DNA of 64,000 nucleotides from assembly GCF_000382885.1 (NCBI RefSeq), contig NZ_CAVK010000039.1, positions 62,001 through 126,000 of the forward strand. The letters are read 5' to 3'. The notes beneath the pieces were generated by a model. That model was not told the DNA's origin and made no database searches. It was given only the letters and a program-made list of their open reading frames with translations. Shown piece by piece: positions 1 to 64,000 of the stretch. Both the position numbers and the translations under genes were made by a program. How positions within the stretch are numbered: position 1 is the first letter of the stretch; the number at the start of each line of letters is the position of its first letter. Origin of the DNA: Sphingobium indicum BiD32. Lineage in GTDB: Bacteria > Pseudomonadota > Alphaproteobacteria > Sphingomonadales > Sphingomonadaceae.

Positions 1-203
1 AGCATCGCCATCTGGATCATGTAGATCATGGGCGCTGGGTCTGGCGATCCGAAGCCGAAACCGGCCGCGCCCGCGACGATGATCGCCGGGGTCAGATTGC
101 TGACGAACATCGCCAGAACGTGCTGGACGCCCAGGGGAATCGCGACGGCCAGGCCGGGGAAATGATCGGGATCGCGGGCTTGCTCCGCCGTCATGGGAGA
201 CAT
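1..203 (-). CDS. NCS2 family uracil/xanthine-type permease, N-terminal part (cut by window edge)
   Basis: Only the first 67 codons are in the window. The peptide has a short hydrophilic leader (MSPMTAEQARDPDHFPG) and then a first membrane segment, LAVAIPLGVQHVLAMFVSN, followed by LTPAIIVAGAAGFGFG. This is the typical start of nucleobase:cation symporter-2 proteins (UraA/XanP/PbuX type, inner membrane, proton-driven uptake of xanthine, urate or uracil). The ATG overlaps the TGA of the 8-oxoguanine deaminase gene as TGATG, so the two are translationally coupled. Since the upstream genes act on purines, uptake of xanthine, urate or 8-oxoguanine is the best guess. The exact substrate cannot be read from the fragment. 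Confidence 0.85.
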   Translation of the reverse strand, partial: MSPMTAEQARDPDHFPGLAVAIPLGVQHVLAMFVSNLTPAIIVAGAAGFGFGSPDPAPMIYMIQMAM

Positions 204-1564
204 CAGGCGAGACTCATCAGACGGGTGAGCGAGCGCTCGGCGGCTTGCAGGATGGTCGTGCGATCGGCCTGCACCAGTTGCCCGTCGCGCACCACTGCGC
301 GGCCTTCGACGAACACATTGCGCGCGCCCGTGGGCGGACTGAGGATCAGGCCCGCAACCTTGTCCCACGCGCCCATGGAGGCGAAGTTCATACCGTCCCA
401 CAGGACGATATCCGCGCGCTTTCCCGCCTCGATCGAGCCGCAGTCGTGGCGGCCCAGCATCTCTGCCCCGCCGCGCGTGGCGATGTACAGCGCGTCACGC
501 GGATCGAAGGCGGCTGGGCCGCCGATCGCGCGCTGGAGCAGCACTGCCTGCCGCGCTTCCAGCAGCAGGTTGCCGCTGTCGCTGGAGGCCGAGCCATCGA
601 CGCCAAGGCCGAGCGATACGCCCTGTTCAAACATCGATTTGAGCGGGGCGATGCCGGAGCCAAGGCGGCAATTGGAGCAGGGGCAGTGAGCGATGCCGGT
701 GCCGGTCCGAGCGAACAGGGCGATTTCGCGGACATCGAGCTGGACACAATGGGCATGCCAGACGTCGGGGCCGACCCAGCCCAGACTTTCGGCATAATCG
801 CCGGGACGGCAGCCGAAGCGCTCGAGCGAGAAGGCGACGTCGTCAGCATCCTCGGCCAGATGGGTGTGCAGCATCACCCCCTTGTCGCGCGCGAGCAATG
901 CGGCGTCGCGCATCAGCCCCTGGCTGACCGAAAAGGGCGAACAGGGGGCCACGCCGACGCGGACCATGGCCCCCTCCCCCGCGTCATGGAAACGGTCGAT
1001 CACGCGGATCGTGTCATTCAGAATCGCGCGCTCATCCTCGACCAGATTGTCGGGCGGCAGGCCACCGTCGCTTTCCCCCACGCTCATCGCGCCGCGCGTG
1101 GGATGGAAGCGGATGCCGATGCCCTGCGCGGCGGCGATCGTGTCATCGAGCGTCACGCCATTGGGGAAGAGGTAGAGATGATCGGAGGTCAGGGTGCAGC
1201 CCGACAGCGCCAGTTCGGCAAGGCCAAGCTGGGTCGCGGCGAACACGTCATCGGGCCGATATTGCGCCCAGATCGGATAGAGGCGTTTGAGCCAGTCGAA
1301 CAGCGAGGCGTTGATTGCGCCGGGCAATGATCGGGTCAGCGACTGGTAGAGATGTTGATGGGTGTTGACGAGGCCGGGCGTGACGACACAGCCGCGCGCG
1401 TCAACCACCTCGTCGGCCTCGGCCAGCGAAGAGGCCAGCTCCGCCGTTGTCCCGACCGCCAATATGACCCCATCCCGGAAGGCGACTGCCCCGTCGGCAA
1501 TTTCCCGCCGGGGATCATCCATGCAGACAAGGATGTCGGCGTTGCGGATGACGGTAAGCGCCAT
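203..1564 (-). CDS. 8-oxoguanine deaminase-like amidohydrolase
   Basis: A 453-residue metal-dependent amidohydrolase of the AtzA/TrzN/guanine deaminase superfamily. The HxH motif (VNTHQHLYQS), HTHLAED, the WHAHC histidine and the GLGVDGSASSDSGN aspartate segment are all visible. DHLYLFPNG, SLGESDGG-like SVGESDGGLPPDN and RLGSGIAPL are hallmarks of the 8-oxoguanine deaminase branch, which converts 8-oxoguanine to urate and ammonia. The start is the ATG at 1564 (MALTVIRNADILV). The open frame continues 32 codons upstream but overlaps the previous gene and looks non-coding. One base separates it from the nucleoside permease gene, and its stop is coupled to the NCS2 permease. Urate made here would feed the urate pathway encoded further along. 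An isoguanine or other aminopurine deaminase activity is possible but less likely. Confidence 0.85.
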   Translation of the reverse strand: MALTVIRNADILVCMDDPRREIADGAVAFRDGVILAVGTTAELASSLAEADEVVDARGCVVTPGLVNTHQHLYQSLTRSLPGAINASLFDWLKRLYPIWAQYRPDDVFAATQLGLAELALSGCTLTSDHLYLFPNGVTLDDTIAAAQGIGIRFHPTRGAMSVGESDGGLPPDNLVEDERAILNDTIRVIDRFHDAGEGAMVRVGVAPCSPFSVSQGLMRDAALLARDKGVMLHTHLAEDADDVAFSLERFGCRPGDYAESLGWVGPDVWHAHCVQLDVREIALFARTGTGIAHCPCSNCRLGSGIAPLKSMFEQGVSLGLGVDGSASSDSGNLLLEARQAVLLQRAIGGPAAFDPRDALYIATRGGAEMLGRHDCGSIEAGKRADIVLWDGMNFASMGAWDKVAGLILSPPTGARNVFVEGRAVVRDGQLVQADRTTILQAAERSLTRLMSLA

Positions 1565-1565
1565 G

Positions 1566-2666
1566 CTATTGGGGCACGGTCTTTTCGTAGCGATCCCAAT
1601 GGCTGACCAGTTCGTCCACGACCTTCGATCCGACCAGATAGAGGCTTTCAAGCGCCGCATTCATGCCGGCATAGCCTTCATTTTCGGTCAGCAGATAATG
1701 GGCAGCTGTGTCGCCGGGCGGCGGCATGGTGAAGTTGCTGCCCGCGCGCAGCACCATGAAGCGATCCTTGTCCACCCGGCCGATCTTGTCGAGATAGACG
1801 ATCGATTGATAGGTGCCGGTTTCCTCCATCGCGGAGGTGACGAATTCGCCCTTCCCCTGCGTCCAATAATTGACCCAGTCATTGGCCCAGTCGGTCATCC
1901 GCGCGCCATGCCAGAAGGTCATCGCCGCCAGTTGATCACCCTTCAGCACGAAGGGCGGGCGTTGCGCCATCGGATGGTTGGTGAAGCGGGCGCGTTCCTT
2001 GCGGATCGAAGGATCGTCGGGCAGGACCATGTCCTTGGTCAGGTCATAGGCCCAGTCGCGCAAGGCGGGGTTGATCTCGAATATCTCGCCCTGCCCGACC
2101 GGCGGGCTGGGATCGTTGGGGCCTTTGCTGTGCAGGGGAAAATAGCCGCTGTTCCAGTCGGCCGGGATTTCCCGCGCATCTATTTCATGCGCCAGGTCGC
2201 CATCGACCAGATAGCGCGCCCAGGCGGCCGATCCGATCGAGGCATCCTGCGGGTCTATGCCCGCAATGCCCGCCACAAGCCAATAGGCATGGGACAGGTC
2301 GAACCGTTGGTCGAGACCCAGCGCCATGGTCGCAGTCGCCGACTTGATATTGCCCATGCCGGTGACCACGCCCAAAATCTGGCTGTCGGGATTATAATAG
2401 AGATCGTGGTGGGACTGAGGAAAAGGGATGCGGGTGTCGAGATGCCGCCGCTCCTTCCACAACTGAAATTCGCCGGGCTTGTCGCCGCTATCCTCGCCAA
2501 TTTCAAACAGCGACACGATGACGACACGAACCGGCAGGGGATGGGAACAGGCTTTGCCGGGCAAACAATCCTCAACACCCGATGGCGTCGCGGCGCTGGC
2601 CGTGACCGGTGCCATGAAAAACAGGGTCGCACTCGCCAGTGTCGCGACATAAGACAGGAGGCGCAT
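1566..2666 (-). CDS. Purine nucleoside permease (NUP) family protein, exported
   Basis: A 366-residue protein with a clear signal peptide (MRLLSYVATLASATLFFMAPVTASA). The mature part carries VVIVSLFEIGEDSGDKPGE, VVTGMGNIKSATATMALG and WLVAGIAGIDP, the conserved segments of the NUP family, named after fungal proteins that transport purine nucleosides. The fold is related to nucleoside phosphorylases, so the bacterial proteins may in fact bind or cleave nucleosides in the periplasm. The start at 2666 gives the signal peptide, with AAGGGA about 8 bases upstream. The longer frame at 2690 adds an unlikely leader. It lies between a TonB receptor and 8-oxoguanine deaminase, which points to capture of purine nucleosides after outer membrane import. 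Whether it transports, binds or cleaves cannot be decided here. Confidence 0.8.
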   Translation of the reverse strand: MRLLSYVATLASATLFFMAPVTASAATPSGVEDCLPGKACSHPLPVRVVIVSLFEIGEDSGDKPGEFQLWKERRHLDTRIPFPQSHHDLYYNPDSQILGVVTGMGNIKSATATMALGLDQRFDLSHAYWLVAGIAGIDPQDASIGSAAWARYLVDGDLAHEIDAREIPADWNSGYFPLHSKGPNDPSPPVGQGEIFEINPALRDWAYDLTKDMVLPDDPSIRKERARFTNHPMAQRPPFVLKGDQLAAMTFWHGARMTDWANDWVNYWTQGKGEFVTSAMEETGTYQSIVYLDKIGRVDKDRFMVLRAGSNFTMPPPGDTAAHYLLTENEGYAGMNAALESLYLVGSKVVDELVSHWDRYEKTVPQ

Positions 2667-2729
2667 GGAACGTCCCTTATAACCGATCAAGAAAGGAAGG
2701 CACCGGTTGCCCGGCGCCTTCCACAGACA

Positions 2730-5210
2730 TCAGAATTTATACGATACGGTCGCCTGGAAGCTGCGCGGCCGTTCGGGCAGGACGATGGTGCTGCCGAACA
2801 ATTCGGTGAAGTTGGCGCGGAAATATTTTTCGTTGGTCGCATTCTTGACGACAAGGCGGAACAGCCAATTGTCCAGCTGATAGGATGCGCCCAGATCGAC
2901 CAGCGCATAGCCCGGCAGCTTCACCGCCTGCGACTGGCCAGAGAATACCGAGTCCACCTTCACGACGCTGGCGCTGAGCGCAAGGCCGCTGTCGAAGGAA
3001 TAGGTGCCGGTCAGCGAGTAGAGATTTTCAGGGATACCAGCACGGCGCGCATCATTCTTGCTGCCAATCGGCAGCAATGCGCCCGGCTGGCCGCCAAAGA
3101 TGAGCGACGGGTCGGTCAGGCTGGCTTTCAGATCCTCATAGCCCAGGAAGCTGAATGCAGTACCGCTGTCGAGGAAGGTCAGGTTGACGACCTTCGTCTT
3201 GGTGTAGGCGCCTGTAATCAGGAAATGGCGATCAACCGACCAGCGGAATTCCGCCTCCAGCCCCTTGGTCTGCACCGACTGGTTGACCGTGGAGGACTGG
3301 ATATTGTGATCGGTACGTTCCTGCTGGTACACCGACAGCGCGGCATAGAGCTGGCCGCCAAGCCAGCTGCCCTTGACGCCGCCCTCAACCATTTTGGAGG
3401 CGGTGATGAAGCCGTTGGCGGCCACCGTGCCAGCATCGATTTCCGAACCCTGGCCAGCAATCACCGTCGACTGGCGCGAGGCGGTTGCATAGGGGATCAG
3501 GCCAAAGGGCATTTTGTAGGAAGCGCTCGCCGTCCAGGACCAGCCGCCCTTGCTGCCCTTGGCAGAGGTGACGGCGGGCAGGTTGTTCATCTTTGTAGGG
3601 ATGAAGCTGGAATCGACGCTGATATCATCATAGCGGGCACCCAATATGATGCCGAGGCCGAAGTTGAAGTCGAGGTCCGCCAGACCCGCAAAGCCATAAT
3701 CGGTATAATGGCCCTTCAAATAGTTGGAATAATCGCAGTCGCATTCGGTGGAAAGCAGGCGATCAGACAGCGCGTCATAACCCTTGGTCAGATCGACGCG
3801 ATGGAAATATTCAAAGTTGAAATCATCGCCGTGCAGGAACTTGGTGTAGCGAACCGAGGGCGACACCTGGAAGGAGAATTTGCCTGCACTGCTATCAAAG
3901 CTTTTCGAGATGACAATCTTGTCCTCGATCACCCAGCTTTTATGGAACTGGGAAAAGCCATAGCTATTTTCGTTGTCATTATCGATGCCGTCATAGAAAA
4001 ACTGGTTCTTGATCTCCAGTCCGCTATCGGCGTTGAAGATCATGTCGAAATAGGCGGTCTTGGCCTTGTTCACCAGCAGATCATTCTTGCCGGTCAGCAC
4101 CTTCCTGCGGCTGAGCTTGGTCGTGCCGACATTGGTCAGACCGAGCCAGGGATAGTTGGTCGCATAACAGGCGTCATTGTTGGACGCATTGGCAAAAACG
4201 CTGCCGCCGCCGCAGCCGAAGGAACCAAATGGGTTGAAATCGCCGATCGCGCTGAATTCCTGCTGCGACAACTGACCATCGCCATTGGCATCGACCGGCT
4301 GGGCCGATCCGGTGATATAGGTGCCGTTGTCGACCAACGCCTGCGTCAGGCGGTTCCATCCGCCATTTTGCTGGCCGGAATATTTCTGGTACATGCCGCC
4401 AAATTCGATGCGGAAATTGTCAGTGATCTGGCTGTCGAATGCGGCCTGCAGGATCGTCTGGTTGGTCGACATATTGTCATAATAGCTACCGCTATCCTCG
4501 ACCTCGGCATAGAGGCTGTAGCCAAATTCGGCCGTGCCGATCTTTGCAGGGCCGCGCAGTTCGGCCTTGAGCACATTGCGGTTCCAGCTGCCGATCGTGT
4601 AGCTCAACTCACCCTCCGGCCCGGTCAGCAGCGAGCCATCCTTCACGCGCGCGGATTTCGGCACGAAGTTCATATAGCCGCCGGTCTTGGACGGGCCGTA
4701 GATTGGCGAGGCCGGGCCACGGACAATGTCGATCCGATCCGATGCGCCGATGGGTGTGGGATAGTTGCCAGGATTGTCGAGGCGACGGACACCGCGGAAA
4801 TAGACTTCGCCGGGCGTGCCGCGAATGTCGAGCGCGCCGCCGACGCCAAAGAAGCTGTTGGTGAAGGTGCCCGGTGCCTGGGCGACGAGATCGTAGATGT
4901 CGGTGATGCCGAAGCGCTCAATCTGCTCGCTGCTGACGGTCGAGGCCGAACGGGGCGTTTCCACCAGCGTCTTGGCAAAGCCGAAGATCGATCCGACATC
5001 CTTGTCCGGCAGCGCGTTGAGCGCGCCGGTCACAATGATTTCATCGCCCGGCGCGGGTGCGTCGACAGGCGCCCCATCCTGTGCCCAGACCGGTGTGGTC
5101 AGCGCAGTGCACGCCAGCAAGCCAGCAGCCATCATGCCGAAATGGCGGCCGCGACGACCTTGATGCGGCGCGATGTCGTGCGTGTCCTGCAAGCGGTCAA
5201 TGTTTGCCAT
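2730..5210 (-). CDS. TonB-dependent receptor (probable purine/nucleoside uptake)
   Basis: An 826-residue outer membrane receptor. A signal sequence ends near LTTPVWAQ; a TonB box-like DEIIVTG follows; then comes a plug domain with RIDIVRGPASPIYGPS and a large beta-barrel ending in the outer membrane phenylalanine (VSYKF). The start is ATG 5210 (MANIDRLQ), behind a run of G bases. It heads the minus-strand unit TonB receptor, NUP protein, 8-oxoguanine deaminase, NCS2 permease and is divergent from the LysR gene. The context suggests it imports purines, nucleosides or DNA damage products across the outer membrane. This substrate is inferred from neighbours only; siderophore-type ligands cannot be excluded from sequence. 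Confidence 0.88.
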   Translation of the reverse strand: MANIDRLQDTHDIAPHQGRRGRHFGMMAAGLLACTALTTPVWAQDGAPVDAPAPGDEIIVTGALNALPDKDVGSIFGFAKTLVETPRSASTVSSEQIERFGITDIYDLVAQAPGTFTNSFFGVGGALDIRGTPGEVYFRGVRRLDNPGNYPTPIGASDRIDIVRGPASPIYGPSKTGGYMNFVPKSARVKDGSLLTGPEGELSYTIGSWNRNVLKAELRGPAKIGTAEFGYSLYAEVEDSGSYYDNMSTNQTILQAAFDSQITDNFRIEFGGMYQKYSGQQNGGWNRLTQALVDNGTYITGSAQPVDANGDGQLSQQEFSAIGDFNPFGSFGCGGGSVFANASNNDACYATNYPWLGLTNVGTTKLSRRKVLTGKNDLLVNKAKTAYFDMIFNADSGLEIKNQFFYDGIDNDNENSYGFSQFHKSWVIEDKIVISKSFDSSAGKFSFQVSPSVRYTKFLHGDDFNFEYFHRVDLTKGYDALSDRLLSTECDCDYSNYLKGHYTDYGFAGLADLDFNFGLGIILGARYDDISVDSSFIPTKMNNLPAVTSAKGSKGGWSWTASASYKMPFGLIPYATASRQSTVIAGQGSEIDAGTVAANGFITASKMVEGGVKGSWLGGQLYAALSVYQQERTDHNIQSSTVNQSVQTKGLEAEFRWSVDRHFLITGAYTKTKVVNLTFLDSGTAFSFLGYEDLKASLTDPSLIFGGQPGALLPIGSKNDARRAGIPENLYSLTGTYSFDSGLALSASVVKVDSVFSGQSQAVKLPGYALVDLGASYQLDNWLFRLVVKNATNEKYFRANFTELFGSTIVLPERPRSFQATVSYKF

Positions 5211-5524
5211 GAATAAGATACCCCCCATTTGAAACAGGGCGGCACATATTGATCGCCCTGCTGTTAAAGCTCCCTGTTCCTCTCCATTTTTGCTGGCGGC
5301 TGGATTTCATTGAGAAATTCCAGCCATGTCTCCGCGACAGGCGTATGCCGGGGCCGGACGGACCTAAGGCGTTGGCCCTTCTGGCAACGGTGCGCTGCAA
5401 CACGCACAGCCCTGATTCCCCCCTGTCGCCGACAGGCGATGTGGTGTGCATTGCAACTAGGGGCTTGACGTGGTGCGATCAAATGCAATGAATTCGACGC
5501 AGTGTTGCAAAAAATAGGGTGGGT
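5211..5524. promoter_or_regulatory. Divergent intergenic region between TonB receptor and LysR genes
   Basis: About 310 bases without a convincing gene. It must hold promoters for both directions. A 7-base inverted repeat, CATTGCA (5449-5455) and TGCAATG (5484-5490), lies close to the LysR start, and GTTGCAAAAAA occurs at 5504-5514. TTGACG at 5465-5470 could be a -35 box for the LysR gene, but the -10 is poor. The same 11-mer GTTGCAAAAAA occurs upstream of the long purine operon at 28856-28866. The region is therefore a good candidate for LysR binding. Function is inferred. Confidence 0.5.
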
Positions 5525-6460
5525 ATGCCGGCGCTTTCACGTTTCTTGCGTTATTTCATAGCGGTAGGCCGATTGGGGTCGATCCGGCGCGCGGCCGATG
5601 AGTTGAACGTGTCGGCTTCCGCGATCGATCGGCAGATTCTGAACGTAGAAGCCAATCTGGGGATGCCCCTGTTTGAGCGGTTGCCGACCGGCCTGCGCCT
5701 GACGGCAGCGGGTGAAATCATGATGGCCGCTGGCAGCAAATGGCAGAAGAATATGGCCGATGTCCGTGCGCAGATAGAGGATCTGCGCGGGTTGAAACGC
5801 GGGCATGTCGATATCGCTGTCATCGACGCGCTGGCGAAGGGCTATGTTCCCGCCGCGATCCAGGCGCTCCAGAGCAAATATCCCGGCATCACCATCGGCG
5901 TGCGGGTGCTGGAAAATGATGCCGCACGGCTGGCAACGGTGCGCGGCGAGGTGGATTTCGGCATATTCTTTGAGCCGCAGACGGTGCGCGACCTGGCGGT
6001 GCGGTCCTTCGTGGAGGTCGTGCTGGGCTTCGTCACGCCGACCGGCCATCCGCTGGGAGCCAAGAGGGAAGCGCGCTTTTCCAGTTGTGTTGGATCCAGG
6101 CTGATCGTGCCGGCCGAACCGTTGGCGGTCTATGAGCAGATTGCGGTGCTGGAGGGGACGACCGGGGTTGTGATCGACCGGGCGGTGTCATCGGACAATA
6201 TCCAGATGATCACGTCGCTCGTCACCCAGGGCGTGGGCATCGGCGTGCTGACTTCGCTCGACGTGATTACCGAGGTGCGGCGCGGCCTCTTGTCCTTCAC
6301 CAAGATTTCCGACCCGATATTGCGGCCAATGACGCTGGCGCTCTGCACCGCATCAGCGCGCACGCCATCCTATGCGGCGGGGATCGTGTTGCAGGAAATT
6401 GAAAATGGCTTCCCGCAACTGAGCTATCCGATATCGATCGACGGCCCCGCCGTGGCATAA
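5525..6460 (+). CDS. LysR family transcriptional regulator (likely of purine catabolism)
   Basis: A 311-residue regulator with an N-terminal winged helix-turn-helix (FLRYFIAVGRLGSIRRAADE, then LNVSASAIDRQI) and a C-terminal periplasmic-binding-like effector domain. The ATG at 5525 is preceded by AGGG at 5516-5519; a GTG at 5519 is in frame but would overlap that ribosome binding site. It is divergent from the TonB receptor gene and sits in the middle of the purine locus, the classic LysR arrangement. A purine intermediate such as urate or xanthine is a reasonable effector, but nothing in the sequence identifies it. Confidence 0.88.
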   Translation: MPALSRFLRYFIAVGRLGSIRRAADELNVSASAIDRQILNVEANLGMPLFERLPTGLRLTAAGEIMMAAGSKWQKNMADVRAQIEDLRGLKRGHVDIAVIDALAKGYVPAAIQALQSKYPGITIGVRVLENDAARLATVRGEVDFGIFFEPQTVRDLAVRSFVEVVLGFVTPTGHPLGAKREARFSSCVGSRLIVPAEPLAVYEQIAVLEGTTGVVIDRAVSSDNIQMITSLVTQGVGIGVLTSLDVITEVRRGLLSFTKISDPILRPMTLALCTASARTPSYAAGIVLQEIENGFPQLSYPISIDGPAVA

Positions 6461-6539
6461 GCGCCTTTCAGCCGATTGCCCAATGCGTGCAGACCCGATA
6501 ACGGACAGTCTTTCCCGACCGTCAACGGACCTCCCTGTC

Positions 6540-7070
6540 ATGAGCCATACTGCCGAGCCTGTGCTCCACTATATCTCCAACGATGCTTTTGTCGCCGACG
6601 TGCAAATGCTGGCGCGGCAGATTGAACAGGGCGACTGGACGCCCGATTTCGTTATAGGCATCGGGCGCGGCGGGCTGGTCCCGGCCGTCTATATCTCGCA
6701 TCAGACCGAGCTGCCGATGCTCTCGATCGACCATAGTTCCAAAGTGCCGGGCTTTGCCGACGAGTTGCTGGCCAAGGTCGCGGCCAAGAGCGCGGCGGGC
6801 CTGCGGCTGCTGTTCATCGACGACATCAACGACAGTGGCGGGACGATCGATTATGTCCGGCGGTTGCTGGCGGACAATGGCTGTAATGGCGACAATCTGC
6901 GCTTTGCCGTCATCATCACCAACAGCCGGTCGCGCGTGACGGTGGACTATTGGGCGCAAATCATCGACCGGGACGAGGACAAGCGCTGGTTCGTTTTCCC
7001 CTGGGAAGCGGTGGGTGCCAAGGGCACCATCGTCGAAGAGGCGCTGTCCGTGCCTGAGCGGCTCGCCTGA
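6540..7070 (+). CDS. Purine phosphoribosyltransferase (xanthine/hypoxanthine type)
   Basis: A 176-residue type I phosphoribosyltransferase. The PRPP-binding loop is LLFIDDINDSGGTID (residues 90-104), with the two acidic residues followed by the SGGT turn. GIGRGGLVPAVYIS near residue 40 is the first substrate loop. Such short proteins convert xanthine, guanine or hypoxanthine with PRPP to nucleotides. ATG 6540 gives the family-sized protein; the open frame starts 57 bases earlier without support. Its stop overlaps the LOG gene start (TGATG), making a two-gene unit. Next to a purine degradation operon it probably provides the competing salvage route. The base specificity is not readable. Confidence 0.82.
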   Translation: MSHTAEPVLHYISNDAFVADVQMLARQIEQGDWTPDFVIGIGRGGLVPAVYISHQTELPMLSIDHSSKVPGFADELLAKVAAKSAAGLRLLFIDDINDSGGTIDYVRRLLADNGCNGDNLRFAVIITNSRSRVTVDYWAQIIDRDEDKRWFVFPWEAVGAKGTIVEEALSVPERLA

Positions 7071-7648
7071 TGCGGATCTGCGTCTATCTCGGTTCATCGC
7101 CCGGCCATTCCCCTGTCTATCGTGAAGCCGCCGAACGGGTCGGCAGGCTGCTGGCGGAGCGTGGCATTGGTCTGGTCTATGGCGGCGGGACCGTAGGGCT
7201 GATGGGCGTGATCGCCGACACGGTCTGCGCGGCGGGCGGCGAAGTGATCGGCGTGATTCCCGAAGCGTTGCGCGCGCGCGAACATGACCATCCGGGCATC
7301 ACGCAACTGCATGTCGTCAAGACCATGCATGAGCGCAAGGCGATGATGGCCAAATTTGCCGATGGCTTCCTGTGCCTGCCGGGCGGCATCGGCACGCTGG
7401 AGGAGATATTCGAGGCCTGGTGCTGGTCGCAGCTTGGCTATCATGAAAAGCCGTGCGGACTGCTCAACGTCAACGGATTTTACACGCCGATGTCGACCTT
7501 CATCGATTCGGTTGTGGCCGAAGGCTTCCTCCAGCCCCGGCACCGGGCGATGCTGCTAATCGACAACGACCCGGACATATTGCTGGACCGCATGGCGCAA
7601 TATCTGCCGCCACAGACCGAGCATTGGCTGGGCGCGGACGATCTTTAG
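7070..7648 (+). CDS. LOG family protein (TIGR00730), nucleotide phosphoribohydrolase-like
   Basis: A 192-residue Rossmann-like protein with both family signatures: GGGTVGLMG near residue 39 and PGGIGTLEEI near residue 105. LOG proteins cleave nucleoside 5'-monophosphates to base and ribose 5-phosphate (cytokinin activation in plants, AMP or purine nucleotide nucleosidase activity in bacteria). Coupling to a purine phosphoribosyltransferase gene (TGATG) suggests the pair acts in purine nucleotide turnover, one making and one breaking the N-glycosidic bond. Its stop overlaps the stop of the convergent HAD gene. Confidence 0.85.
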   Translation: MRICVYLGSSPGHSPVYREAAERVGRLLAERGIGLVYGGGTVGLMGVIADTVCAAGGEVIGVIPEALRAREHDHPGITQLHVVKTMHERKAMMAKFADGFLCLPGGIGTLEEIFEAWCWSQLGYHEKPCGLLNVNGFYTPMSTFIDSVVAEGFLQPRHRAMLLIDNDPDILLDRMAQYLPPQTEHWLGADDL

Positions 7649-8340
7649 CCGATCCTATCGATGAGGTCCGGCAGCTCTGCAAGGCGGTCGATCTGGCGGA
7701 AGCGGGGATGGTCCGACGGGGGGTCGGCGATTTCATGGACCCAGGCGCCTTCCTGCGGGATATAGGCGGCCCATGCACCCGCCTCCAGCGCGGGGCGGAT
7801 GTCCGATCGCATTGAGTCGCCCGCCATGATGGCTTCGTGGGCGGAAACGCCATATTGATCGAACACGCGGCGGAAAGTGTTTTCGGTCTTGTCGCTGACG
7901 ATTTCGATACCGCTGAAAAGATCGCCCAGGCCGGAGGCCGCCAGTTTCGATTCCTGGTGCAGCAAATCGCCCTTGGTCACCAGAACGAGCCGTCCCCGGT
8001 GGGCGAGAGCATCGAGCGTCTCCGCGACATCGTCGAACAGGTCGACCGGATGCGCCAATAGCGCACGCCCGGCGGCCAATATCTCCTCGATCATCGTTTT
8101 GGAGATCTGGTCCCCGGCCAGTTCGGCTGCCGTCTCGATCATCGATAGGGTAAAGCCCTTGGCCCCATACCCATAAAGTTTGAGATTGCGCCCTTCACAG
8201 GCATTAAGCGTATCGCGCGCGATATGGGCGTCGGCAAAGGGCTGGAGCATGGCCACCAGCGCCTCTTCGGTCGCATTGAAATGGCGCATATTATGCCACA
8301 GCGTGTCGTCGGCATCTAGGCAGATGAGCTTGATCGTCAT
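7645..8340 (-). CDS. HAD superfamily hydrolase
   Basis: A 231-residue haloacid dehalogenase-like protein. Motif I is CLDADDTLW, with the nucleophile Asp9 and general acid Asp11. Motif II is VLVTKGD, and motif IV is AIMAGDSMRSDIRPALEAG. The helical cap between motifs I and II marks a subclass I phosphatase of the YjjG/pyrimidine nucleotidase size. It lies 39 bases downstream of the nucleoside hydrolase-like gene and may be the last gene of the purine operon, dephosphorylating nucleotides or sugar phosphates. The substrate is unknown. Confidence 0.8.
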   Translation of the reverse strand: MTIKLICLDADDTLWHNMRHFNATEEALVAMLQPFADAHIARDTLNACEGRNLKLYGYGAKGFTLSMIETAAELAGDQISKTMIEEILAAGRALLAHPVDLFDDVAETLDALAHRGRLVLVTKGDLLHQESKLAASGLGDLFSGIEIVSDKTENTFRRVFDQYGVSAHEAIMAGDSMRSDIRPALEAGAWAAYIPQEGAWVHEIADPPSDHPRFRQIDRLAELPDLIDRIG

Positions 8341-8379
8341 AGCGCTTATTCTAGCGCCGGGTCGGTCGGCTGGCGACAG

Positions 8380-9477
8380 TCATTTTGGTCTACTGTTGGC
8401 CATCAGACGGACCATCAGCGTCTCCAGCCGGGTAGCGTCGATCGTGCGGATAACGGTGGCGGGCTGCTCGCCAAGGCCGGGGCGATAGGGCGCGAACCAG
8501 GAGAGCATGTCCCCATAGCCGGGGCCGAACTGGCTGTTATAATCGACATAGAGCGTCTGCTGGTCGGTCACGAGGGTCGGGTCGAGCCAGACGCCCGCCG
8601 CAATCTCGTCCCACAACGGGAAGCCGGGTTCCAGCGCGGCGATGAAGCTGGCAAGGTCGGGGCTGGCGGATTTTGCCATGCGGTCGAGCAGAGCCTTACT
8701 GCGCTGGGTGCCGGTCGAGGGATCGACCGGGACGACGGTGATCGCCTTCCACGGGCTGCGCGCGACGATGCTGGCGGCTTCGGGGTCGAAACGGATGTTG
8801 AATTCGCGCCGGGGCGTGTTGACGAATTCGCGGGCGAAATCGGCGGCGGCGCGATTGTCGAGCGCTTGCCGGGGATTGAGCGAGCCGCCCATATAGACAA
8901 GCTCCTTCGCCAGGCTGGCAAAGGCAGGATCGAGCCGCTGGGCAAGCGCAAGATTGGTGAGCGGCCCGGCGGCGATGATCGTCACTTCGCCGGGATATTG
9001 GCGGACCATGCGGATCAGGAAATTGGCGGCGATCTCGTCGCGTGCCTTGGTCGTCGGGTTGCCTTCGGGCAAATCGACCGGATCGTTCGGGCCGAAATAG
9101 GGCGGCGTACTTTGCTGGGTCGGTTCGACCCACTGCTTCATCCACGCCCCCTTCCATGTCAGCTTGCCGTAGAGGGCTTCCCAGCGATCGGTCAGGCCTT
9201 CCGAGTTGAGCAGTGGATAGGTTGCACCCTGCACGACCGGCACGTCTGTGCGCCGGGCGATCTCCAGCCCGCGCAGGGCCATGGCGGTGGCGCGATTGGC
9301 CCAGGCGTTGCCCGTTACGGTGGTGATGCCCAGTACGTCGACGTCCGGCGCCTCCAGCAGCATGAGGTGCATGAGCGCAAAGCCCTCATCGTCGATGATG
9401 ACCTTGCGCCGGGGCGTATCGGCATGGGCGAGGCCGATGGTCAGCAGCAGCGCGAGAAGAGTGGCAAGCAGCCTCAT
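8380..9477 (-). CDS. Exported nucleoside hydrolase-like protein
   Basis: A 365-residue protein with a signal peptide (MRLLATLLALLLTIGLAHA). The mature part matches the inosine/uridine-preferring nucleoside hydrolase fold: VDVLGITTVTGN, VPVVQGA, IIAAGPLTNLALA and LVYMGGSLN are visible. The usual calcium-binding start DTDPGxDD is replaced by VIIDDEGFALMHL, so only the first acidic residues remain. The ATG overlaps the adenine deaminase stop (ATGA). Export and location suggest periplasmic release of bases from purine nucleosides. The altered acidic cluster makes catalysis uncertain; a binding role is possible. Confidence 0.8.
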   Translation of the reverse strand: MRLLATLLALLLTIGLAHADTPRRKVIIDDEGFALMHLMLLEAPDVDVLGITTVTGNAWANRATAMALRGLEIARRTDVPVVQGATYPLLNSEGLTDRWEALYGKLTWKGAWMKQWVEPTQQSTPPYFGPNDPVDLPEGNPTTKARDEIAANFLIRMVRQYPGEVTIIAAGPLTNLALAQRLDPAFASLAKELVYMGGSLNPRQALDNRAAADFAREFVNTPRREFNIRFDPEAASIVARSPWKAITVVPVDPSTGTQRSKALLDRMAKSASPDLASFIAALEPGFPLWDEIAAGVWLDPTLVTDQQTLYVDYNSQFGPGYGDMLSWFAPYRPGLGEQPATVIRTIDATRLETLMVRLMANSRPK

Positions 9478-10478
9478 AGATGGGCGTCCAGTCGTTCGAG
9501 ATGGGCGGCGATGGCGTCGGCTGGCAGGAAGGAGCCGATGAAGCTGTTGCGGGCGAGTTGGACGAGTTGCGCCCTGGTGAGGCCGCGCGCCGTCGCCGCT
9601 GCGCGATAATTGTCGGCGATATAGCCGCCGAAATAGGCGGGATCGTCGGAATTGATCGTGGCGCGCAAGCCAAGGTCCAGCATCCGGTCGATCGGATGGT
9701 CGGCCAGATCGGGAACCACGCACAATTTGAGGTTGGAGAGCGGGCAGACGGTGAGCGTCATCCCCTCCCGCACCAGCCGGTCGACCAGCGCATCATCCTC
9801 CAGCGCGCGGTTGCCATGGTCGATGCGATCGACATGGAGCAGGTCGAGCGCCTGATAGACATAGGCGGGTGGTCCTTCCTCGCCGGCATGGGCAGTCAGG
9901 CGGAGGCCTTTGGCGGCGGCGGCAGCGAAAACGCGGGCGAATTTTTCGGGCGGATGGCCGTTTTCGGAGGAATCGAGGCCGACGGCGGCGATGCGGTCGA
10001 GCCAGGGGTCTGCGGTGGCCAGTGTCGCGAACGCCGCCTCTTCGCTCAGATGGCGCAGGAAGGAGAGGATGAGCGCGCTGCTGATGCCATGGCGTGCTTG
10101 TGCATCGGCCATGGCCGAGAGCAGTCCTTCGACGACCGTGGCGAAGGGAATGCCACGATCGGTATGGGTCTGCGGATCGAACATGAGTTCGGCATGGACG
10201 ACGCCGTCCGCCGCCGCCCGATCGAAGTAAGCGGCGGCGAGATCGTGGAAATCTCGGCTGGTCCGCAGCACGTCCGCCCCGGCATAATAAATGTCGAGAA
10301 AATCCTGCAAGTTACCAAAGGCGTAGGCGGCGCGAACATCCTCCACACTGGCATAGGGGATGGCGACGCCATTGCGTTCGGCAAGGGCGAACATCAGTTC
10401 CGGCTCCAGACTGCCTTCGATATGGAGATGGAGTTCGGCCTTGGGCAGCGCGCGGATGAAGCTGTCGAGATCGGTCAT
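9474..10478 (-). CDS. Adenine deaminase (adenosine deaminase superfamily)
   Basis: A 334-residue protein with the zinc ligands of the adenosine deaminase superfamily: AELHLHIEGSLE (His17, His19), TAHAGEEGPP, RIDHGNRA and INSDDPAYFGGY. The segments GLDSSENGHPP, LSNLKLCVVPDLADHP and DDPAYFGGY are typical of the adenine-specific branch (yeast Aah1 and bacterial adenine deaminases) rather than adenosine deaminase. The product would be hypoxanthine, the substrate of the xanthine dehydrogenase encoded upstream. ATG 10478 overlaps the guanine deaminase stop as ATGA. Adenosine deaminase activity cannot be fully excluded. Confidence 0.85.
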   Translation of the reverse strand: MTDLDSFIRALPKAELHLHIEGSLEPELMFALAERNGVAIPYASVEDVRAAYAFGNLQDFLDIYYAGADVLRTSRDFHDLAAAYFDRAAADGVVHAELMFDPQTHTDRGIPFATVVEGLLSAMADAQARHGISSALILSFLRHLSEEAAFATLATADPWLDRIAAVGLDSSENGHPPEKFARVFAAAAAKGLRLTAHAGEEGPPAYVYQALDLLHVDRIDHGNRALEDDALVDRLVREGMTLTVCPLSNLKLCVVPDLADHPIDRMLDLGLRATINSDDPAYFGGYIADNYRAAATARGLTRAQLVQLARNSFIGSFLPADAIAAHLERLDAHL

Positions 10479-11785
10479 GATGCTGTGCCTTGTCGGTCCC
10501 AGGCGCATTGGCCCAAAATATAGGTCCGCGCGATGACGCGGTCGTCGCCGAGGATTTGCAGCGCGAAGAGACGGTCGGCAAGCGTTGCATGTTCCGTGCG
10601 CCGCGCCAGCAGCGGGGTCGCTGCACAGTCGAGCAGGACGAAATCAGCCTCCTGCCCCGGTTCCAGACCGCCGACCCTGTCGTCCATGTGGAGCAGCGCA
10701 GCGCCGCCCGCTGTCGCGAGATAGAGGGCGCGGAAGGGATCGAGCGGATCATGGCGCGACAGGGCCGCCTGATAGGCAAGCCCTGCGGTATGGAGCAGCG
10801 AGAAGGAGGTGCCTGCGCCGACATCGGTGCCAAGGCCGATGCGGACGCCATGGGCGTCGGCCTGCCCAAAATCGAAAAAGCCTGATCCCAGAAACAGGTT
10901 GGAACTGGGGCAGACGGCTATCCCCGCGCCGCTTTGGGCCAGGCGGGCACAGGCCCGGTCGGACAAATGGACGCCATGGGCGAACACCGACCGGTCGCCG
11001 ACCAGACCGAAGCGGTCATAGACGTCGAGATAATCCTGCGCCGCGGGAAAGCGGTCAGCCACGGCGGCACATTCGCGCAGATTTTCGGCCAGATGGGTAT
11101 GCAGCAGCACGTCGGGATGATCGGCCAGCAAGGCGCCTGCAACCTGCAACTGCGCGTCCGACGAGGTGAGGGCAAAGCGGGGTGTCACCGCATAGCCGAG
11201 CCGACCACGGCCACGCCAGCGGCGGATCAGGGCGTCGCTCTCGCTGCGCCCGCTATCGACCGTATCGGCCAGCCCCTCTGGCCCCATATCCATCAATATC
11301 TTGCCCGACAGGATGCGCATGTTCCGGTCCAGCGCCGCGTCGAACAGGGCATCGACCGAATGGGCATGGACGGTCGGGAACACCAGCGCGCTGGTCGTGC
11401 CGTTGCGGAGCAGTTCGTCCAGAAACAGGCTCGCCGTCCGATCCGCATGGGCGCGGTCGGCAAAGGCTTTTTCAGCCGGGAAGATATGGCGATCGAGCCA
11501 GTCGAGCAATTGTTCGCCGTGCGAGGCGATATGGTCCATCTGCGCATAATGGACATGGGCGTCGATGAAGCCAGGGACGATCAGGCCGGGGAGATGCTCG
11601 ATCGCAAGACCGGGAAAGCGGCCTGCCAGTGTCATATAGTCGCCGCGCGCGACAACGATGCCATCCTCTACCACCAGCAACCCATCTGGTTCGTAGCGGA
11701 TGGCATCGGGATGATGATGTGGATCGCGCGAGACCGACAGAAGTTCGCCGCGAAAGCCATGAATCGTCATGCCACCCTTCGTCAT
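10475..11785 (-). CDS. guaD: Guanine deaminase
   Basis: A 436-residue amidohydrolase converting guanine to xanthine. PGFIDAHVHYAQMD carries the HxH motif; HTHLAENLRE, FAHGVHLSD and GLGTDVGAGTSFS are the other metal and active-site segments of guanine deaminases. Length fits the family (about 430-450). The start ATG 11785 has GAGGG just upstream and overlaps the xdhC stop (ATGA); its own stop overlaps the adenine deaminase ATG in the same way. It feeds xanthine to XdhAB. Confidence 0.92.
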   Translation of the reverse strand: MTKGGMTIHGFRGELLSVSRDPHHHPDAIRYEPDGLLVVEDGIVVARGDYMTLAGRFPGLAIEHLPGLIVPGFIDAHVHYAQMDHIASHGEQLLDWLDRHIFPAEKAFADRAHADRTASLFLDELLRNGTTSALVFPTVHAHSVDALFDAALDRNMRILSGKILMDMGPEGLADTVDSGRSESDALIRRWRGRGRLGYAVTPRFALTSSDAQLQVAGALLADHPDVLLHTHLAENLRECAAVADRFPAAQDYLDVYDRFGLVGDRSVFAHGVHLSDRACARLAQSGAGIAVCPSSNLFLGSGFFDFGQADAHGVRIGLGTDVGAGTSFSLLHTAGLAYQAALSRHDPLDPFRALYLATAGGAALLHMDDRVGGLEPGQEADFVLLDCAATPLLARRTEHATLADRLFALQILGDDRVIARTYILGQCAWDRQGTAS

Positions 11786-12702
11786 GCGACCCTCAGTTGC
11801 AGCAGTTGGGCCAGCACGGCGATGGCGATGACATCGGGTTCCTTGCCGGTGACGCCCGGCACCCCGATCGGCGAGGTCAGTCGGGCGCGCGTCTGCGCAT
11901 CGATGCCGTCACGCGCCAACCGTGCATGAAAGCGCGCACCCTTGGTGGCGGAACCGATCAGGCCGATAAAGGCGCAAGGCGGGCGGCTAAGCGCGGCGTG
12001 AGTCAGGCGATAGTCCAGTCCATGATCGTGAGTCAGGATGAGAATGGCGGCCTCATCGGGCGCGTCGGCCACGCATTGCTCAATTGCGGCTTCGGGCACG
12101 ACGGCAACGCCATCTATCGTTTCAAACACCGGGCGGGTGTCGAACCAGGACAGGCGCAAGGGCAGATTGGCAGCGTGGCGGGCGATCGCCTGCCCGACAT
12201 GGCCGGCCCCGAACAGGTAAACAGGCCTTTGATACTGGCCGATGATTTCGGCGAGGCTGTCACCCGCGCGAGGACGATCGCCGCGCGCCGAAAGGCTGGA
12301 CGGCAGGGCATGATCGTTGACATGCCGTTCCATCCGGTCGGGCAGGAAGGTCGAGACGAGGATGCGCTCGTCGGCGGCATCGGCCAGCCAGTCCATCGCG
12401 GCGGGATCGAGATGTTCAATGAGCAGCCGCACCCGCCCGCCGCAACATTGGCCCAGCAGCGGTCCCAACGGATAATCCTGCACCCGCCAATGGCCCGGCG
12501 GCAGCGCGAGGATGGCGCGGGCCTGTTCGACCGCGCGATATTCCAGCTGACCACCACCGATCGTGCCATGGAGCGTGTCCGCCGTGACGAGCATCCGCGT
12601 CCCCGCCCCGCGCGGCGCGGAGCCTTCGCTCGCGACGATGCTGATCATCGCGCCCGGCGTCCTGCCTGCAACGCTGCGCAGCCAGCCCAGCCACTCGCTC
12701 AT
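11782..12702 (-). CDS. xdhC: Xanthine dehydrogenase accessory protein XdhC
   Basis: A 306-residue protein with two parts: an N-terminal XdhC/CoxI domain containing GTIGGGQLEY and the QCCGGRVRLL cysteines, and a C-terminal Rossmann-like domain (VYLFGAGHVGQAIA, LILTHDHGLDY, FIGLIGSATK). XdhC binds molybdenum cofactor, supports its sulfuration and delivers it to XdhB. The start ATG 12702 overlaps the xdhB stop (ATGA); the much longer open frame upstream lies inside xdhB and is not coding. It is needed for active XdhAB in the same operon. Confidence 0.93.
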   Translation of the reverse strand: MSEWLGWLRSVAGRTPGAMISIVASEGSAPRGAGTRMLVTADTLHGTIGGGQLEYRAVEQARAILALPPGHWRVQDYPLGPLLGQCCGGRVRLLIEHLDPAAMDWLADAADERILVSTFLPDRMERHVNDHALPSSLSARGDRPRAGDSLAEIIGQYQRPVYLFGAGHVGQAIARHAANLPLRLSWFDTRPVFETIDGVAVVPEAAIEQCVADAPDEAAILILTHDHGLDYRLTHAALSRPPCAFIGLIGSATKGARFHARLARDGIDAQTRARLTSPIGVPGVTGKEPDVIAIAVLAQLLQLRVA

Positions 12703-15000
12703 CGCGCGCGATGCTCCGTCACCGCGCGCAATATGCGTTCGGGGGTGGCAGGGGCGTCGAGGCGCGGGAGTGCGCGGACGTCCGGCGCGACCGCGGCGAC
12801 GGCGCGGGTCAGCGCGGAAAAGACTGAGATAGCGAGCATGAAGGGGGGTTCGCCGACCGCCTTGGACCGGTTGATGGTCGGTTCGACATTCTCGCCATCC
12901 CACAGGCTGATCGTCATATGGGCGGGCCGGTCCGACGCGGTCGGGATTTTGTAGGTGGCGGGCGAATGGGTCAGGAAGTGGCCCTGATCGTCGAACACCA
13001 GTTCCTCGGTGGTCAGCCACCCCTGCCCCTGGATGAAGCCGCCCTCAATCTGGCCGATGTCGATCTGCCGATTGAGCGAGCGGCCGACATCGTGGAGGAT
13101 GTCGACGGCCAGCACCTTATGCTCGCCGGTCAGCGTGTCGATCGCGACTTCCGATACGGCTGCGCCATAGGCGAAATAATAGAAAGGGCGGCCCTGATGC
13201 GCTGCGCGATCATAGGCGATGCCGGGGGTTGCATAATAGCCGGTGGCCGCGAGCGAGATGCGGCCGATATGCGCCTTGCGGCAAAGCTGGGCGAAGGTCA
13301 GCCGTTCTGCCCCGGCGATGATGCCTTCGGAGGTGAAATGGACTTCCGTGTCGGCGCAGCCAAAAGTGCGGACAAGGAAGCCGGTCAGCCGGTCGCGGAT
13401 CGTCATCGCCGCGTTGTAGGCGGCCATGCCGTTGAGGTCCGCGCCCGACGAGGCGGCAGTGGCGGACGTATTGGGCACCTTGTCGGTGCGGGTGGCGGTG
13501 ATCCGCACTTGGTCGATCGGCACGGCGAACACATCGGCGACGACCTGCGCCACCTTGATATACAGCCCCTGCCCCATTTCCGTGCCGCCATGGTTGATCT
13601 GGATCGACCCGTCGGCATAGACCAGTACCAGCGCCCCGGCCTGGTTCAAATGGGTGGTGGTGAAGCTGATCCCGAATTTGACCGGGGTGAGGGCGATGCC
13701 CTTCTTGATGATCGGGCTGGTCGCGTTAAAGGCGTCGATCGCGGCGATGCGGGCGTCATAGCGGGCGTCGGCGCGCAGCCGGGCGATGAGTTGGGGCGCG
13801 ATATTGTCCGCGATCGTCATGCCATAGGGCGCGACATCGCGACCGGGGCCGTAGAGATTGAGGCAACGGACCGCCAGCGGATCATGGCCCAGATGCGCGG
13901 CAATGTCGTCCATCACCCGCTCGATCGCCAGCATCCCCTGCGGGCCGCCAAAACCGCGAAAGGCGGTGTCGGACACGGTGTTGGTTTTCAGCCGCTCGGA
14001 CAGGATTTCGACGTCGGGTAGCCAGTAGCAATTGTCGGCATGGAACATCGCCCGGTCGTTGATCGCCGGGGACAGATCGACCGTGGCACCGCAGCGGGAG
14101 GCAAGGCGCAGCTGGAGAGCCAGCACATGGCCTGAAGCATCGAAGCCGACATCATAGGAGACGCGGAAGGCATGGCGCTTGCCGGTCATCACCATGTCAT
14201 CGTCGCGGTCGCAGCGGAATTTCGCGGGACGTCCGGTCTTGTCCGCCACCAGCGCGGCGGCGGCGGCGAACAGGGCCGCCTGCGTTTCCTTGCCGCCAAA
14301 GGCGCCGCCCATGCGCCGCACCTCCACCGTCACGTCGGCGGAATTGCGATGGAGCATATGGGCGATCAGATGCTGGACTTCGCTGGGATGCTGGGTGGAA
14401 CTGAGCACATGGATCTGGCCATCTTCGCCCGGCGTTGCGACCGCGACTTGCCCCTCCAGATAGAAATGATCCTGCCCGCCCATGTCGAAACCGCCGGTCA
14501 GGCGGTGGGGCGCGATAGCCAGCGCGGCACCGGCGTCACCGCGCGCCATGCGCTGGGTCGGTTCGATCACTGAATTGGCCGCCTGTGCTGCCTCGATCGT
14601 CAGGCAGGCAGGGAGCGTTTCATAATCGATCTTGCCGAGCCGCGCGGCCTTGCGTGCAGCGCGCTGGCTCGTGGCGGCGACCAGGAAGATGGCTTGTCCG
14701 ACGCAGATGACTTCGCCATCGGCCAACAGCCGGTCATCGCCGGCGACGGGACTGACATCGTTCGCGCCGGGGATGTCGGCGGCGGTAAAGACGTGGACCA
14801 CGCCTTCGGCCGCACGGACGGCCGACAAGTCCATGGCGCGGATGCGGGCATGGGCATGGGCGCTCTGGCCGAAAGCCAGATGGAGCATGTCGGCCGGTTC
14901 CGGCCCGTCATCGGCATAGCGGGCCGCGCCCGTGACATGGAGGCGCGCGCTGTCATGCGGGTGCGAGGGCTTGGGCAGCACACGCCATGCGGGATCGCGA

Positions 15001-15008
<8 letters not shown>
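12699..15008 (-). CDS. xdhB: Xanthine dehydrogenase large subunit (molybdopterin binding)
   Basis: A 769-residue molybdenum hydroxylase subunit that oxidises hypoxanthine and xanthine to urate. Seen are GGAFGGKETQ, FRGFGGPQGM, the TEMGQGLYIKV molybdopterin segment and the C-terminal KAVGEPPFML containing the catalytic glutamate. The size matches XdhB of the two-subunit bacterial enzyme. ATG 15008 (MADRDPAW) overlaps the xdhA stop by 8 bases; the open frame running to 15281 is the antiparallel remainder inside xdhA. It works as a complex with XdhA and gets cofactor through XdhC. Confidence 0.95.
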
Positions 15009-16428
<1,420 letters not shown>

Positions 16429-16429
16429 C

Positions 16430-16762
16430 TCAGCTCCCCCGATAGGTCGAATAGCCATAGGGCGAGACGAGCAAGGGGACGTGATAATGGGCTTCGTCCG
16501 CGATGCCGAAATCGAGGACGATAATGTCGAGGAAGGGCGGATCGGGCAGGTCGACGCCCCGCCCGGCGAAATAGGGTGCAACCGCAAATTCCAGCCGGTA
16601 GCGGCCCTGCGCGAGCGCAGGCAGGCCGGGGCAGCGGCCATCCGCGTCGGTAGCAGCAGCGAAGAGCATCGCCCCGTCGCCGTCGAGCAGGCGGAGCGCG
16701 ACCCCGGCGGCGGGGCAGCCATGGCTGGTGTCGAGGACATGGGTGGACAGGCTGGCCATCAT
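16430..16762 (-). CDS. uraH: 5-hydroxyisourate hydrolase (transthyretin-like)
   Basis: A 110-residue protein of the transthyretin-related family. It starts MMASLSTHVLDTSHGCPA, where the histidine of STHVLD is an active-site residue, and ends with HYHVPLLVSPYGYSTYRGS, whose final YRGS is the family signature. It hydrolyses 5-hydroxyisourate to OHCU. ATG 16762 overlaps the stop of the FAD urate hydroxylase-like gene (ATGA). It is placed between the presumed urate hydroxylase and xdhA, in reaction order. Confidence 0.94.
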   Translation of the reverse strand: MMASLSTHVLDTSHGCPAAGVALRLLDGDGAMLFAAATDADGRCPGLPALAQGRYRLEFAVAPYFAGRGVDLPDPPFLDIIVLDFGIADEAHYHVPLLVSPYGYSTYRGS

Positions 16763-18186
16763 GCCGCCTCCTCTTTCGGTTTTGGCCATTGCCCGACAAA
16801 TTCCGCCTCGTCATAGGCGAGCAGATCGGCGACCAGCGCGGTGCGATCATCGAGGAAAAGCTGGTCGGTGACACCGCGCAGCAGCCGCGGCAGCGCGGTT
16901 TGCAGGCCCGACAAAGCGGAGGCGGAGAGGCCCAGGCTGATGAGCGCGGAATAGTTGAAGGCGAACAGGCCGTGCAGCGCATCGCCCTGCCCTTCCTCGC
17001 GCGGGGTCAGCTCAAAGCCGTCACCGAGATAGGGATGCGCGTCGATCAGCGCGTTCGAGCTACCCGGCGGTGGCGTGTAGCGATCGGCCCAGCGGGCGAT
17101 GCTTGATGCCAGGGCGGCAAGTTCCGGGCGCAGGCCGGGGTCGCTCAGCAGGCCGGTGGACAGGACCACAAAGTCGAACATGAAATTGCCCACGGGCGTC
17201 GTCACATGGACGCCGCCGTCGCGTTGTTCCACCGCCGTCCAGGGCGCGCCCAGATGCAGCGCGAAGCCGGGCCAGCTCGCCGCGCGATCGAACGTATCGT
17301 TGGTGGGCGGCTGGTTGTGACCGAGGAAGCTGGCCATCACCGCATATTTGTCCGCATCTGACAACGCAGGATAGCGGCCGGTGAAGCCGACCTGCTCCAT
17401 GAAGCGGATCGGGTTGATGCGCGACAGTAGTGGGCGGCGAATGAAAACATGCGCCTCGCCCACACCAAGGCCGAGCGCGGCATTGGCATTGTCGAAGGCC
17501 GACGCGCCCCCGCCCAATATGCCGATGCGCTTTCCCCTGAGCCCGGCGAAGTCAATCGGTTCGCTGGTATGGGCATAAAGGCTGCGTGGCAAAGCCTCGC
17601 GGATCATGGCGGGGGTATGCCATTCGCCGCCGCCCTGTATGCCGGTGGCCAGCACCACCTTGCGCGCCAGCAGCGGCGGCTGGCCGTCGAGATGCAGGCG
17701 GTGGAGGCCATCGCCCAGCGGCTCGATGAGGGTGAGTTTCGTGTCGTTGCGCACCGGCAGGTTTAAAACACGGCGATACCAGCGCAGATAGGCCATCCAG
17801 TCGCCGCGCGCGATCTTGTCGACCGCCTCCCAGCCCGCTGCGCCATGCTGCGCTTCCCACCAGGCGCGATAGCTGAGCGCTGGAATGCCGAAATCGATGG
17901 GGTTGAGGTTCTTGGGCGTGCGCAGGGTGATCATCCGCGCATAAGTGTCCCACGGCCCTTCCAGCCCGGCGGGGTTCTCATCGATGACAAGAATGTTGGA
18001 AACCCGTTCGCGCAGCAGGCCGAAGGCGGCGGCCAGACCGCTCTGCCCGCCGCCGACGATGACGACATCATGGACATGACCCTGTGAATGGGCGCGCGGC
18101 CGGGTCCAGTCGGTGCCGCCATGGCCGATCAGGACGAGTTGGCGGGCGAGATCGGATTCCAGCGCGGGCAGGCCGATGACGCTCAT
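16759..18186 (-). CDS. hpyO: FAD/NAD(P)-dependent urate hydroxylase, HpyO-like (probable)
   Basis: A 475-residue flavoprotein with an N-terminal dinucleotide-binding site VVIVGGGQSG (residues 41-50), a second one at IGILGGGASAFDNA, and an ATG-type segment VVLATGIQGGG. The architecture is that of two-dinucleotide-binding flavin monooxygenases, not the PHBH-type HpxO and not cofactor-free uricase. It sits between OHCU decarboxylase and HIU hydrolase genes with ATGA overlaps on both sides, exactly where a urate-oxidising enzyme is expected, and no other urate oxidase is in the window. The HpyO family (described from Xanthomonas) is the known flavin enzyme of this type. Assignment rests on architecture plus context. 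Confidence 0.75.
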   Translation of the reverse strand: MSVIGLPALESDLARQLVLIGHGGTDWTRPRAHSQGHVHDVVIVGGGQSGLAAAFGLLRERVSNILVIDENPAGLEGPWDTYARMITLRTPKNLNPIDFGIPALSYRAWWEAQHGAAGWEAVDKIARGDWMAYLRWYRRVLNLPVRNDTKLTLIEPLGDGLHRLHLDGQPPLLARKVVLATGIQGGGEWHTPAMIREALPRSLYAHTSEPIDFAGLRGKRIGILGGGASAFDNANAALGLGVGEAHVFIRRPLLSRINPIRFMEQVGFTGRYPALSDADKYAVMASFLGHNQPPTNDTFDRAASWPGFALHLGAPWTAVEQRDGGVHVTTPVGNFMFDFVVLSTGLLSDPGLRPELAALASSIARWADRYTPPPGSSNALIDAHPYLGDGFELTPREEGQGDALHGLFAFNYSALISLGLSASALSGLQTALPRLLRGVTDQLFLDDRTALVADLLAYDEAEFVGQWPKPKEEAA

Positions 18187-18623
18187 GCCATGTCCCCCAA
18201 CCGCAACCGGACAATCTCGCCGATCTGGGCGAGTGCGGTTGCGATCTCTTCGTCGCGACCATGCCCCAGGCGCTGTTCCATGGCGGCCAATATACCCGCC
18301 TTGTCGGTCAATCGCACGCAGATGATGAAGGGAAAGTCGAAGCGTTCCCGGTAAGCGGCGTTGAGGGCGTGGAAGCGGTCATATTCCTGTTGGGTCAGGC
18401 GGTCCAGACCGGCCGAGGCCTGCTCCGCCGCCGACGCATCGGTCAGCGTCCTGTCGATCGCCGCCTTGCCCGCCAGTTCGGGGTGGGCGCGGATCAGCGC
18501 CAATTGCTCGTCCGGAGTGGCGTCATGGAGGACGGCCATCAGATCGGCATGACGGTCACCCGATGCGGGCCGTGCGTCGGCGCGCGCCTCGACCCAGGGA
18601 CTATGTTCAAACAGCGCAGTCAA
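18183..18623 (-). CDS. uraD: OHCU decarboxylase
   Basis: A 146-residue helical protein. It has IRAHPELAGKAA (His47, the catalytic histidine region) and the conserved NAAYRERFDFPFIICVR block. It decarboxylates 2-oxo-4-hydroxy-4-carboxy-5-ureidoimidazoline to S-allantoin. The start is a TTG at 18623, supported by GGAGGG nine bases upstream and a TTGA overlap with the hpxZ stop; there is no upstream ATG in frame. Its stop is coupled by ATGA to the next gene. Confidence 0.93.
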   Translation of the reverse strand: MTALFEHSPWVEARADARPASGDRHADLMAVLHDATPDEQLALIRAHPELAGKAAIDRTLTDASAAEQASAGLDRLTQQEYDRFHALNAAYRERFDFPFIICVRLTDKAGILAAMEQRLGHGRDEEIATALAQIGEIVRLRLGDMA

Positions 18624-19000
18624 TGCGTGTTGCCCTCCAGGCTGACATGGGCGGAGACGACCTTCCAGCCATCGGCGAACTTGACCCAGCTCTGGGTCTG
18701 GCGGCCGCGCCGGTCGCTATTTTCGCGGAAAAATTCAGCGTCGGCGGTGGCAAAGCTGTCGCCATACACCGTGATGGAGACCTTCCCCAGCTTGCGTTGG
18801 GGGGAGCCGCCGCGACCTTTACGAAATGCGCGGATTTCCTCGATGCCGTACAATACTTCGCCCACGCCATAGCGGTTGGTGGTCGGCGCATCGTGGAACA
18901 GCGCGTCCATAGCAGGCACATCGTCGGCCATCAGCGCGCGCTCATATTCCATGAAGGCGGCGGTCATTTCGGCGAGCAGGATCGGATCATCTATGGTCAT
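18620..19000 (-). CDS. hpxZ: HpxZ/AtzH-like protein of oxalurate catabolism
   Basis: A 126-residue SnoaL/DUF3225-like alpha+beta protein. TNRYGVGEVLYGIEEIRAFR, KVSITVYGDSFATADAEF and RQTQSWVKFADGWKVVSAHV are characteristic of HpxZ. In Klebsiella the hpxWXYZ genes are linked to oxalurate/oxamate use, and AtzH is a related amidase partner in cyanuric acid degradation. Here it lies between allantoinase and OHCU decarboxylase with ATGA overlaps on both sides. The biochemical role of HpxZ itself is poorly defined. Confidence 0.88.
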   Translation of the reverse strand: MTIDDPILLAEMTAAFMEYERALMADDVPAMDALFHDAPTTNRYGVGEVLYGIEEIRAFRKGRGGSPQRKLGKVSITVYGDSFATADAEFFRENSDRRGRQTQSWVKFADGWKVVSAHVSLEGNTH

Positions 19001-19866
19001 GCGGGGTGGACCTCCATCCAGTGGCGGGCAATGTCGATGCGGCGGGCGACCCAGGCGTCGCCGCTGGCCATGACATGGTCGAGGAAGCGGGCAAGGGCCG
19101 CGGCGCGGCCGGGACGCCCGGCGATGCGGCCATGCAGGCCGACCGACATCATCCGGCCACCTTCCGCGCGGAGTTGGTCGAACGTGTCGCGCAGGTAGCG
19201 GAAGAACTGCTCGCCTTCGGTAAAACCGTTGAGCGCGACGATCTTCATGTCGTTGGCGTCGAGCGTGTAGGGGACGATCAGCTGCCCTTCTGCATAATAA
19301 GGCAGGTCATCCGCATAGCTGTCGGCATCATAAACGAAGCCACCTTCTTCGCGCACCAGTCGCGCCGTGTTGGGGGAAGTGCGGCCCTGATACCAGCCGA
19401 GCGGACGCGCGCCGGTCAGGCGGGTATGGAGGGCGATGGCCTCCGCGATATGGGCGCGCTCCATTTCTTCGGGCACATATTGATAGTCGATCCATTTGAG
19501 GCCGTGGCTGGCAATTTCCCAATCAGCCGCGAGCATGGCTTCCACGGCGGCGGGGTTCATCGCCATGGCATTGGCGACGCCGAATATGGTGACGGGCAGG
19601 CCGCGCTCGGTGAACAGGCGGTGGAGGCGCCAGAAACCGGCGCGACTGCCATATTCGTAGAGGCTTTCCATCGCCATGGCGCGCGCGGGATGGCTGGCGG
19701 CACCGACCATTTCGGACAGGAACGCTTCGGACCCGGCATCACCGTTCAGAACGCTATTTTCCGCGCCTTCCTCATAATTGACGACGAACTGGACAGCGAT
19801 GCGCGCACCACGGGGCCAGCGCGGGTCGGGTGGTGTCTGGCCATAGCCGATAAGGTCGCGGCTCAT
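18997..19866 (-). CDS. puuE: Allantoinase, PuuE type (polysaccharide deacetylase-like)
   Basis: A 289-residue protein of the metal-independent allantoinase family, hydrolysing allantoin to allantoate. NYEEGAENSVLNGD, EYGSRAGFWR, SHGLKWIDYQ and LGWYQGRTSPNTARLV are strong family signatures. ATG 19866 has GGAGAGG upstream; the longer frame reads through a repeat element and is rejected. The gene stop overlaps hpxZ (ATGA). A 160-base gap with a palindromic repeat separates it from the aminotransferase gene, the only sizeable gap inside the purine operon. Confidence 0.93.
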   Translation of the reverse strand: MSRDLIGYGQTPPDPRWPRGARIAVQFVVNYEEGAENSVLNGDAGSEAFLSEMVGAASHPARAMAMESLYEYGSRAGFWRLHRLFTERGLPVTIFGVANAMAMNPAAVEAMLAADWEIASHGLKWIDYQYVPEEMERAHIAEAIALHTRLTGARPLGWYQGRTSPNTARLVREEGGFVYDADSYADDLPYYAEGQLIVPYTLDANDMKIVALNGFTEGEQFFRYLRDTFDQLRAEGGRMMSVGLHGRIAGRPGRAAALARFLDHVMASGDAWVARRIDIARHWMEVHPA

Positions 19867-19884
19867 GAATGCCTCTCCGGGGCA

Positions 19885-20009
19885 AATCCTCCCCTGCAAG
19901 GAGCGGGGGACCGCCAGCGAAGCTGGTGGTGGAGGGGTGTCACGCTCTCGATAGCTCGACCCCCCTCCGTCTGGCCTACGGCCAGCCACCTCCCCTGCGA
20001 GGGGAGGAT
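19885..20009. repeat. Palindromic intergenic repeat of sphingomonad type
   Basis: The outer arms TCCTCCCCTGCAAG and CTGCGAGGGGAGGA are inverted. Inside are two hairpins: ACCGCCAGC-GAA-GCTGGTGGT (about 19910-19930) and CTGGCC-TAC-GGCCAG (about 19971-19984). GGAGGGGTG and the facing CCCCCCTCC extend the pairing. The layout (CCTCCCC arm, CCAGC hairpin, arm) resembles small dispersed repeats common between genes in sphingomonad genomes. It fills most of the gap between puuE and the aminotransferase gene and could affect mRNA stability or attenuate the downstream half of the operon. Confidence 0.75.
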
Positions 20010-20029
20010 GGTGTGATTGCGCGCAACGC

Positions 20030-21265
20030 TCATCCCCATGCTTCCAGCGCCGCCGGGACCGCTGCGCCTGCGGGCAGGAGGAAGCCTTCGCGCAACAGGC
20101 AGGCCTCCAAGGCTGCCAATGTCAGCAACACTTTATGCTTCATCGCATTATAGCCCATCGCGCCGATGCGCCAGATGCGGCCTTGCAGGGGACCGAAGGC
20201 GGTGCCGATCTCAATCTCGAAATGGTCGCGCATGGCGGCGCGGACCCGGTCATTATCGACGCCTTGCGGGATGAACACGCCGGTCACATTGGTCATGCGA
20301 TGGGCATCATCGCCAAAGAGGGTGAGGCCCATGGCGCGCAGCCCGGCGCTCATCGCCCGGCCGGCGGCGGCGTGGCGGGCATAGCGCGCCTCCAGCCCCT
20401 CCCCCAGCATCACCCGCGCACATTCCCGCGCGGCGTAGAGCATGGAGGTCGCTTCGGTGTGGTGGTTCAGGCGCTTGTCCGACCAATAGTCCATGATCAT
20501 GGCGAGGTCGAAATAGTTGGAAGCAATGCGCGGCCCCGCGCCGTCGATACTGTCGGCGCTGCGGATGCCTGCTTCGGTATGGCGGCGGGCGAAAATATGG
20601 TCGGCGGCGCGATCCGAAATGGTGATCGGCGCTGAGCCGGACGGACCACCGAGGCATTTTTGCAAGCCGCCAGTGACGACATCGACACCCCAGCGGTCGG
20701 CGGCGATTGCCATGCCGCCGATGGTCGCGGTCGCATCGACATAGCATAAAGCGCCAGCCGCGCGGCACAGGTCGCCAAGGCCGTCGAGCGGCTGGGCCAT
20801 GGTGGTCGATGTATCGCCATGGACGCAGGCGACGATTTTGGGACCGGTACGTTCGATGGCGGCGGCGATCGCCTCCATCGGCACGATTTCGCCCCAGGGC
20901 GCATCGACGGTTTCGATGACCGCGCCGATGCGGGTGAGGATTTCGCCGAGCAACAGACCGAAACGCCCGAAATTGATCACCAGCACCGTGTCGCCCGGCG
21001 CGACCAGCGAGACCAGGGCCGCCTCTATCCCCGCGCGCGCGGTGCCGTCGATCAGCATCGTCCAGGGGTTTTGCGTGCCAAAGATCGGGCGATAGAGCGC
21101 CATGACCTGGTTCATATAGCCGGTCATTTCAGGATCGAACTGGCCCAGCAGATCGGCGGACATGGCGCGCAGCACGCGGGGATGGGCGTTGACCGGTCCC
21201 GGTCCCATCAACAGACGCTGCGGCGGGTCGATTTCGCCAAAGAGCAGGGGATCAAGCGGGGTCAA
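20030..21265 (-). CDS. pucG: (S)-ureidoglycine-glyoxylate aminotransferase-like, class V
   Basis: A 411-residue fold-type I PLP enzyme of the alanine-glyoxylate/serine-pyruvate group. LLMGPGPVNAHPRVL is the conserved start, CVHGDTSTT and YVDATATIGG the cofactor site, and TGGLQKCLGGPSG carries Lys203. In purine catabolism this family transfers the amino group of ureidoglycine to glyoxylate, giving oxalurate and glycine. The start is probably a TTG at 21265 with GGGAG five bases upstream, overlapping the allantoate amidohydrolase gene by 14 bases; no suitable ATG exists. The HpxW, HpxZ and AtzE-like genes nearby fit an oxalurate-producing route. A serine or alanine-glyoxylate aminotransferase is the alternative. 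Confidence 0.85.
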   Translation of the reverse strand: MTPLDPLLFGEIDPPQRLLMGPGPVNAHPRVLRAMSADLLGQFDPEMTGYMNQVMALYRPIFGTQNPWTMLIDGTARAGIEAALVSLVAPGDTVLVINFGRFGLLLGEILTRIGAVIETVDAPWGEIVPMEAIAAAIERTGPKIVACVHGDTSTTMAQPLDGLGDLCRAAGALCYVDATATIGGMAIAADRWGVDVVTGGLQKCLGGPSGSAPITISDRAADHIFARRHTEAGIRSADSIDGAGPRIASNYFDLAMIMDYWSDKRLNHHTEATSMLYAARECARVMLGEGLEARYARHAAAGRAMSAGLRAMGLTLFGDDAHRMTNVTGVFIPQGVDNDRVRAAMRDHFEIEIGTAFGPLQGRIWRIGAMGYNAMKHKVLLTLAALEACLLREGFLLPAGAAVPAALEAWG

Positions 21266-22487
21266 ATGTCGCTCCCAATCGGTCGATAAAGCCAAGCATG
21301 ACCTGTAATGCCACATCGGCATCGGCAGGGTCGACATGTTCGGCGGGATTATGGCTGATGCCATGCTTGCAGCGGATGAAGAGCATGGCAGTGGGACAGA
21401 GCGCGGCCATCACCATGGCGTCATGCCCGGCGCCCGACACGAGGCGGCGGATGGGATAACCCGCATCGGCGGTGGCGGCGTCCATCAGGTCCATCAGCGC
21501 TGGGTCGCACGGGCTGGCGGGAAGATCGTGGACGCGCTGGATTGCGTAATTCAGATCGCGGTGATTGGCGATTGAGGCCAGCGCATCGAGGATCGCCTCC
21601 GCCGCTCGGTCGCGGCGCGCTTCTTCGCCGGATCGTATGTCGATGGTGAAGCGGACTTCGCCTGCGATAACATTGGGCGCGCCGGGCAGCGCCTCGATCC
21701 GTCCCACGGTGGCGACCAGATCGGAGGCGTCGGCGCGGGCGATCTTTTCGATTGCGAGGATCATCTCGGCCGCGCCCGCCACAGCGTCGCGGCGCAGCGG
21801 CATGGAACTCGTGCCAGCATGACCGGCCATGCCCTTGATGACGGCCTGATAGCGCAATTGGGCGGCGATGCCGGTGACGGTGCCGACGGCCAGCCCGTCT
21901 GCCTCCAGCACCGGTCCCTGTTCGATATGGGCTTCGAGATAGGCAAGGGTCGTGCCGGGCCCGCGGGCGGCGGAGAGATAGTCGGACAGGCTGACACCGG
22001 CCTGCGAGAGCGACACGCCGTCAGCGTCGGCAATGTCGAGCGCCTCGGGGGCCAGCGTCCCCGCGACCGCGCGGCTGGTGAGCATGGCGGCGGGGAAGCG
22101 CGATCCTTCCTCGTCCCCGAAGGCGATGACTTCGATCGGGAATGGCAGGCGCTTGCCGCTCTGGTGCAGCGCCGCCACGGCCTCCAAGCCCAGCATGATG
22201 CCGAGCGGCCCGTCATAGCGCCCGCCGTCGCGCACGCTGTCGAGATGGCTGCCGATCAACAGGGCCGGTGCGCCGGGTTGGGTGCCGTCATAGCGGCCGA
22301 TCAGGTTGGCGGCGGCATCGCGGTACACGGCCATGCCCGCCTGCGCCATCCATCCAGCCAGTGCGTCCTGCGCGGCGGTATAAGACGGGTTCAGATAGCC
22401 GCGATAAAGGCCGCCTTCCATGTCGCTATAGGGCGCGACGCCCAGTGCGTCGCAGCGCGCGACCGCTCTTGCGCCGCCACTCACCAT
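21252..22487 (-). CDS. allC: Allantoate amidohydrolase (M20 family)
   Basis: A 411-residue M20-type metallohydrolase of the allantoate amidohydrolase/N-carbamoyl amino acid hydrolase group. Metal ligands are seen in GSHLDSVRDGGRYDGPLG, FGDEEGSRF, EAHIEQGPVLE and KHGISHNPAEHV. Context between allantoinase and the aminotransferase supports allantoate as substrate, giving ureidoglycine, CO2 and ammonia. The ATG at 22487 overlaps the hpxW-like stop. A carbamoyl amino acid hydrolase would look the same in sequence, so the assignment uses gene order. Confidence 0.86.
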   Translation of the reverse strand: MVSGGARAVARCDALGVAPYSDMEGGLYRGYLNPSYTAAQDALAGWMAQAGMAVYRDAAANLIGRYDGTQPGAPALLIGSHLDSVRDGGRYDGPLGIMLGLEAVAALHQSGKRLPFPIEVIAFGDEEGSRFPAAMLTSRAVAGTLAPEALDIADADGVSLSQAGVSLSDYLSAARGPGTTLAYLEAHIEQGPVLEADGLAVGTVTGIAAQLRYQAVIKGMAGHAGTSSMPLRRDAVAGAAEMILAIEKIARADASDLVATVGRIEALPGAPNVIAGEVRFTIDIRSGEEARRDRAAEAILDALASIANHRDLNYAIQRVHDLPASPCDPALMDLMDAATADAGYPIRRLVSGAGHDAMVMAALCPTAMLFIRCKHGISHNPAEHVDPADADVALQVMLGFIDRLGATFDPA

Positions 22488-24067
22488 GTTGCCACCTGCC
22501 CGTCGCTGCGCGGATCGGTCGCGCCGTCGAGGCGGCCATCGGCGTGGCGAACGATCGCGCCGGCATGGCCCATCATCGCCGTCAGCGGTCCGACCCGCTC
22601 GACATCATGGCCTGCCGCTGCAAGGTCGGCGTAGAGCGCATCGTCGAAGCCGTCCTCCAGCTTCAATGTCGTGCTGTCCTCCCCCCATGTCCGCCCCAGC
22701 AGCCAGCGCGGGGCGCTGATCGCCTGCTGGAGATCGACACCGAAACGGACATAGCGGGTGAAGAGCGCGGCCTGGGTCTGCGGCTGGCCCTCCCCGCCCA
22801 TCGTGCCATAGGCCATGAGCCGCCCGTCATCGAAGCGGGCAAGCGCGGGATTGAGCGTGTGGAAGGGCTTGCGGCCGGGCCGAAGCGCGTTCCAGCCGTC
22901 TGCCGCCAGCCGAAAGCTGCTGCCCCGGTTCTGCCAGGTGATGCCGGTCTGCGGCAGCACCAGCCCCGCTCCGAACTCGAAATAGGTGGACTGGATCGCG
23001 CTGACCACCCGCCCCTCCCGGTCGGCGGCGGCAAACCAGCAAGTGTCGCCCTGCGCCGACGGGCGGGGCCAGGGCAAGGCGCGGGCCGGGTCGATTGAGG
23101 CGGCGATGGCGTCCAGCGCCGCCGGATCATCGAGCAGCCCCTGATAGTCGAAATCGTGAAAGGCGGGATCGCCAACATGGGTGTCGCGCAGCAGGAAGGC
23201 CTGCTTGGTGGCTTCGACAAGACCATGGATATGGTCGAAGCCGTCTGCCCGATCAGCGCGCAGCCGATCGAACAAGGCGAGGATCATCAGCGAGGCGAAG
23301 CCCTGCGTCGGTGGGGCGCTGTTATACAGGTCGATGCCGGTGATGCGGGTCGTCAGCGGCGTGGGCCGGGTGGCCTGATGCGCGGCGAGATCGTCGCGGC
23401 TGACCGGGCTACCCAGCGCGGCAAGGTCCGCCGCCACCAGATCAGCCAGTGCGCCGGTGTAGAAATCGGCGGGGCCATGGGTGGCGATCGTCCGCAGCGT
23501 CGCGGCAAGCGCAGGCTGGCGCAGCAGATCGCCTTCGCGTAGCGGGCGGCCCTCCGGCTCGAAGATCGCGGCATAGGCGCCGGGCTGGACCCGCAACTCG
23601 CCGCCCTTGGCGGCCGCGATGGCCGCGCCGCCGCTGGTGACGGCCACGCCGTTTTCGGCATGGTGGATAGCGTCGCGCAGCAGCCGGGACAAAGGCAGAT
23701 TGCCCCCGCCGCTTTCGAGCATCGCCGCCCAGCCCGACACTGTGCCTGCCACCGTATTGGCCGCCAACGGTCCCCGTGTCGGCACAGCGCCCAGCCCGGC
23801 ATAGAGTGCAAGATCGGCTTTAGCCGCCGCGCCGCCGCAGCCATGGATGCTATGGATCGCACCATCCGGCTGCGCGACCAGCCAGAAACTGTCACCGCCG
23901 ATCCCGGTCATATGGGGATAGACGACGGCCAGCGTAGCCGCGACCGCGACGGCGGCTTCGACCGCATTGCCGCCGTCCTTCAGCACGTCGCAACCCGCCT
24001 GCGCCGCCAGCCAATGGGGCGCGGTCACCATGCCGTTCGTGCCGCTGATGGTGGAAAGCGCCATCAT
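22481..24067 (-). CDS. hpxW: HpxW-like oxamate amidohydrolase (gamma-glutamyltransferase family)
   Basis: A 528-residue N-terminal nucleophile proenzyme. The expected autocleavage site is in QGDTCWFAAADREG, making Thr342 the nucleophile, and GTMGGEGQPQTQAALFTR and PRWLLGRTWG follow in the small-subunit half. FGAGLVLPQTGITWQNRG resembles HpxW rather than glutathione-cleaving transferases. No signal peptide is visible, so a cytoplasmic role fits. HpxW hydrolyses oxamate to oxalate and ammonia. Start ATG 24067 or 24064; one base separates it from the nucleosidase gene. It fits with hpxZ and the AtzE-like amidase in the same operon. Confidence 0.82.
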   Translation of the reverse strand: MMALSTISGTNGMVTAPHWLAAQAGCDVLKDGGNAVEAAVAVAATLAVVYPHMTGIGGDSFWLVAQPDGAIHSIHGCGGAAAKADLALYAGLGAVPTRGPLAANTVAGTVSGWAAMLESGGGNLPLSRLLRDAIHHAENGVAVTSGGAAIAAAKGGELRVQPGAYAAIFEPEGRPLREGDLLRQPALAATLRTIATHGPADFYTGALADLVAADLAALGSPVSRDDLAAHQATRPTPLTTRITGIDLYNSAPPTQGFASLMILALFDRLRADRADGFDHIHGLVEATKQAFLLRDTHVGDPAFHDFDYQGLLDDPAALDAIAASIDPARALPWPRPSAQGDTCWFAAADREGRVVSAIQSTYFEFGAGLVLPQTGITWQNRGSSFRLAADGWNALRPGRKPFHTLNPALARFDDGRLMAYGTMGGEGQPQTQAALFTRYVRFGVDLQQAISAPRWLLGRTWGEDSTTLKLEDGFDDALYADLAAAGHDVERVGPLTAMMGHAGAIVRHADGRLDGATDPRSDGQVATW

Positions 24068-24068
24068 C

Positions 24069-24986
24069 CTAATCCGGCAGCGCCGCGACGAAGGCGCGGA
24101 CGACGTCGGCACTGTTGACCGAGGCCAGCGCCATGAAGGTGTTCATCTGGTTCGCACCCGCGTCACCCCCGGCCAGGTCGGACAGGCTGCGGAACACGAT
24201 GGCCGGGACTTGATTGGCATAGGCAACCTGCACCACCGCCGCGCTTTCCATGTCCAGCACGCGCGCTTTCCATGCCTTGGCCAGATAATCGCGAAATTCC
24301 GCATTGTCGGCATAGACCCCGGCGCTGACGCCGGTGCCGCCGACGACGAATTTGGGGTCATGGGCGAGGCAGTTGGCGGCGGTCGCCTGTCCATCGACGC
24401 AGCGGCGCAGCGTCACGCCGACGGCAACCTTGCGCGCGAGCGCCAGCAGCGCGGGATCGACTGCCTGCCGGTAATGACGGCGGGGCGTTTCCGTGGCGTT
24501 GCCAAGCCGCACCCCGCGCGGGAACATCATGCCGAACGGCGATGGCGCTTCGGCATCGACGGGTTCGGGGACGACCCAGCCCTGCGGCGTCTGGCGCGCG
24601 AACGACACTTCCAGATATTGCGCCCAATCCTCCGGCACGACAACGTCGCCGATCGACAAAGCGGGATCGACGCCGCCCGCAATGCCGGAAAAGACGATTC
24701 GCTTCACGATGAAGCGATCCAGAACCAATTGGGTATTCATCGCGGCGTTGACCATGCTGACGCCGCTCTGCATCAACAGCACTGGCTTTCCCGCCATCGT
24801 GCCGGTCAGCATCGTCAGGCCGTTGACCTGATGCGTCCTGGGCCGGGCGATGGAATGGGCGAGCGCATCCCATTCGGGCGCGAAGGCGGTCATGACCACG
24901 GTGCGCGGGGTGCGGTCGAGCGGCTTCGCCTGCGCCGAAACTGGCAGCAGCAAGGCGCACAGGGCAAGGCAGAGGGACCGGATCAT
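24069..24986 (-). CDS. Exported purine nucleosidase/phosphorylase-like protein
   Basis: A 305-residue protein with a signal peptide (MIRSLCLALCALLLPVSAQA) and the PNP/UDP phosphorylase fold. IVFSGIAGGVDPALSIGDVVV, VLDMESAAVVQVAYA and FRSLSDLAGG match the MTA/SAH nucleosidase subgroup, with the catalytic glutamate in MESAA and aspartate in SLSD. Export to the periplasm sets it apart from cytosolic Mtn. In a purine operon it likely splits purine nucleosides so that the AzgA-like permease, whose gene overlaps by ATGA, can import the base. The substrate is inferred. Confidence 0.83.
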   Translation of the reverse strand: MIRSLCLALCALLLPVSAQAKPLDRTPRTVVMTAFAPEWDALAHSIARPRTHQVNGLTMLTGTMAGKPVLLMQSGVSMVNAAMNTQLVLDRFIVKRIVFSGIAGGVDPALSIGDVVVPEDWAQYLEVSFARQTPQGWVVPEPVDAEAPSPFGMMFPRGVRLGNATETPRRHYRQAVDPALLALARKVAVGVTLRRCVDGQATAANCLAHDPKFVVGGTGVSAGVYADNAEFRDYLAKAWKARVLDMESAAVVQVAYANQVPAIVFRSLSDLAGGDAGANQMNTFMALASVNSADVVRAFVAALPD

Positions 24987-26332
24987 GCCGCGCTCATCCA
25001 GACGAAGCGAACGACGAACAAAGCGGCGAGCAGAAAGAGGAACCAGTCGGCCCTGATCGCGGTGCCACACAGCAGCTTCAATATGGCGTGCGCCGTGATG
25101 CCGAAGGCCAGGCCATTGGCGATCGAGAAGGTCAGCGGGATCATCGCCACGGTCAGGAAGGCGGGGATCGCCGAGAGCGGGTCTTCCCACTCTATTTCCG
25201 TGAGCGGCAACAGCATCAGCCCGCCCACGATGATGAGCGCAGGCGCGGTCGCGGCCAGCGGGACGATCTGCGCATAGGGGGCGACGAACATGGTGGCGAG
25301 GAACAGGATGCCGGTCACAACCGCCGTCAGCCCGGTGCGCCCGCCTGCCTGCACGCCTGCTGCGCTTTCGACATAGGAGGTGACCGTGCTGGTGCCCGCG
25401 ACCGATCCGACGATGGTGGCAGCGGCGTCGGTGATGAGGATGCGGTTGAGACCGGGGATGCGCCCCGCCTTGTCCATCAGCCCCGCCCGCTTGGTGACGG
25501 CAACCAGCGTGCCGATATTGTCGAACAGGTCGACGAACAGAAAGACGAAGAGAATTTCGAGCAAGCCGAGGCCATGGCTGCCGGTCAGGCCGAATACGCC
25601 CGACAGGTCCAGTTTGAAGGCGGTGCCGGTCAAGGCGTCGAGGCTGTAGGGTTCGGGGCTGATGACGACCTGGCCGAACAGCCAGCCGACCAAAGTCGTC
25701 GCGACGATGCCGATCAGCATCGCGCCGCGTATGTTCCAGACGCTCAGCACGCCGATGACGAGCATTCCAAACAGGGCGAGCGCTGCGCCGGGTGCCTTCA
25801 AATCGCCCAGCCCCACGAAGGTGGCGGGGTTGGCGACGACGATGCCTGCATTTTTGAGGCCGATGAAGCCGATGAACAGGCCGATCCCGCCCGCTACCGC
25901 GGCGAACAGATGCATCGGGATGGCCGCGACGATCATCTGGCGCACGCCGGTCAGCGTCAGGATCAGGAAGGCTATGCCGGAGATGAACACGCATCCCAGC
26001 GCGATCGGCCAGGGAATGCCCATTTGCTGGACGACGGTGAAGCTGAAATAGGCGTTGAGACCCATGCCCGGCGCCAGCGCGAGCGGCGTGTTGGCGACCA
26101 GCCCCATCATGATCGACCCAAAGGCAGCGGCAAAACAGGTCGCTGCTGCCACCGCCGCGATCGGCATCCCCGCCTGCCCCAGGATCGCGGGATTGACCAG
26201 CACGATATAGGCCATGGTCAGAAAGGTGGTGAAGCCCGCCAATATCTCGGTCCGCGCTGTCGTGCCCCGTGCCGACAGGCTGAAATAGCGTTCGAGCCGC
26301 CCCGCTCCCGGCTGCATCGCCACGTCCGTCAT
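24983..26332 (-). CDS. AzgA-type purine base permease
   Basis: A 449-residue inner membrane transporter with about 12-14 hydrophobic segments. GFTTFLTMAYIVLVNPAIL, APGMGLNAYFSF and FVFLFVDLFDNIGTLVAV are signatures of the AzgA-like family (adenine, guanine and hypoxanthine uptake with protons). The start ATG 26332 overlaps the amidase stop as TAATG. It supplies substrates to the adenine and guanine deaminases and XdhAB encoded downstream. Confidence 0.93.
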   Translation of the reverse strand: MTDVAMQPGAGRLERYFSLSARGTTARTEILAGFTTFLTMAYIVLVNPAILGQAGMPIAAVAAATCFAAAFGSIMMGLVANTPLALAPGMGLNAYFSFTVVQQMGIPWPIALGCVFISGIAFLILTLTGVRQMIVAAIPMHLFAAVAGGIGLFIGFIGLKNAGIVVANPATFVGLGDLKAPGAALALFGMLVIGVLSVWNIRGAMLIGIVATTLVGWLFGQVVISPEPYSLDALTGTAFKLDLSGVFGLTGSHGLGLLEILFVFLFVDLFDNIGTLVAVTKRAGLMDKAGRIPGLNRILITDAAATIVGSVAGTSTVTSYVESAAGVQAGGRTGLTAVVTGILFLATMFVAPYAQIVPLAATAPALIIVGGLMLLPLTEIEWEDPLSAIPAFLTVAMIPLTFSIANGLAFGITAHAILKLLCGTAIRADWFLFLLAALFVVRFVWMSAA

Positions 26333-27666
26333 TATGCGTCCCCCCGATAGTCTGCGTGCGGCAAAGTTACGCCGGTCATCCCCGTCTTTTCCAGTTTCGC
26401 GGCAAAGCGGAACAAGGTCGCTTCGCCGCCCGGCCTGCCTATCAGTTGCAGCCCCAGCGGCAAGCGGCCCGGACGGTGCAACGGCACGGACAGGGACGGC
26501 AGGCCGGTAAAGCTGATCGGCTGGCTGTGGATGCCCAGGTCCGCGCGCGCGGGCGACAGCGCGCCGTCGATCAGGATGCGCGGGTCCGCGATCAGCGGCG
26601 CGACGCAGGGCGTTGCGGGCGCGAGCAGCACGTCTTGGGTTTCTATGATGGCGAGGATGCGTTGCCTATATTCGGCACGGAATGTCTGCGCCGCTTCGTA
26701 GAGCGCGTCGGGCAGCAATGCGCCTGCGATCAGACGGTCGCGCGTGGCGGGATCAAACGTCATAGCATCGCGACCGAGCGCCTCACGATGCAGGCTACCC
26801 CCTTCCGCTGCGGTAATCAGGAAAGCGGCGGAGCGCGCGCGGGCGATGTCGGGCAGCTCGATCAGTGGTGCGTCAGGCGCGATGGCATCCATCGCTGCGA
26901 TCTGGTCGGGATCGACATTGTCGCGAAAACGCCCGCCGAGCCGCGCGACGCGGATCGGATCGCTGGCCGCGGCGTCGGCTCCACCCAATATCTGCCAGAG
27001 ACACTGCATGTCCGCGACTGACAGGGTGAAAGGACCAATATCGTCGAAGCTGTCGGCAAAGGGGAAAACCCCGCCCATCGGCAGCGCGCCATGGGTGGGT
27101 TTCAGCCCGTAGATCCCGGTCAGGCTGGCAGGGACACGGATCGATCCGTTAGTGTCCGATCCAAGCGAGAAGGGCAGAAGGCCCGCCGCGACCGCCGCCG
27201 CCGATCCGCCCGATGAGCCACCGGCCAGCCGGTCAGGATCATGGGGATTGCGCGTCGTGCCGTGCCGGGCGTTGATGGTGGCGAAGCCATAGGCGAATTC
27301 GTCCATGTTGAGCGTCGCGACCAGCACCGCGCCCGCGGCGTGCAGGCGGCTGATGGCGTCCGCGTCGGCTTGGGCGGGTGGTGCATCGGCATAGAGGCTC
27401 GACCCAGCGGTCGTCGGCAGGCCGCATATGTCGAACAGATCCTTGACGCCATAGGGAACGCCCGCCAGCGGTCCGGGGTCCTTGCCCGCAGCGATGGCGG
27501 CATCGACTGCGGCGGCCTCTGTCCGGGCGCGGTCGGCCAGGATGCGGGTTATCGCCACCAGTGGCCCGGCCTGCGTCGTCAATCGCGCGAGGCAATCCTC
27601 CAGTACGGCCATGGCGCTGGTATGCCCCGACCGGACGGCGGCGGCGATATCTACGGCCTGCTTCAT
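26332..27666 (-). CDS. AtzE-like amidase (probable HpxY-type oxalurate amidase subunit)
   Basis: A 444-residue amidase signature enzyme. The Ser-cisSer-Lys triad is Lys75 (GVPYGVKDLF), Ser151 (GGSSGGS) and Ser175 (DTNGSIRVPAS). Its sequence is closest in feel to AtzE/HpxY, which work with a small partner, AtzG/HpxX. The start overlaps the end of the BASS transporter gene as ATGA, and the last 44 residues of that gene look like the missing AtzG partner. Oxalurate is the likely substrate in this context. Other amides such as allophanate or ureidoglycolate cannot be ruled out. Confidence 0.8.
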   Translation of the reverse strand: MKQAVDIAAAVRSGHTSAMAVLEDCLARLTTQAGPLVAITRILADRARTEAAAVDAAIAAGKDPGPLAGVPYGVKDLFDICGLPTTAGSSLYADAPPAQADADAISRLHAAGAVLVATLNMDEFAYGFATINARHGTTRNPHDPDRLAGGSSGGSAAAVAAGLLPFSLGSDTNGSIRVPASLTGIYGLKPTHGALPMGGVFPFADSFDDIGPFTLSVADMQCLWQILGGADAAASDPIRVARLGGRFRDNVDPDQIAAMDAIAPDAPLIELPDIARARSAAFLITAAEGGSLHREALGRDAMTFDPATRDRLIAGALLPDALYEAAQTFRAEYRQRILAIIETQDVLLAPATPCVAPLIADPRILIDGALSPARADLGIHSQPISFTGLPSLSVPLHRPGRLPLGLQLIGRPGGEATLFRFAAKLEKTGMTGVTLPHADYRGDA

Positions 27667-28799
27667 GGGCGGTCGGTCGCAAACAGGGTGTCGGCATGGC
27701 GGTCCAGCAGCGCCAGATTGGCGGTGACGCCCGCCATGCAGGGCTCGGTTATGGTCAGGCCCAGCCGCTGCGCTGCGCTTTCAACCTCTGCTACGGTGCG
27801 TGGCAGCGGCGGGCGCCGGAGCGTTGCGCCTTGTCGCGCGAAACGGCCTGCCAGCGCGGCGCACAGGAACAGCTGGATCTGGTGAAAGATCATCAGCGGC
27901 AGGATGATGACGCCGACCTGCGCCGCCGGGAACAGCGCGCCCGCCATCGGCACACCCGACACCAAACTCTTCTTCGACCCGCAGAACAGCAGAACGATCA
28001 TATCGGCGCGCGGCAGGCCGACGAGGCGCGCGAGGCCCAGATTGGCACCCATCACGATGATCAGCATCAGCAGGCTGAGCAGCAGCAGGAACAACAGGTC
28101 GGCAATGCCCACCTGCGTCCAGATGCCGCCCACAACGGCGGCGCTGAACGCGGTATAGACGACCAGCAGGATCGACCCGCGATCGACCGGCATCAACACC
28201 CGCTTGTTGCGGTCGATGAACGCGCCGATCCATGGCCGCAGCAGATGCCCCGCCACAAAGGGGACGAGCAGTTGCAGCGCGATCGCCTGAACCGAGTGCC
28301 AGGAAAAGCCGCTGCCACCCCCATCCACCACCATGAACAGGCCGACCAGAAGCGGCGTCAGGACGATACCGACGATGTTGGAGAGGGAGGCGCTGCATAC
28401 CGCCGCGGCGACATTGCCACCCGCAATGGCGGTAAAGGCGATCGAGGACTGAACCGTCGATGGCAGCAGGCTGAGGTAGAGAAGGCCCGTCAGCAGCAAG
28501 CCATCGCCATGGCCGCGCAGCAGGGCGAACAGGCCAAGGCCGACGGCGGGAAAGAGGATATAGGTCGAGGCCAATACATAGAGATGCAGCCGCCAATTGC
28601 TCGCGCCCGCAAGCACCGCTTCGCGCGACAATTTCGCCCCGTGCAGGAAAAAAAGCAACGCAATCGCGATGTCCGTCGCGGCCTCGACCCATGGCATAGC
28701 TGCGCCGCGCACCGGGACGAACGACGCGGCTGCCACCGTCGCGATCAGGCAAAGCAGAAACGGGTCGGGCAGGAAGGAAGGCTTTGTTACGCGCACCAT
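27663..28799 (-). CDS. BASS/YfeH-type transporter with AtzG/HpxX-like C-terminal extension
   Basis: A 378-residue protein. Residues 1 to about 325 are a polytopic membrane protein of the bile acid:sodium symporter-like YfeH family (SLLPSTVQSSIAFTAIAGGN, FCGSKKSLVSGVPMA, MIFHQIQLFLCAALAGRFAR). Family members normally end soon after the last motif. Here a soluble tail follows, residues about 335-378, with AAQRLGLTITEPCMAGVTAN and LALLDRHADTLF, resembling the short AtzG/HpxX (DUF4089) proteins. No ATG, GTG or TTG precedes the tail in frame, so it appears to be a true fusion. It is the first gene of the purine operon (AAGGGGG upstream). The transporter may handle an organic anion such as oxalurate or oxalate. 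Confidence 0.82.
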   Translation of the reverse strand: MVRVTKPSFLPDPFLLCLIATVAAASFVPVRGAAMPWVEAATDIAIALLFFLHGAKLSREAVLAGASNWRLHLYVLASTYILFPAVGLGLFALLRGHGDGLLLTGLLYLSLLPSTVQSSIAFTAIAGGNVAAAVCSASLSNIVGIVLTPLLVGLFMVVDGGGSGFSWHSVQAIALQLLVPFVAGHLLRPWIGAFIDRNKRVLMPVDRGSILLVVYTAFSAAVVGGIWTQVGIADLLFLLLLSLLMLIIVMGANLGLARLVGLPRADMIVLLFCGSKKSLVSGVPMAGALFPAAQVGVIILPLMIFHQIQLFLCAALAGRFARQGATLRRPPLPRTVAEVESAAQRLGLTITEPCMAGVTANLALLDRHADTLFATDRP

Positions 28800-28989
28800 G
28801 GCCCCCTTTAGGCCGATCCTGCCCTACCGATCCAATAGAATGACTTGCACGGATCGTTGCAAAAAAGCGCTTACCTGCACTCTGGCCAAGGACAGGTCAT
28901 CGCCGGGCCAGTCATGGTCCGTCCGACAGGCCTGACCGTCCGGGCCGATCCGGCGCGATCTGGATAGCGAATGAGAGAGCCGCGCCCAA
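28800..28989 (-). promoter_or_regulatory. Leader and probable promoter of the purine operon
   Basis: A 190-base gap upstream of the first operon gene. On the minus strand TTGCAA (28863-28858), an 18-base spacer and TCTATT (28839-28834) form a weak promoter candidate. GTTGCAAAAAA (28856-28866, plus strand) repeats the 11-mer found in front of the LysR gene. Further TTGCA/TGCA half-sites lie at 28845-28849 and around 28876. No riboswitch-like structure was recognised. Regulator binding is inferred. Confidence 0.45.
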
Positions 28990-30237
28990 TCAGGCGATTG
29001 GTGGCGTCGCCGCGGCGTCAGTTCCTAGCGCCAGCAAGAGCAACGCCGAGAGGCTGCACATGGGAATGACTGCCCACAGGAAAATCTGGTAACTTTGCGT
29101 CATGTCGTAAACGATGTTGGCGGCCATCGGTGCCATGCCGTTGGCGAAAAGCAGAAAGCCGTTGATCGCACCGAAAAGCGTGCCGAAGCTACGCAGGTCG
29201 AAATGACGCGCGGCCAGATAGGCGCAAGCGTCCAGTTCGGTGCCCACCGACAGGCCCAGGATGAGGAAGGCCGCCATGGCTGCGCCCGGCGAACCGGGCA
29301 TGGCAAGCAGAAGGGCGACCGACAGGATCGGCGTCGATACGCTGATCGCCGAGACCATATGCGGGTTCAACCGATCGAGGAGATAGCCGCCACCCAGCCG
29401 ACCAACCAGCGATCCCATGCCGATAAGACCGGCAATGGCGGGTGCCTGTGTCGCCTTAAAATCCTGCGCCACCAGGATCGGCACGGCATTGGCCGTCAGG
29501 GCGCAGACAGCCAGTGCATAGAGCGTAACGCCAGTCGCCAGTTTGATGAAAGCAGGCGATGCGAATCCCTGCCTGAGGCTTGCGTTCCATGATGCGAGCC
29601 GTACCGATCCGGCGGCAACGCCTGCGCCCCTGCGCGCATCATCCGTGGCGCTGCGCAGGAACAGCCATGCGAGCGGGAATATGACCGATGCGTAGATCAG
29701 CCCGACGCCAACATAGGCACCGCGCCATCCGTTCTGGACGACCAGGAAGCCGACCAGCGGCGGTGTGATCGCGGCGCACAGGCTGGCTCCGCACAAGGTG
29801 ATGGCCAGCGCGATGCTCCGCCTTTCAACGAACAGGCTGGTGACCGCTGCCGTCCAGATGGTGGGAATGACCAGCATGTTGCACAGGCCCAGAATGACCC
29901 ACAGCAAGGCCCAGGAGGCGATATCGGATGTCGCGAACGACAATGCGCCAAGCGCGGCACAATAGAGCAGGATGCCCGCAAGACCGATCCGCCGTGGCCC
30001 CAATTGATCGACCGCGCGGCCGACCAGCGGGGCGGCAAACAGCCCGATGATGGCGATGATCAGCGGCCCGCTGGAAATCTGCGACCGGGTCCAGCCAAAT
30101 TCCCGTTCCAGCGGCGCGATCATGACGCCCAGTGAATAGCTATGGGTTGCCGATAGCAGGATGCCTGCAAGACAGGGGATCAGGACGGTCCCATGGCGGC
30201 GCAGTTCGCCAGCGCCGCGTGGTGATGTGGTGATCAT
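28990..30237 (-). CDS. MFS transporter
   Basis: A 415-residue major facilitator superfamily protein with about 12 membrane segments. The early segment AGILLSATHSYSLGVMIAPLE, the loop GRAVDQLGPRRIG after helix 2, and LGGGYLLDRLNPH in the second half are typical of monocarboxylate/oxalate-formate antiporter-like members. ATG 30237 starts a normal-sized protein; the open frame extends 30 codons upstream. It lies downstream of an AraC gene on the same strand and next to the catabolic island, so it could carry an organic acid for that pathway, or oxalate from purine breakdown. The substrate is not known. Confidence 0.85.
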   Translation of the reverse strand: MITTSPRGAGELRRHGTVLIPCLAGILLSATHSYSLGVMIAPLEREFGWTRSQISSGPLIIAIIGLFAAPLVGRAVDQLGPRRIGLAGILLYCAALGALSFATSDIASWALLWVILGLCNMLVIPTIWTAAVTSLFVERRSIALAITLCGASLCAAITPPLVGFLVVQNGWRGAYVGVGLIYASVIFPLAWLFLRSATDDARRGAGVAAGSVRLASWNASLRQGFASPAFIKLATGVTLYALAVCALTANAVPILVAQDFKATQAPAIAGLIGMGSLVGRLGGGYLLDRLNPHMVSAISVSTPILSVALLLAMPGSPGAAMAAFLILGLSVGTELDACAYLAARHFDLRSFGTLFGAINGFLLFANGMAPMAANIVYDMTQSYQIFLWAVIPMCSLSALLLLALGTDAAATPPIA

Positions 30238-30352
30238 GCCGATATCCCGGACGGAAAAAGTGAAGCCCAACAGCCAGATGGCCATGGTTCGGGATAAACG
30301 GCGATCGGGCAATGATCGGTGCGGCACAGCCGCTTGACGACGGCACGCAATT

Positions 30353-31408
30353 TCAGCGACGATAGCGGCGGAAGGCGCGCGGGGTCAGGCCGGTCCAGCG
30401 TTTGAAGGCGCGGCCGAAGCTGGTCTGTTCGGCATAGCCCAGCCGGTCGGCGACCTCGTCGATCGGCATGGGTGTCTGGCTGAGATAGATGCGGGCCAGC
30501 TGCTCGCGCTGATCCTCCACCAGGTCACAGAAGCGCAGGCCATGTGCGGCGAGGCGGCTTTGCAGGGTTCGGACCGAAAGGCCGAGCTGTTCAGCGCACC
30601 GGTCCACCGAACAATTGCCCGCAGGCAGCGCGCCACGGACATAGCTGCGGGTGCGTTCGGCCATATCCGCGCGGTTGAGGATACGCAGGCGGGCGAGATA
30701 GCCCCCCAGCAGGCGATAGACGAGGCGGTTGGCGGTGGTGATCGGCAGGTCCAGCATGGCGGCAGAAAAGCCGATGCTGTTGCGTTCGGCACGCAGGCTG
30801 ATCGGCGCGCCGATCAGGCTTTCGATCTGGAGCAGATCATGGGGGCTGGCGTCGATCGACAACTGTATCCCGGCTGGCTGGAAGCGCCCCGCGCTGACCG
30901 CCCGGAGCAAGGTGAGGATGAGCATCATCGCCTGATAATTGGCCTGGACGTTGAAGCCCACATCGGCCCTGACCATCCAGCGCAGTTCGGCCATGCCCCC
31001 CTGTTCCACCAGTTCAAGCTGGGCTTCGGGCGAGTGGGCGACGGGCAGATAGTTGATAAGGCAATTGACGACCGAGCGCAGGTCCGGCGCGGCGCGGCAG
31101 ACAGCGGTGACGCTGCCGAAAACATCCGCGTCCTGGGTTGCGGCAAGATGCAGGCCAAAGATCGGATCGTCAAACTGGAGGCTGCAATATTCAAACATGG
31201 CCGCGACCTGCTGGCACGAGACATGGCCGTCGGGATCAGCCAGCACACGCGGATCAAGGCCGTGGAGCTGGAGGATACGGCGGGGCGCGCCGCCCCGGCT
31301 GCGGATGAAGTCGGAAAAGCCGCGCAGATTGGCAGCGCGCATCGAGCCAGCGGCGGGGACCGCTTCGAGCGGGCCGGCCAGGCCGAAGAAATAATCCTGA
31401 TCGTCCAT
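30353..31408 (-). CDS. AraC family transcriptional regulator
   Basis: A 351-residue regulator of the OruR/ArgR-like subgroup with a long N-terminal ligand-sensing domain (Arabinose_bd-like; LQLHGLDPRVLADPDG is typical). The C-terminal double helix-turn-helix has CAEQLGLSVRTLQSRLA and VADRLGYAEQTSFGRAFKRW, then TGLTPRAFR. ATG 31408 has GGAAGGA upstream. It is divergent from the enoyl-CoA hydratase operon, the usual position for its activator. The effector is unknown. Confidence 0.9.
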   Translation of the reverse strand: MDDQDYFFGLAGPLEAVPAAGSMRAANLRGFSDFIRSRGGAPRRILQLHGLDPRVLADPDGHVSCQQVAAMFEYCSLQFDDPIFGLHLAATQDADVFGSVTAVCRAAPDLRSVVNCLINYLPVAHSPEAQLELVEQGGMAELRWMVRADVGFNVQANYQAMMLILTLLRAVSAGRFQPAGIQLSIDASPHDLLQIESLIGAPISLRAERNSIGFSAAMLDLPITTANRLVYRLLGGYLARLRILNRADMAERTRSYVRGALPAGNCSVDRCAEQLGLSVRTLQSRLAAHGLRFCDLVEDQREQLARIYLSQTPMPIDEVADRLGYAEQTSFGRAFKRWTGLTPRAFRRYRR

Positions 31409-31561
31409 CTGCCGATCCTTCCAAGCTGGACAGTGAAGCCGACATAGGTGCGTCGTTGCAATCGGATTCATATTATATCGAAAAAGCTGCGTCTAATGCC
31501 AATACAGCCAATCTGTGCTGTGGCAGTTTCCTGTCCAAGAACAAAGGAGATGGAGAGGGAC
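31409..31561. promoter_or_regulatory. Divergent promoter region, AraC gene and enoyl-CoA hydratase operon
   Basis: A 150-base AT-richer gap between divergent starts. TATTATAT near 31471-31478 is a possible -10 element. AAAGGAG at 31543-31549 and GGAGAGGG at 31552-31559 precede the hydratase ATG; the second is at the proper distance. No clear operator was found. Confidence 0.4.
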
Positions 31562-32539
31562 ATGGCCAAGGCGACAGCAGCCGAGCTGAAGCGCGAGGCG
31601 GCGCAGTTTGTCCATTATGAAAAGGACCGCGCCCGCCGCATCGCAACCGTCACCTTCGACCGGCCGGGCAAGGCGAACACCACCACGATCGGGATGCGCC
31701 TGCTGTTCGGCGAAATCGTGCACAAGGCGAATATCGACGACGACGTCAAGGTGCTGGTGATCCGTGGCGAGGGCCAGGATCTTGGCTCTGGCGGCGACAT
31801 CAACGAACATGGCGACCTGTATCTGAACCCCGGCGAGGATGATAATTTCCTGCCCGATCTGGAGATTGACGACCCGGACGTGCGCTATCCGCCGCCCGGT
31901 TCCTATCGTTTCCTCCACGGCCTGACCGACCATTATGCCAAGGGCTATGCCGGCAACCGGCCGTTGCAGGAATTCAAGAAGATCAGCATCGTGGAGGCCA
32001 AGGGCTATTGTTATGGCTGGCATTTCTACCAGTGCGCCGACGCCGACCTGATCGTGTCGTCGGACGATGCGCTGTTTGGTCATCCGTCCTTTCGCTATGC
32101 CGGATGGGGTCCGCGTATGTGGCAATGGCTGGAAATGGTGGGTATCCGCCGCTTTTCCGAGATGCTGTTCACCGGACGGCCCTTCACCGCCGCCGAAATG
32201 ATGGACTGCAATTTCGTCAACAGCGTCGTGCCGCGCGACCGGCTGGAGGCGGAAACCGACAAATATGCCGATGCATGCAGCCGCACCCGGCCGATGGACG
32301 TGGTGGTGGCGCAAAAGACCTTCATCGAAGCCTATAAGCAGTATCGCGGCGAATATATGGGCAGCCTGATGACCGGCTGGCTGGAAGGCATGTTGCCGCT
32401 GATGAAGAATGATCATGCGGGCGACATTGATCTGGGCACTGGCGGTTTCGACCAGGGCATCGCCCACACCGTCAAGAATAACGACCTCCATTATCCCCCG
32501 GAATGGCGGCTGAGCCGCGCCGGGCGTGCGCAACGTTAA
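31562..32539 (+). CDS. Enoyl-CoA hydratase/isomerase family protein
   Basis: A 325-residue crotonase-fold protein, longer than the usual 260. RIATVTFDRPGKANTTT opens the fold, VLVIRGEGQDLGSGGDI is the oxyanion-hole region, and ISIVEAKGYCYGWHFYQCADADLIV replaces the usual KPVIAAVNG...GGG segment in a split way: glycine-rich binding is reduced (YCYGWHF). An insert at residues about 85-140 separates the two. These differences suggest a specialised crotonase (hydrolase, ring-cleaving or isomerase) rather than plain beta-oxidation hydratase. GGAGAGGG precedes the ATG. First gene of a plus-strand operon. Confidence 0.83.
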   Translation: MAKATAAELKREAAQFVHYEKDRARRIATVTFDRPGKANTTTIGMRLLFGEIVHKANIDDDVKVLVIRGEGQDLGSGGDINEHGDLYLNPGEDDNFLPDLEIDDPDVRYPPPGSYRFLHGLTDHYAKGYAGNRPLQEFKKISIVEAKGYCYGWHFYQCADADLIVSSDDALFGHPSFRYAGWGPRMWQWLEMVGIRRFSEMLFTGRPFTAAEMMDCNFVNSVVPRDRLEAETDKYADACSRTRPMDVVVAQKTFIEAYKQYRGEYMGSLMTGWLEGMLPLMKNDHAGDIDLGTGGFDQGIAHTVKNNDLHYPPEWRLSRAGRAQR

Positions 32540-32558
32540 AAAAGAGAGGCGCCTGGCC

Positions 32559-33575
32559 ATGATCGAGACCCTCTTTACGATAGACCGCGGCAATTATCGC
32601 GATTGCCAGCACCTGTTCCGTGGCGAGCGGGAGCAGGAATATTATCGCGGCGATTACTGGATGGACGACGGGTCCGTCATCGATGTCAGCGCCAGACGCA
32701 AGCCAGCCGGGCCAAGCGCCGTCATCCTGCTGCGATCGGCCACGCGGCTGTTCTTTCGCCGCACGCGCCAGCATATTCGCGAGGATGGCACCGACCTATC
32801 GGTGCTGTGGTTCGTGAAGCGCGGACGGTTGCTGCTGAGCAACCAGATGGGCAGCCGCAGCGCACAATGCGGCGACATGCTGATCACCCGGTCGACATCC
32901 CCCTTCCTGATCGAGTGCCAGCCCGACGCCCATGGCCTGCACGAAGTGCTGCATGTCACCGTGCCGACCCATGTGCTGCGCGGCCTTGTCGATTGCGATG
33001 CCAGTGCCGGGCTGCTGCTGTCCACCCAGCGGCCGGAACTGGCGATCGCTGACACTATCCTGTCCGGCCTGTTTCAGCGCGAGGGTGACCTGGCCGAAGA
33101 GACGACCCGCACGCTGGTCGAGGCGGCGCTGGCGATCATCGGCCAGGGGCTGCGCGGCGATGCAAGCCTGACGCCGCCGCGGCAGTCGGTCGCGGAAAAG
33201 CGCTTTGCCGACGTCCAGCGTTTCGTCGAGGTGCATCTGTCCGACCCCGGCCTGTCGGCGGCGATGACCGCGCGCGGGTGCGGCATTTCGCCGCGCTACC
33301 TGACGACATTGCTGCAACAGAATGGCACCAGCTTTTCGCAGCTGATCTGGGACCAGCGGCTGGAGCAGGCCCGCAAGTGGATGGCGCGGGCGGACGCGAA
33401 CAGCATCTCCATCAGCGAAATCGCCTATGGCGTGGGGTTCAAAAGTCCAGCGCATTTCAGCCGCATGTTCAAGCGCACCTACAAGCGCAACCCAAGCGAC
33501 TATCGGCTGGACGCCTGCGCCGCGCAGGTGATGGCCGCCGTCCCCTGCACGGTTCCATCCGGCGTCCTGCACTGA
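32559..33575 (+). CDS. AraC family transcriptional regulator (AraC-binding-like type)
   Basis: A 338-residue regulator. The N-terminal half (TRSTSPFLIECQPDAHGLHE) resembles the AraC_binding_2/FeaR-type sensor domain. The C-terminal helix-turn-helix pair is SAAMTARGCGISPRYLTTLL and ISEIAYGVGFKSPAHFSRMF, then KRNPSDYR. ATG 32559 is preceded by AAAGAGAGG; a GTG frame 33 bases upstream overlaps the previous gene. It is embedded in the hydratase-Rieske operon and may act on its own operon or on the P450/TonB promoters. The effector is not known. Confidence 0.88.
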   Translation: MIETLFTIDRGNYRDCQHLFRGEREQEYYRGDYWMDDGSVIDVSARRKPAGPSAVILLRSATRLFFRRTRQHIREDGTDLSVLWFVKRGRLLLSNQMGSRSAQCGDMLITRSTSPFLIECQPDAHGLHEVLHVTVPTHVLRGLVDCDASAGLLLSTQRPELAIADTILSGLFQREGDLAEETTRTLVEAALAIIGQGLRGDASLTPPRQSVAEKRFADVQRFVEVHLSDPGLSAAMTARGCGISPRYLTTLLQQNGTSFSQLIWDQRLEQARKWMARADANSISISEIAYGVGFKSPAHFSRMFKRTYKRNPSDYRLDACAAQVMAAVPCTVPSGVLH

Positions 33576-33588
33576 GGGAGAGCAAGAC

Positions 33589-34914
33589 ATGACCGTGCAA
33601 GGCGCCATCGTCCAACCGCCCGTCATCATCGGCAATGAAGCCTATGTGTCGCAATCCTATGCTGACGCGGAAGCGCAGAAATTATGGCCCAAAGTCTGGC
33701 AGGTGGCGTGTCGGGAAGAGGAGATTCCGCAAGTCGGCGATTTCGTCACCTATGACATCATGGACGATTCGATCATCGTCGTGCGTGCCGGACCAGACCG
33801 GATTGCCGCCTATTTCAACGTCTGTCGCCACCGTGGTCGGCAATTGACCGAAGGATGCGGCCACGCCCGCAAGCTGGTGTGCAAATTCCATGCGTGGAGC
33901 TGGGATCTGGACGGCAACAATATCGGCGTGGTCCGCAAGGATGGCTGGGGCGACAGCCTGAAGGACGATGAGCTGCGGCTGCGCGATGTGCGCGTCGATA
34001 GCTGGGGCGGGTGGGTGTTCGTGTGCATGGACCCCGACGCGCCATCGCTGGCGGACTATCTGGCACCGGCAGCGGCGATGCTCGATCCGTTCGAGCTGGA
34101 CAAGATGCGCTATCGCTGGCGGCAATGGCTGCATTTCCCGTGCAACTGGAAGGTCGCGATCGAAGCGTTCAACGAGGGCTATCATGTCGCGGGAACCCAT
34201 CCGCAACTGACCAAATATTCGCCCAAGCCGACCTGGAGCGACGGACGGGGCATTCACGGCGTGTTCGGATCGCAAGCGCGCGAAGGCACGGGTGGTGCGA
34301 CGGCGGGCGCGGCGGGGGCGCCCGACATGCGGCGCGGGCTGGCGGACTCGCTCAATCAGTTGTGGGAGGAAGTGAACGGTACGACGACGCAAACGATGGT
34401 GCGCGTCGCCAATCTGCTGGTGGAGGAACTGCCCGAAGGCACGCCGCCGCAGGCGGTGCAGATGCACCTGATGAAGCGGACGGTGGAGGAGGATGCCAGG
34501 CGCGGGGTACACTGGCCCCGGATCGATCCGGCGCATTTCGCCGCCGCGGGCAATGTGTGGCATATTTTCCCCAACACCGTCATCATCCACGGGCCGACCT
34601 TTGCCCTCTGCTATCGCGCGCGGCCCGACGGGCGCGACCCCAATAGCTGTATCTTCGAGGTCTATACGCTGGAGCGTTTCCCCGAAGGACAAGAGCCAAA
34701 GCCGGAAAATCTGCACAAGCCCGACATAGACGAGGCGAGCTGGCGCAAGGTGTTGTGCCAGGATTTTTCCAACATGGGCGCGGTACAACGCGGCCTTCGG
34801 TCGCGCGGGTTCGACGGGTTGCGCCCCAGCCCGGTCGAGGAACGCGCCATCATCAATTTTCATCGCGTGCTGGCCGATTATCTGGGCACCGGCGCGCCGC
34901 AACCGATCGATTGA
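33589..34914 (+). CDS. Rieske non-heme iron oxygenase, alpha subunit (1)
   Basis: A 441-residue ring-hydroxylating oxygenase alpha subunit. The Rieske cluster ligands are Cys79, His81 (CRHRG), Cys98 and His101 (CKFHAW). The mononuclear iron site is EAFNEGYHVAGTH, with His199 and His204. The catalytic domain is the aromatic ring-hydroxylating C-terminal type. GAGGGAGAG lies before the ATG. No beta subunit gene or reductase is nearby; a Rieske ferredoxin (37758-38072) may be the electron donor. Substrate is probably an aromatic or alicyclic acid, or a side chain, but this cannot be read. Confidence 0.92.
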   Translation: MTVQGAIVQPPVIIGNEAYVSQSYADAEAQKLWPKVWQVACREEEIPQVGDFVTYDIMDDSIIVVRAGPDRIAAYFNVCRHRGRQLTEGCGHARKLVCKFHAWSWDLDGNNIGVVRKDGWGDSLKDDELRLRDVRVDSWGGWVFVCMDPDAPSLADYLAPAAAMLDPFELDKMRYRWRQWLHFPCNWKVAIEAFNEGYHVAGTHPQLTKYSPKPTWSDGRGIHGVFGSQAREGTGGATAGAAGAPDMRRGLADSLNQLWEEVNGTTTQTMVRVANLLVEELPEGTPPQAVQMHLMKRTVEEDARRGVHWPRIDPAHFAAAGNVWHIFPNTVIIHGPTFALCYRARPDGRDPNSCIFEVYTLERFPEGQEPKPENLHKPDIDEASWRKVLCQDFSNMGAVQRGLRSRGFDGLRPSPVEERAIINFHRVLADYLGTGAPQPID

Positions 34915-34924
34915 AGGAGCCATG

Positions 34925-36118
34925 ATGGCCGATATGGAATTGAGCAACGCCAGCGCGATGCTGGACACGAGCGATGTGGACCAGTGGGTCGGCAAGCCCG
35001 TCATCTTCGCCGAGATGTGGGACCCGTGCAACGCGACCGACATTCGCCGCTGGGTCCAGGCGATGGACTATCCCAACCCGATCCACTGGGACGAGAATTT
35101 TGCGCGCGCGTCGCGCTTTGGCGGCATCGTCGCGCCGCAGAGCTTCACCGTGGCGATGGACTATGGCCATGGCTGCCACCCCGCCTGTGTCGGCAAGGTG
35201 CCCGGCACGCACCTGATCTTTGCAGGCGAGGAATGGTGGTTTTACGGCACCCCCGTCCGCCCCGGCGACAGATTGACCCAAAGCCGCCGTTTCGATGGCT
35301 ATTCGATCACCGAAACCGGCTTTGCCGGGCCGACCATGTTTGCCCGTGGCGACACCGTCCATCGCAACCAGCATGGCGCGCTGGTCGCCAAGGAGCAGGC
35401 GACCGCGATCCGTTATCTGGTCGAGGAAGCGAACAAGCGCGGCGTCTATGGCAAGGAAAAGCGCAGCCCCAAGCGCTGGACCAAGGAGGATGTCGCCGAA
35501 ATCCACCGGTTGCGGCACGAATGGATATTGTCCAACCGCGAGGGAAAATCCCCCGCCTATGGCGACGTGAAGGTCGGCGACCGGCTGCCGCGCCGGGTGA
35601 TCGGGCCACATTCGGTCATATCCTTTGCCAATGAATGTCGCGCGCACCGCCAGAATATCTGGGGAACATGGCGCTGGAACGTGCCCGAAGGCGTGCATGA
35701 TCCGGCGCGCGAGGATGCGGGGTTCGGCGCGGACATGAGTTACGACCATGATGCGCGCAAGATCGACCCGCGCATGGGCGACGGCCTCTATCATGGGCCA
35801 TCATCAGGTCATATCAATGCCGAGAAAGCCGAGAATGTCGGCATGGGCGGCGCCTATGGCTATGGCGCGTCGATGAATGCCTGGCATCTGGACACGGTCG
35901 CCTATTGGGCGGGGCTTGAAGGCTATGTCTGGCACAGCAAGACGCAGTTCCGGTCCCCCGCCTTTGAAGGCGATGTCACCTATGTCGATGGCGAGGTGGT
36001 GGAAAAGATCGACCGTTCGCCCTTCGGGATGCCGGTGGTCAAGATACGCACGGTGATGACGACGCAGGATGGCGACGAAATCCTGAAAGGCACCGCCCAG
36101 GTGGAGTTGCCCTATTGA
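34925..36118 (+). CDS. MaoC-like double hot-dog dehydratase
   Basis: A 397-residue protein with an N-terminal FAS1-type dehydratase domain (DIRRWVQAMDYPNPIHWDE, RFGGIVAPQSFTVA) and a second hot-dog half (VKVGDRLPRRVIGPHSVISF, GLEGYVWHSKTQFRSPAFEG). Such proteins hydrate enoyl-CoA or related thioesters. ATG 34925 is chosen because AAGGAG sits five bases ahead; the ATG at 34922 is too close. Its end overlaps the acyl-CoA ligase start (TTGA). It belongs with the ligase and crotonase to a CoA-dependent chain. Confidence 0.85.
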   Translation: MADMELSNASAMLDTSDVDQWVGKPVIFAEMWDPCNATDIRRWVQAMDYPNPIHWDENFARASRFGGIVAPQSFTVAMDYGHGCHPACVGKVPGTHLIFAGEEWWFYGTPVRPGDRLTQSRRFDGYSITETGFAGPTMFARGDTVHRNQHGALVAKEQATAIRYLVEEANKRGVYGKEKRSPKRWTKEDVAEIHRLRHEWILSNREGKSPAYGDVKVGDRLPRRVIGPHSVISFANECRAHRQNIWGTWRWNVPEGVHDPAREDAGFGADMSYDHDARKIDPRMGDGLYHGPSSGHINAEKAENVGMGGAYGYGASMNAWHLDTVAYWAGLEGYVWHSKTQFRSPAFEGDVTYVDGEVVEKIDRSPFGMPVVKIRTVMTTQDGDEILKGTAQVELPY

Positions 36119-37761
36119 GCACGGCGCTTTCCTGCGTGCGCGGGCGGCCGCTGGACGAGGAACCAGGGCAAGGCGCGCACACGATTCCAGCCTATCTGGA
36201 GGAGGTGCGCGCACGCTATGGGTCGCGCGATGCCGTCATCATGCGAACGCAGTATCAGCGGGTCTGCTGGAGCTATGACGAGCTTCATGCCCGGTCGGCC
36301 GCGGTCGCCAAGGCGCTGATCGCGGCGGGCATGGGCAAGGATGCACGCATCGGCGTGCTGATGGCCAATCGGCCGGAATATCTAGCCTGCGTCTTTGGCA
36401 TCGCCATGGCGGGCGGCGTGACCGTCGCGCTCAGCACCTTTTCCACGCCCGACGAACTGGCGCACCTGATCCGCGCATCGGCGGTCGAGACGCTGTTTTT
36501 CGATACGCGCGTTTTGAAAAAGGACTTTGCGGCGATGCTGGCGCCGATCGACGACCTGCCTTTCCTCAACCATCTGATCCAGCTCGACAGCGTGACCGAT
36601 GCGGCCCCGGCCGCGGGCAATTTTGAAAGCTGGGACGATTTTCTGGCAGCTGGCGCGCATGTCGCCGACAGCATCGTTACCGCGCGCGCAGCGAGCGTGA
36701 CGCCCTGCGATATGGGCGGCATCTTCTTTTCGTCTGGGACGACCAGCCTGCCCAAGGGCATCATCCACAGCCAGCGCGCCTTCTGCATCCAGTGGTGGCG
36801 GTGGCCGCGCGTGTTTGCGATGCGGGAACGGGTGACGAGCTGGACCGGCAACGGCCTGTTCTGGTCGGGCAATATCAGCCTGGTGATCGGCTCGGCGCTG
36901 TCCACCGGCGGTGCGGCGGTTTTGCAACCCGTGTTCGACGCGGGCGCGGCGCTGGATGTCATCGAGCAGGAGCGGGTCACATTCCTGACCGGGCGGCCGC
37001 ATCAATGGGCGCGGGTGCAGGCGGCGGAAAACTGGGCCAGCGCGGATCTTTCCAGCCTGAAATATGTGACTAAGGGCGAGTTGATCGGCGAGCATCCCAC
37101 GGTACGGACCGACTGGACGACACCGATGGCGTTCGGCACGACCGAGACGATGACGATCTGCACCGCGTTCGACGCGGAAACGTCGGAGACCGACTATGCA
37201 GGCAGCACCGGCGCGCCCTTGCCGGGCAACATGCTGAAAATCGTCGATCCGGTGACGCGGGCGATCGTTCCGGTGGGCCAGCATGGTGAAATGTGCATCA
37301 AGGGACCGACCCTGATGTCGGGCTATCTGGGCAAGGCTGCGGAGGAGTGTTTCGACGAGAATGGCTATTACCGCACCGGCGACGGCGGGCGGGTGGACGA
37401 GGCGGGCCGCTTCTTCTGGGAAGGGCGGCTGACCGATATGATCAAGACCGGCGGGGCCAATGTCGCGCCGGAGGAAGTCGACGCGGCGATCGCCGCCTAT
37501 CCCGGCGTCAAGCGGAGCCAGACCGTCGGCGTGCCCGACGATCTGCTGGGCGAGATGGTGGTGGCGTGCATCGTGCCGTTAGATGGCGTGGCGATTATGG
37601 AGGATGCGCTGATCGCGCATCTGAAAGGACAGATGGCGAGTTTCAAGGTGCCGCGGCGGGTGCTGTTGCTGGACGAAGCGGAGTTTGCGCTGACCGGGAA
37701 CGAGAAGGCCAAGGCAGCGGATATTCGTGCCGTGGCGGTCGCGAAACTCGCCAGCGCTTAG
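36115..37761 (+). CDS. Acyl-CoA synthetase (AMP-binding)
   Basis: A 548-residue ANL enzyme. The P-loop-like motif is GIFFSSGTTSLPKGI, the A5 motif is MAFGTTETMTI, the hinge region shows YYRTGDGGRVDEAGRFFWEG then RLTDMIKTGGANVAPEEV, and the A10 lysine region is ALTGNEKAK (usually TxxGKxxK, here with Asn-Glu in place of Gly-Lys). It activates a carboxylic acid to its CoA thioester. The start is a TTG at 36115 overlapping the MaoC stop (TTGA). Its stop overlaps the stop of the convergent Rieske ferredoxin gene. Substrate unknown. Confidence 0.88.
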   Translation: MSTALSCVRGRPLDEEPGQGAHTIPAYLEEVRARYGSRDAVIMRTQYQRVCWSYDELHARSAAVAKALIAAGMGKDARIGVLMANRPEYLACVFGIAMAGGVTVALSTFSTPDELAHLIRASAVETLFFDTRVLKKDFAAMLAPIDDLPFLNHLIQLDSVTDAAPAAGNFESWDDFLAAGAHVADSIVTARAASVTPCDMGGIFFSSGTTSLPKGIIHSQRAFCIQWWRWPRVFAMRERVTSWTGNGLFWSGNISLVIGSALSTGGAAVLQPVFDAGAALDVIEQERVTFLTGRPHQWARVQAAENWASADLSSLKYVTKGELIGEHPTVRTDWTTPMAFGTTETMTICTAFDAETSETDYAGSTGAPLPGNMLKIVDPVTRAIVPVGQHGEMCIKGPTLMSGYLGKAAEECFDENGYYRTGDGGRVDEAGRFFWEGRLTDMIKTGGANVAPEEVDAAIAAYPGVKRSQTVGVPDDLLGEMVVACIVPLDGVAIMEDALIAHLKGQMASFKVPRRVLLLDEAEFALTGNEKAKAADIRAVAVAKLASA

Positions 37762-38072
37762 GGCGCGATTTCGATCGCGTCGCCATTGACGCGCAATTGA
37801 TAGGTGCGGATCGGCGCCTTGGCGGGCGGGTTCATGGCGCGGCCGGTTTCCAGGTCGAAGCGCGCGCCATGGACCGGACAGGCGATCCACCCCGCGCGGA
37901 TGCGGCCGCAGGCAAGCGGCTCATCAGCGTGCGAACAGCGGTTGGCGACGGCGAACAGGCGACCGTTGCTGTGGCAGATCAGGACGCTTTGCCCTTCAAA
38001 TTCCACGACTTTGACTGACCCGGCCGGCACGTCGGCGACCTGGGCGACTGGGGTGAAAGTAAGGATGCTCAT
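37758..38072 (-). CDS. Rieske-type ferredoxin
   Basis: A 104-residue electron carrier with the Rieske ligands Cys46, His48 (RCSHAD) and Cys65, His68 (CPVHGARFD). It ends with the typical YQLRVNGDAIEIAP. It presumably passes electrons from a reductase encoded elsewhere to one of the two Rieske oxygenases of the island. It is a single gene, convergent with the acyl-CoA ligase gene and divergent from the VOC gene. Confidence 0.93.
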   Translation of the reverse strand: MSILTFTPVAQVADVPAGSVKVVEFEGQSVLICHSNGRLFAVANRCSHADEPLACGRIRAGWIACPVHGARFDLETGRAMNPPAKAPIRTYQLRVNGDAIEIAP

Positions 38073-38224
38073 CCCCTTCTATCACCACAGCGTCGGATCG
38101 ATCGCAATCAGGTGCGGTGCAGTAAGCGCGCGGGTGCAAGCGGCCCTGCCGCGCCGGTCATTCCGGTTCCCTGCTTCCGCCCCGATAACCGGCGGCGGAG
38201 AGTTACCGCAGGAGAGCCGGGGCC
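38073..38224. promoter_or_regulatory. Divergent intergenic region, Rieske ferredoxin and VOC operon
   Basis: About 150 bases. GGTCATTCC at 38156-38164 (GGAATGACC on the minus strand) is close to the GGAATGGCC element seen before the P450 operon and the TonB receptor, and CCGG flanks both sides. CAGGAGAG near 38209-38216 is the likely ribosome binding site for the VOC gene. Promoter boxes are not obvious. Confidence 0.35.
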
Positions 38225-38689
38225 GTGAGCCAGGATTATTATCAGCACGCCTATGTGACGACCGACTGGCGGCGCGCCATGGCGGAAATCGGCGCGATTC
38301 AGGGCATCGGCCATTTTATGGAAATGCCCGACGCGCAGTTCGACACCGGGCCGGATCGCAAGGCGGTGGCGCATTTCGCGCTGGCCAACAAAAATGGCGT
38401 GCAGTTCGAGATCATCCAGCCCCTGTCGGGTGACATCCGCGTCTATCAATGGGGGCTGCCGGACGAAGGCTATGGCACCCGCTTTCACCATCTGGGGCGG
38501 CATTTTTCCGATCGGACGATATTCGATGCGGAAGTTGCGGCGGCCAAAGCACGCTGGGCGATGCCTGTTGCAAGCGACACGATGGGTGGCACCTACGCCT
38601 ATTTCGACGGACGCGCGGATTTGGGCCATTATCTGGAATATTTCTGCTTTCCCGTCGGGTCGCATCTCGACGCGGTGCCGAGCTTCTGA
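38225..38689 (+). CDS. VOC (glyoxalase-like) family protein
   Basis: A 154-residue protein of the vicinal oxygen chelate fold, similar in size and layout to methylmalonyl-CoA epimerase/glyoxalase_4 proteins. HAYVTTDWRRAMAEIGA opens the first module, GVQFEIIQPLSG is the strand with a metal-ligand glutamate, RFHHLGRHFSD starts the second module and LGHYLEYFCFP ends it. It has a GTG start with AGGAGAG upstream. Its stop overlaps the flavoprotein ATG (TGATG). It may be an epimerase, isomerase or ring-cleaving enzyme of the island. Confidence 0.8.
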   Translation: MSQDYYQHAYVTTDWRRAMAEIGAIQGIGHFMEMPDAQFDTGPDRKAVAHFALANKNGVQFEIIQPLSGDIRVYQWGLPDEGYGTRFHHLGRHFSDRTIFDAEVAAAKARWAMPVASDTMGGTYAYFDGRADLGHYLEYFCFPVGSHLDAVPSF

Positions 38690-40401
38690 TGGAGACGTTC
38701 GACCTGATCGTCGTGGGTTCCGGCGCGGCGGGCGCGATGGCGGCGTTGCGCGGCGCGGAGCTGGGCCTGTCGGTGCTGATCGTGGAAAAGGCCCACAAGT
38801 TCGGCGGCACGTCGGCGACGTCCGGCGGTGTCATGTGGATACCCGATCATGGCCTGAACGGCGATGTGGGGGACAGCGCGGAGGAAGCTTTGCGCTACCT
38901 GCGCACGGTTATCCAGGTGCCGGTCGATGCGGCGCGGCTGGCCGCCTATGTCGCGCAGGCACCGGCAATGCTGCGATTCCTGAAGGATAGCGGCCTGCCG
39001 GTCATGGCTGCGGCCTGGCCCGACTATTTCCCCGAAACGCCGGGCGCGCGGGCCGACCGGTCGGTCATCTGCCCGACCTTTGACGGACGAGAGCTGGGCG
39101 ACGAACGCTATCCGCTGATGCGCGAGCAATTCAGCCGGTTCAAGCTGTTCCACCGTTATGCGATGGATCTGACCGAAACCTTTGCGCTGATGATGCAGCA
39201 TCGCGGCTGGCGCTTTACCGCCGCCAAGGTGATCGCGCGCTACTGGCTGGATATCGGCGCGCGGCGGGTGTCGGCGCGGGACCGGCGCTTTACCCAGGGC
39301 GCGGGGTTGATAGGTGCGCTCTACAAGCTGGTGTTCGCGCGTGGGGTGACGTTGCGGCTGGAGACCGCGCTGGAATCGCTGATCGTGGATGAGGCAGGCG
39401 TGGCGACGGGCGTGACCGTGCGTCGTTTCGGCCAAAGCCACACTATCGCGGCGCGCCATGGCGTGGTGCTGGCGGCAGGGGGTTTCGAGTGGAATCAGGC
39501 GCTGCGCGACCGTTTCTATCCGGTGCCCGGCCTGACCCGGCATAGTTCGACCCCGGAGGATGCCAATCGCGGCGAGGCGCTGATCGCGGCGGAGGCGGTC
39601 GGCGCGTCGGTCGCCCATGTCGATCAGGGCTGGTGGATACCGACCATGACCCTACCCGCACCCAAAGCGTCCAATTTCCACGAAATCCACCAGGCGGCGT
39701 TCGACGTCGGGCGACCCTGGAGCGTGTGCGTCAACCGCAACGGCGTGCGCTTCGTCAATGAGGCAACAGGCTATGACCGGTTCGGGCAGGCGATGGTCGA
39801 GGACCATCTGCGCAGCGGGGCGAACATGCCCTGCTGGCTGATATTCGACGCGAAATTCCGCGCCAAGTTCAGCGCGGGCGGACTGATGCCGGCAGTGCAC
39901 ACGCCCGACGCGCGCATCCCCGAACATTGGTGGGACCATTATATGTTCCGCGCCGGGTCCATTGCCGAACTGGCGGACAAGATCGGCGTGCCGGGACCGG
40001 CGCTGGCACAAACGGTTCAGGCGATGAACGGCTATGCCGTTACCGGGGTCGATCCCGAATTTGGGCGCGGCGGCAATATCTATGATCGCTTCTTCGGCGA
40101 TCCGACCGTCACGCCCAATCCCAATCTGGGGCCGATCGACACCGCGCCTTATTATGCCGTGCCGATCAACAATGGCGATCTGGGCACCAAGGGGGGATTG
40201 CGCTGCGACGCGCAGGCGCGGGTGCTGGATGGCGCGGGACAGCCGATCGCGCATCTCTATGCGGCGGGCAACTGCGCAGCCAGCCCCTTTGGCGATTGCT
40301 ATCCGGGCGCAGGCGGGACGATCGGTCCGGCGCTCACTTTCGGCTTCGTTGCGGCCAATGACATTGCCGCACGGGCGCATGAACGGGGAATGGCAGAATG
40401 A
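38689..40401 (+). CDS. KstD-like FAD-dependent dehydrogenase
   Basis: A 570-residue flavoprotein of the 3-ketosteroid delta1-dehydrogenase/fumarate reductase group. The FAD motif is LIVVGSGAAGAMAALRGAE, then KFGGTSATSGGVMWIP. The C-terminal part shows PYYAVPINNGDLGTKGGLRC, LYAAGNCAASPFGDCYPGAG and TIGPALTFGFVAA, as in KstD enzymes. It would introduce a double bond next to a carbonyl in a ring. It is coupled to the VOC gene (TGATG) and to an SDR gene (ATGA). A steroid substrate is possible, but many sphingomonad proteins of this type act on other alicyclic ketones. Confidence 0.85.
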   Translation: METFDLIVVGSGAAGAMAALRGAELGLSVLIVEKAHKFGGTSATSGGVMWIPDHGLNGDVGDSAEEALRYLRTVIQVPVDAARLAAYVAQAPAMLRFLKDSGLPVMAAAWPDYFPETPGARADRSVICPTFDGRELGDERYPLMREQFSRFKLFHRYAMDLTETFALMMQHRGWRFTAAKVIARYWLDIGARRVSARDRRFTQGAGLIGALYKLVFARGVTLRLETALESLIVDEAGVATGVTVRRFGQSHTIAARHGVVLAAGGFEWNQALRDRFYPVPGLTRHSSTPEDANRGEALIAAEAVGASVAHVDQGWWIPTMTLPAPKASNFHEIHQAAFDVGRPWSVCVNRNGVRFVNEATGYDRFGQAMVEDHLRSGANMPCWLIFDAKFRAKFSAGGLMPAVHTPDARIPEHWWDHYMFRAGSIAELADKIGVPGPALAQTVQAMNGYAVTGVDPEFGRGGNIYDRFFGDPTVTPNPNLGPIDTAPYYAVPINNGDLGTKGGLRCDAQARVLDGAGQPIAHLYAAGNCAASPFGDCYPGAGGTIGPALTFGFVAANDIAARAHERGMAE

Positions 40402-41165
40402 CGAAATCTCAGGTCGCCATCGTGACCGGCGCAGCAGGGGGCATTGGCGAGGCGATCGTGCGATGCCTGGTCGAACAGGGCGTGGCCGTGATCGGCACCG
40501 GGCGATCCATGGCGAAGCTGGAGGCATTGGCGGCGGCATTGCCCGGTGACGCACGTTTCAGCGCAGTCGCGGCCGACATGGGGGACGACACGGCACCGCG
40601 CACCATCGTCAATCATGCCATCGCGACTTTCGGCCGGGTCGATTATCTGGTCAACAATGCCGGTGCTGGAGTATGGGCCGCCGTCCACGAAACCAGCGAC
40701 GCGGTGCTGGACGAAGTGATCGACCTGTCGCTGCGCGCGCCGTTCCGCCTGTGTCGCGAAGTGGTGCCGCATATGGGCAAGGGGTCCGCGATCGTCACGA
40801 TCGGGTCGACCTTCGGCATCATGGGCGGCATGGATGGCGGCATTTATTGCGCGGTCAAGGCCGGGCTGACCGGCCTCACGCAGACGATGGCCGCACAATA
40901 TGGCGAGCGCGGCATCCGTTCCAACATCGTCGCGCCGACGGTGGTGCGCACTCCGATGACCGATGCGGCGTGGGACTATCCCGCATTCCAGCGGATCAAT
41001 CAGGGACTGACGCCGTTCTACCGCGATTGCCTGCCCGATGATGTCGCGAACGTCGTGGCGTTCCTATGTTCCGACAAGGCCGAATTCATCAATGGCCAGG
41101 TGATCGCGGTGGACGGCGGATGGTCGACGACGCGGATGATCAACAGCCGGTTCCTGCCTCAATAG
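40398..41165 (+). CDS. Short-chain dehydrogenase/reductase (1)
   Basis: A 255-residue classical SDR. The cofactor motif is TGAAGGIG, NNAG follows, Ser143-region TIGSTFGIMGG and the YCAVKAG active-site Tyr-Lys pair are present, and it ends with FINGQVIAVDGGWS. The acidic AADMGDD points to NAD(H). It overlaps the KstD-like gene (ATGA), so it probably oxidises or reduces a ring hydroxyl/ketone in the same pathway. Its stop overlaps the convergent CaiB gene by seven bases. Confidence 0.9.
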   Translation: MTKSQVAIVTGAAGGIGEAIVRCLVEQGVAVIGTGRSMAKLEALAAALPGDARFSAVAADMGDDTAPRTIVNHAIATFGRVDYLVNNAGAGVWAAVHETSDAVLDEVIDLSLRAPFRLCREVVPHMGKGSAIVTIGSTFGIMGGMDGGIYCAVKAGLTGLTQTMAAQYGERGIRSNIVAPTVVRTPMTDAAWDYPAFQRINQGLTPFYRDCLPDDVANVVAFLCSDKAEFINGQVIAVDGGWSTTRMINSRFLPQ

Positions 41166-42358
41166 GCGATTTTGCGAGCCATCAGATCGGCGAGTTCTCG
41201 CTCGCCGAGGCCCAACAGGTCGCCATAGACATAGATATTATGTTCGCCCAGCAGCGGAGCGCCCTTTTCGATGGGCGCTTCGTCGGGCGACATGCGCCAG
41301 CCGGGACCGATGACCGGACGCGTTTCACCGCGGGCATCGGTGACCAGGCGATAGGCACCGAGCGACCAGAGCGCCTCACTGCCGATCAGGTCGAGCGATG
41401 ACTGGCTTTTACAGGCTGGCACGCCTGCCAACAAAAGCGTTTCGGCCAGTATTTCGGCGTCGTGCGTGATGCTGATGGCGGCGATGGCGGCATCGAGTGC
41501 GGTTCTGTGGGCAAGCCGACTGGCATGATCGGCAAAACGAGCATCCTGCCCCAGTAAAGGCGCGCCAAGCGTTGCGACCAGCGCCGTCCATTCCACTTCA
41601 TCCGCCACGGTAATGCTGATCCATTGGCCATCGGTGCAGGGATAGCAGCCATGCGGGGCCATTTCGGCATGAGCATTGCCCTGCGCACGCGGCAGATCGC
41701 CAGTCAGGCCATGGGCGAACAGGCTGTCACCGATCATGGTGGAGAGCGTTTCAACCGCGGACAGGTCGATAAATTGCCCCTCCCCTGTCGTTTCGCGATG
41801 ATGGAGCGCCGCGACGATGGCCAGCGCGGCCGACGCGCCGACAGTGGAATCGCCATAACGGATATTCATGCCCGCCGGGGTTTCGCCTTCATGGCCGACG
41901 AGCGCATTGAGGCCGCCCAGCGCGGCGAAACAGGGGGCATAGCCGGTCTGGTAGCCAAGCGGGCCGTCGCTGCCATACATTTTGATCGATAGCTGGATGA
42001 TGTCCGGGCGAATGGCGCGAACCGCTTCGTAGGACAGGCCGGATCGTTCCATGGCGCCGGGGCGCAGATTGTCGATCAGGACGTCGGATAAGGCGATCAT
42101 GCGGTGGAGATAGGCCATGCCCTCGGCCGACTTCATGTCCACCTGGACGCTCAGCACCTCCTGGTTGATGCTGCGGAAATAGGGGGCGCTGTCGATATCG
42201 ACGCCACCATAGGCGCGCATTTCGTCCAGATTGGCGCGGCTTTCGACCTTGATGACTTCGGCGCCCAGAAAGGCGAGCAGCTTGCCTGCATAGGGTCCGG
42301 CCCAGACCTTGGTGATTTCCAGCACGCGGATGCCCGCCAGCGGTCCGGCGCGGTTCAT
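41159..42358 (-). CDS. CaiB/BaiF family CoA-transferase (1)
   Basis: A 399-residue family III CoA-transferase. GIRVLEITKVWAGPYAGKLL, LGAEVIKVESRA, the LIDNLRPGAMERSGLSYEA block and YGDSTVGASAALAIVAAL are conserved family segments; the usual catalytic aspartate region lies in the last of these. It moves CoA between carboxylic acids without ATP. The ATG overlaps the stop of the second CaiB gene (ATGA). Last gene of the minus-strand operon that begins at about 50 kb. Confidence 0.9.
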   Translation of the reverse strand: MNRAGPLAGIRVLEITKVWAGPYAGKLLAFLGAEVIKVESRANLDEMRAYGGVDIDSAPYFRSINQEVLSVQVDMKSAEGMAYLHRMIALSDVLIDNLRPGAMERSGLSYEAVRAIRPDIIQLSIKMYGSDGPLGYQTGYAPCFAALGGLNALVGHEGETPAGMNIRYGDSTVGASAALAIVAALHHRETTGEGQFIDLSAVETLSTMIGDSLFAHGLTGDLPRAQGNAHAEMAPHGCYPCTDGQWISITVADEVEWTALVATLGAPLLGQDARFADHASRLAHRTALDAAIAAISITHDAEILAETLLLAGVPACKSQSSLDLIGSEALWSLGAYRLVTDARGETRPVIGPGWRMSPDEAPIEKGAPLLGEHNIYVYGDLLGLGERELADLMARKIAY

Positions 42359-43467
42359 GCGGCCTCCGCCTGATGGGCACCGGCCATGGGTGCATGGCTA
42401 TGGATGCGAGCCGGCGGGGCGCTCATGCGGTAGGGGACGGTCGGATAGGCGATGCCATCGAGCGACTGGAAATAGCCGCGATGGGTATATTGTCGATGAT
42501 GGGCGATGTCGGCGGCGGTGTTGACCTGCACCAGCGGGACGCCCGCCCGCTGCGCGGCATCCGACACGGCATCCTTGGCCTGATGGGCGATCCATGCGCG
42601 GAAATGGGTGCGGAAATCCGCGACGCGATCGGGGGTGCAATGAAATTCCAGCCAGTCGTCTGGGAAGGCGATGGCCCAGTCGGGATCGCCCATCAACGCG
42701 CACAGGCCGCGCCAGTGAGTGCGCGTTGTCATCAGCAGATAGACATGGCCATCGGCACAGGCGAACGCAGCACCGGGGCCGCCCATATCGTAGCGGGTGC
42801 GTTCGGGGCCGGGGTCCGCATCCCCCGCGAGCATCCGGCCCAGCACGGCGTCGGCGCGCGAAAGCTGGACGGCAACTTCGCTGATGTCGATCGCCTGGCC
42901 CTTGCCGGTCCGGCGTCTGGCAAGCAGCGAGGCCGCAACGCAGAGCGCCGCTTCGATGCCGGCTTCATAATCACTCATGAAACGCCCCGCGCCTTGCAGG
43001 GGTGGTTTGTCCGCCGGGGTTTCGCTGGGGGTGTGCCAGCCCCAGCCGCCTGCATTCATGACGTTGATCGGGCGGGCGATCTGCCAGTGCGATGGCGCAG
43101 CCTGGCCGAAAGGGGTGATGGCGCAGTGGACGAGATCGGGAAGGCCGCCCAGCGACAGGCGATGGGCGGCAGCCCATTCGGGCCGGTGATCGTCGATCAG
43201 CGCGTCGGCGCGGGTCAGCAGGCGATCGAGCAGGGCACGGTCGCCGGAGCAGTCAAGGTCGAGCAGCACCGACTTCTTGTTGCTGTTGAGATAGCGGAAC
43301 AGGGTGCTTTCCCCGTCATGGAACGGCCCCATGGCGCGGGTCGGCGCGCCGCCTGGCCGTTCGACCTTGATCACCTCCGCCCCGAAAACGGCAAGCAGGC
43401 GCGCGGCATATTCGCCGCAAACCCGCTCGGCCGTTTCGACGATCACCAGCCCGGCCAGCGCCGTCAC
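42355..43467 (-). CDS. CaiB/BaiF family CoA-transferase (2)
   Basis: A 370-residue family III CoA-transferase-like protein: LVIVETAERVCGEYAARLLA, VFGAEVIKVERPGGAPTR, LNSNKKSVLLDLDCSG and MSDYEAGIEAALCVAASL. The pair of CaiB genes in tandem suggests a heteromeric enzyme or two transfer steps. It starts with GTG at 43467, overlapping the HyuA stop (GTGA). The usual catalytic Asp is in MSDYEAG. Confidence 0.87.
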   Translation of the reverse strand: MTALAGLVIVETAERVCGEYAARLLAVFGAEVIKVERPGGAPTRAMGPFHDGESTLFRYLNSNKKSVLLDLDCSGDRALLDRLLTRADALIDDHRPEWAAAHRLSLGGLPDLVHCAITPFGQAAPSHWQIARPINVMNAGGWGWHTPSETPADKPPLQGAGRFMSDYEAGIEAALCVAASLLARRRTGKGQAIDISEVAVQLSRADAVLGRMLAGDADPGPERTRYDMGGPGAAFACADGHVYLLMTTRTHWRGLCALMGDPDWAIAFPDDWLEFHCTPDRVADFRTHFRAWIAHQAKDAVSDAAQRAGVPLVQVNTAADIAHHRQYTHRGYFQSLDGIAYPTVPYRMSAPPARIHSHAPMAGAHQAEAA

Positions 43468-45539
43468 GGCAGGCGCACCAGCGCATAGTCGCCCGCGTCG
43501 TCCACCTGCGCCTGCCAGCCGGGATAGACGACGATGGTGGTGAATATTTCCTCTATGATGGCAGGGCCAGCGACGCGCGCGCCGGGGACGAGCGATGGTC
43601 CCTTGAAGATGGCGACATCGGCAAAGCCCGTGCCCAGATTGGCACGACGATGCCCCGCGGGCGCGGGTTCGATCATGGGGGCCGAAAAGCCGCCGCTGGC
43701 CGGGGGCATCGGCGTTGCGACATGGGCGGCCAGACGGACACCGGTAATCTCCGGCAATTCACCGTCGCGAATATGGCCATATTCGGCCATGTGCCGGGCG
43801 TTGAAGGCGGTGATCGCGCGGGCGGAAATATCTTCGTCCACGAAAGACAGGTCGTCCAGACCACAGCTTTCATGCATGTCGAAAGTCAGCGCCCAGTTCT
43901 GGCCGCCGTAGCGCATGTTGAGCCGCCATGTCGCCTGGATCGCCGCCGCGTCAAAGCCCGCCCCGGTGAAATGCGCTTTGGCATTGTCGGCCAATTCTCC
44001 CCACAACAGACGCAACCGGTCAAGGTCCAGCGCGTCGACCGGGGCAGTGCAGGAGCGTTCCTCGTCAATGCTGGGATGGGCAACCAGCGTGCCGAGCGCC
44101 GAGAAGGTCGGCGACGCCTTTGGCACCAGCACATGGGCGATGCTCAGATCCTGCGCCTGGATGGCGGCGAAAGCGGGGCCGTTGCCGCCATAGGCCAGCA
44201 TCACCATGTCGGCCGGATCGATCCCCTTGGCCGCCGTCGTGCGCCGCACCGCCTGCGTCATATTGGCATTGACCAGCCGCCAGCAATCGAACGCCGCCTG
44301 TTCCGCGCCATAGCCCATCTGCGCGCCGATCGCAGCGAAGGCTTCGCTGACGCCTTCATCACGCAGGCGGAAGCTGCCGCCGGCAAAGCCTTCGCCGGTC
44401 GAGAGGATGCCGAGCATCAGCAGCGCGTCGGTGATGGTGGGTTGAAGGCCGCCGCCCCCGTAGCAGATCGGGCCGGGGACGGACCCTGCCGATGCCGGGC
44501 CGACCTTCAATTCGCCCTTGTCGACATGGCAGATCGAGCCGCCGCCCGCGCCAAGTGTTTCGACCTGCACCATGGGGACGCCGACCAGATAGCGGTGGTG
44601 CATGTTCCACCCCGCTTGCGCCGGGGCTGCGCCGTCAATCACCACCGACATATCATAGCTGGTGCCGCCCATGTCGACGCACAACAGGTTGCTGTGTCCC
44701 TTGGCCGCGCCGACATGGGCCGATGCCATGACGCCGCCCGCAGGACCCGATGCCAGCACCCGGATCGGCGCCGCGGCGATATAGTCGCGGGTCATGACCC
44801 CGCCGGACGCCTGCATGACCATGAGCTGGCGCGGATAACCCGATTGCGCGAGCCGTTCGACCAGCCGTTCGAGATAGGCGTTCACGCGCGGCGCGACATA
44901 GGCGTTGACGACCGTGGTGCTGATCCGGTCATATTCGGGTGCGCGCGACAATATCCTGTGGCCCAGCGACACCGGCACGCCGGGCATCTCCTCCGCCACG
45001 ATCTGCGCCACGCGGCGTTCATGATCGCCATTCGCATGGGCGAAGATCAGGCCGATGGCGATGGATTCCACCCCCTGCTTGCGGAATTTGTCGCACGCAT
45101 CACGCACGGCCTGTTCGTCCAGTTCCCGGTGGATGCTGCCATCGGCCAGGATGCGTTCGGGGACGGTCAGGCGGCGACGGCGCGGGACGATGGGCTGGGG
45201 CGGTTCCAGCCGCACGTCCCAGATGCTTTCCTTGAACCCCCGACGATATTCCATTTCGTCGCGGAACCCGTCGGTTGTCAGCAGGCCGGTGACCGCACCG
45301 TTCATTTCGATCAGCGTATTGTCGGCCACGGTCGTGCCATGGACGATGGCGTTGCACTGGGCGAGGAAATCACCGAGCGAAAGCCCCTGCCCCGCTGCCA
45401 ATGTCGCAAGGCCGCCCATGACGCCTTCCGAGCGATCGTGCGGCGTGCTGAGATTTTTATGGAGAATGACCTCGCCACCCTTGAGCAGTGCAAAGTCGGT
45501 GAAGGTGCCGCCAATATCTATGCCTATACGATAGGTCAT
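43464..45539 (-). CDS. Hydantoinase/oxoprolinase A-type ATPase subunit (HyuA-like)
   Basis: A 691-residue protein with an N-terminal Hydant_A_N region and a central ATPase domain. IGIDIGGTFTDFALL is the phosphate-binding motif; LLCVDMGGTSYDMSVVIDG is the second nucleotide motif, and GAGGGSICHVD follows. It is used in ATP-dependent opening of cyclic amides (hydantoins, oxoproline) and in acetone/acetophenone carboxylases. Overlap with HyuB (ATGA) indicates a complex. Next to CaiB genes, carboxylation of a ketone or opening of a lactam/imide ring are both possible. Confidence 0.88.
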   Translation of the reverse strand: MTYRIGIDIGGTFTDFALLKGGEVILHKNLSTPHDRSEGVMGGLATLAAGQGLSLGDFLAQCNAIVHGTTVADNTLIEMNGAVTGLLTTDGFRDEMEYRRGFKESIWDVRLEPPQPIVPRRRRLTVPERILADGSIHRELDEQAVRDACDKFRKQGVESIAIGLIFAHANGDHERRVAQIVAEEMPGVPVSLGHRILSRAPEYDRISTTVVNAYVAPRVNAYLERLVERLAQSGYPRQLMVMQASGGVMTRDYIAAAPIRVLASGPAGGVMASAHVGAAKGHSNLLCVDMGGTSYDMSVVIDGAAPAQAGWNMHHRYLVGVPMVQVETLGAGGGSICHVDKGELKVGPASAGSVPGPICYGGGGLQPTITDALLMLGILSTGEGFAGGSFRLRDEGVSEAFAAIGAQMGYGAEQAAFDCWRLVNANMTQAVRRTTAAKGIDPADMVMLAYGGNGPAFAAIQAQDLSIAHVLVPKASPTFSALGTLVAHPSIDEERSCTAPVDALDLDRLRLLWGELADNAKAHFTGAGFDAAAIQATWRLNMRYGGQNWALTFDMHESCGLDDLSFVDEDISARAITAFNARHMAEYGHIRDGELPEITGVRLAAHVATPMPPASGGFSAPMIEPAPAGHRRANLGTGFADVAIFKGPSLVPGARVAGPAIIEEIFTTIVVYPGWQAQVDDAGDYALVRLP

Positions 45540-47341
45540 GCCGCCATCCGCTCCCCGCGCAGAGCCGCCGTGGCCGCATGGTCCACCGCCAGGCTATAGT
45601 CGGCCAGACTGCCCGTCAGCACGACGCCATAGCGGTCCCGCGCCGCGTCGATGCTCACCAGTTCGTCCAGCACATCCTCACACACCGCCTGCGGATCACG
45701 CAGCAGCGCAGGCGCGAAGCCAGCGCCGCCGCCATGCTGATAGGCGATCACCGCCCCGGCGGGGAGTTGCGCGCGGGCCGTCAGTTCGACGCGATATTCA
45801 TCGGGCGTCCCGACCTGGAAATGGTTGAGATAGGGCGAGCCATCCTCACCACCCTCCAGCCCGCTGATCGGATGATCATGGCTGACCATCCAGGCCATGG
45901 CGATCGCGGGTTCGAGGATCTGCTTGACGTTGCGGCTGCCCGGCATGCCGCGCCAGCGACCCGCGCCACCGCTGTCGGTGACAAGTTCGCGGCTGATGTT
46001 GATGACCGGGAAACGGCTTTCGGCATCTTCGGCCTGCGACAGCAGCAGGTTGCCGAGCGCGACCGGGCAACTGCCCCAGCCGTCGATCCCCTGCACCGCC
46101 GACACGTCCATCGACCGGCAATCGACGCCCTGATCCATCCACATCTGGCCGCGCGCGTCGAAGCCGATGACCGCGTTGGGCATGCCGATCTTGTAGACCT
46201 GCGGCGCGGAGCGATCCGGCGCAACGTTCGACAGGGCGACGCACACGGCTTCGGTAATTTCGCACGCCGGGTGGAAGGAGCCGAGCGCCGCTGGCTTGTT
46301 GGGCGGGGGATGGGCAATGCAGCCTTCGGGCAGGATGATCTCCACCGCGTTGAACAGACCTTCATTCTTGACGATGTCCGGGTCGATGGTGGAGGCGATC
46401 TGGGTCATGATATAGCCGCGCGAATTGGCAAAGGTGTTCCAAACCCCGACCAGATCCGGCCGGTCGTCGGTGCCGGTGAGGTCGACGGTCAACTGGTCGC
46501 CCGCGATGGTGCAGGCGACATGGACGCGCACATCCTTCGTACCCACCGTGTCATGATCGATATGGACGGTGGCTTCATAGCTGCCATCGCGCCAGTCGGA
46601 CACGAGCTGGCGCATCTGGCGCTCCGATGTCTCGATCGTCTGGTTGACGGCGGCGCGGACGACATCGCTGCCCCATTTGTCGAGGATGGCACGGATCGAA
46701 GCGCTGGCCTTTTCCACCGCGCCGATCATCGCGGCCAGATCGCCCGCGAAGCTGGGGAAGCGGTTGTTGCGTTCGAGCAGATAGATGGCGTCCCGCCGCT
46801 TTTCGCCGCGATGGACGAGCTTGAGGCAGGGGATGGCCAGCCCTTCGGTAAAAATATCGGTCGCATCGAGGGTGAAGCCGCCGGGGTCCTTGCCGCCCGT
46901 ATCCCCCTGATGCGCCTGAAGCGCCTGGATCAGGACCAGGTCGCCCGCCGCGTCATAGACAGGCGCATAGACATTATAGTCGGGCAGATGGCCGCCGCCA
47001 TGATCGGGATCATTGCCGACAAACACGTCGCCCGGTCCCCAATCGAAATGGTCCTGCTGCATCAGGCCGTAGCGCACCGTCAGTTGCGACACGAAGGTCA
47101 GATGCGGCGTGCCGATCGATCCCATGGCCAGGCGGCCATGGGCATCGACGATGGCGGCGTTGCGCTCATTCGACTGGTTGATGATGGGGGAAGAGGCGGC
47201 ACGGCCCAGATGGGTCGTCGCTTCGTAGCAGACGGTTTCCAGTGCGCCGCGAATGATGTTGGCGGTAACCGGGTCGATGCTGGCAGTGGTGGGCAAGGGT
47301 GCGCGACGGGCGGCCAGGCTGGCGTTGAGTTCAAAGGACAT
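45536..47341 (-). CDS. Hydantoinase B/oxoprolinase subunit (HyuB-like)
   Basis: A 601-residue HyuB protein, the partner of HyuA. GDVFVGNDPDHGGGHLPDYN is the conserved metal-binding region, with QALQAHQGDTGG, NSRGYIM and GGAGRWRGMPGSRN further along. ATG 47341 has GAGG at a better distance than the ATG at 47347. It lies eight bases after the second Rieske gene. No third (gamma) subunit of acetophenone carboxylase type is seen nearby. Confidence 0.88.
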   Translation of the reverse strand: MSFELNASLAARRAPLPTTASIDPVTANIIRGALETVCYEATTHLGRAASSPIINQSNERNAAIVDAHGRLAMGSIGTPHLTFVSQLTVRYGLMQQDHFDWGPGDVFVGNDPDHGGGHLPDYNVYAPVYDAAGDLVLIQALQAHQGDTGGKDPGGFTLDATDIFTEGLAIPCLKLVHRGEKRRDAIYLLERNNRFPSFAGDLAAMIGAVEKASASIRAILDKWGSDVVRAAVNQTIETSERQMRQLVSDWRDGSYEATVHIDHDTVGTKDVRVHVACTIAGDQLTVDLTGTDDRPDLVGVWNTFANSRGYIMTQIASTIDPDIVKNEGLFNAVEIILPEGCIAHPPPNKPAALGSFHPACEITEAVCVALSNVAPDRSAPQVYKIGMPNAVIGFDARGQMWMDQGVDCRSMDVSAVQGIDGWGSCPVALGNLLLSQAEDAESRFPVINISRELVTDSGGAGRWRGMPGSRNVKQILEPAIAMAWMVSHDHPISGLEGGEDGSPYLNHFQVGTPDEYRVELTARAQLPAGAVIAYQHGGGAGFAPALLRDPQAVCEDVLDELVSIDAARDRYGVVLTGSLADYSLAVDHAATAALRGERMAA

Positions 47342-47349
47342 GGGCATCC

Positions 47350-48759
47350 TCAGCGCGTGGGGCGATGGGGCGGCATCGCGACATAGCGGTCAACCGCCTG
47401 CTCGAAATGGCGGATGCGGATTTCCTGATAATTGCCCAGCGTCAGGCCGCGCTTGGCCGACGCTTCCAGCCCCTCCTGCTGGAGGAAGAGATTGTCGGTA
47501 TCCTGATCCAATATCCTGCCGAAACCGGCATCCATGCCGGGTGCGTCGCAGAAGCTCTGATCGTCGGTCAGGATGATCGGTTCTGCGGGTTCGGGCCGCT
47601 GCCCTTCCGTTGGCACCGGGCGCATGAAGAACACCTCGTAGATGCAGCGGCGATGGTCCTTCGGGTCCGGGCGGAAGCGATAGACCATCGGCAACGATAC
47701 GCCGGGGAAAAGATAGGTGTTGGGGAAGATCGTGTAGGAGAAGCAGTCGAGCATCTCGCTATCCGACGTCTCCGACAAATCGCTGCCGGTCGCCTGGCCG
47801 AACATGCCCCGAAACAGGTCCGCCATCGCCTGCCGCGCGGTGCCATCGCCCACGGTAGGCCGGTCCTCGCACAGGACCGACGCATCGCCGACAGTGAACT
47901 GGTCAAGAATATCCTGTTCGGAAAAGCGCCCGTCCAGATGGGGTGACGCGACGCCCAGGCAGGAAATGAAGCGATTCACGTGATCGCCATAAACGTCATA
48001 TTGGGTGTTGGCGTCGGCGTTGGACGGGGCGACCTGCGGATGGGTCTCGATGACGTGATAGGCCTCCATGAATGCCTCGACCGTCAGTTTCCAGTTGGCC
48101 GGAAAGCTTTTCTGGACATGGAGGTGGATATAGCGATCCTCCAGCTTCCAGGCGCGGATATGGGCGAGCGCGTCGGGGCCGAGATATTCCTCAAGGCTGG
48201 GCGCAGCGGGGTCCATGTTGATCCATACAAAGCCGCCCAGTGTCTGGACGCGGGCCTGGGGCAGGCTGTTGCTGGCGGGATCGACATGGCGGAAATCCCA
48301 GGGGCAGACGATGCCTTTGCTGCTGCCATCGATATTCCAGCTCCAGCCGTGGAAGCTGCATTTGAACTCGCTGGCAAAGCCCGCCGAGCCGGACGCGCGC
48401 AGCTTGGTGCCGCGATGCAGGCAGGCATTGACATAGGCGCGGATTTCGTCGGGCGCGACACGGGTGATGATCAGGCTGTAACGGCCGATATCATAGACCT
48501 GATAGTCGCCGACCTCCGGTATATGTTCTTCCCGGCAGGCAAATTGCCAGGTGCGCGTCCACAGGCTTTCCATTTCGCGGCGAGCATAGTCAGGGTCGAT
48601 ATAGCGGTCGTTCGACACATCCTCGCTGCCCAGGAAAGCATAGGATTCCGACCGGACCCAGCCGGGTGCGGCGACCTTGTCGCGGGCGATGATATCCTGC
48701 GTGCTGATCGCCGGGCAGCGGGCATCACCCGGTTCCATCGGGCCGGTTTCCATGTTCAT
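47350..48759 (-). CDS. Rieske non-heme iron oxygenase, alpha subunit (2)
   Basis: A 469-residue oxygenase alpha subunit. Rieske ligands are Cys113, His115 (CLHRG) and Cys134, His137 (CSFHGWSW). The mononuclear iron site is EAFMEAYHVIETH. It is clearly different from the first Rieske oxygenase in the window. The ATG has GGAGAG five bases ahead and overlaps the amidohydrolase stop (ATGA). It probably hydroxylates or demethylates a later or alternative intermediate. Electron donor is likely the Rieske ferredoxin or the 2Fe-2S ferredoxin of the island. Confidence 0.91.
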   Translation of the reverse strand: MNMETGPMEPGDARCPAISTQDIIARDKVAAPGWVRSESYAFLGSEDVSNDRYIDPDYARREMESLWTRTWQFACREEHIPEVGDYQVYDIGRYSLIITRVAPDEIRAYVNACLHRGTKLRASGSAGFASEFKCSFHGWSWNIDGSSKGIVCPWDFRHVDPASNSLPQARVQTLGGFVWINMDPAAPSLEEYLGPDALAHIRAWKLEDRYIHLHVQKSFPANWKLTVEAFMEAYHVIETHPQVAPSNADANTQYDVYGDHVNRFISCLGVASPHLDGRFSEQDILDQFTVGDASVLCEDRPTVGDGTARQAMADLFRGMFGQATGSDLSETSDSEMLDCFSYTIFPNTYLFPGVSLPMVYRFRPDPKDHRRCIYEVFFMRPVPTEGQRPEPAEPIILTDDQSFCDAPGMDAGFGRILDQDTDNLFLQQEGLEASAKRGLTLGNYQEIRIRHFEQAVDRYVAMPPHRPTR

Positions 48760-50039
48760 GCAACTCTCCGTTGGTCAGAGGCGGCAGGCGCGCAGAGGCC
48801 GGACGCGATGTTGTGGATCGCCCCGTCCTTCATCACCATCGCCAGCCGGTTTTTGTCTTGAAGGATCGTGACATCGGCCAGCGGATCACCGTCCACCAGC
48901 AGCATGTCGGCAAGCGCGCCGGGCGTCAGCGTGCCAAGGTCGCCCTCGTCCCGCATCGCCTGCCCGCCATTGCGCGTGGCGCAGGCGAGCGCGCCCGCCG
49001 CGTCATAGCCATAATAGTCCATCAGCAGCTTGATATCGCGGGCGTTGGTGCCCTGCCGGTTCCAGGCGAGACCATAGTCGCCGCCGATCAGGTGACGGAT
49101 GCCGCGTTTGCGCAATGCCGTGTGCGTCGTGACCGATTGCTCAATGAGGGCGGGGATGCCCATGGCTTCGGCCACGGCGCGCGGAATCCACGGCTCGCCA
49201 TAATGGATCATGCTGTGGAACAGGCCGATCGAAGGCGCGATGACGATGCGGTCGCGCGCTTCCTCCAGCATGTCGAGCATCTCTTCGTCCGCATATTCGA
49301 CGTGGAACAGGCCATCGACACCGGCGCGGATGCAGTGTTTGGTCCCTTCGATCGAGCGGCTGTGGGCGTTCACCTTGCGGCCGAAGGCATGGGCGGTATC
49401 GACCGCCATCTTCACCTCCTCGAACGACATCGGCGTGACGTGGGCGGGGCTGCCGGGATAGAAGGGATCGCCCGACACATCGAGCTTGATATTGTCGCAC
49501 CCCTCGCGGATCGCGAGGCGCACGGCCTTGCGCATCTCTTCGGGTCCATCGACGATACAGCTGATGCCGATGCGCGGATTGTGCAGCTTGCTTTCGTCGC
49601 CCATGCCGCCGGTCACGGTGATCTCGGTCGATCCGGCGCGGATGCGCGGGCCGGGAATATGGCCCGCATCGACGGCGTCGCGCACGGCAACATCCAGCTT
49701 CAGCTTCGCCGCCGACGCGCCATAGCAACTGGTAAAGCCCTGATCGAGCAACACCTCGGCCATGCGCGCGGTGATGAGCGTATGGGCTTCGGGCGACGGG
49801 CTGATCAGATCCTCGGTCGAGGCCGCGTCGCCGAAGGATATGTGCGCATGGCCCTCGGTCAGGCCCGGCATCAAGGTCTTGCCAGTACCGTCGACAATCT
49901 GGTCCGCCTGCGGCAACGGTCCCGTCGCGCTGGCCGTCACCGACCGGATGCGGTTCCCTTCCACCAACAAGGCACCCGCAAAAGGCGCGGCCCCGGTGGC
50001 GTCCCAGATGGTGGCGTTGGTGATGAGCGTCGTTGGCAA
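48756..50039 (-). CDS. Metal-dependent amidohydrolase (imidazolonepropionase-like)
   Basis: A 427-residue amidohydrolase. LMPGLTEGHAHISFGD holds the HxH motif, DNIKLDVSGD the possible carbamylated lysine, VNAHSRS and LFHVEYADEEM the metal histidines, and LIGGDYGLAWN the catalytic aspartate. There is no ATG; the start is taken as TTG at 50039 (peptide MPTTLITNATIWDATG) with GGAGAGG eight bases upstream. It is the first gene of the minus-strand operon with Rieske 2, HyuBA and the CaiB pair. It would hydrolyse an amide, lactam or lactone; the substrate is unknown. Confidence 0.85.
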   Translation of the reverse strand: MPTTLITNATIWDATGAAPFAGALLVEGNRIRSVTASATGPLPQADQIVDGTGKTLMPGLTEGHAHISFGDAASTEDLISPSPEAHTLITARMAEVLLDQGFTSCYGASAAKLKLDVAVRDAVDAGHIPGPRIRAGSTEITVTGGMGDESKLHNPRIGISCIVDGPEEMRKAVRLAIREGCDNIKLDVSGDPFYPGSPAHVTPMSFEEVKMAVDTAHAFGRKVNAHSRSIEGTKHCIRAGVDGLFHVEYADEEMLDMLEEARDRIVIAPSIGLFHSMIHYGEPWIPRAVAEAMGIPALIEQSVTTHTALRKRGIRHLIGGDYGLAWNRQGTNARDIKLLMDYYGYDAAGALACATRNGGQAMRDEGDLGTLTPGALADMLLVDGDPLADVTILQDKNRLAMVMKDGAIHNIASGLCAPAASDQRRVA

Positions 50040-50225
50040 GATGGGATCCTCTCCTGCCGATGAGACTATGCCCTTGCCGCCTGCTCCCCAATGACTGCAC
50101 GCGCACTTGGCGTTTCCTCTCGGCGCGGCATCGCCTGCCGCGCCAGTCAAGCCGGTGCGCGGCACCATGCCTTTCCGTGCGTCCCGCCTTCGGCCATTCT
50201 GCCGGTCAAAAGGAGAATAGTGTCG
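50040..50225. promoter_or_regulatory. Divergent regulatory region, amidohydrolase operon and ferredoxin-P450 operon
   Basis: A 186-base gap between divergent starts. On the minus strand TTGACCGGCAGAATGGCC (50209-50192) is nearly identical to TTGACCGGGATGGAATGGCC at 52750-52769 before the TonB receptor, suggesting one regulator for both. AAAGGAGA at 50208-50215 is the ribosome binding site of the ferredoxin gene. A regulator of the AraC type, as encoded in the island, is a candidate. Confidence 0.5.
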
Positions 50226-50546
50226 ATGGTGCAGGTCACCTTTGTGGATGTGAACGGCGTGGAGCGACGGGTCGATGGCGGGTCCGAGGACCAGTCGCTG
50301 ATGGAACTGGCCAAGGCGAACGGGATTGATGGCATTGCCGCCGATTGCGGCGGCGCCTGTTCCTGCGCGACCTGTCTGGTCCATATCGACCCGGACTGGA
50401 CCGAACGGACGGGGCAGCCCGACGATATCGAATTTGCCATGCTGGACATGGTCGCGGATGTGGCGACCGTCAGCAGCCGTCTGGCGTGCCAGATACGCCT
50501 GTCGGGCGCGCTCGACGGACTTCGCGTCGTGGTGGCGCAACAATGA
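50226..50546 (+). CDS. 2Fe-2S ferredoxin (adrenodoxin/putidaredoxin type)
   Basis: A 106-residue ferredoxin. Cluster ligands are Cys41, Cys47, Cys50 (DCGGACSCATC) and Cys88 (RLACQI), the spacing of P450-type ferredoxins. An additional Cys45 lies within the loop. The ATG has AAAGGAGA ahead. Its stop overlaps the P450 ATG (ATGA), so it is the dedicated electron donor of that P450. No ferredoxin reductase gene is present in the window. Confidence 0.94.
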   Translation: MVQVTFVDVNGVERRVDGGSEDQSLMELAKANGIDGIAADCGGACSCATCLVHIDPDWTERTGQPDDIEFAMLDMVADVATVSSRLACQIRLSGALDGLRVVVAQQ

Positions 50547-51829
50547 GCGAGGAACAGGCGATGACCAAATTGGCGGAGCGCGACCTGCTCGCAACCGGAT
50601 CGATGACAGATCCGCTGATTTCGGCGCGGCCGCGTGACTTTTACGCCGCGATGCGCCGGGACGACCCGGTGCATTGGGACGAGAAGCTGGGCATGTATCT
50701 GGTGTCGCGGTACGAGGATATCGCGACGATCCAGCAGGACCCGATCACCTTTTCGGTGAACAAGGGCTATCACACGCAACAGGCCAAGGGGTTCCAGCAG
50801 GAATTTCAGGAGATATTGGAGCGTGAGGGCGGCGGTTACTTTCCCGACGCGATCATGTCCGACCCGCCCTATCACACACGTATCCGCAAGCTGATGGAGA
50901 AAGCCTTTACCGCGCATCGCGTAAAGGCGCTGGAACCGCGGATCGAAAAGGTGGTGGTCGACCTGGTCGACAGCGTCGCAGCGCGGGGCGAGGCGGACGC
51001 GATCCATGATTTCGCGGTGCCGCTGACGGTGCGGATCATCTGCGAGCAGCTGGGCCTGGACTGGGACATGAAGGACCGCATCCAGCGCTGGTCGATCGCG
51101 GTGACGGCGCAGATCGGGCGGATGCAGGATCGCGAACAGATGCTGGGTCACGCGCGGGAGATTTGCGACCTGCAACATTATCTGATCGCCAAGATGCAGG
51201 AGCGGCAGGCCGATCCGCGCGAGGACATGATTTCCGACCTGGTCCATGCCCGCGATGCCGATGGCGAGGGGTTGAGCTTTGCCGAGGCGGTGTCGCTGGT
51301 CCGCGCGCTGCTGATCGCCGGGAACGAGACGACCACGACGGCGCTGGGCAATCTGTTCTTCATTCTCGCCACCCGGCCGGAGATCGCCACCCTGTTGCAG
51401 GAGTCGGCGGATGACGACCGGCTGATGAACCGTTTCGTCGAGGAATTGTTGCGGATCGAGCCGCCGGTGCGCGGCCTGTCGCGCATGACCACGCGCGAGG
51501 TCGAGCTGGGCGGACGGACGCTGCCTGCGGGCGCGCATCTGCTGCTGATGTATGCGTCGGCCAATGATCAGGAGGATGTGTTCCCCCATCCGCGCGATTT
51601 TGACCTCAACCGTCCCAATATCGGGCGGCACCTGTCCTTTGGCGGCGGGGTGCATCGTTGCGTCGGGCTGGCGCTGGCGCGGATGGAGATCAAGGTGGCG
51701 GCGCGCGAGATCGTCAAGCGCATCGGCAACATCGAGCTGGCCATTGCGGAGGCGGACATCCGCTATCTGCCCACGGTAGCGACTCAATCGATCGAGCGAC
51801 TGCCGATCCGTTTCACGCGGCGGGGCTGA
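50543..51829 (+). CDS. Cytochrome P450
   Basis: A 428-residue soluble bacterial P450. I-helix motif LLIAGNETTTTALG, K-helix ELLRIEPPVRGLSR with the ExxR pair, and heme-binding LSFGGGVHRCVGLALARME with Cys373 are present. The ATG overlaps the ferredoxin stop. It hydroxylates a lipophilic compound, presumably imported by the nearby TonB receptor. CYP family cannot be fixed without comparison; class I electron transfer is clear from the linked ferredoxin. Confidence 0.95.
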   Translation: MSEEQAMTKLAERDLLATGSMTDPLISARPRDFYAAMRRDDPVHWDEKLGMYLVSRYEDIATIQQDPITFSVNKGYHTQQAKGFQQEFQEILEREGGGYFPDAIMSDPPYHTRIRKLMEKAFTAHRVKALEPRIEKVVVDLVDSVAARGEADAIHDFAVPLTVRIICEQLGLDWDMKDRIQRWSIAVTAQIGRMQDREQMLGHAREICDLQHYLIAKMQERQADPREDMISDLVHARDADGEGLSFAEAVSLVRALLIAGNETTTTALGNLFFILATRPEIATLLQESADDDRLMNRFVEELLRIEPPVRGLSRMTTREVELGGRTLPAGAHLLLMYASANDQEDVFPHPRDFDLNRPNIGRHLSFGGGVHRCVGLALARMEIKVAAREIVKRIGNIELAIAEADIRYLPTVATQSIERLPIRFTRRG

Positions 51830-51833
51830 GCAG

Positions 51834-52673
51834 ATGGCAGGAGAGCTGGCGGGCAAGGTCGCCATTGTCACCGGCGGCGTGGGCGGGATCGGCCGGGCCA
51901 CGGTGGAACTGTTCGTGGCCGAAGGCGCGAAGGTCGTGATCGCCGACGTCGACCAGCAGGCGGGAGACGCGCTGGCGGCGGCACTGGGACCGGCCACCAG
52001 CTTCCAGGCAACGGACGTGTCGCAGCGCGAACAGGTCCAGGCGTTGATTGACCGTGCGGTCACGGACTTTGGCGGGCTGCACGTCATGTTCAACAATGCG
52101 GGCATCAGTTGCGCGCCCTTCCCCCATTTCATCGACGACGCGCTCGACGATTTCCATCGGGTGTTGGGGGTCAACCTGCTTGGGCCGATGTTGGGGACGC
52201 AGATTGCCGCGCGCCATATGAAGGATCATGGCGGCGGCGTTATTTTGAACAATGCGTCGATTGCAGGGATGCTCGCCGGGCAGGCGATGATGACCTATCG
52301 GGCGTCCAAGGCGGGGCTGATCCAGTTTTCCAAGTCCGCCGCTATCGACCTGGCCCAATATGACATCCGGGTAAACTGCCTGGTGCCGGGGCATATTCGC
52401 ACCAGCCTGTCCTCCTTCCGGGCGGAAGATGCCGAGGCGAGCGTGGCGGCGAAGGTCGATGCCGGGATCGACGCGGTCTATCTGTCCAACCAGCCACTCA
52501 AGCGCCGCGGCCTGCCCAGCGACGTGGCCCAGGCGGCGCTCTTTCTGGCGAGCGACCGCGCGTTGCAGATTACCGGAATCACCTTGCCGGTGGAAGGCGG
52601 CGTTGTCGCAGGCGATCCGGTCAATCATCTGGAACAGATACTGGCCGCGCGGGCGATCACCCTCCCCGACTAA
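51834..52673 (+). CDS. Short-chain dehydrogenase/reductase (2)
   Basis: A 279-residue classical SDR. TGGVGGIGRA is the cofactor motif, VIADVDQQ indicates NAD preference, NNAGISCAPFPHF follows, then ILNNASIAGM with the active-site serine and TYRASKAGL with Tyr-Lys. VEGGVVAGDP ends the fold. It is four bases after the P450 gene, which suggests it oxidises the alcohol formed by the P450. Confidence 0.92.
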   Translation: MAGELAGKVAIVTGGVGGIGRATVELFVAEGAKVVIADVDQQAGDALAAALGPATSFQATDVSQREQVQALIDRAVTDFGGLHVMFNNAGISCAPFPHFIDDALDDFHRVLGVNLLGPMLGTQIAARHMKDHGGGVILNNASIAGMLAGQAMMTYRASKAGLIQFSKSAAIDLAQYDIRVNCLVPGHIRTSLSSFRAEDAEASVAAKVDAGIDAVYLSNQPLKRRGLPSDVAQAALFLASDRALQITGITLPVEGGVVAGDPVNHLEQILAARAITLPD

Positions 52674-52919
52674 GGCCAGAGCGCGCCGCCCGTTTCTCCG
52701 CAAAGATCATGCTGTCCGGCCCATCCCGGCAGGTGCGCTGGTGCGACATTTGACCGGGATGGAATGGCCTTGATGGAGCGGGAATGGCCGCTTGATCCGG
52801 CAGGCACTAGTGGGACTTCGCGGTCGATCACCTCCGGCGGCTTGATAGGGTGATGCCGGTCCAGACCGAGAAACCGATGCCCAACATCGGCACCCTGGGC
52901 AGCTACAGGGAGAGATGCC
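52674..52919 (+). promoter_or_regulatory. Promoter region of the second TonB receptor with tandem operator-like repeats
   Basis: A 246-base gap. GGAATGGCC occurs at 52761-52769 and again at 52781-52789, exactly 20 bases apart, each followed by TTGAT (52770-52774 and 52792-52796). TTGACCGG precedes the first copy (52750-52757) and TTGATCCGG follows the second. Direct repeats of about two helical turns are usual for AraC-type activators. GGGAGAGATGCC before the ATG provides the ribosome binding site. Confidence 0.5.
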
Positions 52920-55166
52920 ATGACAGTTTCACCACCCTTTCGCGCGCCAAGCGAACATCGCATGACCAGTGCAGGCCTGGCGATCGCCACTGCCCTGCTG
53001 GCCATGCCCGCGCAGGCGCAGGATATGTCGGCTCCGCAAAGCGGCGGGCTGGAAGAGATTGTCGTAACGGCGCAGCGACGGGAAGAGAATCTTCAGAATG
53101 TGCCGATTGCGGTGACCGCAATCACGGCGGATGCGCTGGCAAGCGGCGGGATCGGCGGCACGACCAGCCTGCCGCAGGCCGTGCCAAGCGTCCAGCTGAC
53201 CCGATCCGGCCCGTCCGGCATATTTTTCGTGCGCGGCGTGGGCAACACCAGCGGCGGTACGGGTGAGGAAGGGGCCAATGCGATCTATGTCGATGGCGTC
53301 TATCTCCCCGATCTTGGCCAGACCGTCTTTCGCTTCAACAATATCGAGCGGATCGAGGTACTCAAGGGACCACAGGGCACCCTGTTCGGCCGGAATGCGT
53401 CCGGTGGCCTGATCAATGTCATCACGCGCGAACCGGGCCGCGATGTCGTGGTGAAAGGGCAGGTCGGGATTGCCAATTATGAAAGCTATAGCGGGCAGCT
53501 ATATGCGGCCAGTCCGCTGACCGATACGCTGAGCACCGATATTGCGCTGACCGGAACGCGGCAGGTGGATGGCTGGGGTCGCAATCTGGAGACCGGACGC
53601 AAGGTCGGCTTTGGCTGGCACTGGGGTGCGCGCTCAAAGGCGGTCTGGCGGCCCAACGACCGGACGAAGATCATGCTGTCGGGCGAATATGGCAAATCCG
53701 ACGATGATTTCGCCTCCATCTTTAGGGTTGCGGAAGGATCGGTCGGCACGGGCGGCACGCAATTTCCCGGCGACTATAATACGAACACATCCGCCTATCA
53801 GCGGGTGCGCCAGCGCATCTATGGCTTTAACCTGACCGCCGAGTTCGATCTGGACTGGGCGACGCTGACCAGCATTACCGGATTTCGCGGCAACAAGACC
53901 CGCAGCGGGCTGGACCCCGATGGCGCGCAACTGCCGTTGGCGCGCTATGCGATCCATTCCGAAACGGATTCCTTCCAGGAGGAAATTCGCCTCTCGTCCA
54001 ACGATACCGAACCGCTAAGCTGGCAGACGGGTCTGTTCTTTCTGCGCAACAAGGCCGCGCTGGTAAACCAGCAGCAGCGTGGCACGGCCTTTGGCGGCGT
54101 GGATGCAGGATCGGACCTGACGGCATCGATGCGAACCCATTCCTATGCCGCCTTTGCCGAAGCAACCTATGCTGTGACCCCGTCCACCCATGTCACGGCG
54201 GGATTGCGCTATACCCGCGATGACCGCACCCTGCGTGGCCAGCAGACGCCCGTCGGCCTGGTGCCCGGAACCCCGATGTTCATCGGCCAGTCGCTCGCGC
54301 CGCGCACGGATTCGCTGACCTATGGCAAATTCACCTACCGGCTGGCGATCCGCCAGGATCTCAGCGGCGACATCAATGTCTATGCATCCTATAATCGCGG
54401 CTTCAAGTCGGGCCTCTGGGCGTTGCAGTCGCCAGCCAATCCCCCGGTCGATCCGCAATTTAACGACGCCTATGAAGTTGGCCTGAAGACCGAATTGCTC
54501 GACCGACGGCTGCGCCTGAACCTGTCGGCCTATCATTATGATATCAGCGACTATCAGGTCCGCGCCGCGGTGACGCTGGGCGCGCAGCCGACATTGCTGA
54601 ATGCCGCGTCGGTGGATGTGGACGGCATAGAGGCGGAGTTTGAGGCCGCGCCGGTCGACGGGCTGCGCCTGTTCGGCTCAGCCACGCTGATGCGTTCCAA
54701 ATTCGCGGATTTTCCGTTTGCGCCCTTCACCTATCCGCGTCCTGCCGTCTGCACGCCGACGGGGCGGGCAGCAGGTCAGACCACAGGCACAGCGACGGGT
54801 GGCAACCTGACTTGTCTGAGCAGCGCAAAGGGTAATGACACGCCGCTGGCACCGCGCTTTGCCGCCAATATCGGCGCATCCTATACCGCCGACCTTGGCA
54901 ATGGCCGCGAACTGCAGCTTTCGACGCTCTACAGCTATAATGATGGCTATTATTTCGAGGTCGACAATCGGCTGCGACAGGAGGCCTTCGGGATCGTCAA
55001 CGGATCGATTGAATTTCGGCCGTCATCAAGCTGGGGTGTCGAATTGTGGGTCAGGAACCTGGCCGATGCGCGATATCATGTCCAGAAGCTGGGCAGCGCG
55101 CTGGGCGATCTGGCTGTACCGGCGGCGCCACGCGCCTATGGGCTGAACGTAAAATTTGACTATTAG
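52920..55166 (+). CDS. TonB-dependent receptor (catabolic island)
   Basis: A 748-residue outer membrane receptor. A signal sequence ends at MPAQAQ; the TonB box is LEEIVVTAQRREEN; the plug contains FFVRGVGNTSGG and VLKGPQGTLFGRNASGG; the barrel ends in GLNVKFDY, with tyrosine instead of phenylalanine as last residue. It is of the common sphingomonad type used for hydrophobic and plant- or steroid-like compounds. Its promoter shares an operator-like motif with the ferredoxin-P450 operon, so it is probably the outer membrane importer for the island's substrate. Confidence 0.92.
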   Translation: MTVSPPFRAPSEHRMTSAGLAIATALLAMPAQAQDMSAPQSGGLEEIVVTAQRREENLQNVPIAVTAITADALASGGIGGTTSLPQAVPSVQLTRSGPSGIFFVRGVGNTSGGTGEEGANAIYVDGVYLPDLGQTVFRFNNIERIEVLKGPQGTLFGRNASGGLINVITREPGRDVVVKGQVGIANYESYSGQLYAASPLTDTLSTDIALTGTRQVDGWGRNLETGRKVGFGWHWGARSKAVWRPNDRTKIMLSGEYGKSDDDFASIFRVAEGSVGTGGTQFPGDYNTNTSAYQRVRQRIYGFNLTAEFDLDWATLTSITGFRGNKTRSGLDPDGAQLPLARYAIHSETDSFQEEIRLSSNDTEPLSWQTGLFFLRNKAALVNQQQRGTAFGGVDAGSDLTASMRTHSYAAFAEATYAVTPSTHVTAGLRYTRDDRTLRGQQTPVGLVPGTPMFIGQSLAPRTDSLTYGKFTYRLAIRQDLSGDINVYASYNRGFKSGLWALQSPANPPVDPQFNDAYEVGLKTELLDRRLRLNLSAYHYDISDYQVRAAVTLGAQPTLLNAASVDVDGIEAEFEAAPVDGLRLFGSATLMRSKFADFPFAPFTYPRPAVCTPTGRAAGQTTGTATGGNLTCLSSAKGNDTPLAPRFAANIGASYTADLGNGRELQLSTLYSYNDGYYFEVDNRLRQEAFGIVNGSIEFRPSSSWGVELWVRNLADARYHVQKLGSALGDLAVPAAPRAYGLNVKFDY

Positions 55167-55179
55167 GGCGTCGCGAAAA

Positions 55180-55223
55180 CTGGAGCGCGCAATGTGCACT
55201 AGATAGAATATCGTGCGCTCCAG
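55180..55223 (+). terminator. Hairpin downstream of the TonB receptor gene
   Basis: Arms CTGGAGCGC (55180-55188) and GCGCTCCAG (55215-55223) are perfect inverted repeats around a 26-base loop. CGCTGTTTT follows. It is 14 bases after the stop and could end the TonB receptor transcript or the opposing glycosyltransferase operon. The loop is long and the T-run short, so it is not a classical rho-independent terminator. Confidence 0.4.
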
Positions 55224-55284
55224 CGCTGTTTTGGCAGATGACTGATCTTCGTGATCCTTTGCAGGCTGCTTGTAATATAGGCCA

Positions 55285-56781
55285 TCATTCCTGCCGGAGA
55301 TACAGCGCGCCCTCCCCCGACGGAAGCGACAGGATGCGATAGTCATGCGCGACCGCCCAGGCGACCAGGAGTGAATCGAGACCGTGTGGATTGGCTGGTG
55401 CAGGCGCGCTTTCCTGCCCCGTTACGATCACTGCGGGGAGATGGCGGGTCAGGCCGTCCGCGACGCTTGCGCCGTTCAGCACATGGAAGGCGGCCTGTTG
55501 CGCCGGGGTGAGCAAATCATGCGTGCGATAGAGGAAGGGACCGGCGGCAAAACGCGGATCGAGCGAAATCCCGCTGTCGACGACCCGCTCCGGGGCCAGG
55601 CTGACGATCGGGCCTTTGATTCCGGCAGCACGCACGCTTCGCCCGATCGCATGGGCATCATAGGTCGCCGACAGGATGGGACTGTGGACGCGCGCGATGT
55701 TCGGGGCGATGCGGATGGCGGTTTCGGCCATGCCTGCCGCCATGCACAGCATCAGGGCCGCAATGGCGGCGGCGCGCGACCAGCGGAGATCGTCCAGCAA
55801 CAGGCCGAAGCGGAGAAACAGGGCGGGCAGCAGCGGCACCAGATATTGCACATAAATGGGCCGGGGCAGCCACGCCGCGATCAGTCCGGCGAGGATCACA
55901 TAGTCGAGCAGGCCTGTCGTCATGGAGGATTTTCCTGATCGACGCAGGAGGGACACCCCAATCACGACAAGCGCAAGAAGCGCCGACCCCTGCCCCAGAA
56001 AACGCAGCAGCCGCAATGCGCTGAGCGGGGTTTCCACCATATAGGCGCGCTCGTTCAGCATCTGCCATTCCAGTGGTGCCTTCAGGCTATAGTCGATAAT
56101 GCCGAACCATGCCGCATCCGGCGCGATCGCCCACAGGATCAGGGTCGGCAATCCACCCGCGACCCCGCCCACAGCCAGTGCCAGGAGGACGCCCATTGGG
56201 CCGATACGCCGCATATTCAGCAGCGCGAACAGGCCTATGGCAGCGGCGGGAAGGCCATAGCTGATCTTCGCTGACGCGGCGGCTCCCAGCAAAAGCCCGG
56301 CGAGCATGAAGAATTGCGGGCGGCGAGCCGTGCCGAGCGCGTCGATGAGCAGCGCGAGACCGGCCATGTGCAGGAGCAGGGGCAAGGCGTCGTTCCGCGC
56401 AACCGTGGCGGCGAACAGACAGGCATGGCTGGTGACGAGCGCCATGGCGGCGATCCCGGCGCTGCGCGCAGACCCGCCCGCGCTGCAAACGGCCCGATAT
56501 AACAGCGCCGCCGCACCCGCCGCACACAGGGCGTTGACGGCGCGCAGGGTGAGGAACAGCCAGCCCTCGCACAGCCAGGCCAGCGGGGCGAAAAGCAGGG
56601 GTTGCAACGGTGTCTGGAGATAGGCGAAATCGCGATAGGGCAGGCCCAATCGCATCAATGCCACAGCGGCGACATATTGCCCTTCATCATGGTCGATCGG
56701 CCGGAGGGCCGCAATACCCAGCAGCACGGCCAGCAACAGCAGGAAAATATACAGCGGGGGTATGCGGACAGCCTTGGTCAT
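55285..56781 (-). CDS. GT-C/PMT-type membrane glycosyltransferase
   Basis: A 498-residue protein with about 10-12 membrane segments. The first periplasmic loop has LRPIDHDEGQYVAAVALMRL with the acidic pair typical of the ArnT/PMT (GT39/GT83) fold, followed by DFAYLQTPLQPLLFAPLAWL. A soluble C-terminal part of about 130 residues follows. It would transfer a sugar from a polyprenyl phosphate donor to a glycan or lipid. ATG 56781 is preferred to the adjacent GTG. It is 15 bases after the outer membrane protein gene, last in the glycan operon. Confidence 0.8.
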   Translation of the reverse strand: MTKAVRIPPLYIFLLLLAVLLGIAALRPIDHDEGQYVAAVALMRLGLPYRDFAYLQTPLQPLLFAPLAWLCEGWLFLTLRAVNALCAAGAAALLYRAVCSAGGSARSAGIAAMALVTSHACLFAATVARNDALPLLLHMAGLALLIDALGTARRPQFFMLAGLLLGAAASAKISYGLPAAAIGLFALLNMRRIGPMGVLLALAVGGVAGGLPTLILWAIAPDAAWFGIIDYSLKAPLEWQMLNERAYMVETPLSALRLLRFLGQGSALLALVVIGVSLLRRSGKSSMTTGLLDYVILAGLIAAWLPRPIYVQYLVPLLPALFLRFGLLLDDLRWSRAAAIAALMLCMAAGMAETAIRIAPNIARVHSPILSATYDAHAIGRSVRAAGIKGPIVSLAPERVVDSGISLDPRFAAGPFLYRTHDLLTPAQQAAFHVLNGASVADGLTRHLPAVIVTGQESAPAPANPHGLDSLLVAWAVAHDYRILSLPSGEGALYLRQE

Positions 56782-56796
56782 CACAGGGCAGGATGC

Positions 56797-57969
56797 CTAC
56801 CAGCCCATGTCGGCGCTGAACATGACCGCGCGGGTCTGGTCGACGGCATGGAGGCTGCCCATCGCGGTCGGGCCGGACAGGCCGATGCTGACAAGGCGGC
56901 TGGGATTGATGAAGCGCGCGGCAAAGCGCAATCGCTGGCGACCCTGTTGCACGGGCGTATATTCGATGCTGCCTTCGGCGCGCAGGGGCGATTGTTGGGT
57001 GCCCAGTGCGGCCAGGGCCGCACGACCGGTGCGCGATCCTTGCGCGGCGACACGCCACGCCCGGCTGGTCCAGGCGGCGGCAAGGACCATTTCCCGTTCC
57101 TGCACGGATCGCCCGGTCATGGTTTCCACCGCCGCCTGCTGATAGCGGACGGACCAGTCGATACGCGGCGTCAGCTGATGCCGGGCCATCATCCTGACGC
57201 CAAGCAGGCGGGCAGACCCGATATTGGCGGGTAGGTAGGCGCGATCGGCAAAGGACAGACCATTGCGGATGTCGGCACGATAGAGGCTGGTCGTCACCAT
57301 CATGTCCCCGCCCGACCATTGACCGCCGATCGAGGCGACCCGGCTTTTTTCAGGGCGGAGGGAGCGGCGCAAAGCATCGAAATCGGGGCGCGAAAGGCCG
57401 AGCGGGCCGGTAAAGCCGGTATCGCCATAGGCGCGCATGGACTCGTTATAGTCCATCGACAGCGTGATTGCAGATGTGGGTCGGTAGTGGACGACGGCGT
57501 GGGGCAGGAACCAGTCCCGCGCGCGCAGCCGATCATCACCACTGCCGATCGTCACATTGGCATTGCGGTTGCTGACTTTCAGCCCGGCAAAGCCCAGCGT
57601 CATCGCGACCTGATCGGAAAGAGCGAAATGATCCTCGACCGACAACATCCGCGTGCGGCTGCGCGGGCGGTGATCGTAGCCTGATGCGCCCATAGCGGGT
57701 AAAATATCAGCCTGCGCCCCGATGAGCCGGCGGCTCTGGCGCTGGAGGCGCAGGGCCACGATATGGTCTGGCTCATCACCGGGCAGCGCGGGGATCGCGC
57801 CGATCCAGCCATAATCGGGGCTGGTCCTGCGCGCCTCCAGCAGGGGCGATCGCCGGATCGCAGGCTTCAACGTGAAGCTGATGCTTTGGTCGACGAATAT
57901 GTCCTGCGCCGATGCGGTGCCGCTCTGGAGCGCCAGCGCAACCAGGCCGAGCAGATACAGGCTGCGCAT
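56797..57969 (-). CDS. Outer membrane beta-barrel protein, function unknown
   Basis: A 390-residue protein with a signal peptide (MRSLYLLGLVALALQSGTASA) and alternating amphipathic strands throughout, ending in FSADMGW. Strands such as AITLSMDYNESMRAYG and RIDWSVRYQQAAV resemble the barrel half of TonB receptors, but no plug domain or TonB box is seen. In an operon of glycosyltransferases it could be a barrel for glycan export or surface display. Its ATG overlaps the stop of a 49-residue ORF (TGATG). Confidence 0.75.
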   Translation of the reverse strand: MRSLYLLGLVALALQSGTASAQDIFVDQSISFTLKPAIRRSPLLEARRTSPDYGWIGAIPALPGDEPDHIVALRLQRQSRRLIGAQADILPAMGASGYDHRPRSRTRMLSVEDHFALSDQVAMTLGFAGLKVSNRNANVTIGSGDDRLRARDWFLPHAVVHYRPTSAITLSMDYNESMRAYGDTGFTGPLGLSRPDFDALRRSLRPEKSRVASIGGQWSGGDMMVTTSLYRADIRNGLSFADRAYLPANIGSARLLGVRMMARHQLTPRIDWSVRYQQAAVETMTGRSVQEREMVLAAAWTSRAWRVAAQGSRTGRAALAALGTQQSPLRAEGSIEYTPVQQGRQRLRFAARFINPSRLVSIGLSGPTAMGSLHAVDQTRAVMFSADMGW

Positions 57970-58118
57970 CAGCGATACTCGCCTTTCGGCGCAGGGCTGG
58001 CATCGGCCAGCGCCAGTTGCGGGCGCTGGCGGTCATAGGCGATGACATAGCCGAAATGATCGGAATATGATGAAAGTTCGATGGCGGCAGCGTCACTGAT
58101 CCGACCAGTAACTGTCAC
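57969..58118 (-). CDS. Small coupled ORF, 49 residues, unknown
   Basis: A short frame with GTG start at 58118 overlapping the glycosyltransferase stop (GTGA) and TGA stop overlapping the ATG of the outer membrane protein (TGATG). The start of the peptide is MTVTGRISDAAAIELSSYSD. There is no signal peptide or membrane segment; residues 12-36 look like a small beta-sheet unit. Both overlaps follow the exact pattern of real genes in this operon, which is the main support. It could also be only a spacer that keeps ribosomes coupled. No family was recognised. Confidence 0.55.
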   Translation of the reverse strand: MTVTGRISDAAAIELSSYSDHFGYVIAYDRQRPQLALADASPAPKGEYR

Positions 58119-59290
58119 GCAGCCAGCGGAAGGCTCCGTCTGGTCCCTTCATAGAGGGTGAACAAATCGGCGAAATGCGCGTCCATCGTGCGCGTGTCGG
58201 TAGCCACGGCGCGGGCATGGGCAAGATGCCCGGCTGGCCCCTGCATCAGGAAAAGGCGAATGGCAGCCGCCAGGCTGGATGCGTCCGCCGCGCGGTAATG
58301 ATGGCCAGCGCCGGGCACCAGATGATCCGCCGCCGCCCCGCCATCTGGCAGGAACATCGGAATGCCGCTGGCCCGCGCCTCTGCCGCGATCATGCAGAAG
58401 GTTTCGGATTCGCTGCCATGGACGAGCGCGTCGGCGCTGGCGAGCAGGCTGGCGAAGGCATGGCGGTCGCTGACCGGTGCCATCAGCCGGACATGCGGAT
58501 TGTCGGCCGCGGCGCGTTGCACGCTGGCGCGCGCGCGACCATCGCCCGCAATGATGAGGCCGACCGGCCGGTCAAAGCCACAGGCGGTCACGGCTTCGAT
58601 GATCATCGGCCACCGTTTTTCCGGCGCGTGGCGGCCCGCACCAAGCAACAAGAGCGCGTCCTCATCCAGGTCACACCATTGCAGCAGTCGTCGCCGCAGA
58701 TCGGGGTCGCGGTGCCGGGGCGAGAATATGCCGGGCTGCACCCCCATGCGGTTGGTGACGACATGCCGCAAACCGCCATTTGCAAGCCGCGTCGCCAGTT
58801 CGTCGCTGGCGCAAACGATATGATCGAAGCGTGCGTCCAGACGCCGCAAATGCCGCCAGAACCAGTCGAACCCACGGTCGATCTGCTCACGGCTGGCAAG
58901 GCTGCGAAACCAGCGATAGGCATAATTGCCCAGCGGGTCGGCGTGCATGATCAGGCTGCGTGGCACATCGCCGCGCCAGTTGGCGACCATCGATGCACTG
59001 CCCCACGGGGTCGATGCTTCGACCAGATCGGGACGCAGCGCGTCCAACCGGGCGTGCAGAGCCGCTTCGTCGTGAAAATAATGATAGCGCCCGTCGAGCG
59101 GGAAGCGGCGACCCGGCACATATTCGATACGCCCATGATCGCCGAAATATTCGACATGCGCCTGCGCCGCCGGCGCGAGAATGATGACTTCATGCCGGCG
59201 CGCCGGCCCCGCCAGCATCTTGTGCCGGACATAGGTTTTCACGCCGCCGCCCTGCGGCGCGTAAAAGGCACATATATCGACGATCCGCAT
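58115..59290 (-). CDS. Glycosyltransferase, GT4 type (1)
   Basis: A 391-residue GT-B enzyme. The N-terminal half starts MRIVDICAFYAPQGGGVKTY with the glycine-rich acceptor loop; SLIMHADPLGNYAYRWF is in the same half. The C-terminal donor domain has LLLGAGRHAPEKRWPMIIEA, and SESETFCMIAAEARASGIP carries the ExxxE-like motif of GT4 enzymes (here ESETFCMIAAE). It transfers a nucleotide sugar-derived residue in the cytoplasm. Three bases separate it from the DUF2141 gene. Confidence 0.88.
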   Translation of the reverse strand: MRIVDICAFYAPQGGGVKTYVRHKMLAGPARRHEVIILAPAAQAHVEYFGDHGRIEYVPGRRFPLDGRYHYFHDEAALHARLDALRPDLVEASTPWGSASMVANWRGDVPRSLIMHADPLGNYAYRWFRSLASREQIDRGFDWFWRHLRRLDARFDHIVCASDELATRLANGGLRHVVTNRMGVQPGIFSPRHRDPDLRRRLLQWCDLDEDALLLLGAGRHAPEKRWPMIIEAVTACGFDRPVGLIIAGDGRARASVQRAAADNPHVRLMAPVSDRHAFASLLASADALVHGSESETFCMIAAEARASGIPMFLPDGGAAADHLVPGAGHHYRAADASSLAAAIRLFLMQGPAGHLAHARAVATDTRTMDAHFADLFTLYEGTRRSLPLAA

Positions 59291-59293
59291 AGT

Positions 59294-59839
59294 CTAAAGC
59301 GCCTTGACCGGGCCGAAGGACAACAGCCCCCGGCGATAATTCATGATGATCCGCTCGCGCGTCGGGCCCGTGCCGACGACCAGCGTGGCCGACGCAGCCT
59401 TGGGTTTGCCCATGCCCAGTTTGGGATTGCCGCCAAAGCCGACGCCATCGACCGACAGCCCGAATTTCCGGTTGCCATCGCGATCATGCAGCACGCTGAC
59501 CGCATAACGGCCCGGACCCGGCACACGGACGCATATTTGCGCGGTATAGCCGTTCTGCGTGGAGCCTTGTCCGACTGGTACTTCGACCCGGCGGAAAATC
59601 TTGCCCTGAGAAATCAGGATATTGTCGTCCTGAAGAAAGTCCTGATCGTTGGCGGGATAGACCTCCGCCTTCAGGCGGCCTTCGCGATCCTTCAACCCCA
59701 CTATGTCGAGCAGCAAGGAGGGGCCATTTTCGCCTGGGCGACAGCGCGCTTCCGCCTTACCCAGATCAGGGGTTGATGGTATGGTCGGCGTCGCTGCGGC
59801 GGCGATGACGCTGATCGCCCAAAGCGCCAGGACTTTCAT
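59294..59839 (-). CDS. DUF2141 domain protein, exported
   Basis: A 181-residue protein with a short signal peptide (MKVLALWAISVIAAAATP). The rest is a DUF2141 beta-sandwich: GRLKAEVYPANDQDFL, PGPGRYAVSVLHDRDGNRKF and GVGFGGNPKLGMGKPK. This domain occurs in sphingomonad and other bacterial envelope loci; its function is not established. The ATG overlaps the stop of the membrane protein gene (ATGA). Confidence 0.88.
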   Translation of the reverse strand: MKVLALWAISVIAAAATPTIPSTPDLGKAEARCRPGENGPSLLLDIVGLKDREGRLKAEVYPANDQDFLQDDNILISQGKIFRRVEVPVGQGSTQNGYTAQICVRVPGPGRYAVSVLHDRDGNRKFGLSVDGVGFGGNPKLGMGKPKAASATLVVGTGPTRERIIMNYRRGLLSFGPVKAL

Positions 59840-60774
59840 GCCTGCCTCCGCTGTTTCACAAGCCCGCTCAGCCCCAGGATCAGTCCGACCAGCAGATGCG
59901 CGGCGAGCAGCAGGCTGGCGATTACCGCCAAAACCTGCGCAATTTCCAGTTCACGCCCGACGAGGAATACGGCCACGCCTGCGAACAGCACATCCTTGTT
60001 CGGCACCATCGGCAGACGGGACAGGACCAGCCGTAGCGTCGAAAGCATGAACCACCAACTCAACGCGACATCGGGCAGCAGCAGGTGCCACAATGTCGCA
60101 TAGAGCAGCACATTGGCGATGATCCGCGCCAGATGCACCGCCGCCACCATTCGTCGTTCCGGCCAGGGCAGGCTGAACACTTTGCGACTGAACAGGATGG
60201 GGCCAAAGGACGTCACCACAAGGATGGTGAGCGATATCCCCAGCGCCCGCCCGTCCATGGCCAGTCGCAGCGATGACAACAGGGGCAGCGTGAAGAGCAG
60301 CATTGCCAGCGTGACGACATTGCCCATCACACCCGACAGGATCGCTGAATCCTTCACCGCGCCAAAGGGGGATCCCGCCATCGTCACATGACGCCGCGCC
60401 CAGGCGTAGAAATAGACGTCGCCGACATAGCCGAGCAGCAGTTCGTTGCTGATCCGCTTGCGGAACAGGGCCGACAGGCCGCCGGTCGGGATTGACCATA
60501 ATCGGTTGAAGATGACCCAGTCGCATAGCGGCGTCAGACTGTATGTCACGGCGAACACCAGCCAGAAGAGCGGCGTTCGCGGCAGCATCGCGATGAGTTT
60601 GTGAAAATCGAACGAGCCGATCTGAACGAACACGACCGCCAATATCGCAAAGGAGATGACCGGCCCGAACCATGCCGTCCAGTTGCGGCCGGACCGCACG
60701 AGCGGGGTCGGGTCCAGCATCGCGCCTGCGCCCGGCGCATGGATCAGCGGGGAAAGGGCATCGGCATGGCTCAT
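59836..60774 (-). CDS. Polytopic membrane protein, function unknown
   Basis: A 312-residue protein with about 7-8 membrane segments (WFGPVISFAILAVVFVQIG, PLFWLVFAVTYSLTPLCDWV, LSSLRLAMDGRALGISLTIL). The spacing resembles the lysylphosphatidylglycerol synthetase-type flippase membrane domain (AglD/UPF0104), but no clear signature was seen. It is coupled by ATGA on both sides to a glycosyltransferase and the DUF2141 gene. A role in lipid-linked glycan handling is a guess from the neighbours. Confidence 0.75.
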   Translation of the reverse strand: MSHADALSPLIHAPGAGAMLDPTPLVRSGRNWTAWFGPVISFAILAVVFVQIGSFDFHKLIAMLPRTPLFWLVFAVTYSLTPLCDWVIFNRLWSIPTGGLSALFRKRISNELLLGYVGDVYFYAWARRHVTMAGSPFGAVKDSAILSGVMGNVVTLAMLLFTLPLLSSLRLAMDGRALGISLTILVVTSFGPILFSRKVFSLPWPERRMVAAVHLARIIANVLLYATLWHLLLPDVALSWWFMLSTLRLVLSRLPMVPNKDVLFAGVAVFLVGRELEIAQVLAVIASLLLAAHLLVGLILGLSGLVKQRRQA

Positions 60775-62051
60775 GATAGCGGCGCCTCCAGAGGGGATTG
60801 CGAACGGGGCCTGGCAAGGGTGGCGCGTTGCTGGTGCGCGGGCGTTGCCAGCATGTGATGGAAGAGCGCGCGATAGGCGGGGACGGCGCGTTCGATCGTG
60901 AACGCCGCTGACTTTTCGCGGGCGCGCGGGCGGTCCTGCCTATCCCGGTGCGCGGTGCGGATGGCATTGGCGAACGCGGCTTCATCGCCGCCATCGATCA
61001 GCGTGCCGAGCGCGCCATCGTCCAGCAGGGGGGCGATGCTCGCGCAGCAGCGGGTGGCGATGATCGGAAGGCCGCAGGCCAGCGCCTCGACTACCACGCC
61101 CGGCTGCCCTTCATAACGGGACGAGAGCAGCAGCACATCATGGTGCGGCAACTGGCCACGGATATTGGCGTTAAACCCGGCAAAACGCACCTTCGCCGCG
61201 ATACCGAGGCGTTCGGCAAGGCGTTCCAGCCGGAATCGCGCACGGCCTTGTCCGAAGATGGTCAGCCTGTCGTCCGGGCCGCTGCCCGCTGCAAAGGCGC
61301 GCAGCATCAGCGGATAATTTTTCTGCCGTTCCAGCCGACCGACAGCCACGAAACGCCTGCCCTGTTGCGGGGGCAATGATGAAGGCGATGGGACAACAGC
61401 ATCAAGATCCGCCAGCGCCAGCACCGGGTTGGGCACGACATGCACATGCGCGCGATCAACGCCCATCCGCGCCACCACTTCGCGCGCCATGGGATCGGAC
61501 AAGGCGGCAAAATGGTCGATCGCCTTGCCCTGTATCCGCAACCAAAGGCGATAGAAGGGCCGCATGATCCCCGGCATGTCGGATCGCATCAGGTCGTTGC
61601 TGACCTTGGCAAGAAGGAGAGGGCAGCGCCGTCCAAGCCTCAATTTCAGCAGCACAGCCACGATCGCATAGACATTGCCCGCGCAAAACAGAATGTCGGG
61701 TGGGCGCGCATCAATGGCGCGCAATGTCGCGATCAAAAGGCGCAGGCTTGCCAGACGGCGACCGATCAGCGGCCAGGGAGGCAGATATTGGTTGGCAGCG
61801 CCGGGCAGCAGGTCATGCTGCATCGGCCCTGCCGGATTGCCGAGCATCAGGCGCACGTCCATCCCGGCCCGCCGCCAGCCCGTGATCAGCCGCAGCGCAA
61901 TGCGTTCGACTCCGCCCGGTCCGGGGCCATGAAGAAAGACCAGGACATGCGGCGGCGAAACGGCTTCACAATCGCTATCGACGATAGCTTCATCGTTCGG
62001 CGATAGCGGCTGACGGAAGCACTGCATGACCCGCCCATGTCGGACATTCAT
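60771..62051 (-). CDS. Glycosyltransferase, GT4 type (2)
   Basis: A GT-B glycosyltransferase of about 420 residues. PHVLVFLHGPGPGGVERIAL is the N-terminal acceptor loop; the donor domain has RFVAVGRLERQKNYPLMLRA, KVRFAGFNANI and SSRYEGQPGVVVEALACGLP with the EGxxxVxxEA motif. The start is uncertain: ATG 62051, ATG 62027 and GTG 62066 are in frame and none has a strong ribosome binding site. First gene of the minus-strand glycan operon; its stop is coupled to the membrane protein gene by ATGA. Confidence 0.88.
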   Translation of the reverse strand: MNVRHGRVMQCFRQPLSPNDEAIVDSDCEAVSPPHVLVFLHGPGPGGVERIALRLITGWRRAGMDVRLMLGNPAGPMQHDLLPGAANQYLPPWPLIGRRLASLRLLIATLRAIDARPPDILFCAGNVYAIVAVLLKLRLGRRCPLLLAKVSNDLMRSDMPGIMRPFYRLWLRIQGKAIDHFAALSDPMAREVVARMGVDRAHVHVVPNPVLALADLDAVVPSPSSLPPQQGRRFVAVGRLERQKNYPLMLRAFAAGSGPDDRLTIFGQGRARFRLERLAERLGIAAKVRFAGFNANIRGQLPHHDVLLLSSRYEGQPGVVVEALACGLPIIATRCCASIAPLLDDGALGTLIDGGDEAAFANAIRTAHRDRQDRPRAREKSAAFTIERAVPAYRALFHHMLATPAHQQRATLARPRSQSPLEAPLS

Positions 62052-62122
62052 AACAGGCTGATGCACTATTCGTGACGGAACGATGAAGTCTGGACGAATA
62101 TGCTGTCATTGTTGCGCCGATC

Positions 62123-62974
62123 ATGAACCCGTCACAAATATCGGGATATAGGTCGGTCATGCTTGCTCCTCTCCTCCTGCCAGTGTCGCTTGCCGTTCAG
62201 GGCATTGCCGCGCCGCCGGTCCCTGCGAACAGCGCACCGGTTACTTTACGCATAGCGGCCGAGGAGGCACGGCAGGGCGTCGCCTCCGATGGCGTCCACA
62301 TCTATGCCATCGACAATGACCGGATCGGCAAATACCGGATCAGCGACGGCGTCCGTATCGCGCAGTGGAAGGGTGACCGGAAACTGTTTGCGCATATGAA
62401 CAGCTGCACGGTGGTCGGCCGCGAACTGATATGCGCCGCCTCCAACTATCCCGCCGTGCCGCAGATCAGCGCCGTTGAAATCTTCGATACGAAAAGCCTG
62501 CACCATATCCGCAGTATCAGTCTGGGCATGGGGCCGGGATCGCTGACCGCGCTTGATCGGCATGATGGGACATGGTGGGCCATGTTCGCCAGTTATGACG
62601 GAAAAGGCAGGGGAGCCGACCGCGACCATCGCTACACGACGCTGGTGCAGCTTGACGATAATTTCCGGCAATTGCGCGGTTGGCTGTTCCCAGCCGAGGT
62701 ACTGGCGCGCTTTGCGCCTTTCAGCTGTTCGGGTATGAGCTGGAGCGCCGACGGGCAACTATATGTCACGGGACATGACAGGCCGGAGCTATATGTCATG
62801 CGCCTGCCAAGCGCCGGATCGACGCTGGAGCTGCTGGCCACCATCCCCATCGCGACAGAGGGCCAGGCGATCGACTGGGATCCCAAAACCCCTCATCGCC
62901 TCTGGTCGATCATGCGCGGTCAGTCGATCATCGCGGCCAGCGAAATCCGCTGGGATGGCGGCAAGCAGGAATAG
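62123..62974 (+). CDS. Exported protein of unknown function, beta-propeller-like
   Basis: A 283-residue protein with a hydrophobic signal-like segment (MLAPLLLPVSLAVQGIAA, starting at the in-frame ATG 62159) ending before APPVPANSAP. The rest has repeated beta-rich stretches: VASDGVHIYAIDNDRIGKY, AVEIFDTKSLHHI, MSWSADGQLYVTGHDRPELY and IDWDPKTPHRLWSI. These look like blades of a YVTN/SMP-30-like propeller. ATG 62123 adds 12 residues; either start is possible. It is divergent from the glycan operon. No specific family was recognised. Confidence 0.7.
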   Translation: MNPSQISGYRSVMLAPLLLPVSLAVQGIAAPPVPANSAPVTLRIAAEEARQGVASDGVHIYAIDNDRIGKYRISDGVRIAQWKGDRKLFAHMNSCTVVGRELICAASNYPAVPQISAVEIFDTKSLHHIRSISLGMGPGSLTALDRHDGTWWAMFASYDGKGRGADRDHRYTTLVQLDDNFRQLRGWLFPAEVLARFAPFSCSGMSWSADGQLYVTGHDRPELYVMRLPSAGSTLELLATIPIATEGQAIDWDPKTPHRLWSIMRGQSIIAASEIRWDGGKQE

Positions 62975-63265
62975 GCGCCACCGGGTAGCGTCGTGATGTG
63001 ATGATGTGCGCTGTCAATGCCACCGAACATCGCCTGGATATTGCGCGCGCACTGCGCCACCTTTGCGGGCGCTGATCTGGCTATATTTTGCCCCTTATCT
63101 CCCACGCCTGAAAGTATCCACACATCGTCTTTCCTCTCCAAAACACTAGGAGCCGGGCACCTCTCCATGCCGTAATTTGAGTTTCATCCATATTGTTCGG
63201 ACCAGAGCAGGCTACGTCCCGGTGGTCCGCGCTTGATCGGCGGTGGAGTTAGCAAGGAGAGATGG
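62975..63265. other. Intergenic region with no recognised gene
   Basis: About 290 bases. AT content rises near 63080-63200. Only a poor 82-codon minus-strand frame crosses it. AAGGAGAG at 63254-63261 serves the thiolase-like gene. Nothing else was identified. Confidence 0.6.
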
Positions 63266-64000
63266 GTGGAACAGGATGATGCGCGCCGGATCCCGGTCCT
63301 GATCGCGGTTGGCGAGATTTGCGATCGGCCGGAAATCGACATCGACGGGCTGGATTCGATCGCATTGATGCTGGCGGCGATGCGGGAAGCCGAAGCGGAA
63401 CTGGGCGCGCGCGTTCTGGACCGGCTGGAATGGCTGGGCGTCGAGGACCAGATATCCTTTCCCAATCCCGCGCCGCAGGACGATCTTGCCGCCCTGCTGC
63501 CGCGCCCGCCCCTTCGCGCCGTCAAGACGTTCGAGGCAAGCGGCGACGGCCCGCTGCAACTGATCAACGATGCCGCCAACCTGATTGGCCGGGGCGAAAT
63601 CCAGCTGGCGGCCGTGGTTGGAGCGGAGGCGCTGCGGACAGCCGCCAAGCGGGCGCAAGCCGATATGGCGGCCGGAAGGACGCCGCCCAAAAGCTCTGGC
63701 ACGGAGGTCGCGGCGGCACTTGCCGGGCCGCTGGCGCGCAAATATGGCCTGCTGACGCCGATTGACGTCTATCCGCTCTATGAGAATGCCACACGCGCCG
63801 CCTGGGGGCAAAGCCTGGCGGAGGGGCAGCACGAAACGGCGCAGATATGGTCGGCCTTTTCAACCGTCGCCGCCGCCAATCCCTATGCCTGGATGCGCCG
63901 GGCGGTGTCGCCTGACGATATTGCGGAGGTCAATGCGAACAACCGCATGGTGAGTTTCCCCTATACCAAGCTGATGGTCGCTAATGCATCGGTCAATATG
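63266..64000 (+). CDS. Thiolase-like (acetyl-CoA acetyltransferase family) protein, N-terminal part (cut by window edge)
   Basis: The first 245 codons are present. The protein begins with VEQDDARRIPVLIAVGEICD, where the first codon is GTG at 63266 with AAGGAGAG ahead; an ATG at 63262 is out of frame and stops at once. DGLDSIALMLAAMREAEAEL and LINDAANLIGRGEIQLAAVV, GAEALRTA and YPLYENATRAAWGQSLAEG resemble the SCP2-type thiolase-like proteins annotated as acetyl-CoA acetyltransferase with an extra C-terminal domain. The canonical cysteine position is replaced by N-A-A-N-L. It likely acts in lipid or acyl-CoA metabolism. Confidence 0.8.
   Translation, partial: MEQDDARRIPVLIAVGEICDRPEIDIDGLDSIALMLAAMREAEAELGARVLDRLEWLGVEDQISFPNPAPQDDLAALLPRPPLRAVKTFEASGDGPLQLINDAANLIGRGEIQLAAVVGAEALRTAAKRAQADMAAGRTPPKSSGTEVAAALAGPLARKYGLLTPIDVYPLYENATRAAWGQSLAEGQHETAQIWSAFSTVAAANPYAWMRRAVSPDDIAEVNANNRMVSFPYTKLMVANASVNM

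Follow-up and report, generated by a model that had tools for sequence, protein, structure and literature searches.

Four solutions to urate oxidation have been published, namely Uox, HpxO, HpyO and PuuD, as set out in a 2015 survey (PMC4562309). According to the same survey, Uox (PucL) is a cofactor-free T-fold enzyme that makes H2O2; HpyO, reported from Xanthomonas, relies on the cosubstrate NAD(P)H and the cofactor FAD and occurs in a 'limited number of bacteria'; and Klebsiella HpxO shares with HpyO the reaction, FAD and NAD(P)H (PMC4562309). Uox and PuuD (COG3748) act at the same pathway step as HpyO; PuuD differs from it in being an integral membrane protein that carries a cytochrome c and lacks flavin. 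HpxO is a class A flavoprotein with a PHBH-like plan. HpyO of Xanthomonas, a FAD-dependent urate hydroxylase, was reportedly the subject of Michiel et al. in 2012. With HpyO already published in that year, the protein considered here is a further HpyO, ordinary but well supported. An earlier note on this DNA had called HpyO a rarely noted third solution to urate oxidation; it is indeed a published solution, but one of four. A literature search combining urate oxidase, Xanthomonas, purine and Sphingobium found no paper.

The window, i.e., the whole stretch of 64,000 nucleotides from Sphingobium indicum BiD32 that was analysed, contains a purine operon in which all genes, from the HpxW-like gene to the adenosine deaminase family gene (24112 to 9474), lie on the minus strand. 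Judged from its sequence, one of these genes very probably encodes HpyO, which would convert urate to 5-hydroxyisourate with NAD(P)H and FAD as part of purine breakdown. This assignment is made because of full-length similarity, synteny, co-occurrence with UraD and the predicted fold. The genes of the operon are as follows, in the order of transcription.

22481..24112, minus strand: gamma-glutamyltransferase-like gene, probably HpxW (oxamate amidohydrolase); PF01019; TIGR00066 328.4 bits, under the cut-off of 357.85
21252..22487, minus strand: allantoate amidohydrolase; NF006775 584.4 bits, cut-off 479
20030..21364, minus strand: class-V aminotransferase; PF00266; NCBIfam matches all under cut-off
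18997..19989, minus strand: puuE, allantoinase; TIGR03212 498.3 bits, cut-off 424.6; homology from about residue 43 of the ORF
18620..19000, minus strand: hpxZ-like (AtzH-like) gene; NF033625 149.8 bits, cut-off 135
18183..18623, minus strand: uraD, OHCU decarboxylase; TTG start; TIGR03164 171.6 bits, cut-off 96.25; PF09349
16759..18186, minus strand: hpyO, predicted FAD/NAD(P)H-dependent urate hydroxylase; 475 aa; similarity, gene order, co-occurrence, fold
16430..16762, minus strand: uraH, 5-hydroxyisourate hydrolase; TIGR02962 108.4 bits, cut-off 87.45; PF00576
15001..16428, minus strand: xdhA, xanthine dehydrogenase small subunit; TIGR02963 565.5 bits, cut-off 467; GTG start estimated
12699..15281, minus strand: xdhB, xanthine dehydrogenase molybdopterin subunit; TIGR02965 1189.7 bits, cut-off 849.5
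11782..13020, minus strand: xdhC family protein; PF13478, PF02625; homology from about residue 118 of the ORF
10475..11785, minus strand: guanine deaminase; TIGR02967 521.5 bits, cut-off 375.4
9474..10508, minus strand: adenosine deaminase family; NF006850 530.3 bits, cut-off 419

The hpyO frame is intact, with an ATG start, 475 codons for amino acids and no internal stops. Its 5′ end overlaps the 3′ end of uraD by four nucleotides (ATGA), and its 3′ end overlaps the start of uraH in the same way, when uraH is taken to begin at the ATG at 16762; this start was picked by the overlap with hpyO, and the uraH ORF itself extends to 16789. Two dinucleotide-binding motifs, GGGQSG (residues 45-50) and GGGASA (residues 225-230), together with NAD_binding_9 and Pyr_redox_3, provide the FAD- and NAD(P)-binding signatures of the protein, and the further Pfam matches above cut-off are DAO, Pyr_redox_2 and Lys_Orn_oxgnase. 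The earlier note had described a flavoprotein with two dinucleotide-binding sites, encoded between an OHCU decarboxylase and a HIU hydrolase and coupled on both sides to these next two enzymes of the pathway. The frame, the motifs and the models matched by its neighbours bear out this description, and the two ATGA overlaps confirm the coupling.

Several names in the remaining operon depend on context. The class-V aminotransferase is probably a PucG-like (S)-ureidoglycine-glyoxylate aminotransferase, a name taken from its operon position. The top PDB sequence match of the gamma-glutamyltransferase-like protein is 5hft (E 4.9e-85), which we take to be Klebsiella HpxW, oxamate amidohydrolase; this gene suggests an oxalurate/oxamate branch in the window operon. 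The true start of xdhB is probably near 15008, given that homology begins only from about residue 106 of the ORF. Upstream of the operon lies an AtzE-family amidase (26332-27666, minus strand; NF006631 548.8 bits, cut-off 461), and the HpxZ/AtzH-like gene is inside the operon; no small HpxX/AtzG-like partner of the amidase was seen by eye among ORFs of at least 40 aa in 26200-29000. Elsewhere in the window, a gene at 33589-34914 (plus strand) appears by eye to encode the large subunit of a Rieske-type aromatic-ring oxygenase, with an AraC-type regulator upstream, and is apparently unrelated to the purine operon.

Similarity to the Xanthomonas proteins was assessed with homologues from several species of that genus, which stood in for the characterised HpyO sequence. 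The window protein is 64.6% identical to the X. arboricola protein (L088) over 475 aa, i.e., over its full length. A scan of named genomes with alignment A1 returned at least 593 stretches, of which at least 568 encode a relative; the analysis used the 80 best. These best 80 of at least 568 relatives include six Xanthomonas loci, X. arboricola among them, whose proteins are 64-65% identical to the window protein along their full length and carry both dinucleotide motifs, and whose genes run allC-pucG-puuE-hpxZ-uraD-hpyO-uraH, so that the homologue occupies the slot between uraD and uraH as in the window. The window differs from Xanthomonas in its alphaproteobacterial host and in the xdhA-xdhB-xdhC genes that follow on the same strand; none of these three turned up in the flanking DNA fetched for the six Xanthomonas loci. 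Among the matches listed, the closest named locus is that of Sphingobium sp. AS12, with a protein 99% identical to window HpyO. Taken with the co-occurrence of UraD, the lack of Uox or an over-cut-off HpxO and the PuuD replacement described below, this similarity supports the earlier note's sequence-based proposal of an HpyO-type urate hydroxylase.

No NCBIfam model exceeds its cut-off for the window protein, the X. arboricola protein or one Bacillus protein of the HpyO clade, so that the name HpyO is not backed by a curated model, a point against the assignment. The window protein has two NCBIfam matches, both far under cut-off. The ArsO-type monooxygenase model (NF040505), which scored 45.1 bits (cut-off 425) and covered residues 39-230 only, was rejected as a candidate.

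A set of 84 proteins was assembled from the 80 best loci (of at least 568), the window, two further copies and a weaker relative (303 bits) from one genome of the family, G147. Unchanged copies of the motif NQPPTNDTF (residues 291-299 of the window protein) occur in 79 of the 84, and four (L062, L063, L098 and L112) carry it with one substitution; it is absent only from the G147 protein. In a quick tree, the 80 loci, the window and the two further copies fall on one side and G147 forms a very long outgroup branch. The window clusters with Sphingobium, the six Xanthomonas rows make up a starred clade, and the sphingomonad rows L063, L069, L080 and L105 as well as the second copies of G005 and G009 lie outside the main sphingomonad group.

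An AlphaFold model of window HpyO, built with 34 sequences, has a mean pLDDT of 87.8 and a pTM of 0.89. Its best structural match is the ornithine hydroxylase PvdA (Foldseek E 2.7e-18; Z 28.0, rmsd 3.3, 373 aligned residues, 19% identity). After it come flavin monooxygenases of other kinds, bacillithiol disulfide reductases at Z 25-26 and thioredoxin reductases, which reach a Z of 23.5. The predicted model thus has the two-dinucleotide-domain fold of the N-hydroxylase-type class B flavin monooxygenases, which differs from the PHBH-type plan seen in HpxO. PvdA, SidA and KtzI share the overall fold and both dinucleotide domains with the model (Z 23.5-28.0), and differ from window HpyO in their substrates and in sequence (14-19% identity). 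Since reductases also have this fold (Z about 19-26), it cannot by itself tell a monooxygenase from a reductase.

By analogy with published HpyO and the predicted fold, NAD(P)H would reduce the FAD of HpyO, and O2 would react with the reduced FAD to give a C4a-hydroperoxyflavin. The distal oxygen would then be transferred to C5 of urate, yielding 5-hydroxyisourate and water, and no H2O2 would be formed, unlike with Uox. UraH would hydrolyse and UraD decarboxylate the product to give (S)-allantoin, and the remaining operon would serve purine deamination, xanthine oxidation and the route down to allantoate and beyond.

The distribution of HpyO follows that of UraD closely. Within the genus (37 genomes, including that of the window), UraD is present in 11 and full-length HpyO (at least 626 bits) in the same 11 (Fisher p 1.2e-9). 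Across 199 genomes of the family, nine have UraD; HpyO (at least 778 bits) is found in eight of these nine and in none of the 190 without UraD (Fisher p 1.7e-13), and in all eight it adjoins uraD within about 140 bases. Both p values overstate independence, given that the genomes are related and the two sets have the window's genome and at least one other in common. Counted against the HpyO reading, nine of 24 further genomes searched, from the same order, have UraD and none of the 24 has full-length HpyO; therefore, UraD is not dependent on HpyO outside the genus. One genome, G009, has two copies each of UraD and HpyO. Its contig C20 (L020, L025) carries the second uraD-hpyO pair, with an HpyO 65% identical, and about 20 kb from that pair lies a frame of 156 aa that matches HpyO residues 9-83 at 39% identity.

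The main alternatives concern what the window protein does and which protein of the genome oxidises urate. It is very unlikely that the window gene lies in the operon by chance and that its product, a flavin monooxygenase of this superfamily, has another substrate, as is probably the case for the G147 paralogue. In favour of this are the Pfam matches of the window protein, which are generic only, and the existence of that superfamily member itself, which is 36% identical to HpyO and stands apart from urate genes in a genome without UraD (C1:45376-46719; L118 5344-6816). By eye, the neighbours of the G147 gene resemble an ABC transporter, a nitroreductase and an acyl-CoA-dehydrogenase-like protein, and its product perhaps has another substrate. 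The co-occurrence with UraD in both genus and family argues against such a reading of the window gene, as does the NQPPTNDTF motif, which sets G147 apart from the other 83 proteins; moreover, apart from HpyO, the searches of the window's own genome gave no known urate oxidase of full length. The earlier note had stated that the window holds neither a cofactor-free uricase nor a PHBH-like HpxO, and the search was widened to the assembled genome. The uricase model PF01014 has no match there, with B. subtilis matching as a positive control, nor in any of the 199 family genomes. The HpxO model NF033623, whose cut-off is 500 bits, has five weak matches in the window's genome, at 28.3-34.6 bits. These mean little: the model also gave hits in 12 of the 14 control genomes, reached its cut-off in none of them, and so had no positive control.

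That the window protein is itself HpxO is scarcely credible, even though the two share reaction and cofactors. When it was searched against the HpxO profile, as the earlier note had proposed, no NF033623 match was obtained at the hpyO locus; Klebsiella HpxO belongs to a different family. The 14 PDB sequence matches of the window protein (E up to 0.1) include no entry that bears the name HpxO or urate hydroxylase, and in fold the protein comes closest to N-hydroxylases and flavoproteins related to them. The name HpxO is also missing from the Foldseek and VIA rows shown, which proves nothing alone. A third reading, that a short Urate_ox_N (PuuD-like) protein oxidises urate and HpyO is accessory, is extremely unlikely. 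It draws on a 197-aa protein of the genome that exceeds the PF06181 cut-off (51.8 against 26.9 bits), a model that the HpyO product does not match. The match of the 197-aa protein covers only positions 172-236 of 295, compared with 3-292 in the full-length PuuD of another genome of the family (G223, see below), and no near-full-length Urate_ox_N protein of the PuuD kind was found in the window's genome. Furthermore, partial PF06181 matches occur in 68 of the 199 family genomes and do not track the pathway, given that three of the nine UraD genomes have them and so do 65 of the 190 that lack UraD. No purine genes were seen by eye in the 1774 bases around the short gene (L026 62-655, contig C136), which has a superoxide dismutase-like neighbour by eye. 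HpyO is therefore linked to uraH and uraD in a genome with no other urate oxidase found save this partial homologue; as the assembly is 93.41% complete, the absence is not absolute.

The one UraD genome without HpyO among the 199 of the family, G223, has a full-length PuuD-type urate oxidase instead. Its operon (L119) is 69-83% identical per gene to the window operon over the allC to xdhC part; hpyO is missing from between uraD and uraH, which abut, and PuuD lies between uraH and xdhA (L119 4006-5960). The G223 PuuD is a 397-aa frame (431 bits) that combines a full-length Urate_ox_N domain with a C-terminal CxxCH. A FastTree phylogeny of pucG, puuE and uraD, comprising 38 rows, places G223 within the operons that bear HpyO, with local supports enclosing it, from the inside outward, of 0.93, 0.78, 0.95, 0.95, 0.93, 0.62, 0.90 and 0.62. 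The rows have more than 55% identity in all three genes (38 of 84 sources) and, except for L119, are loci selected for HpyO, so that the nesting is partly a sampling effect. The direction of the change between HpyO and PuuD appears uncertain on rows chosen in this way, and more PuuD-bearing operons are needed.

Probably, two unrelated enzymes, soluble NAD(P)H-burning HpyO and the membrane cytochrome c enzyme PuuD, have been exchanged in one conserved sphingomonad operon, and flavin-dependent urate hydroxylation has arisen twice, as class A HpxO and as HpyO with its N-hydroxylase-like fold. The sphingomonad operon allows two kinds of urate oxidase, one consuming NAD(P)H and the other a membrane cytochrome enzyme, to be compared in hosts that are close relatives. 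Mildly new are this change from HpyO to PuuD within a single syntenic operon, the close association of HpyO with UraD across the family, and the spread of HpyO into Bacillota.

Bacillota account for 42 of the best 80 loci (of at least 568 relatives). Among the other 38, uraD and uraH flank hpyO in 37, and L058 has uraH only. For the Bacillota loci, both genes were found in the fetched flanks of six of 42 and neither in 36, another point against the HpyO reading, in a scan that used the window's own proteins as queries and in which six of the 42 loci were shorter than 13 kb. When 40 HpyO-bearing genomes were searched (38 Bacillota and two xanthomonads), UraD was present in all 40. Uox was also present in ten, all Bacillota, which counts against the HpyO reading, and absent from the other 28 of the 38 Bacillota genomes. 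With sphingomonads and many Bacillota included, the HpyO clade is more widespread than the 2015 survey indicated (PMC4562309). NCBIfam leaves these genes unnamed, as judged from the three proteins tested, yet they would account for urate oxidation where a genome has UraD and lacks Uox. In eight of the ten Uox-bearing Bacillota, UraD and Uox are encoded in one frame of 509-525 aa.
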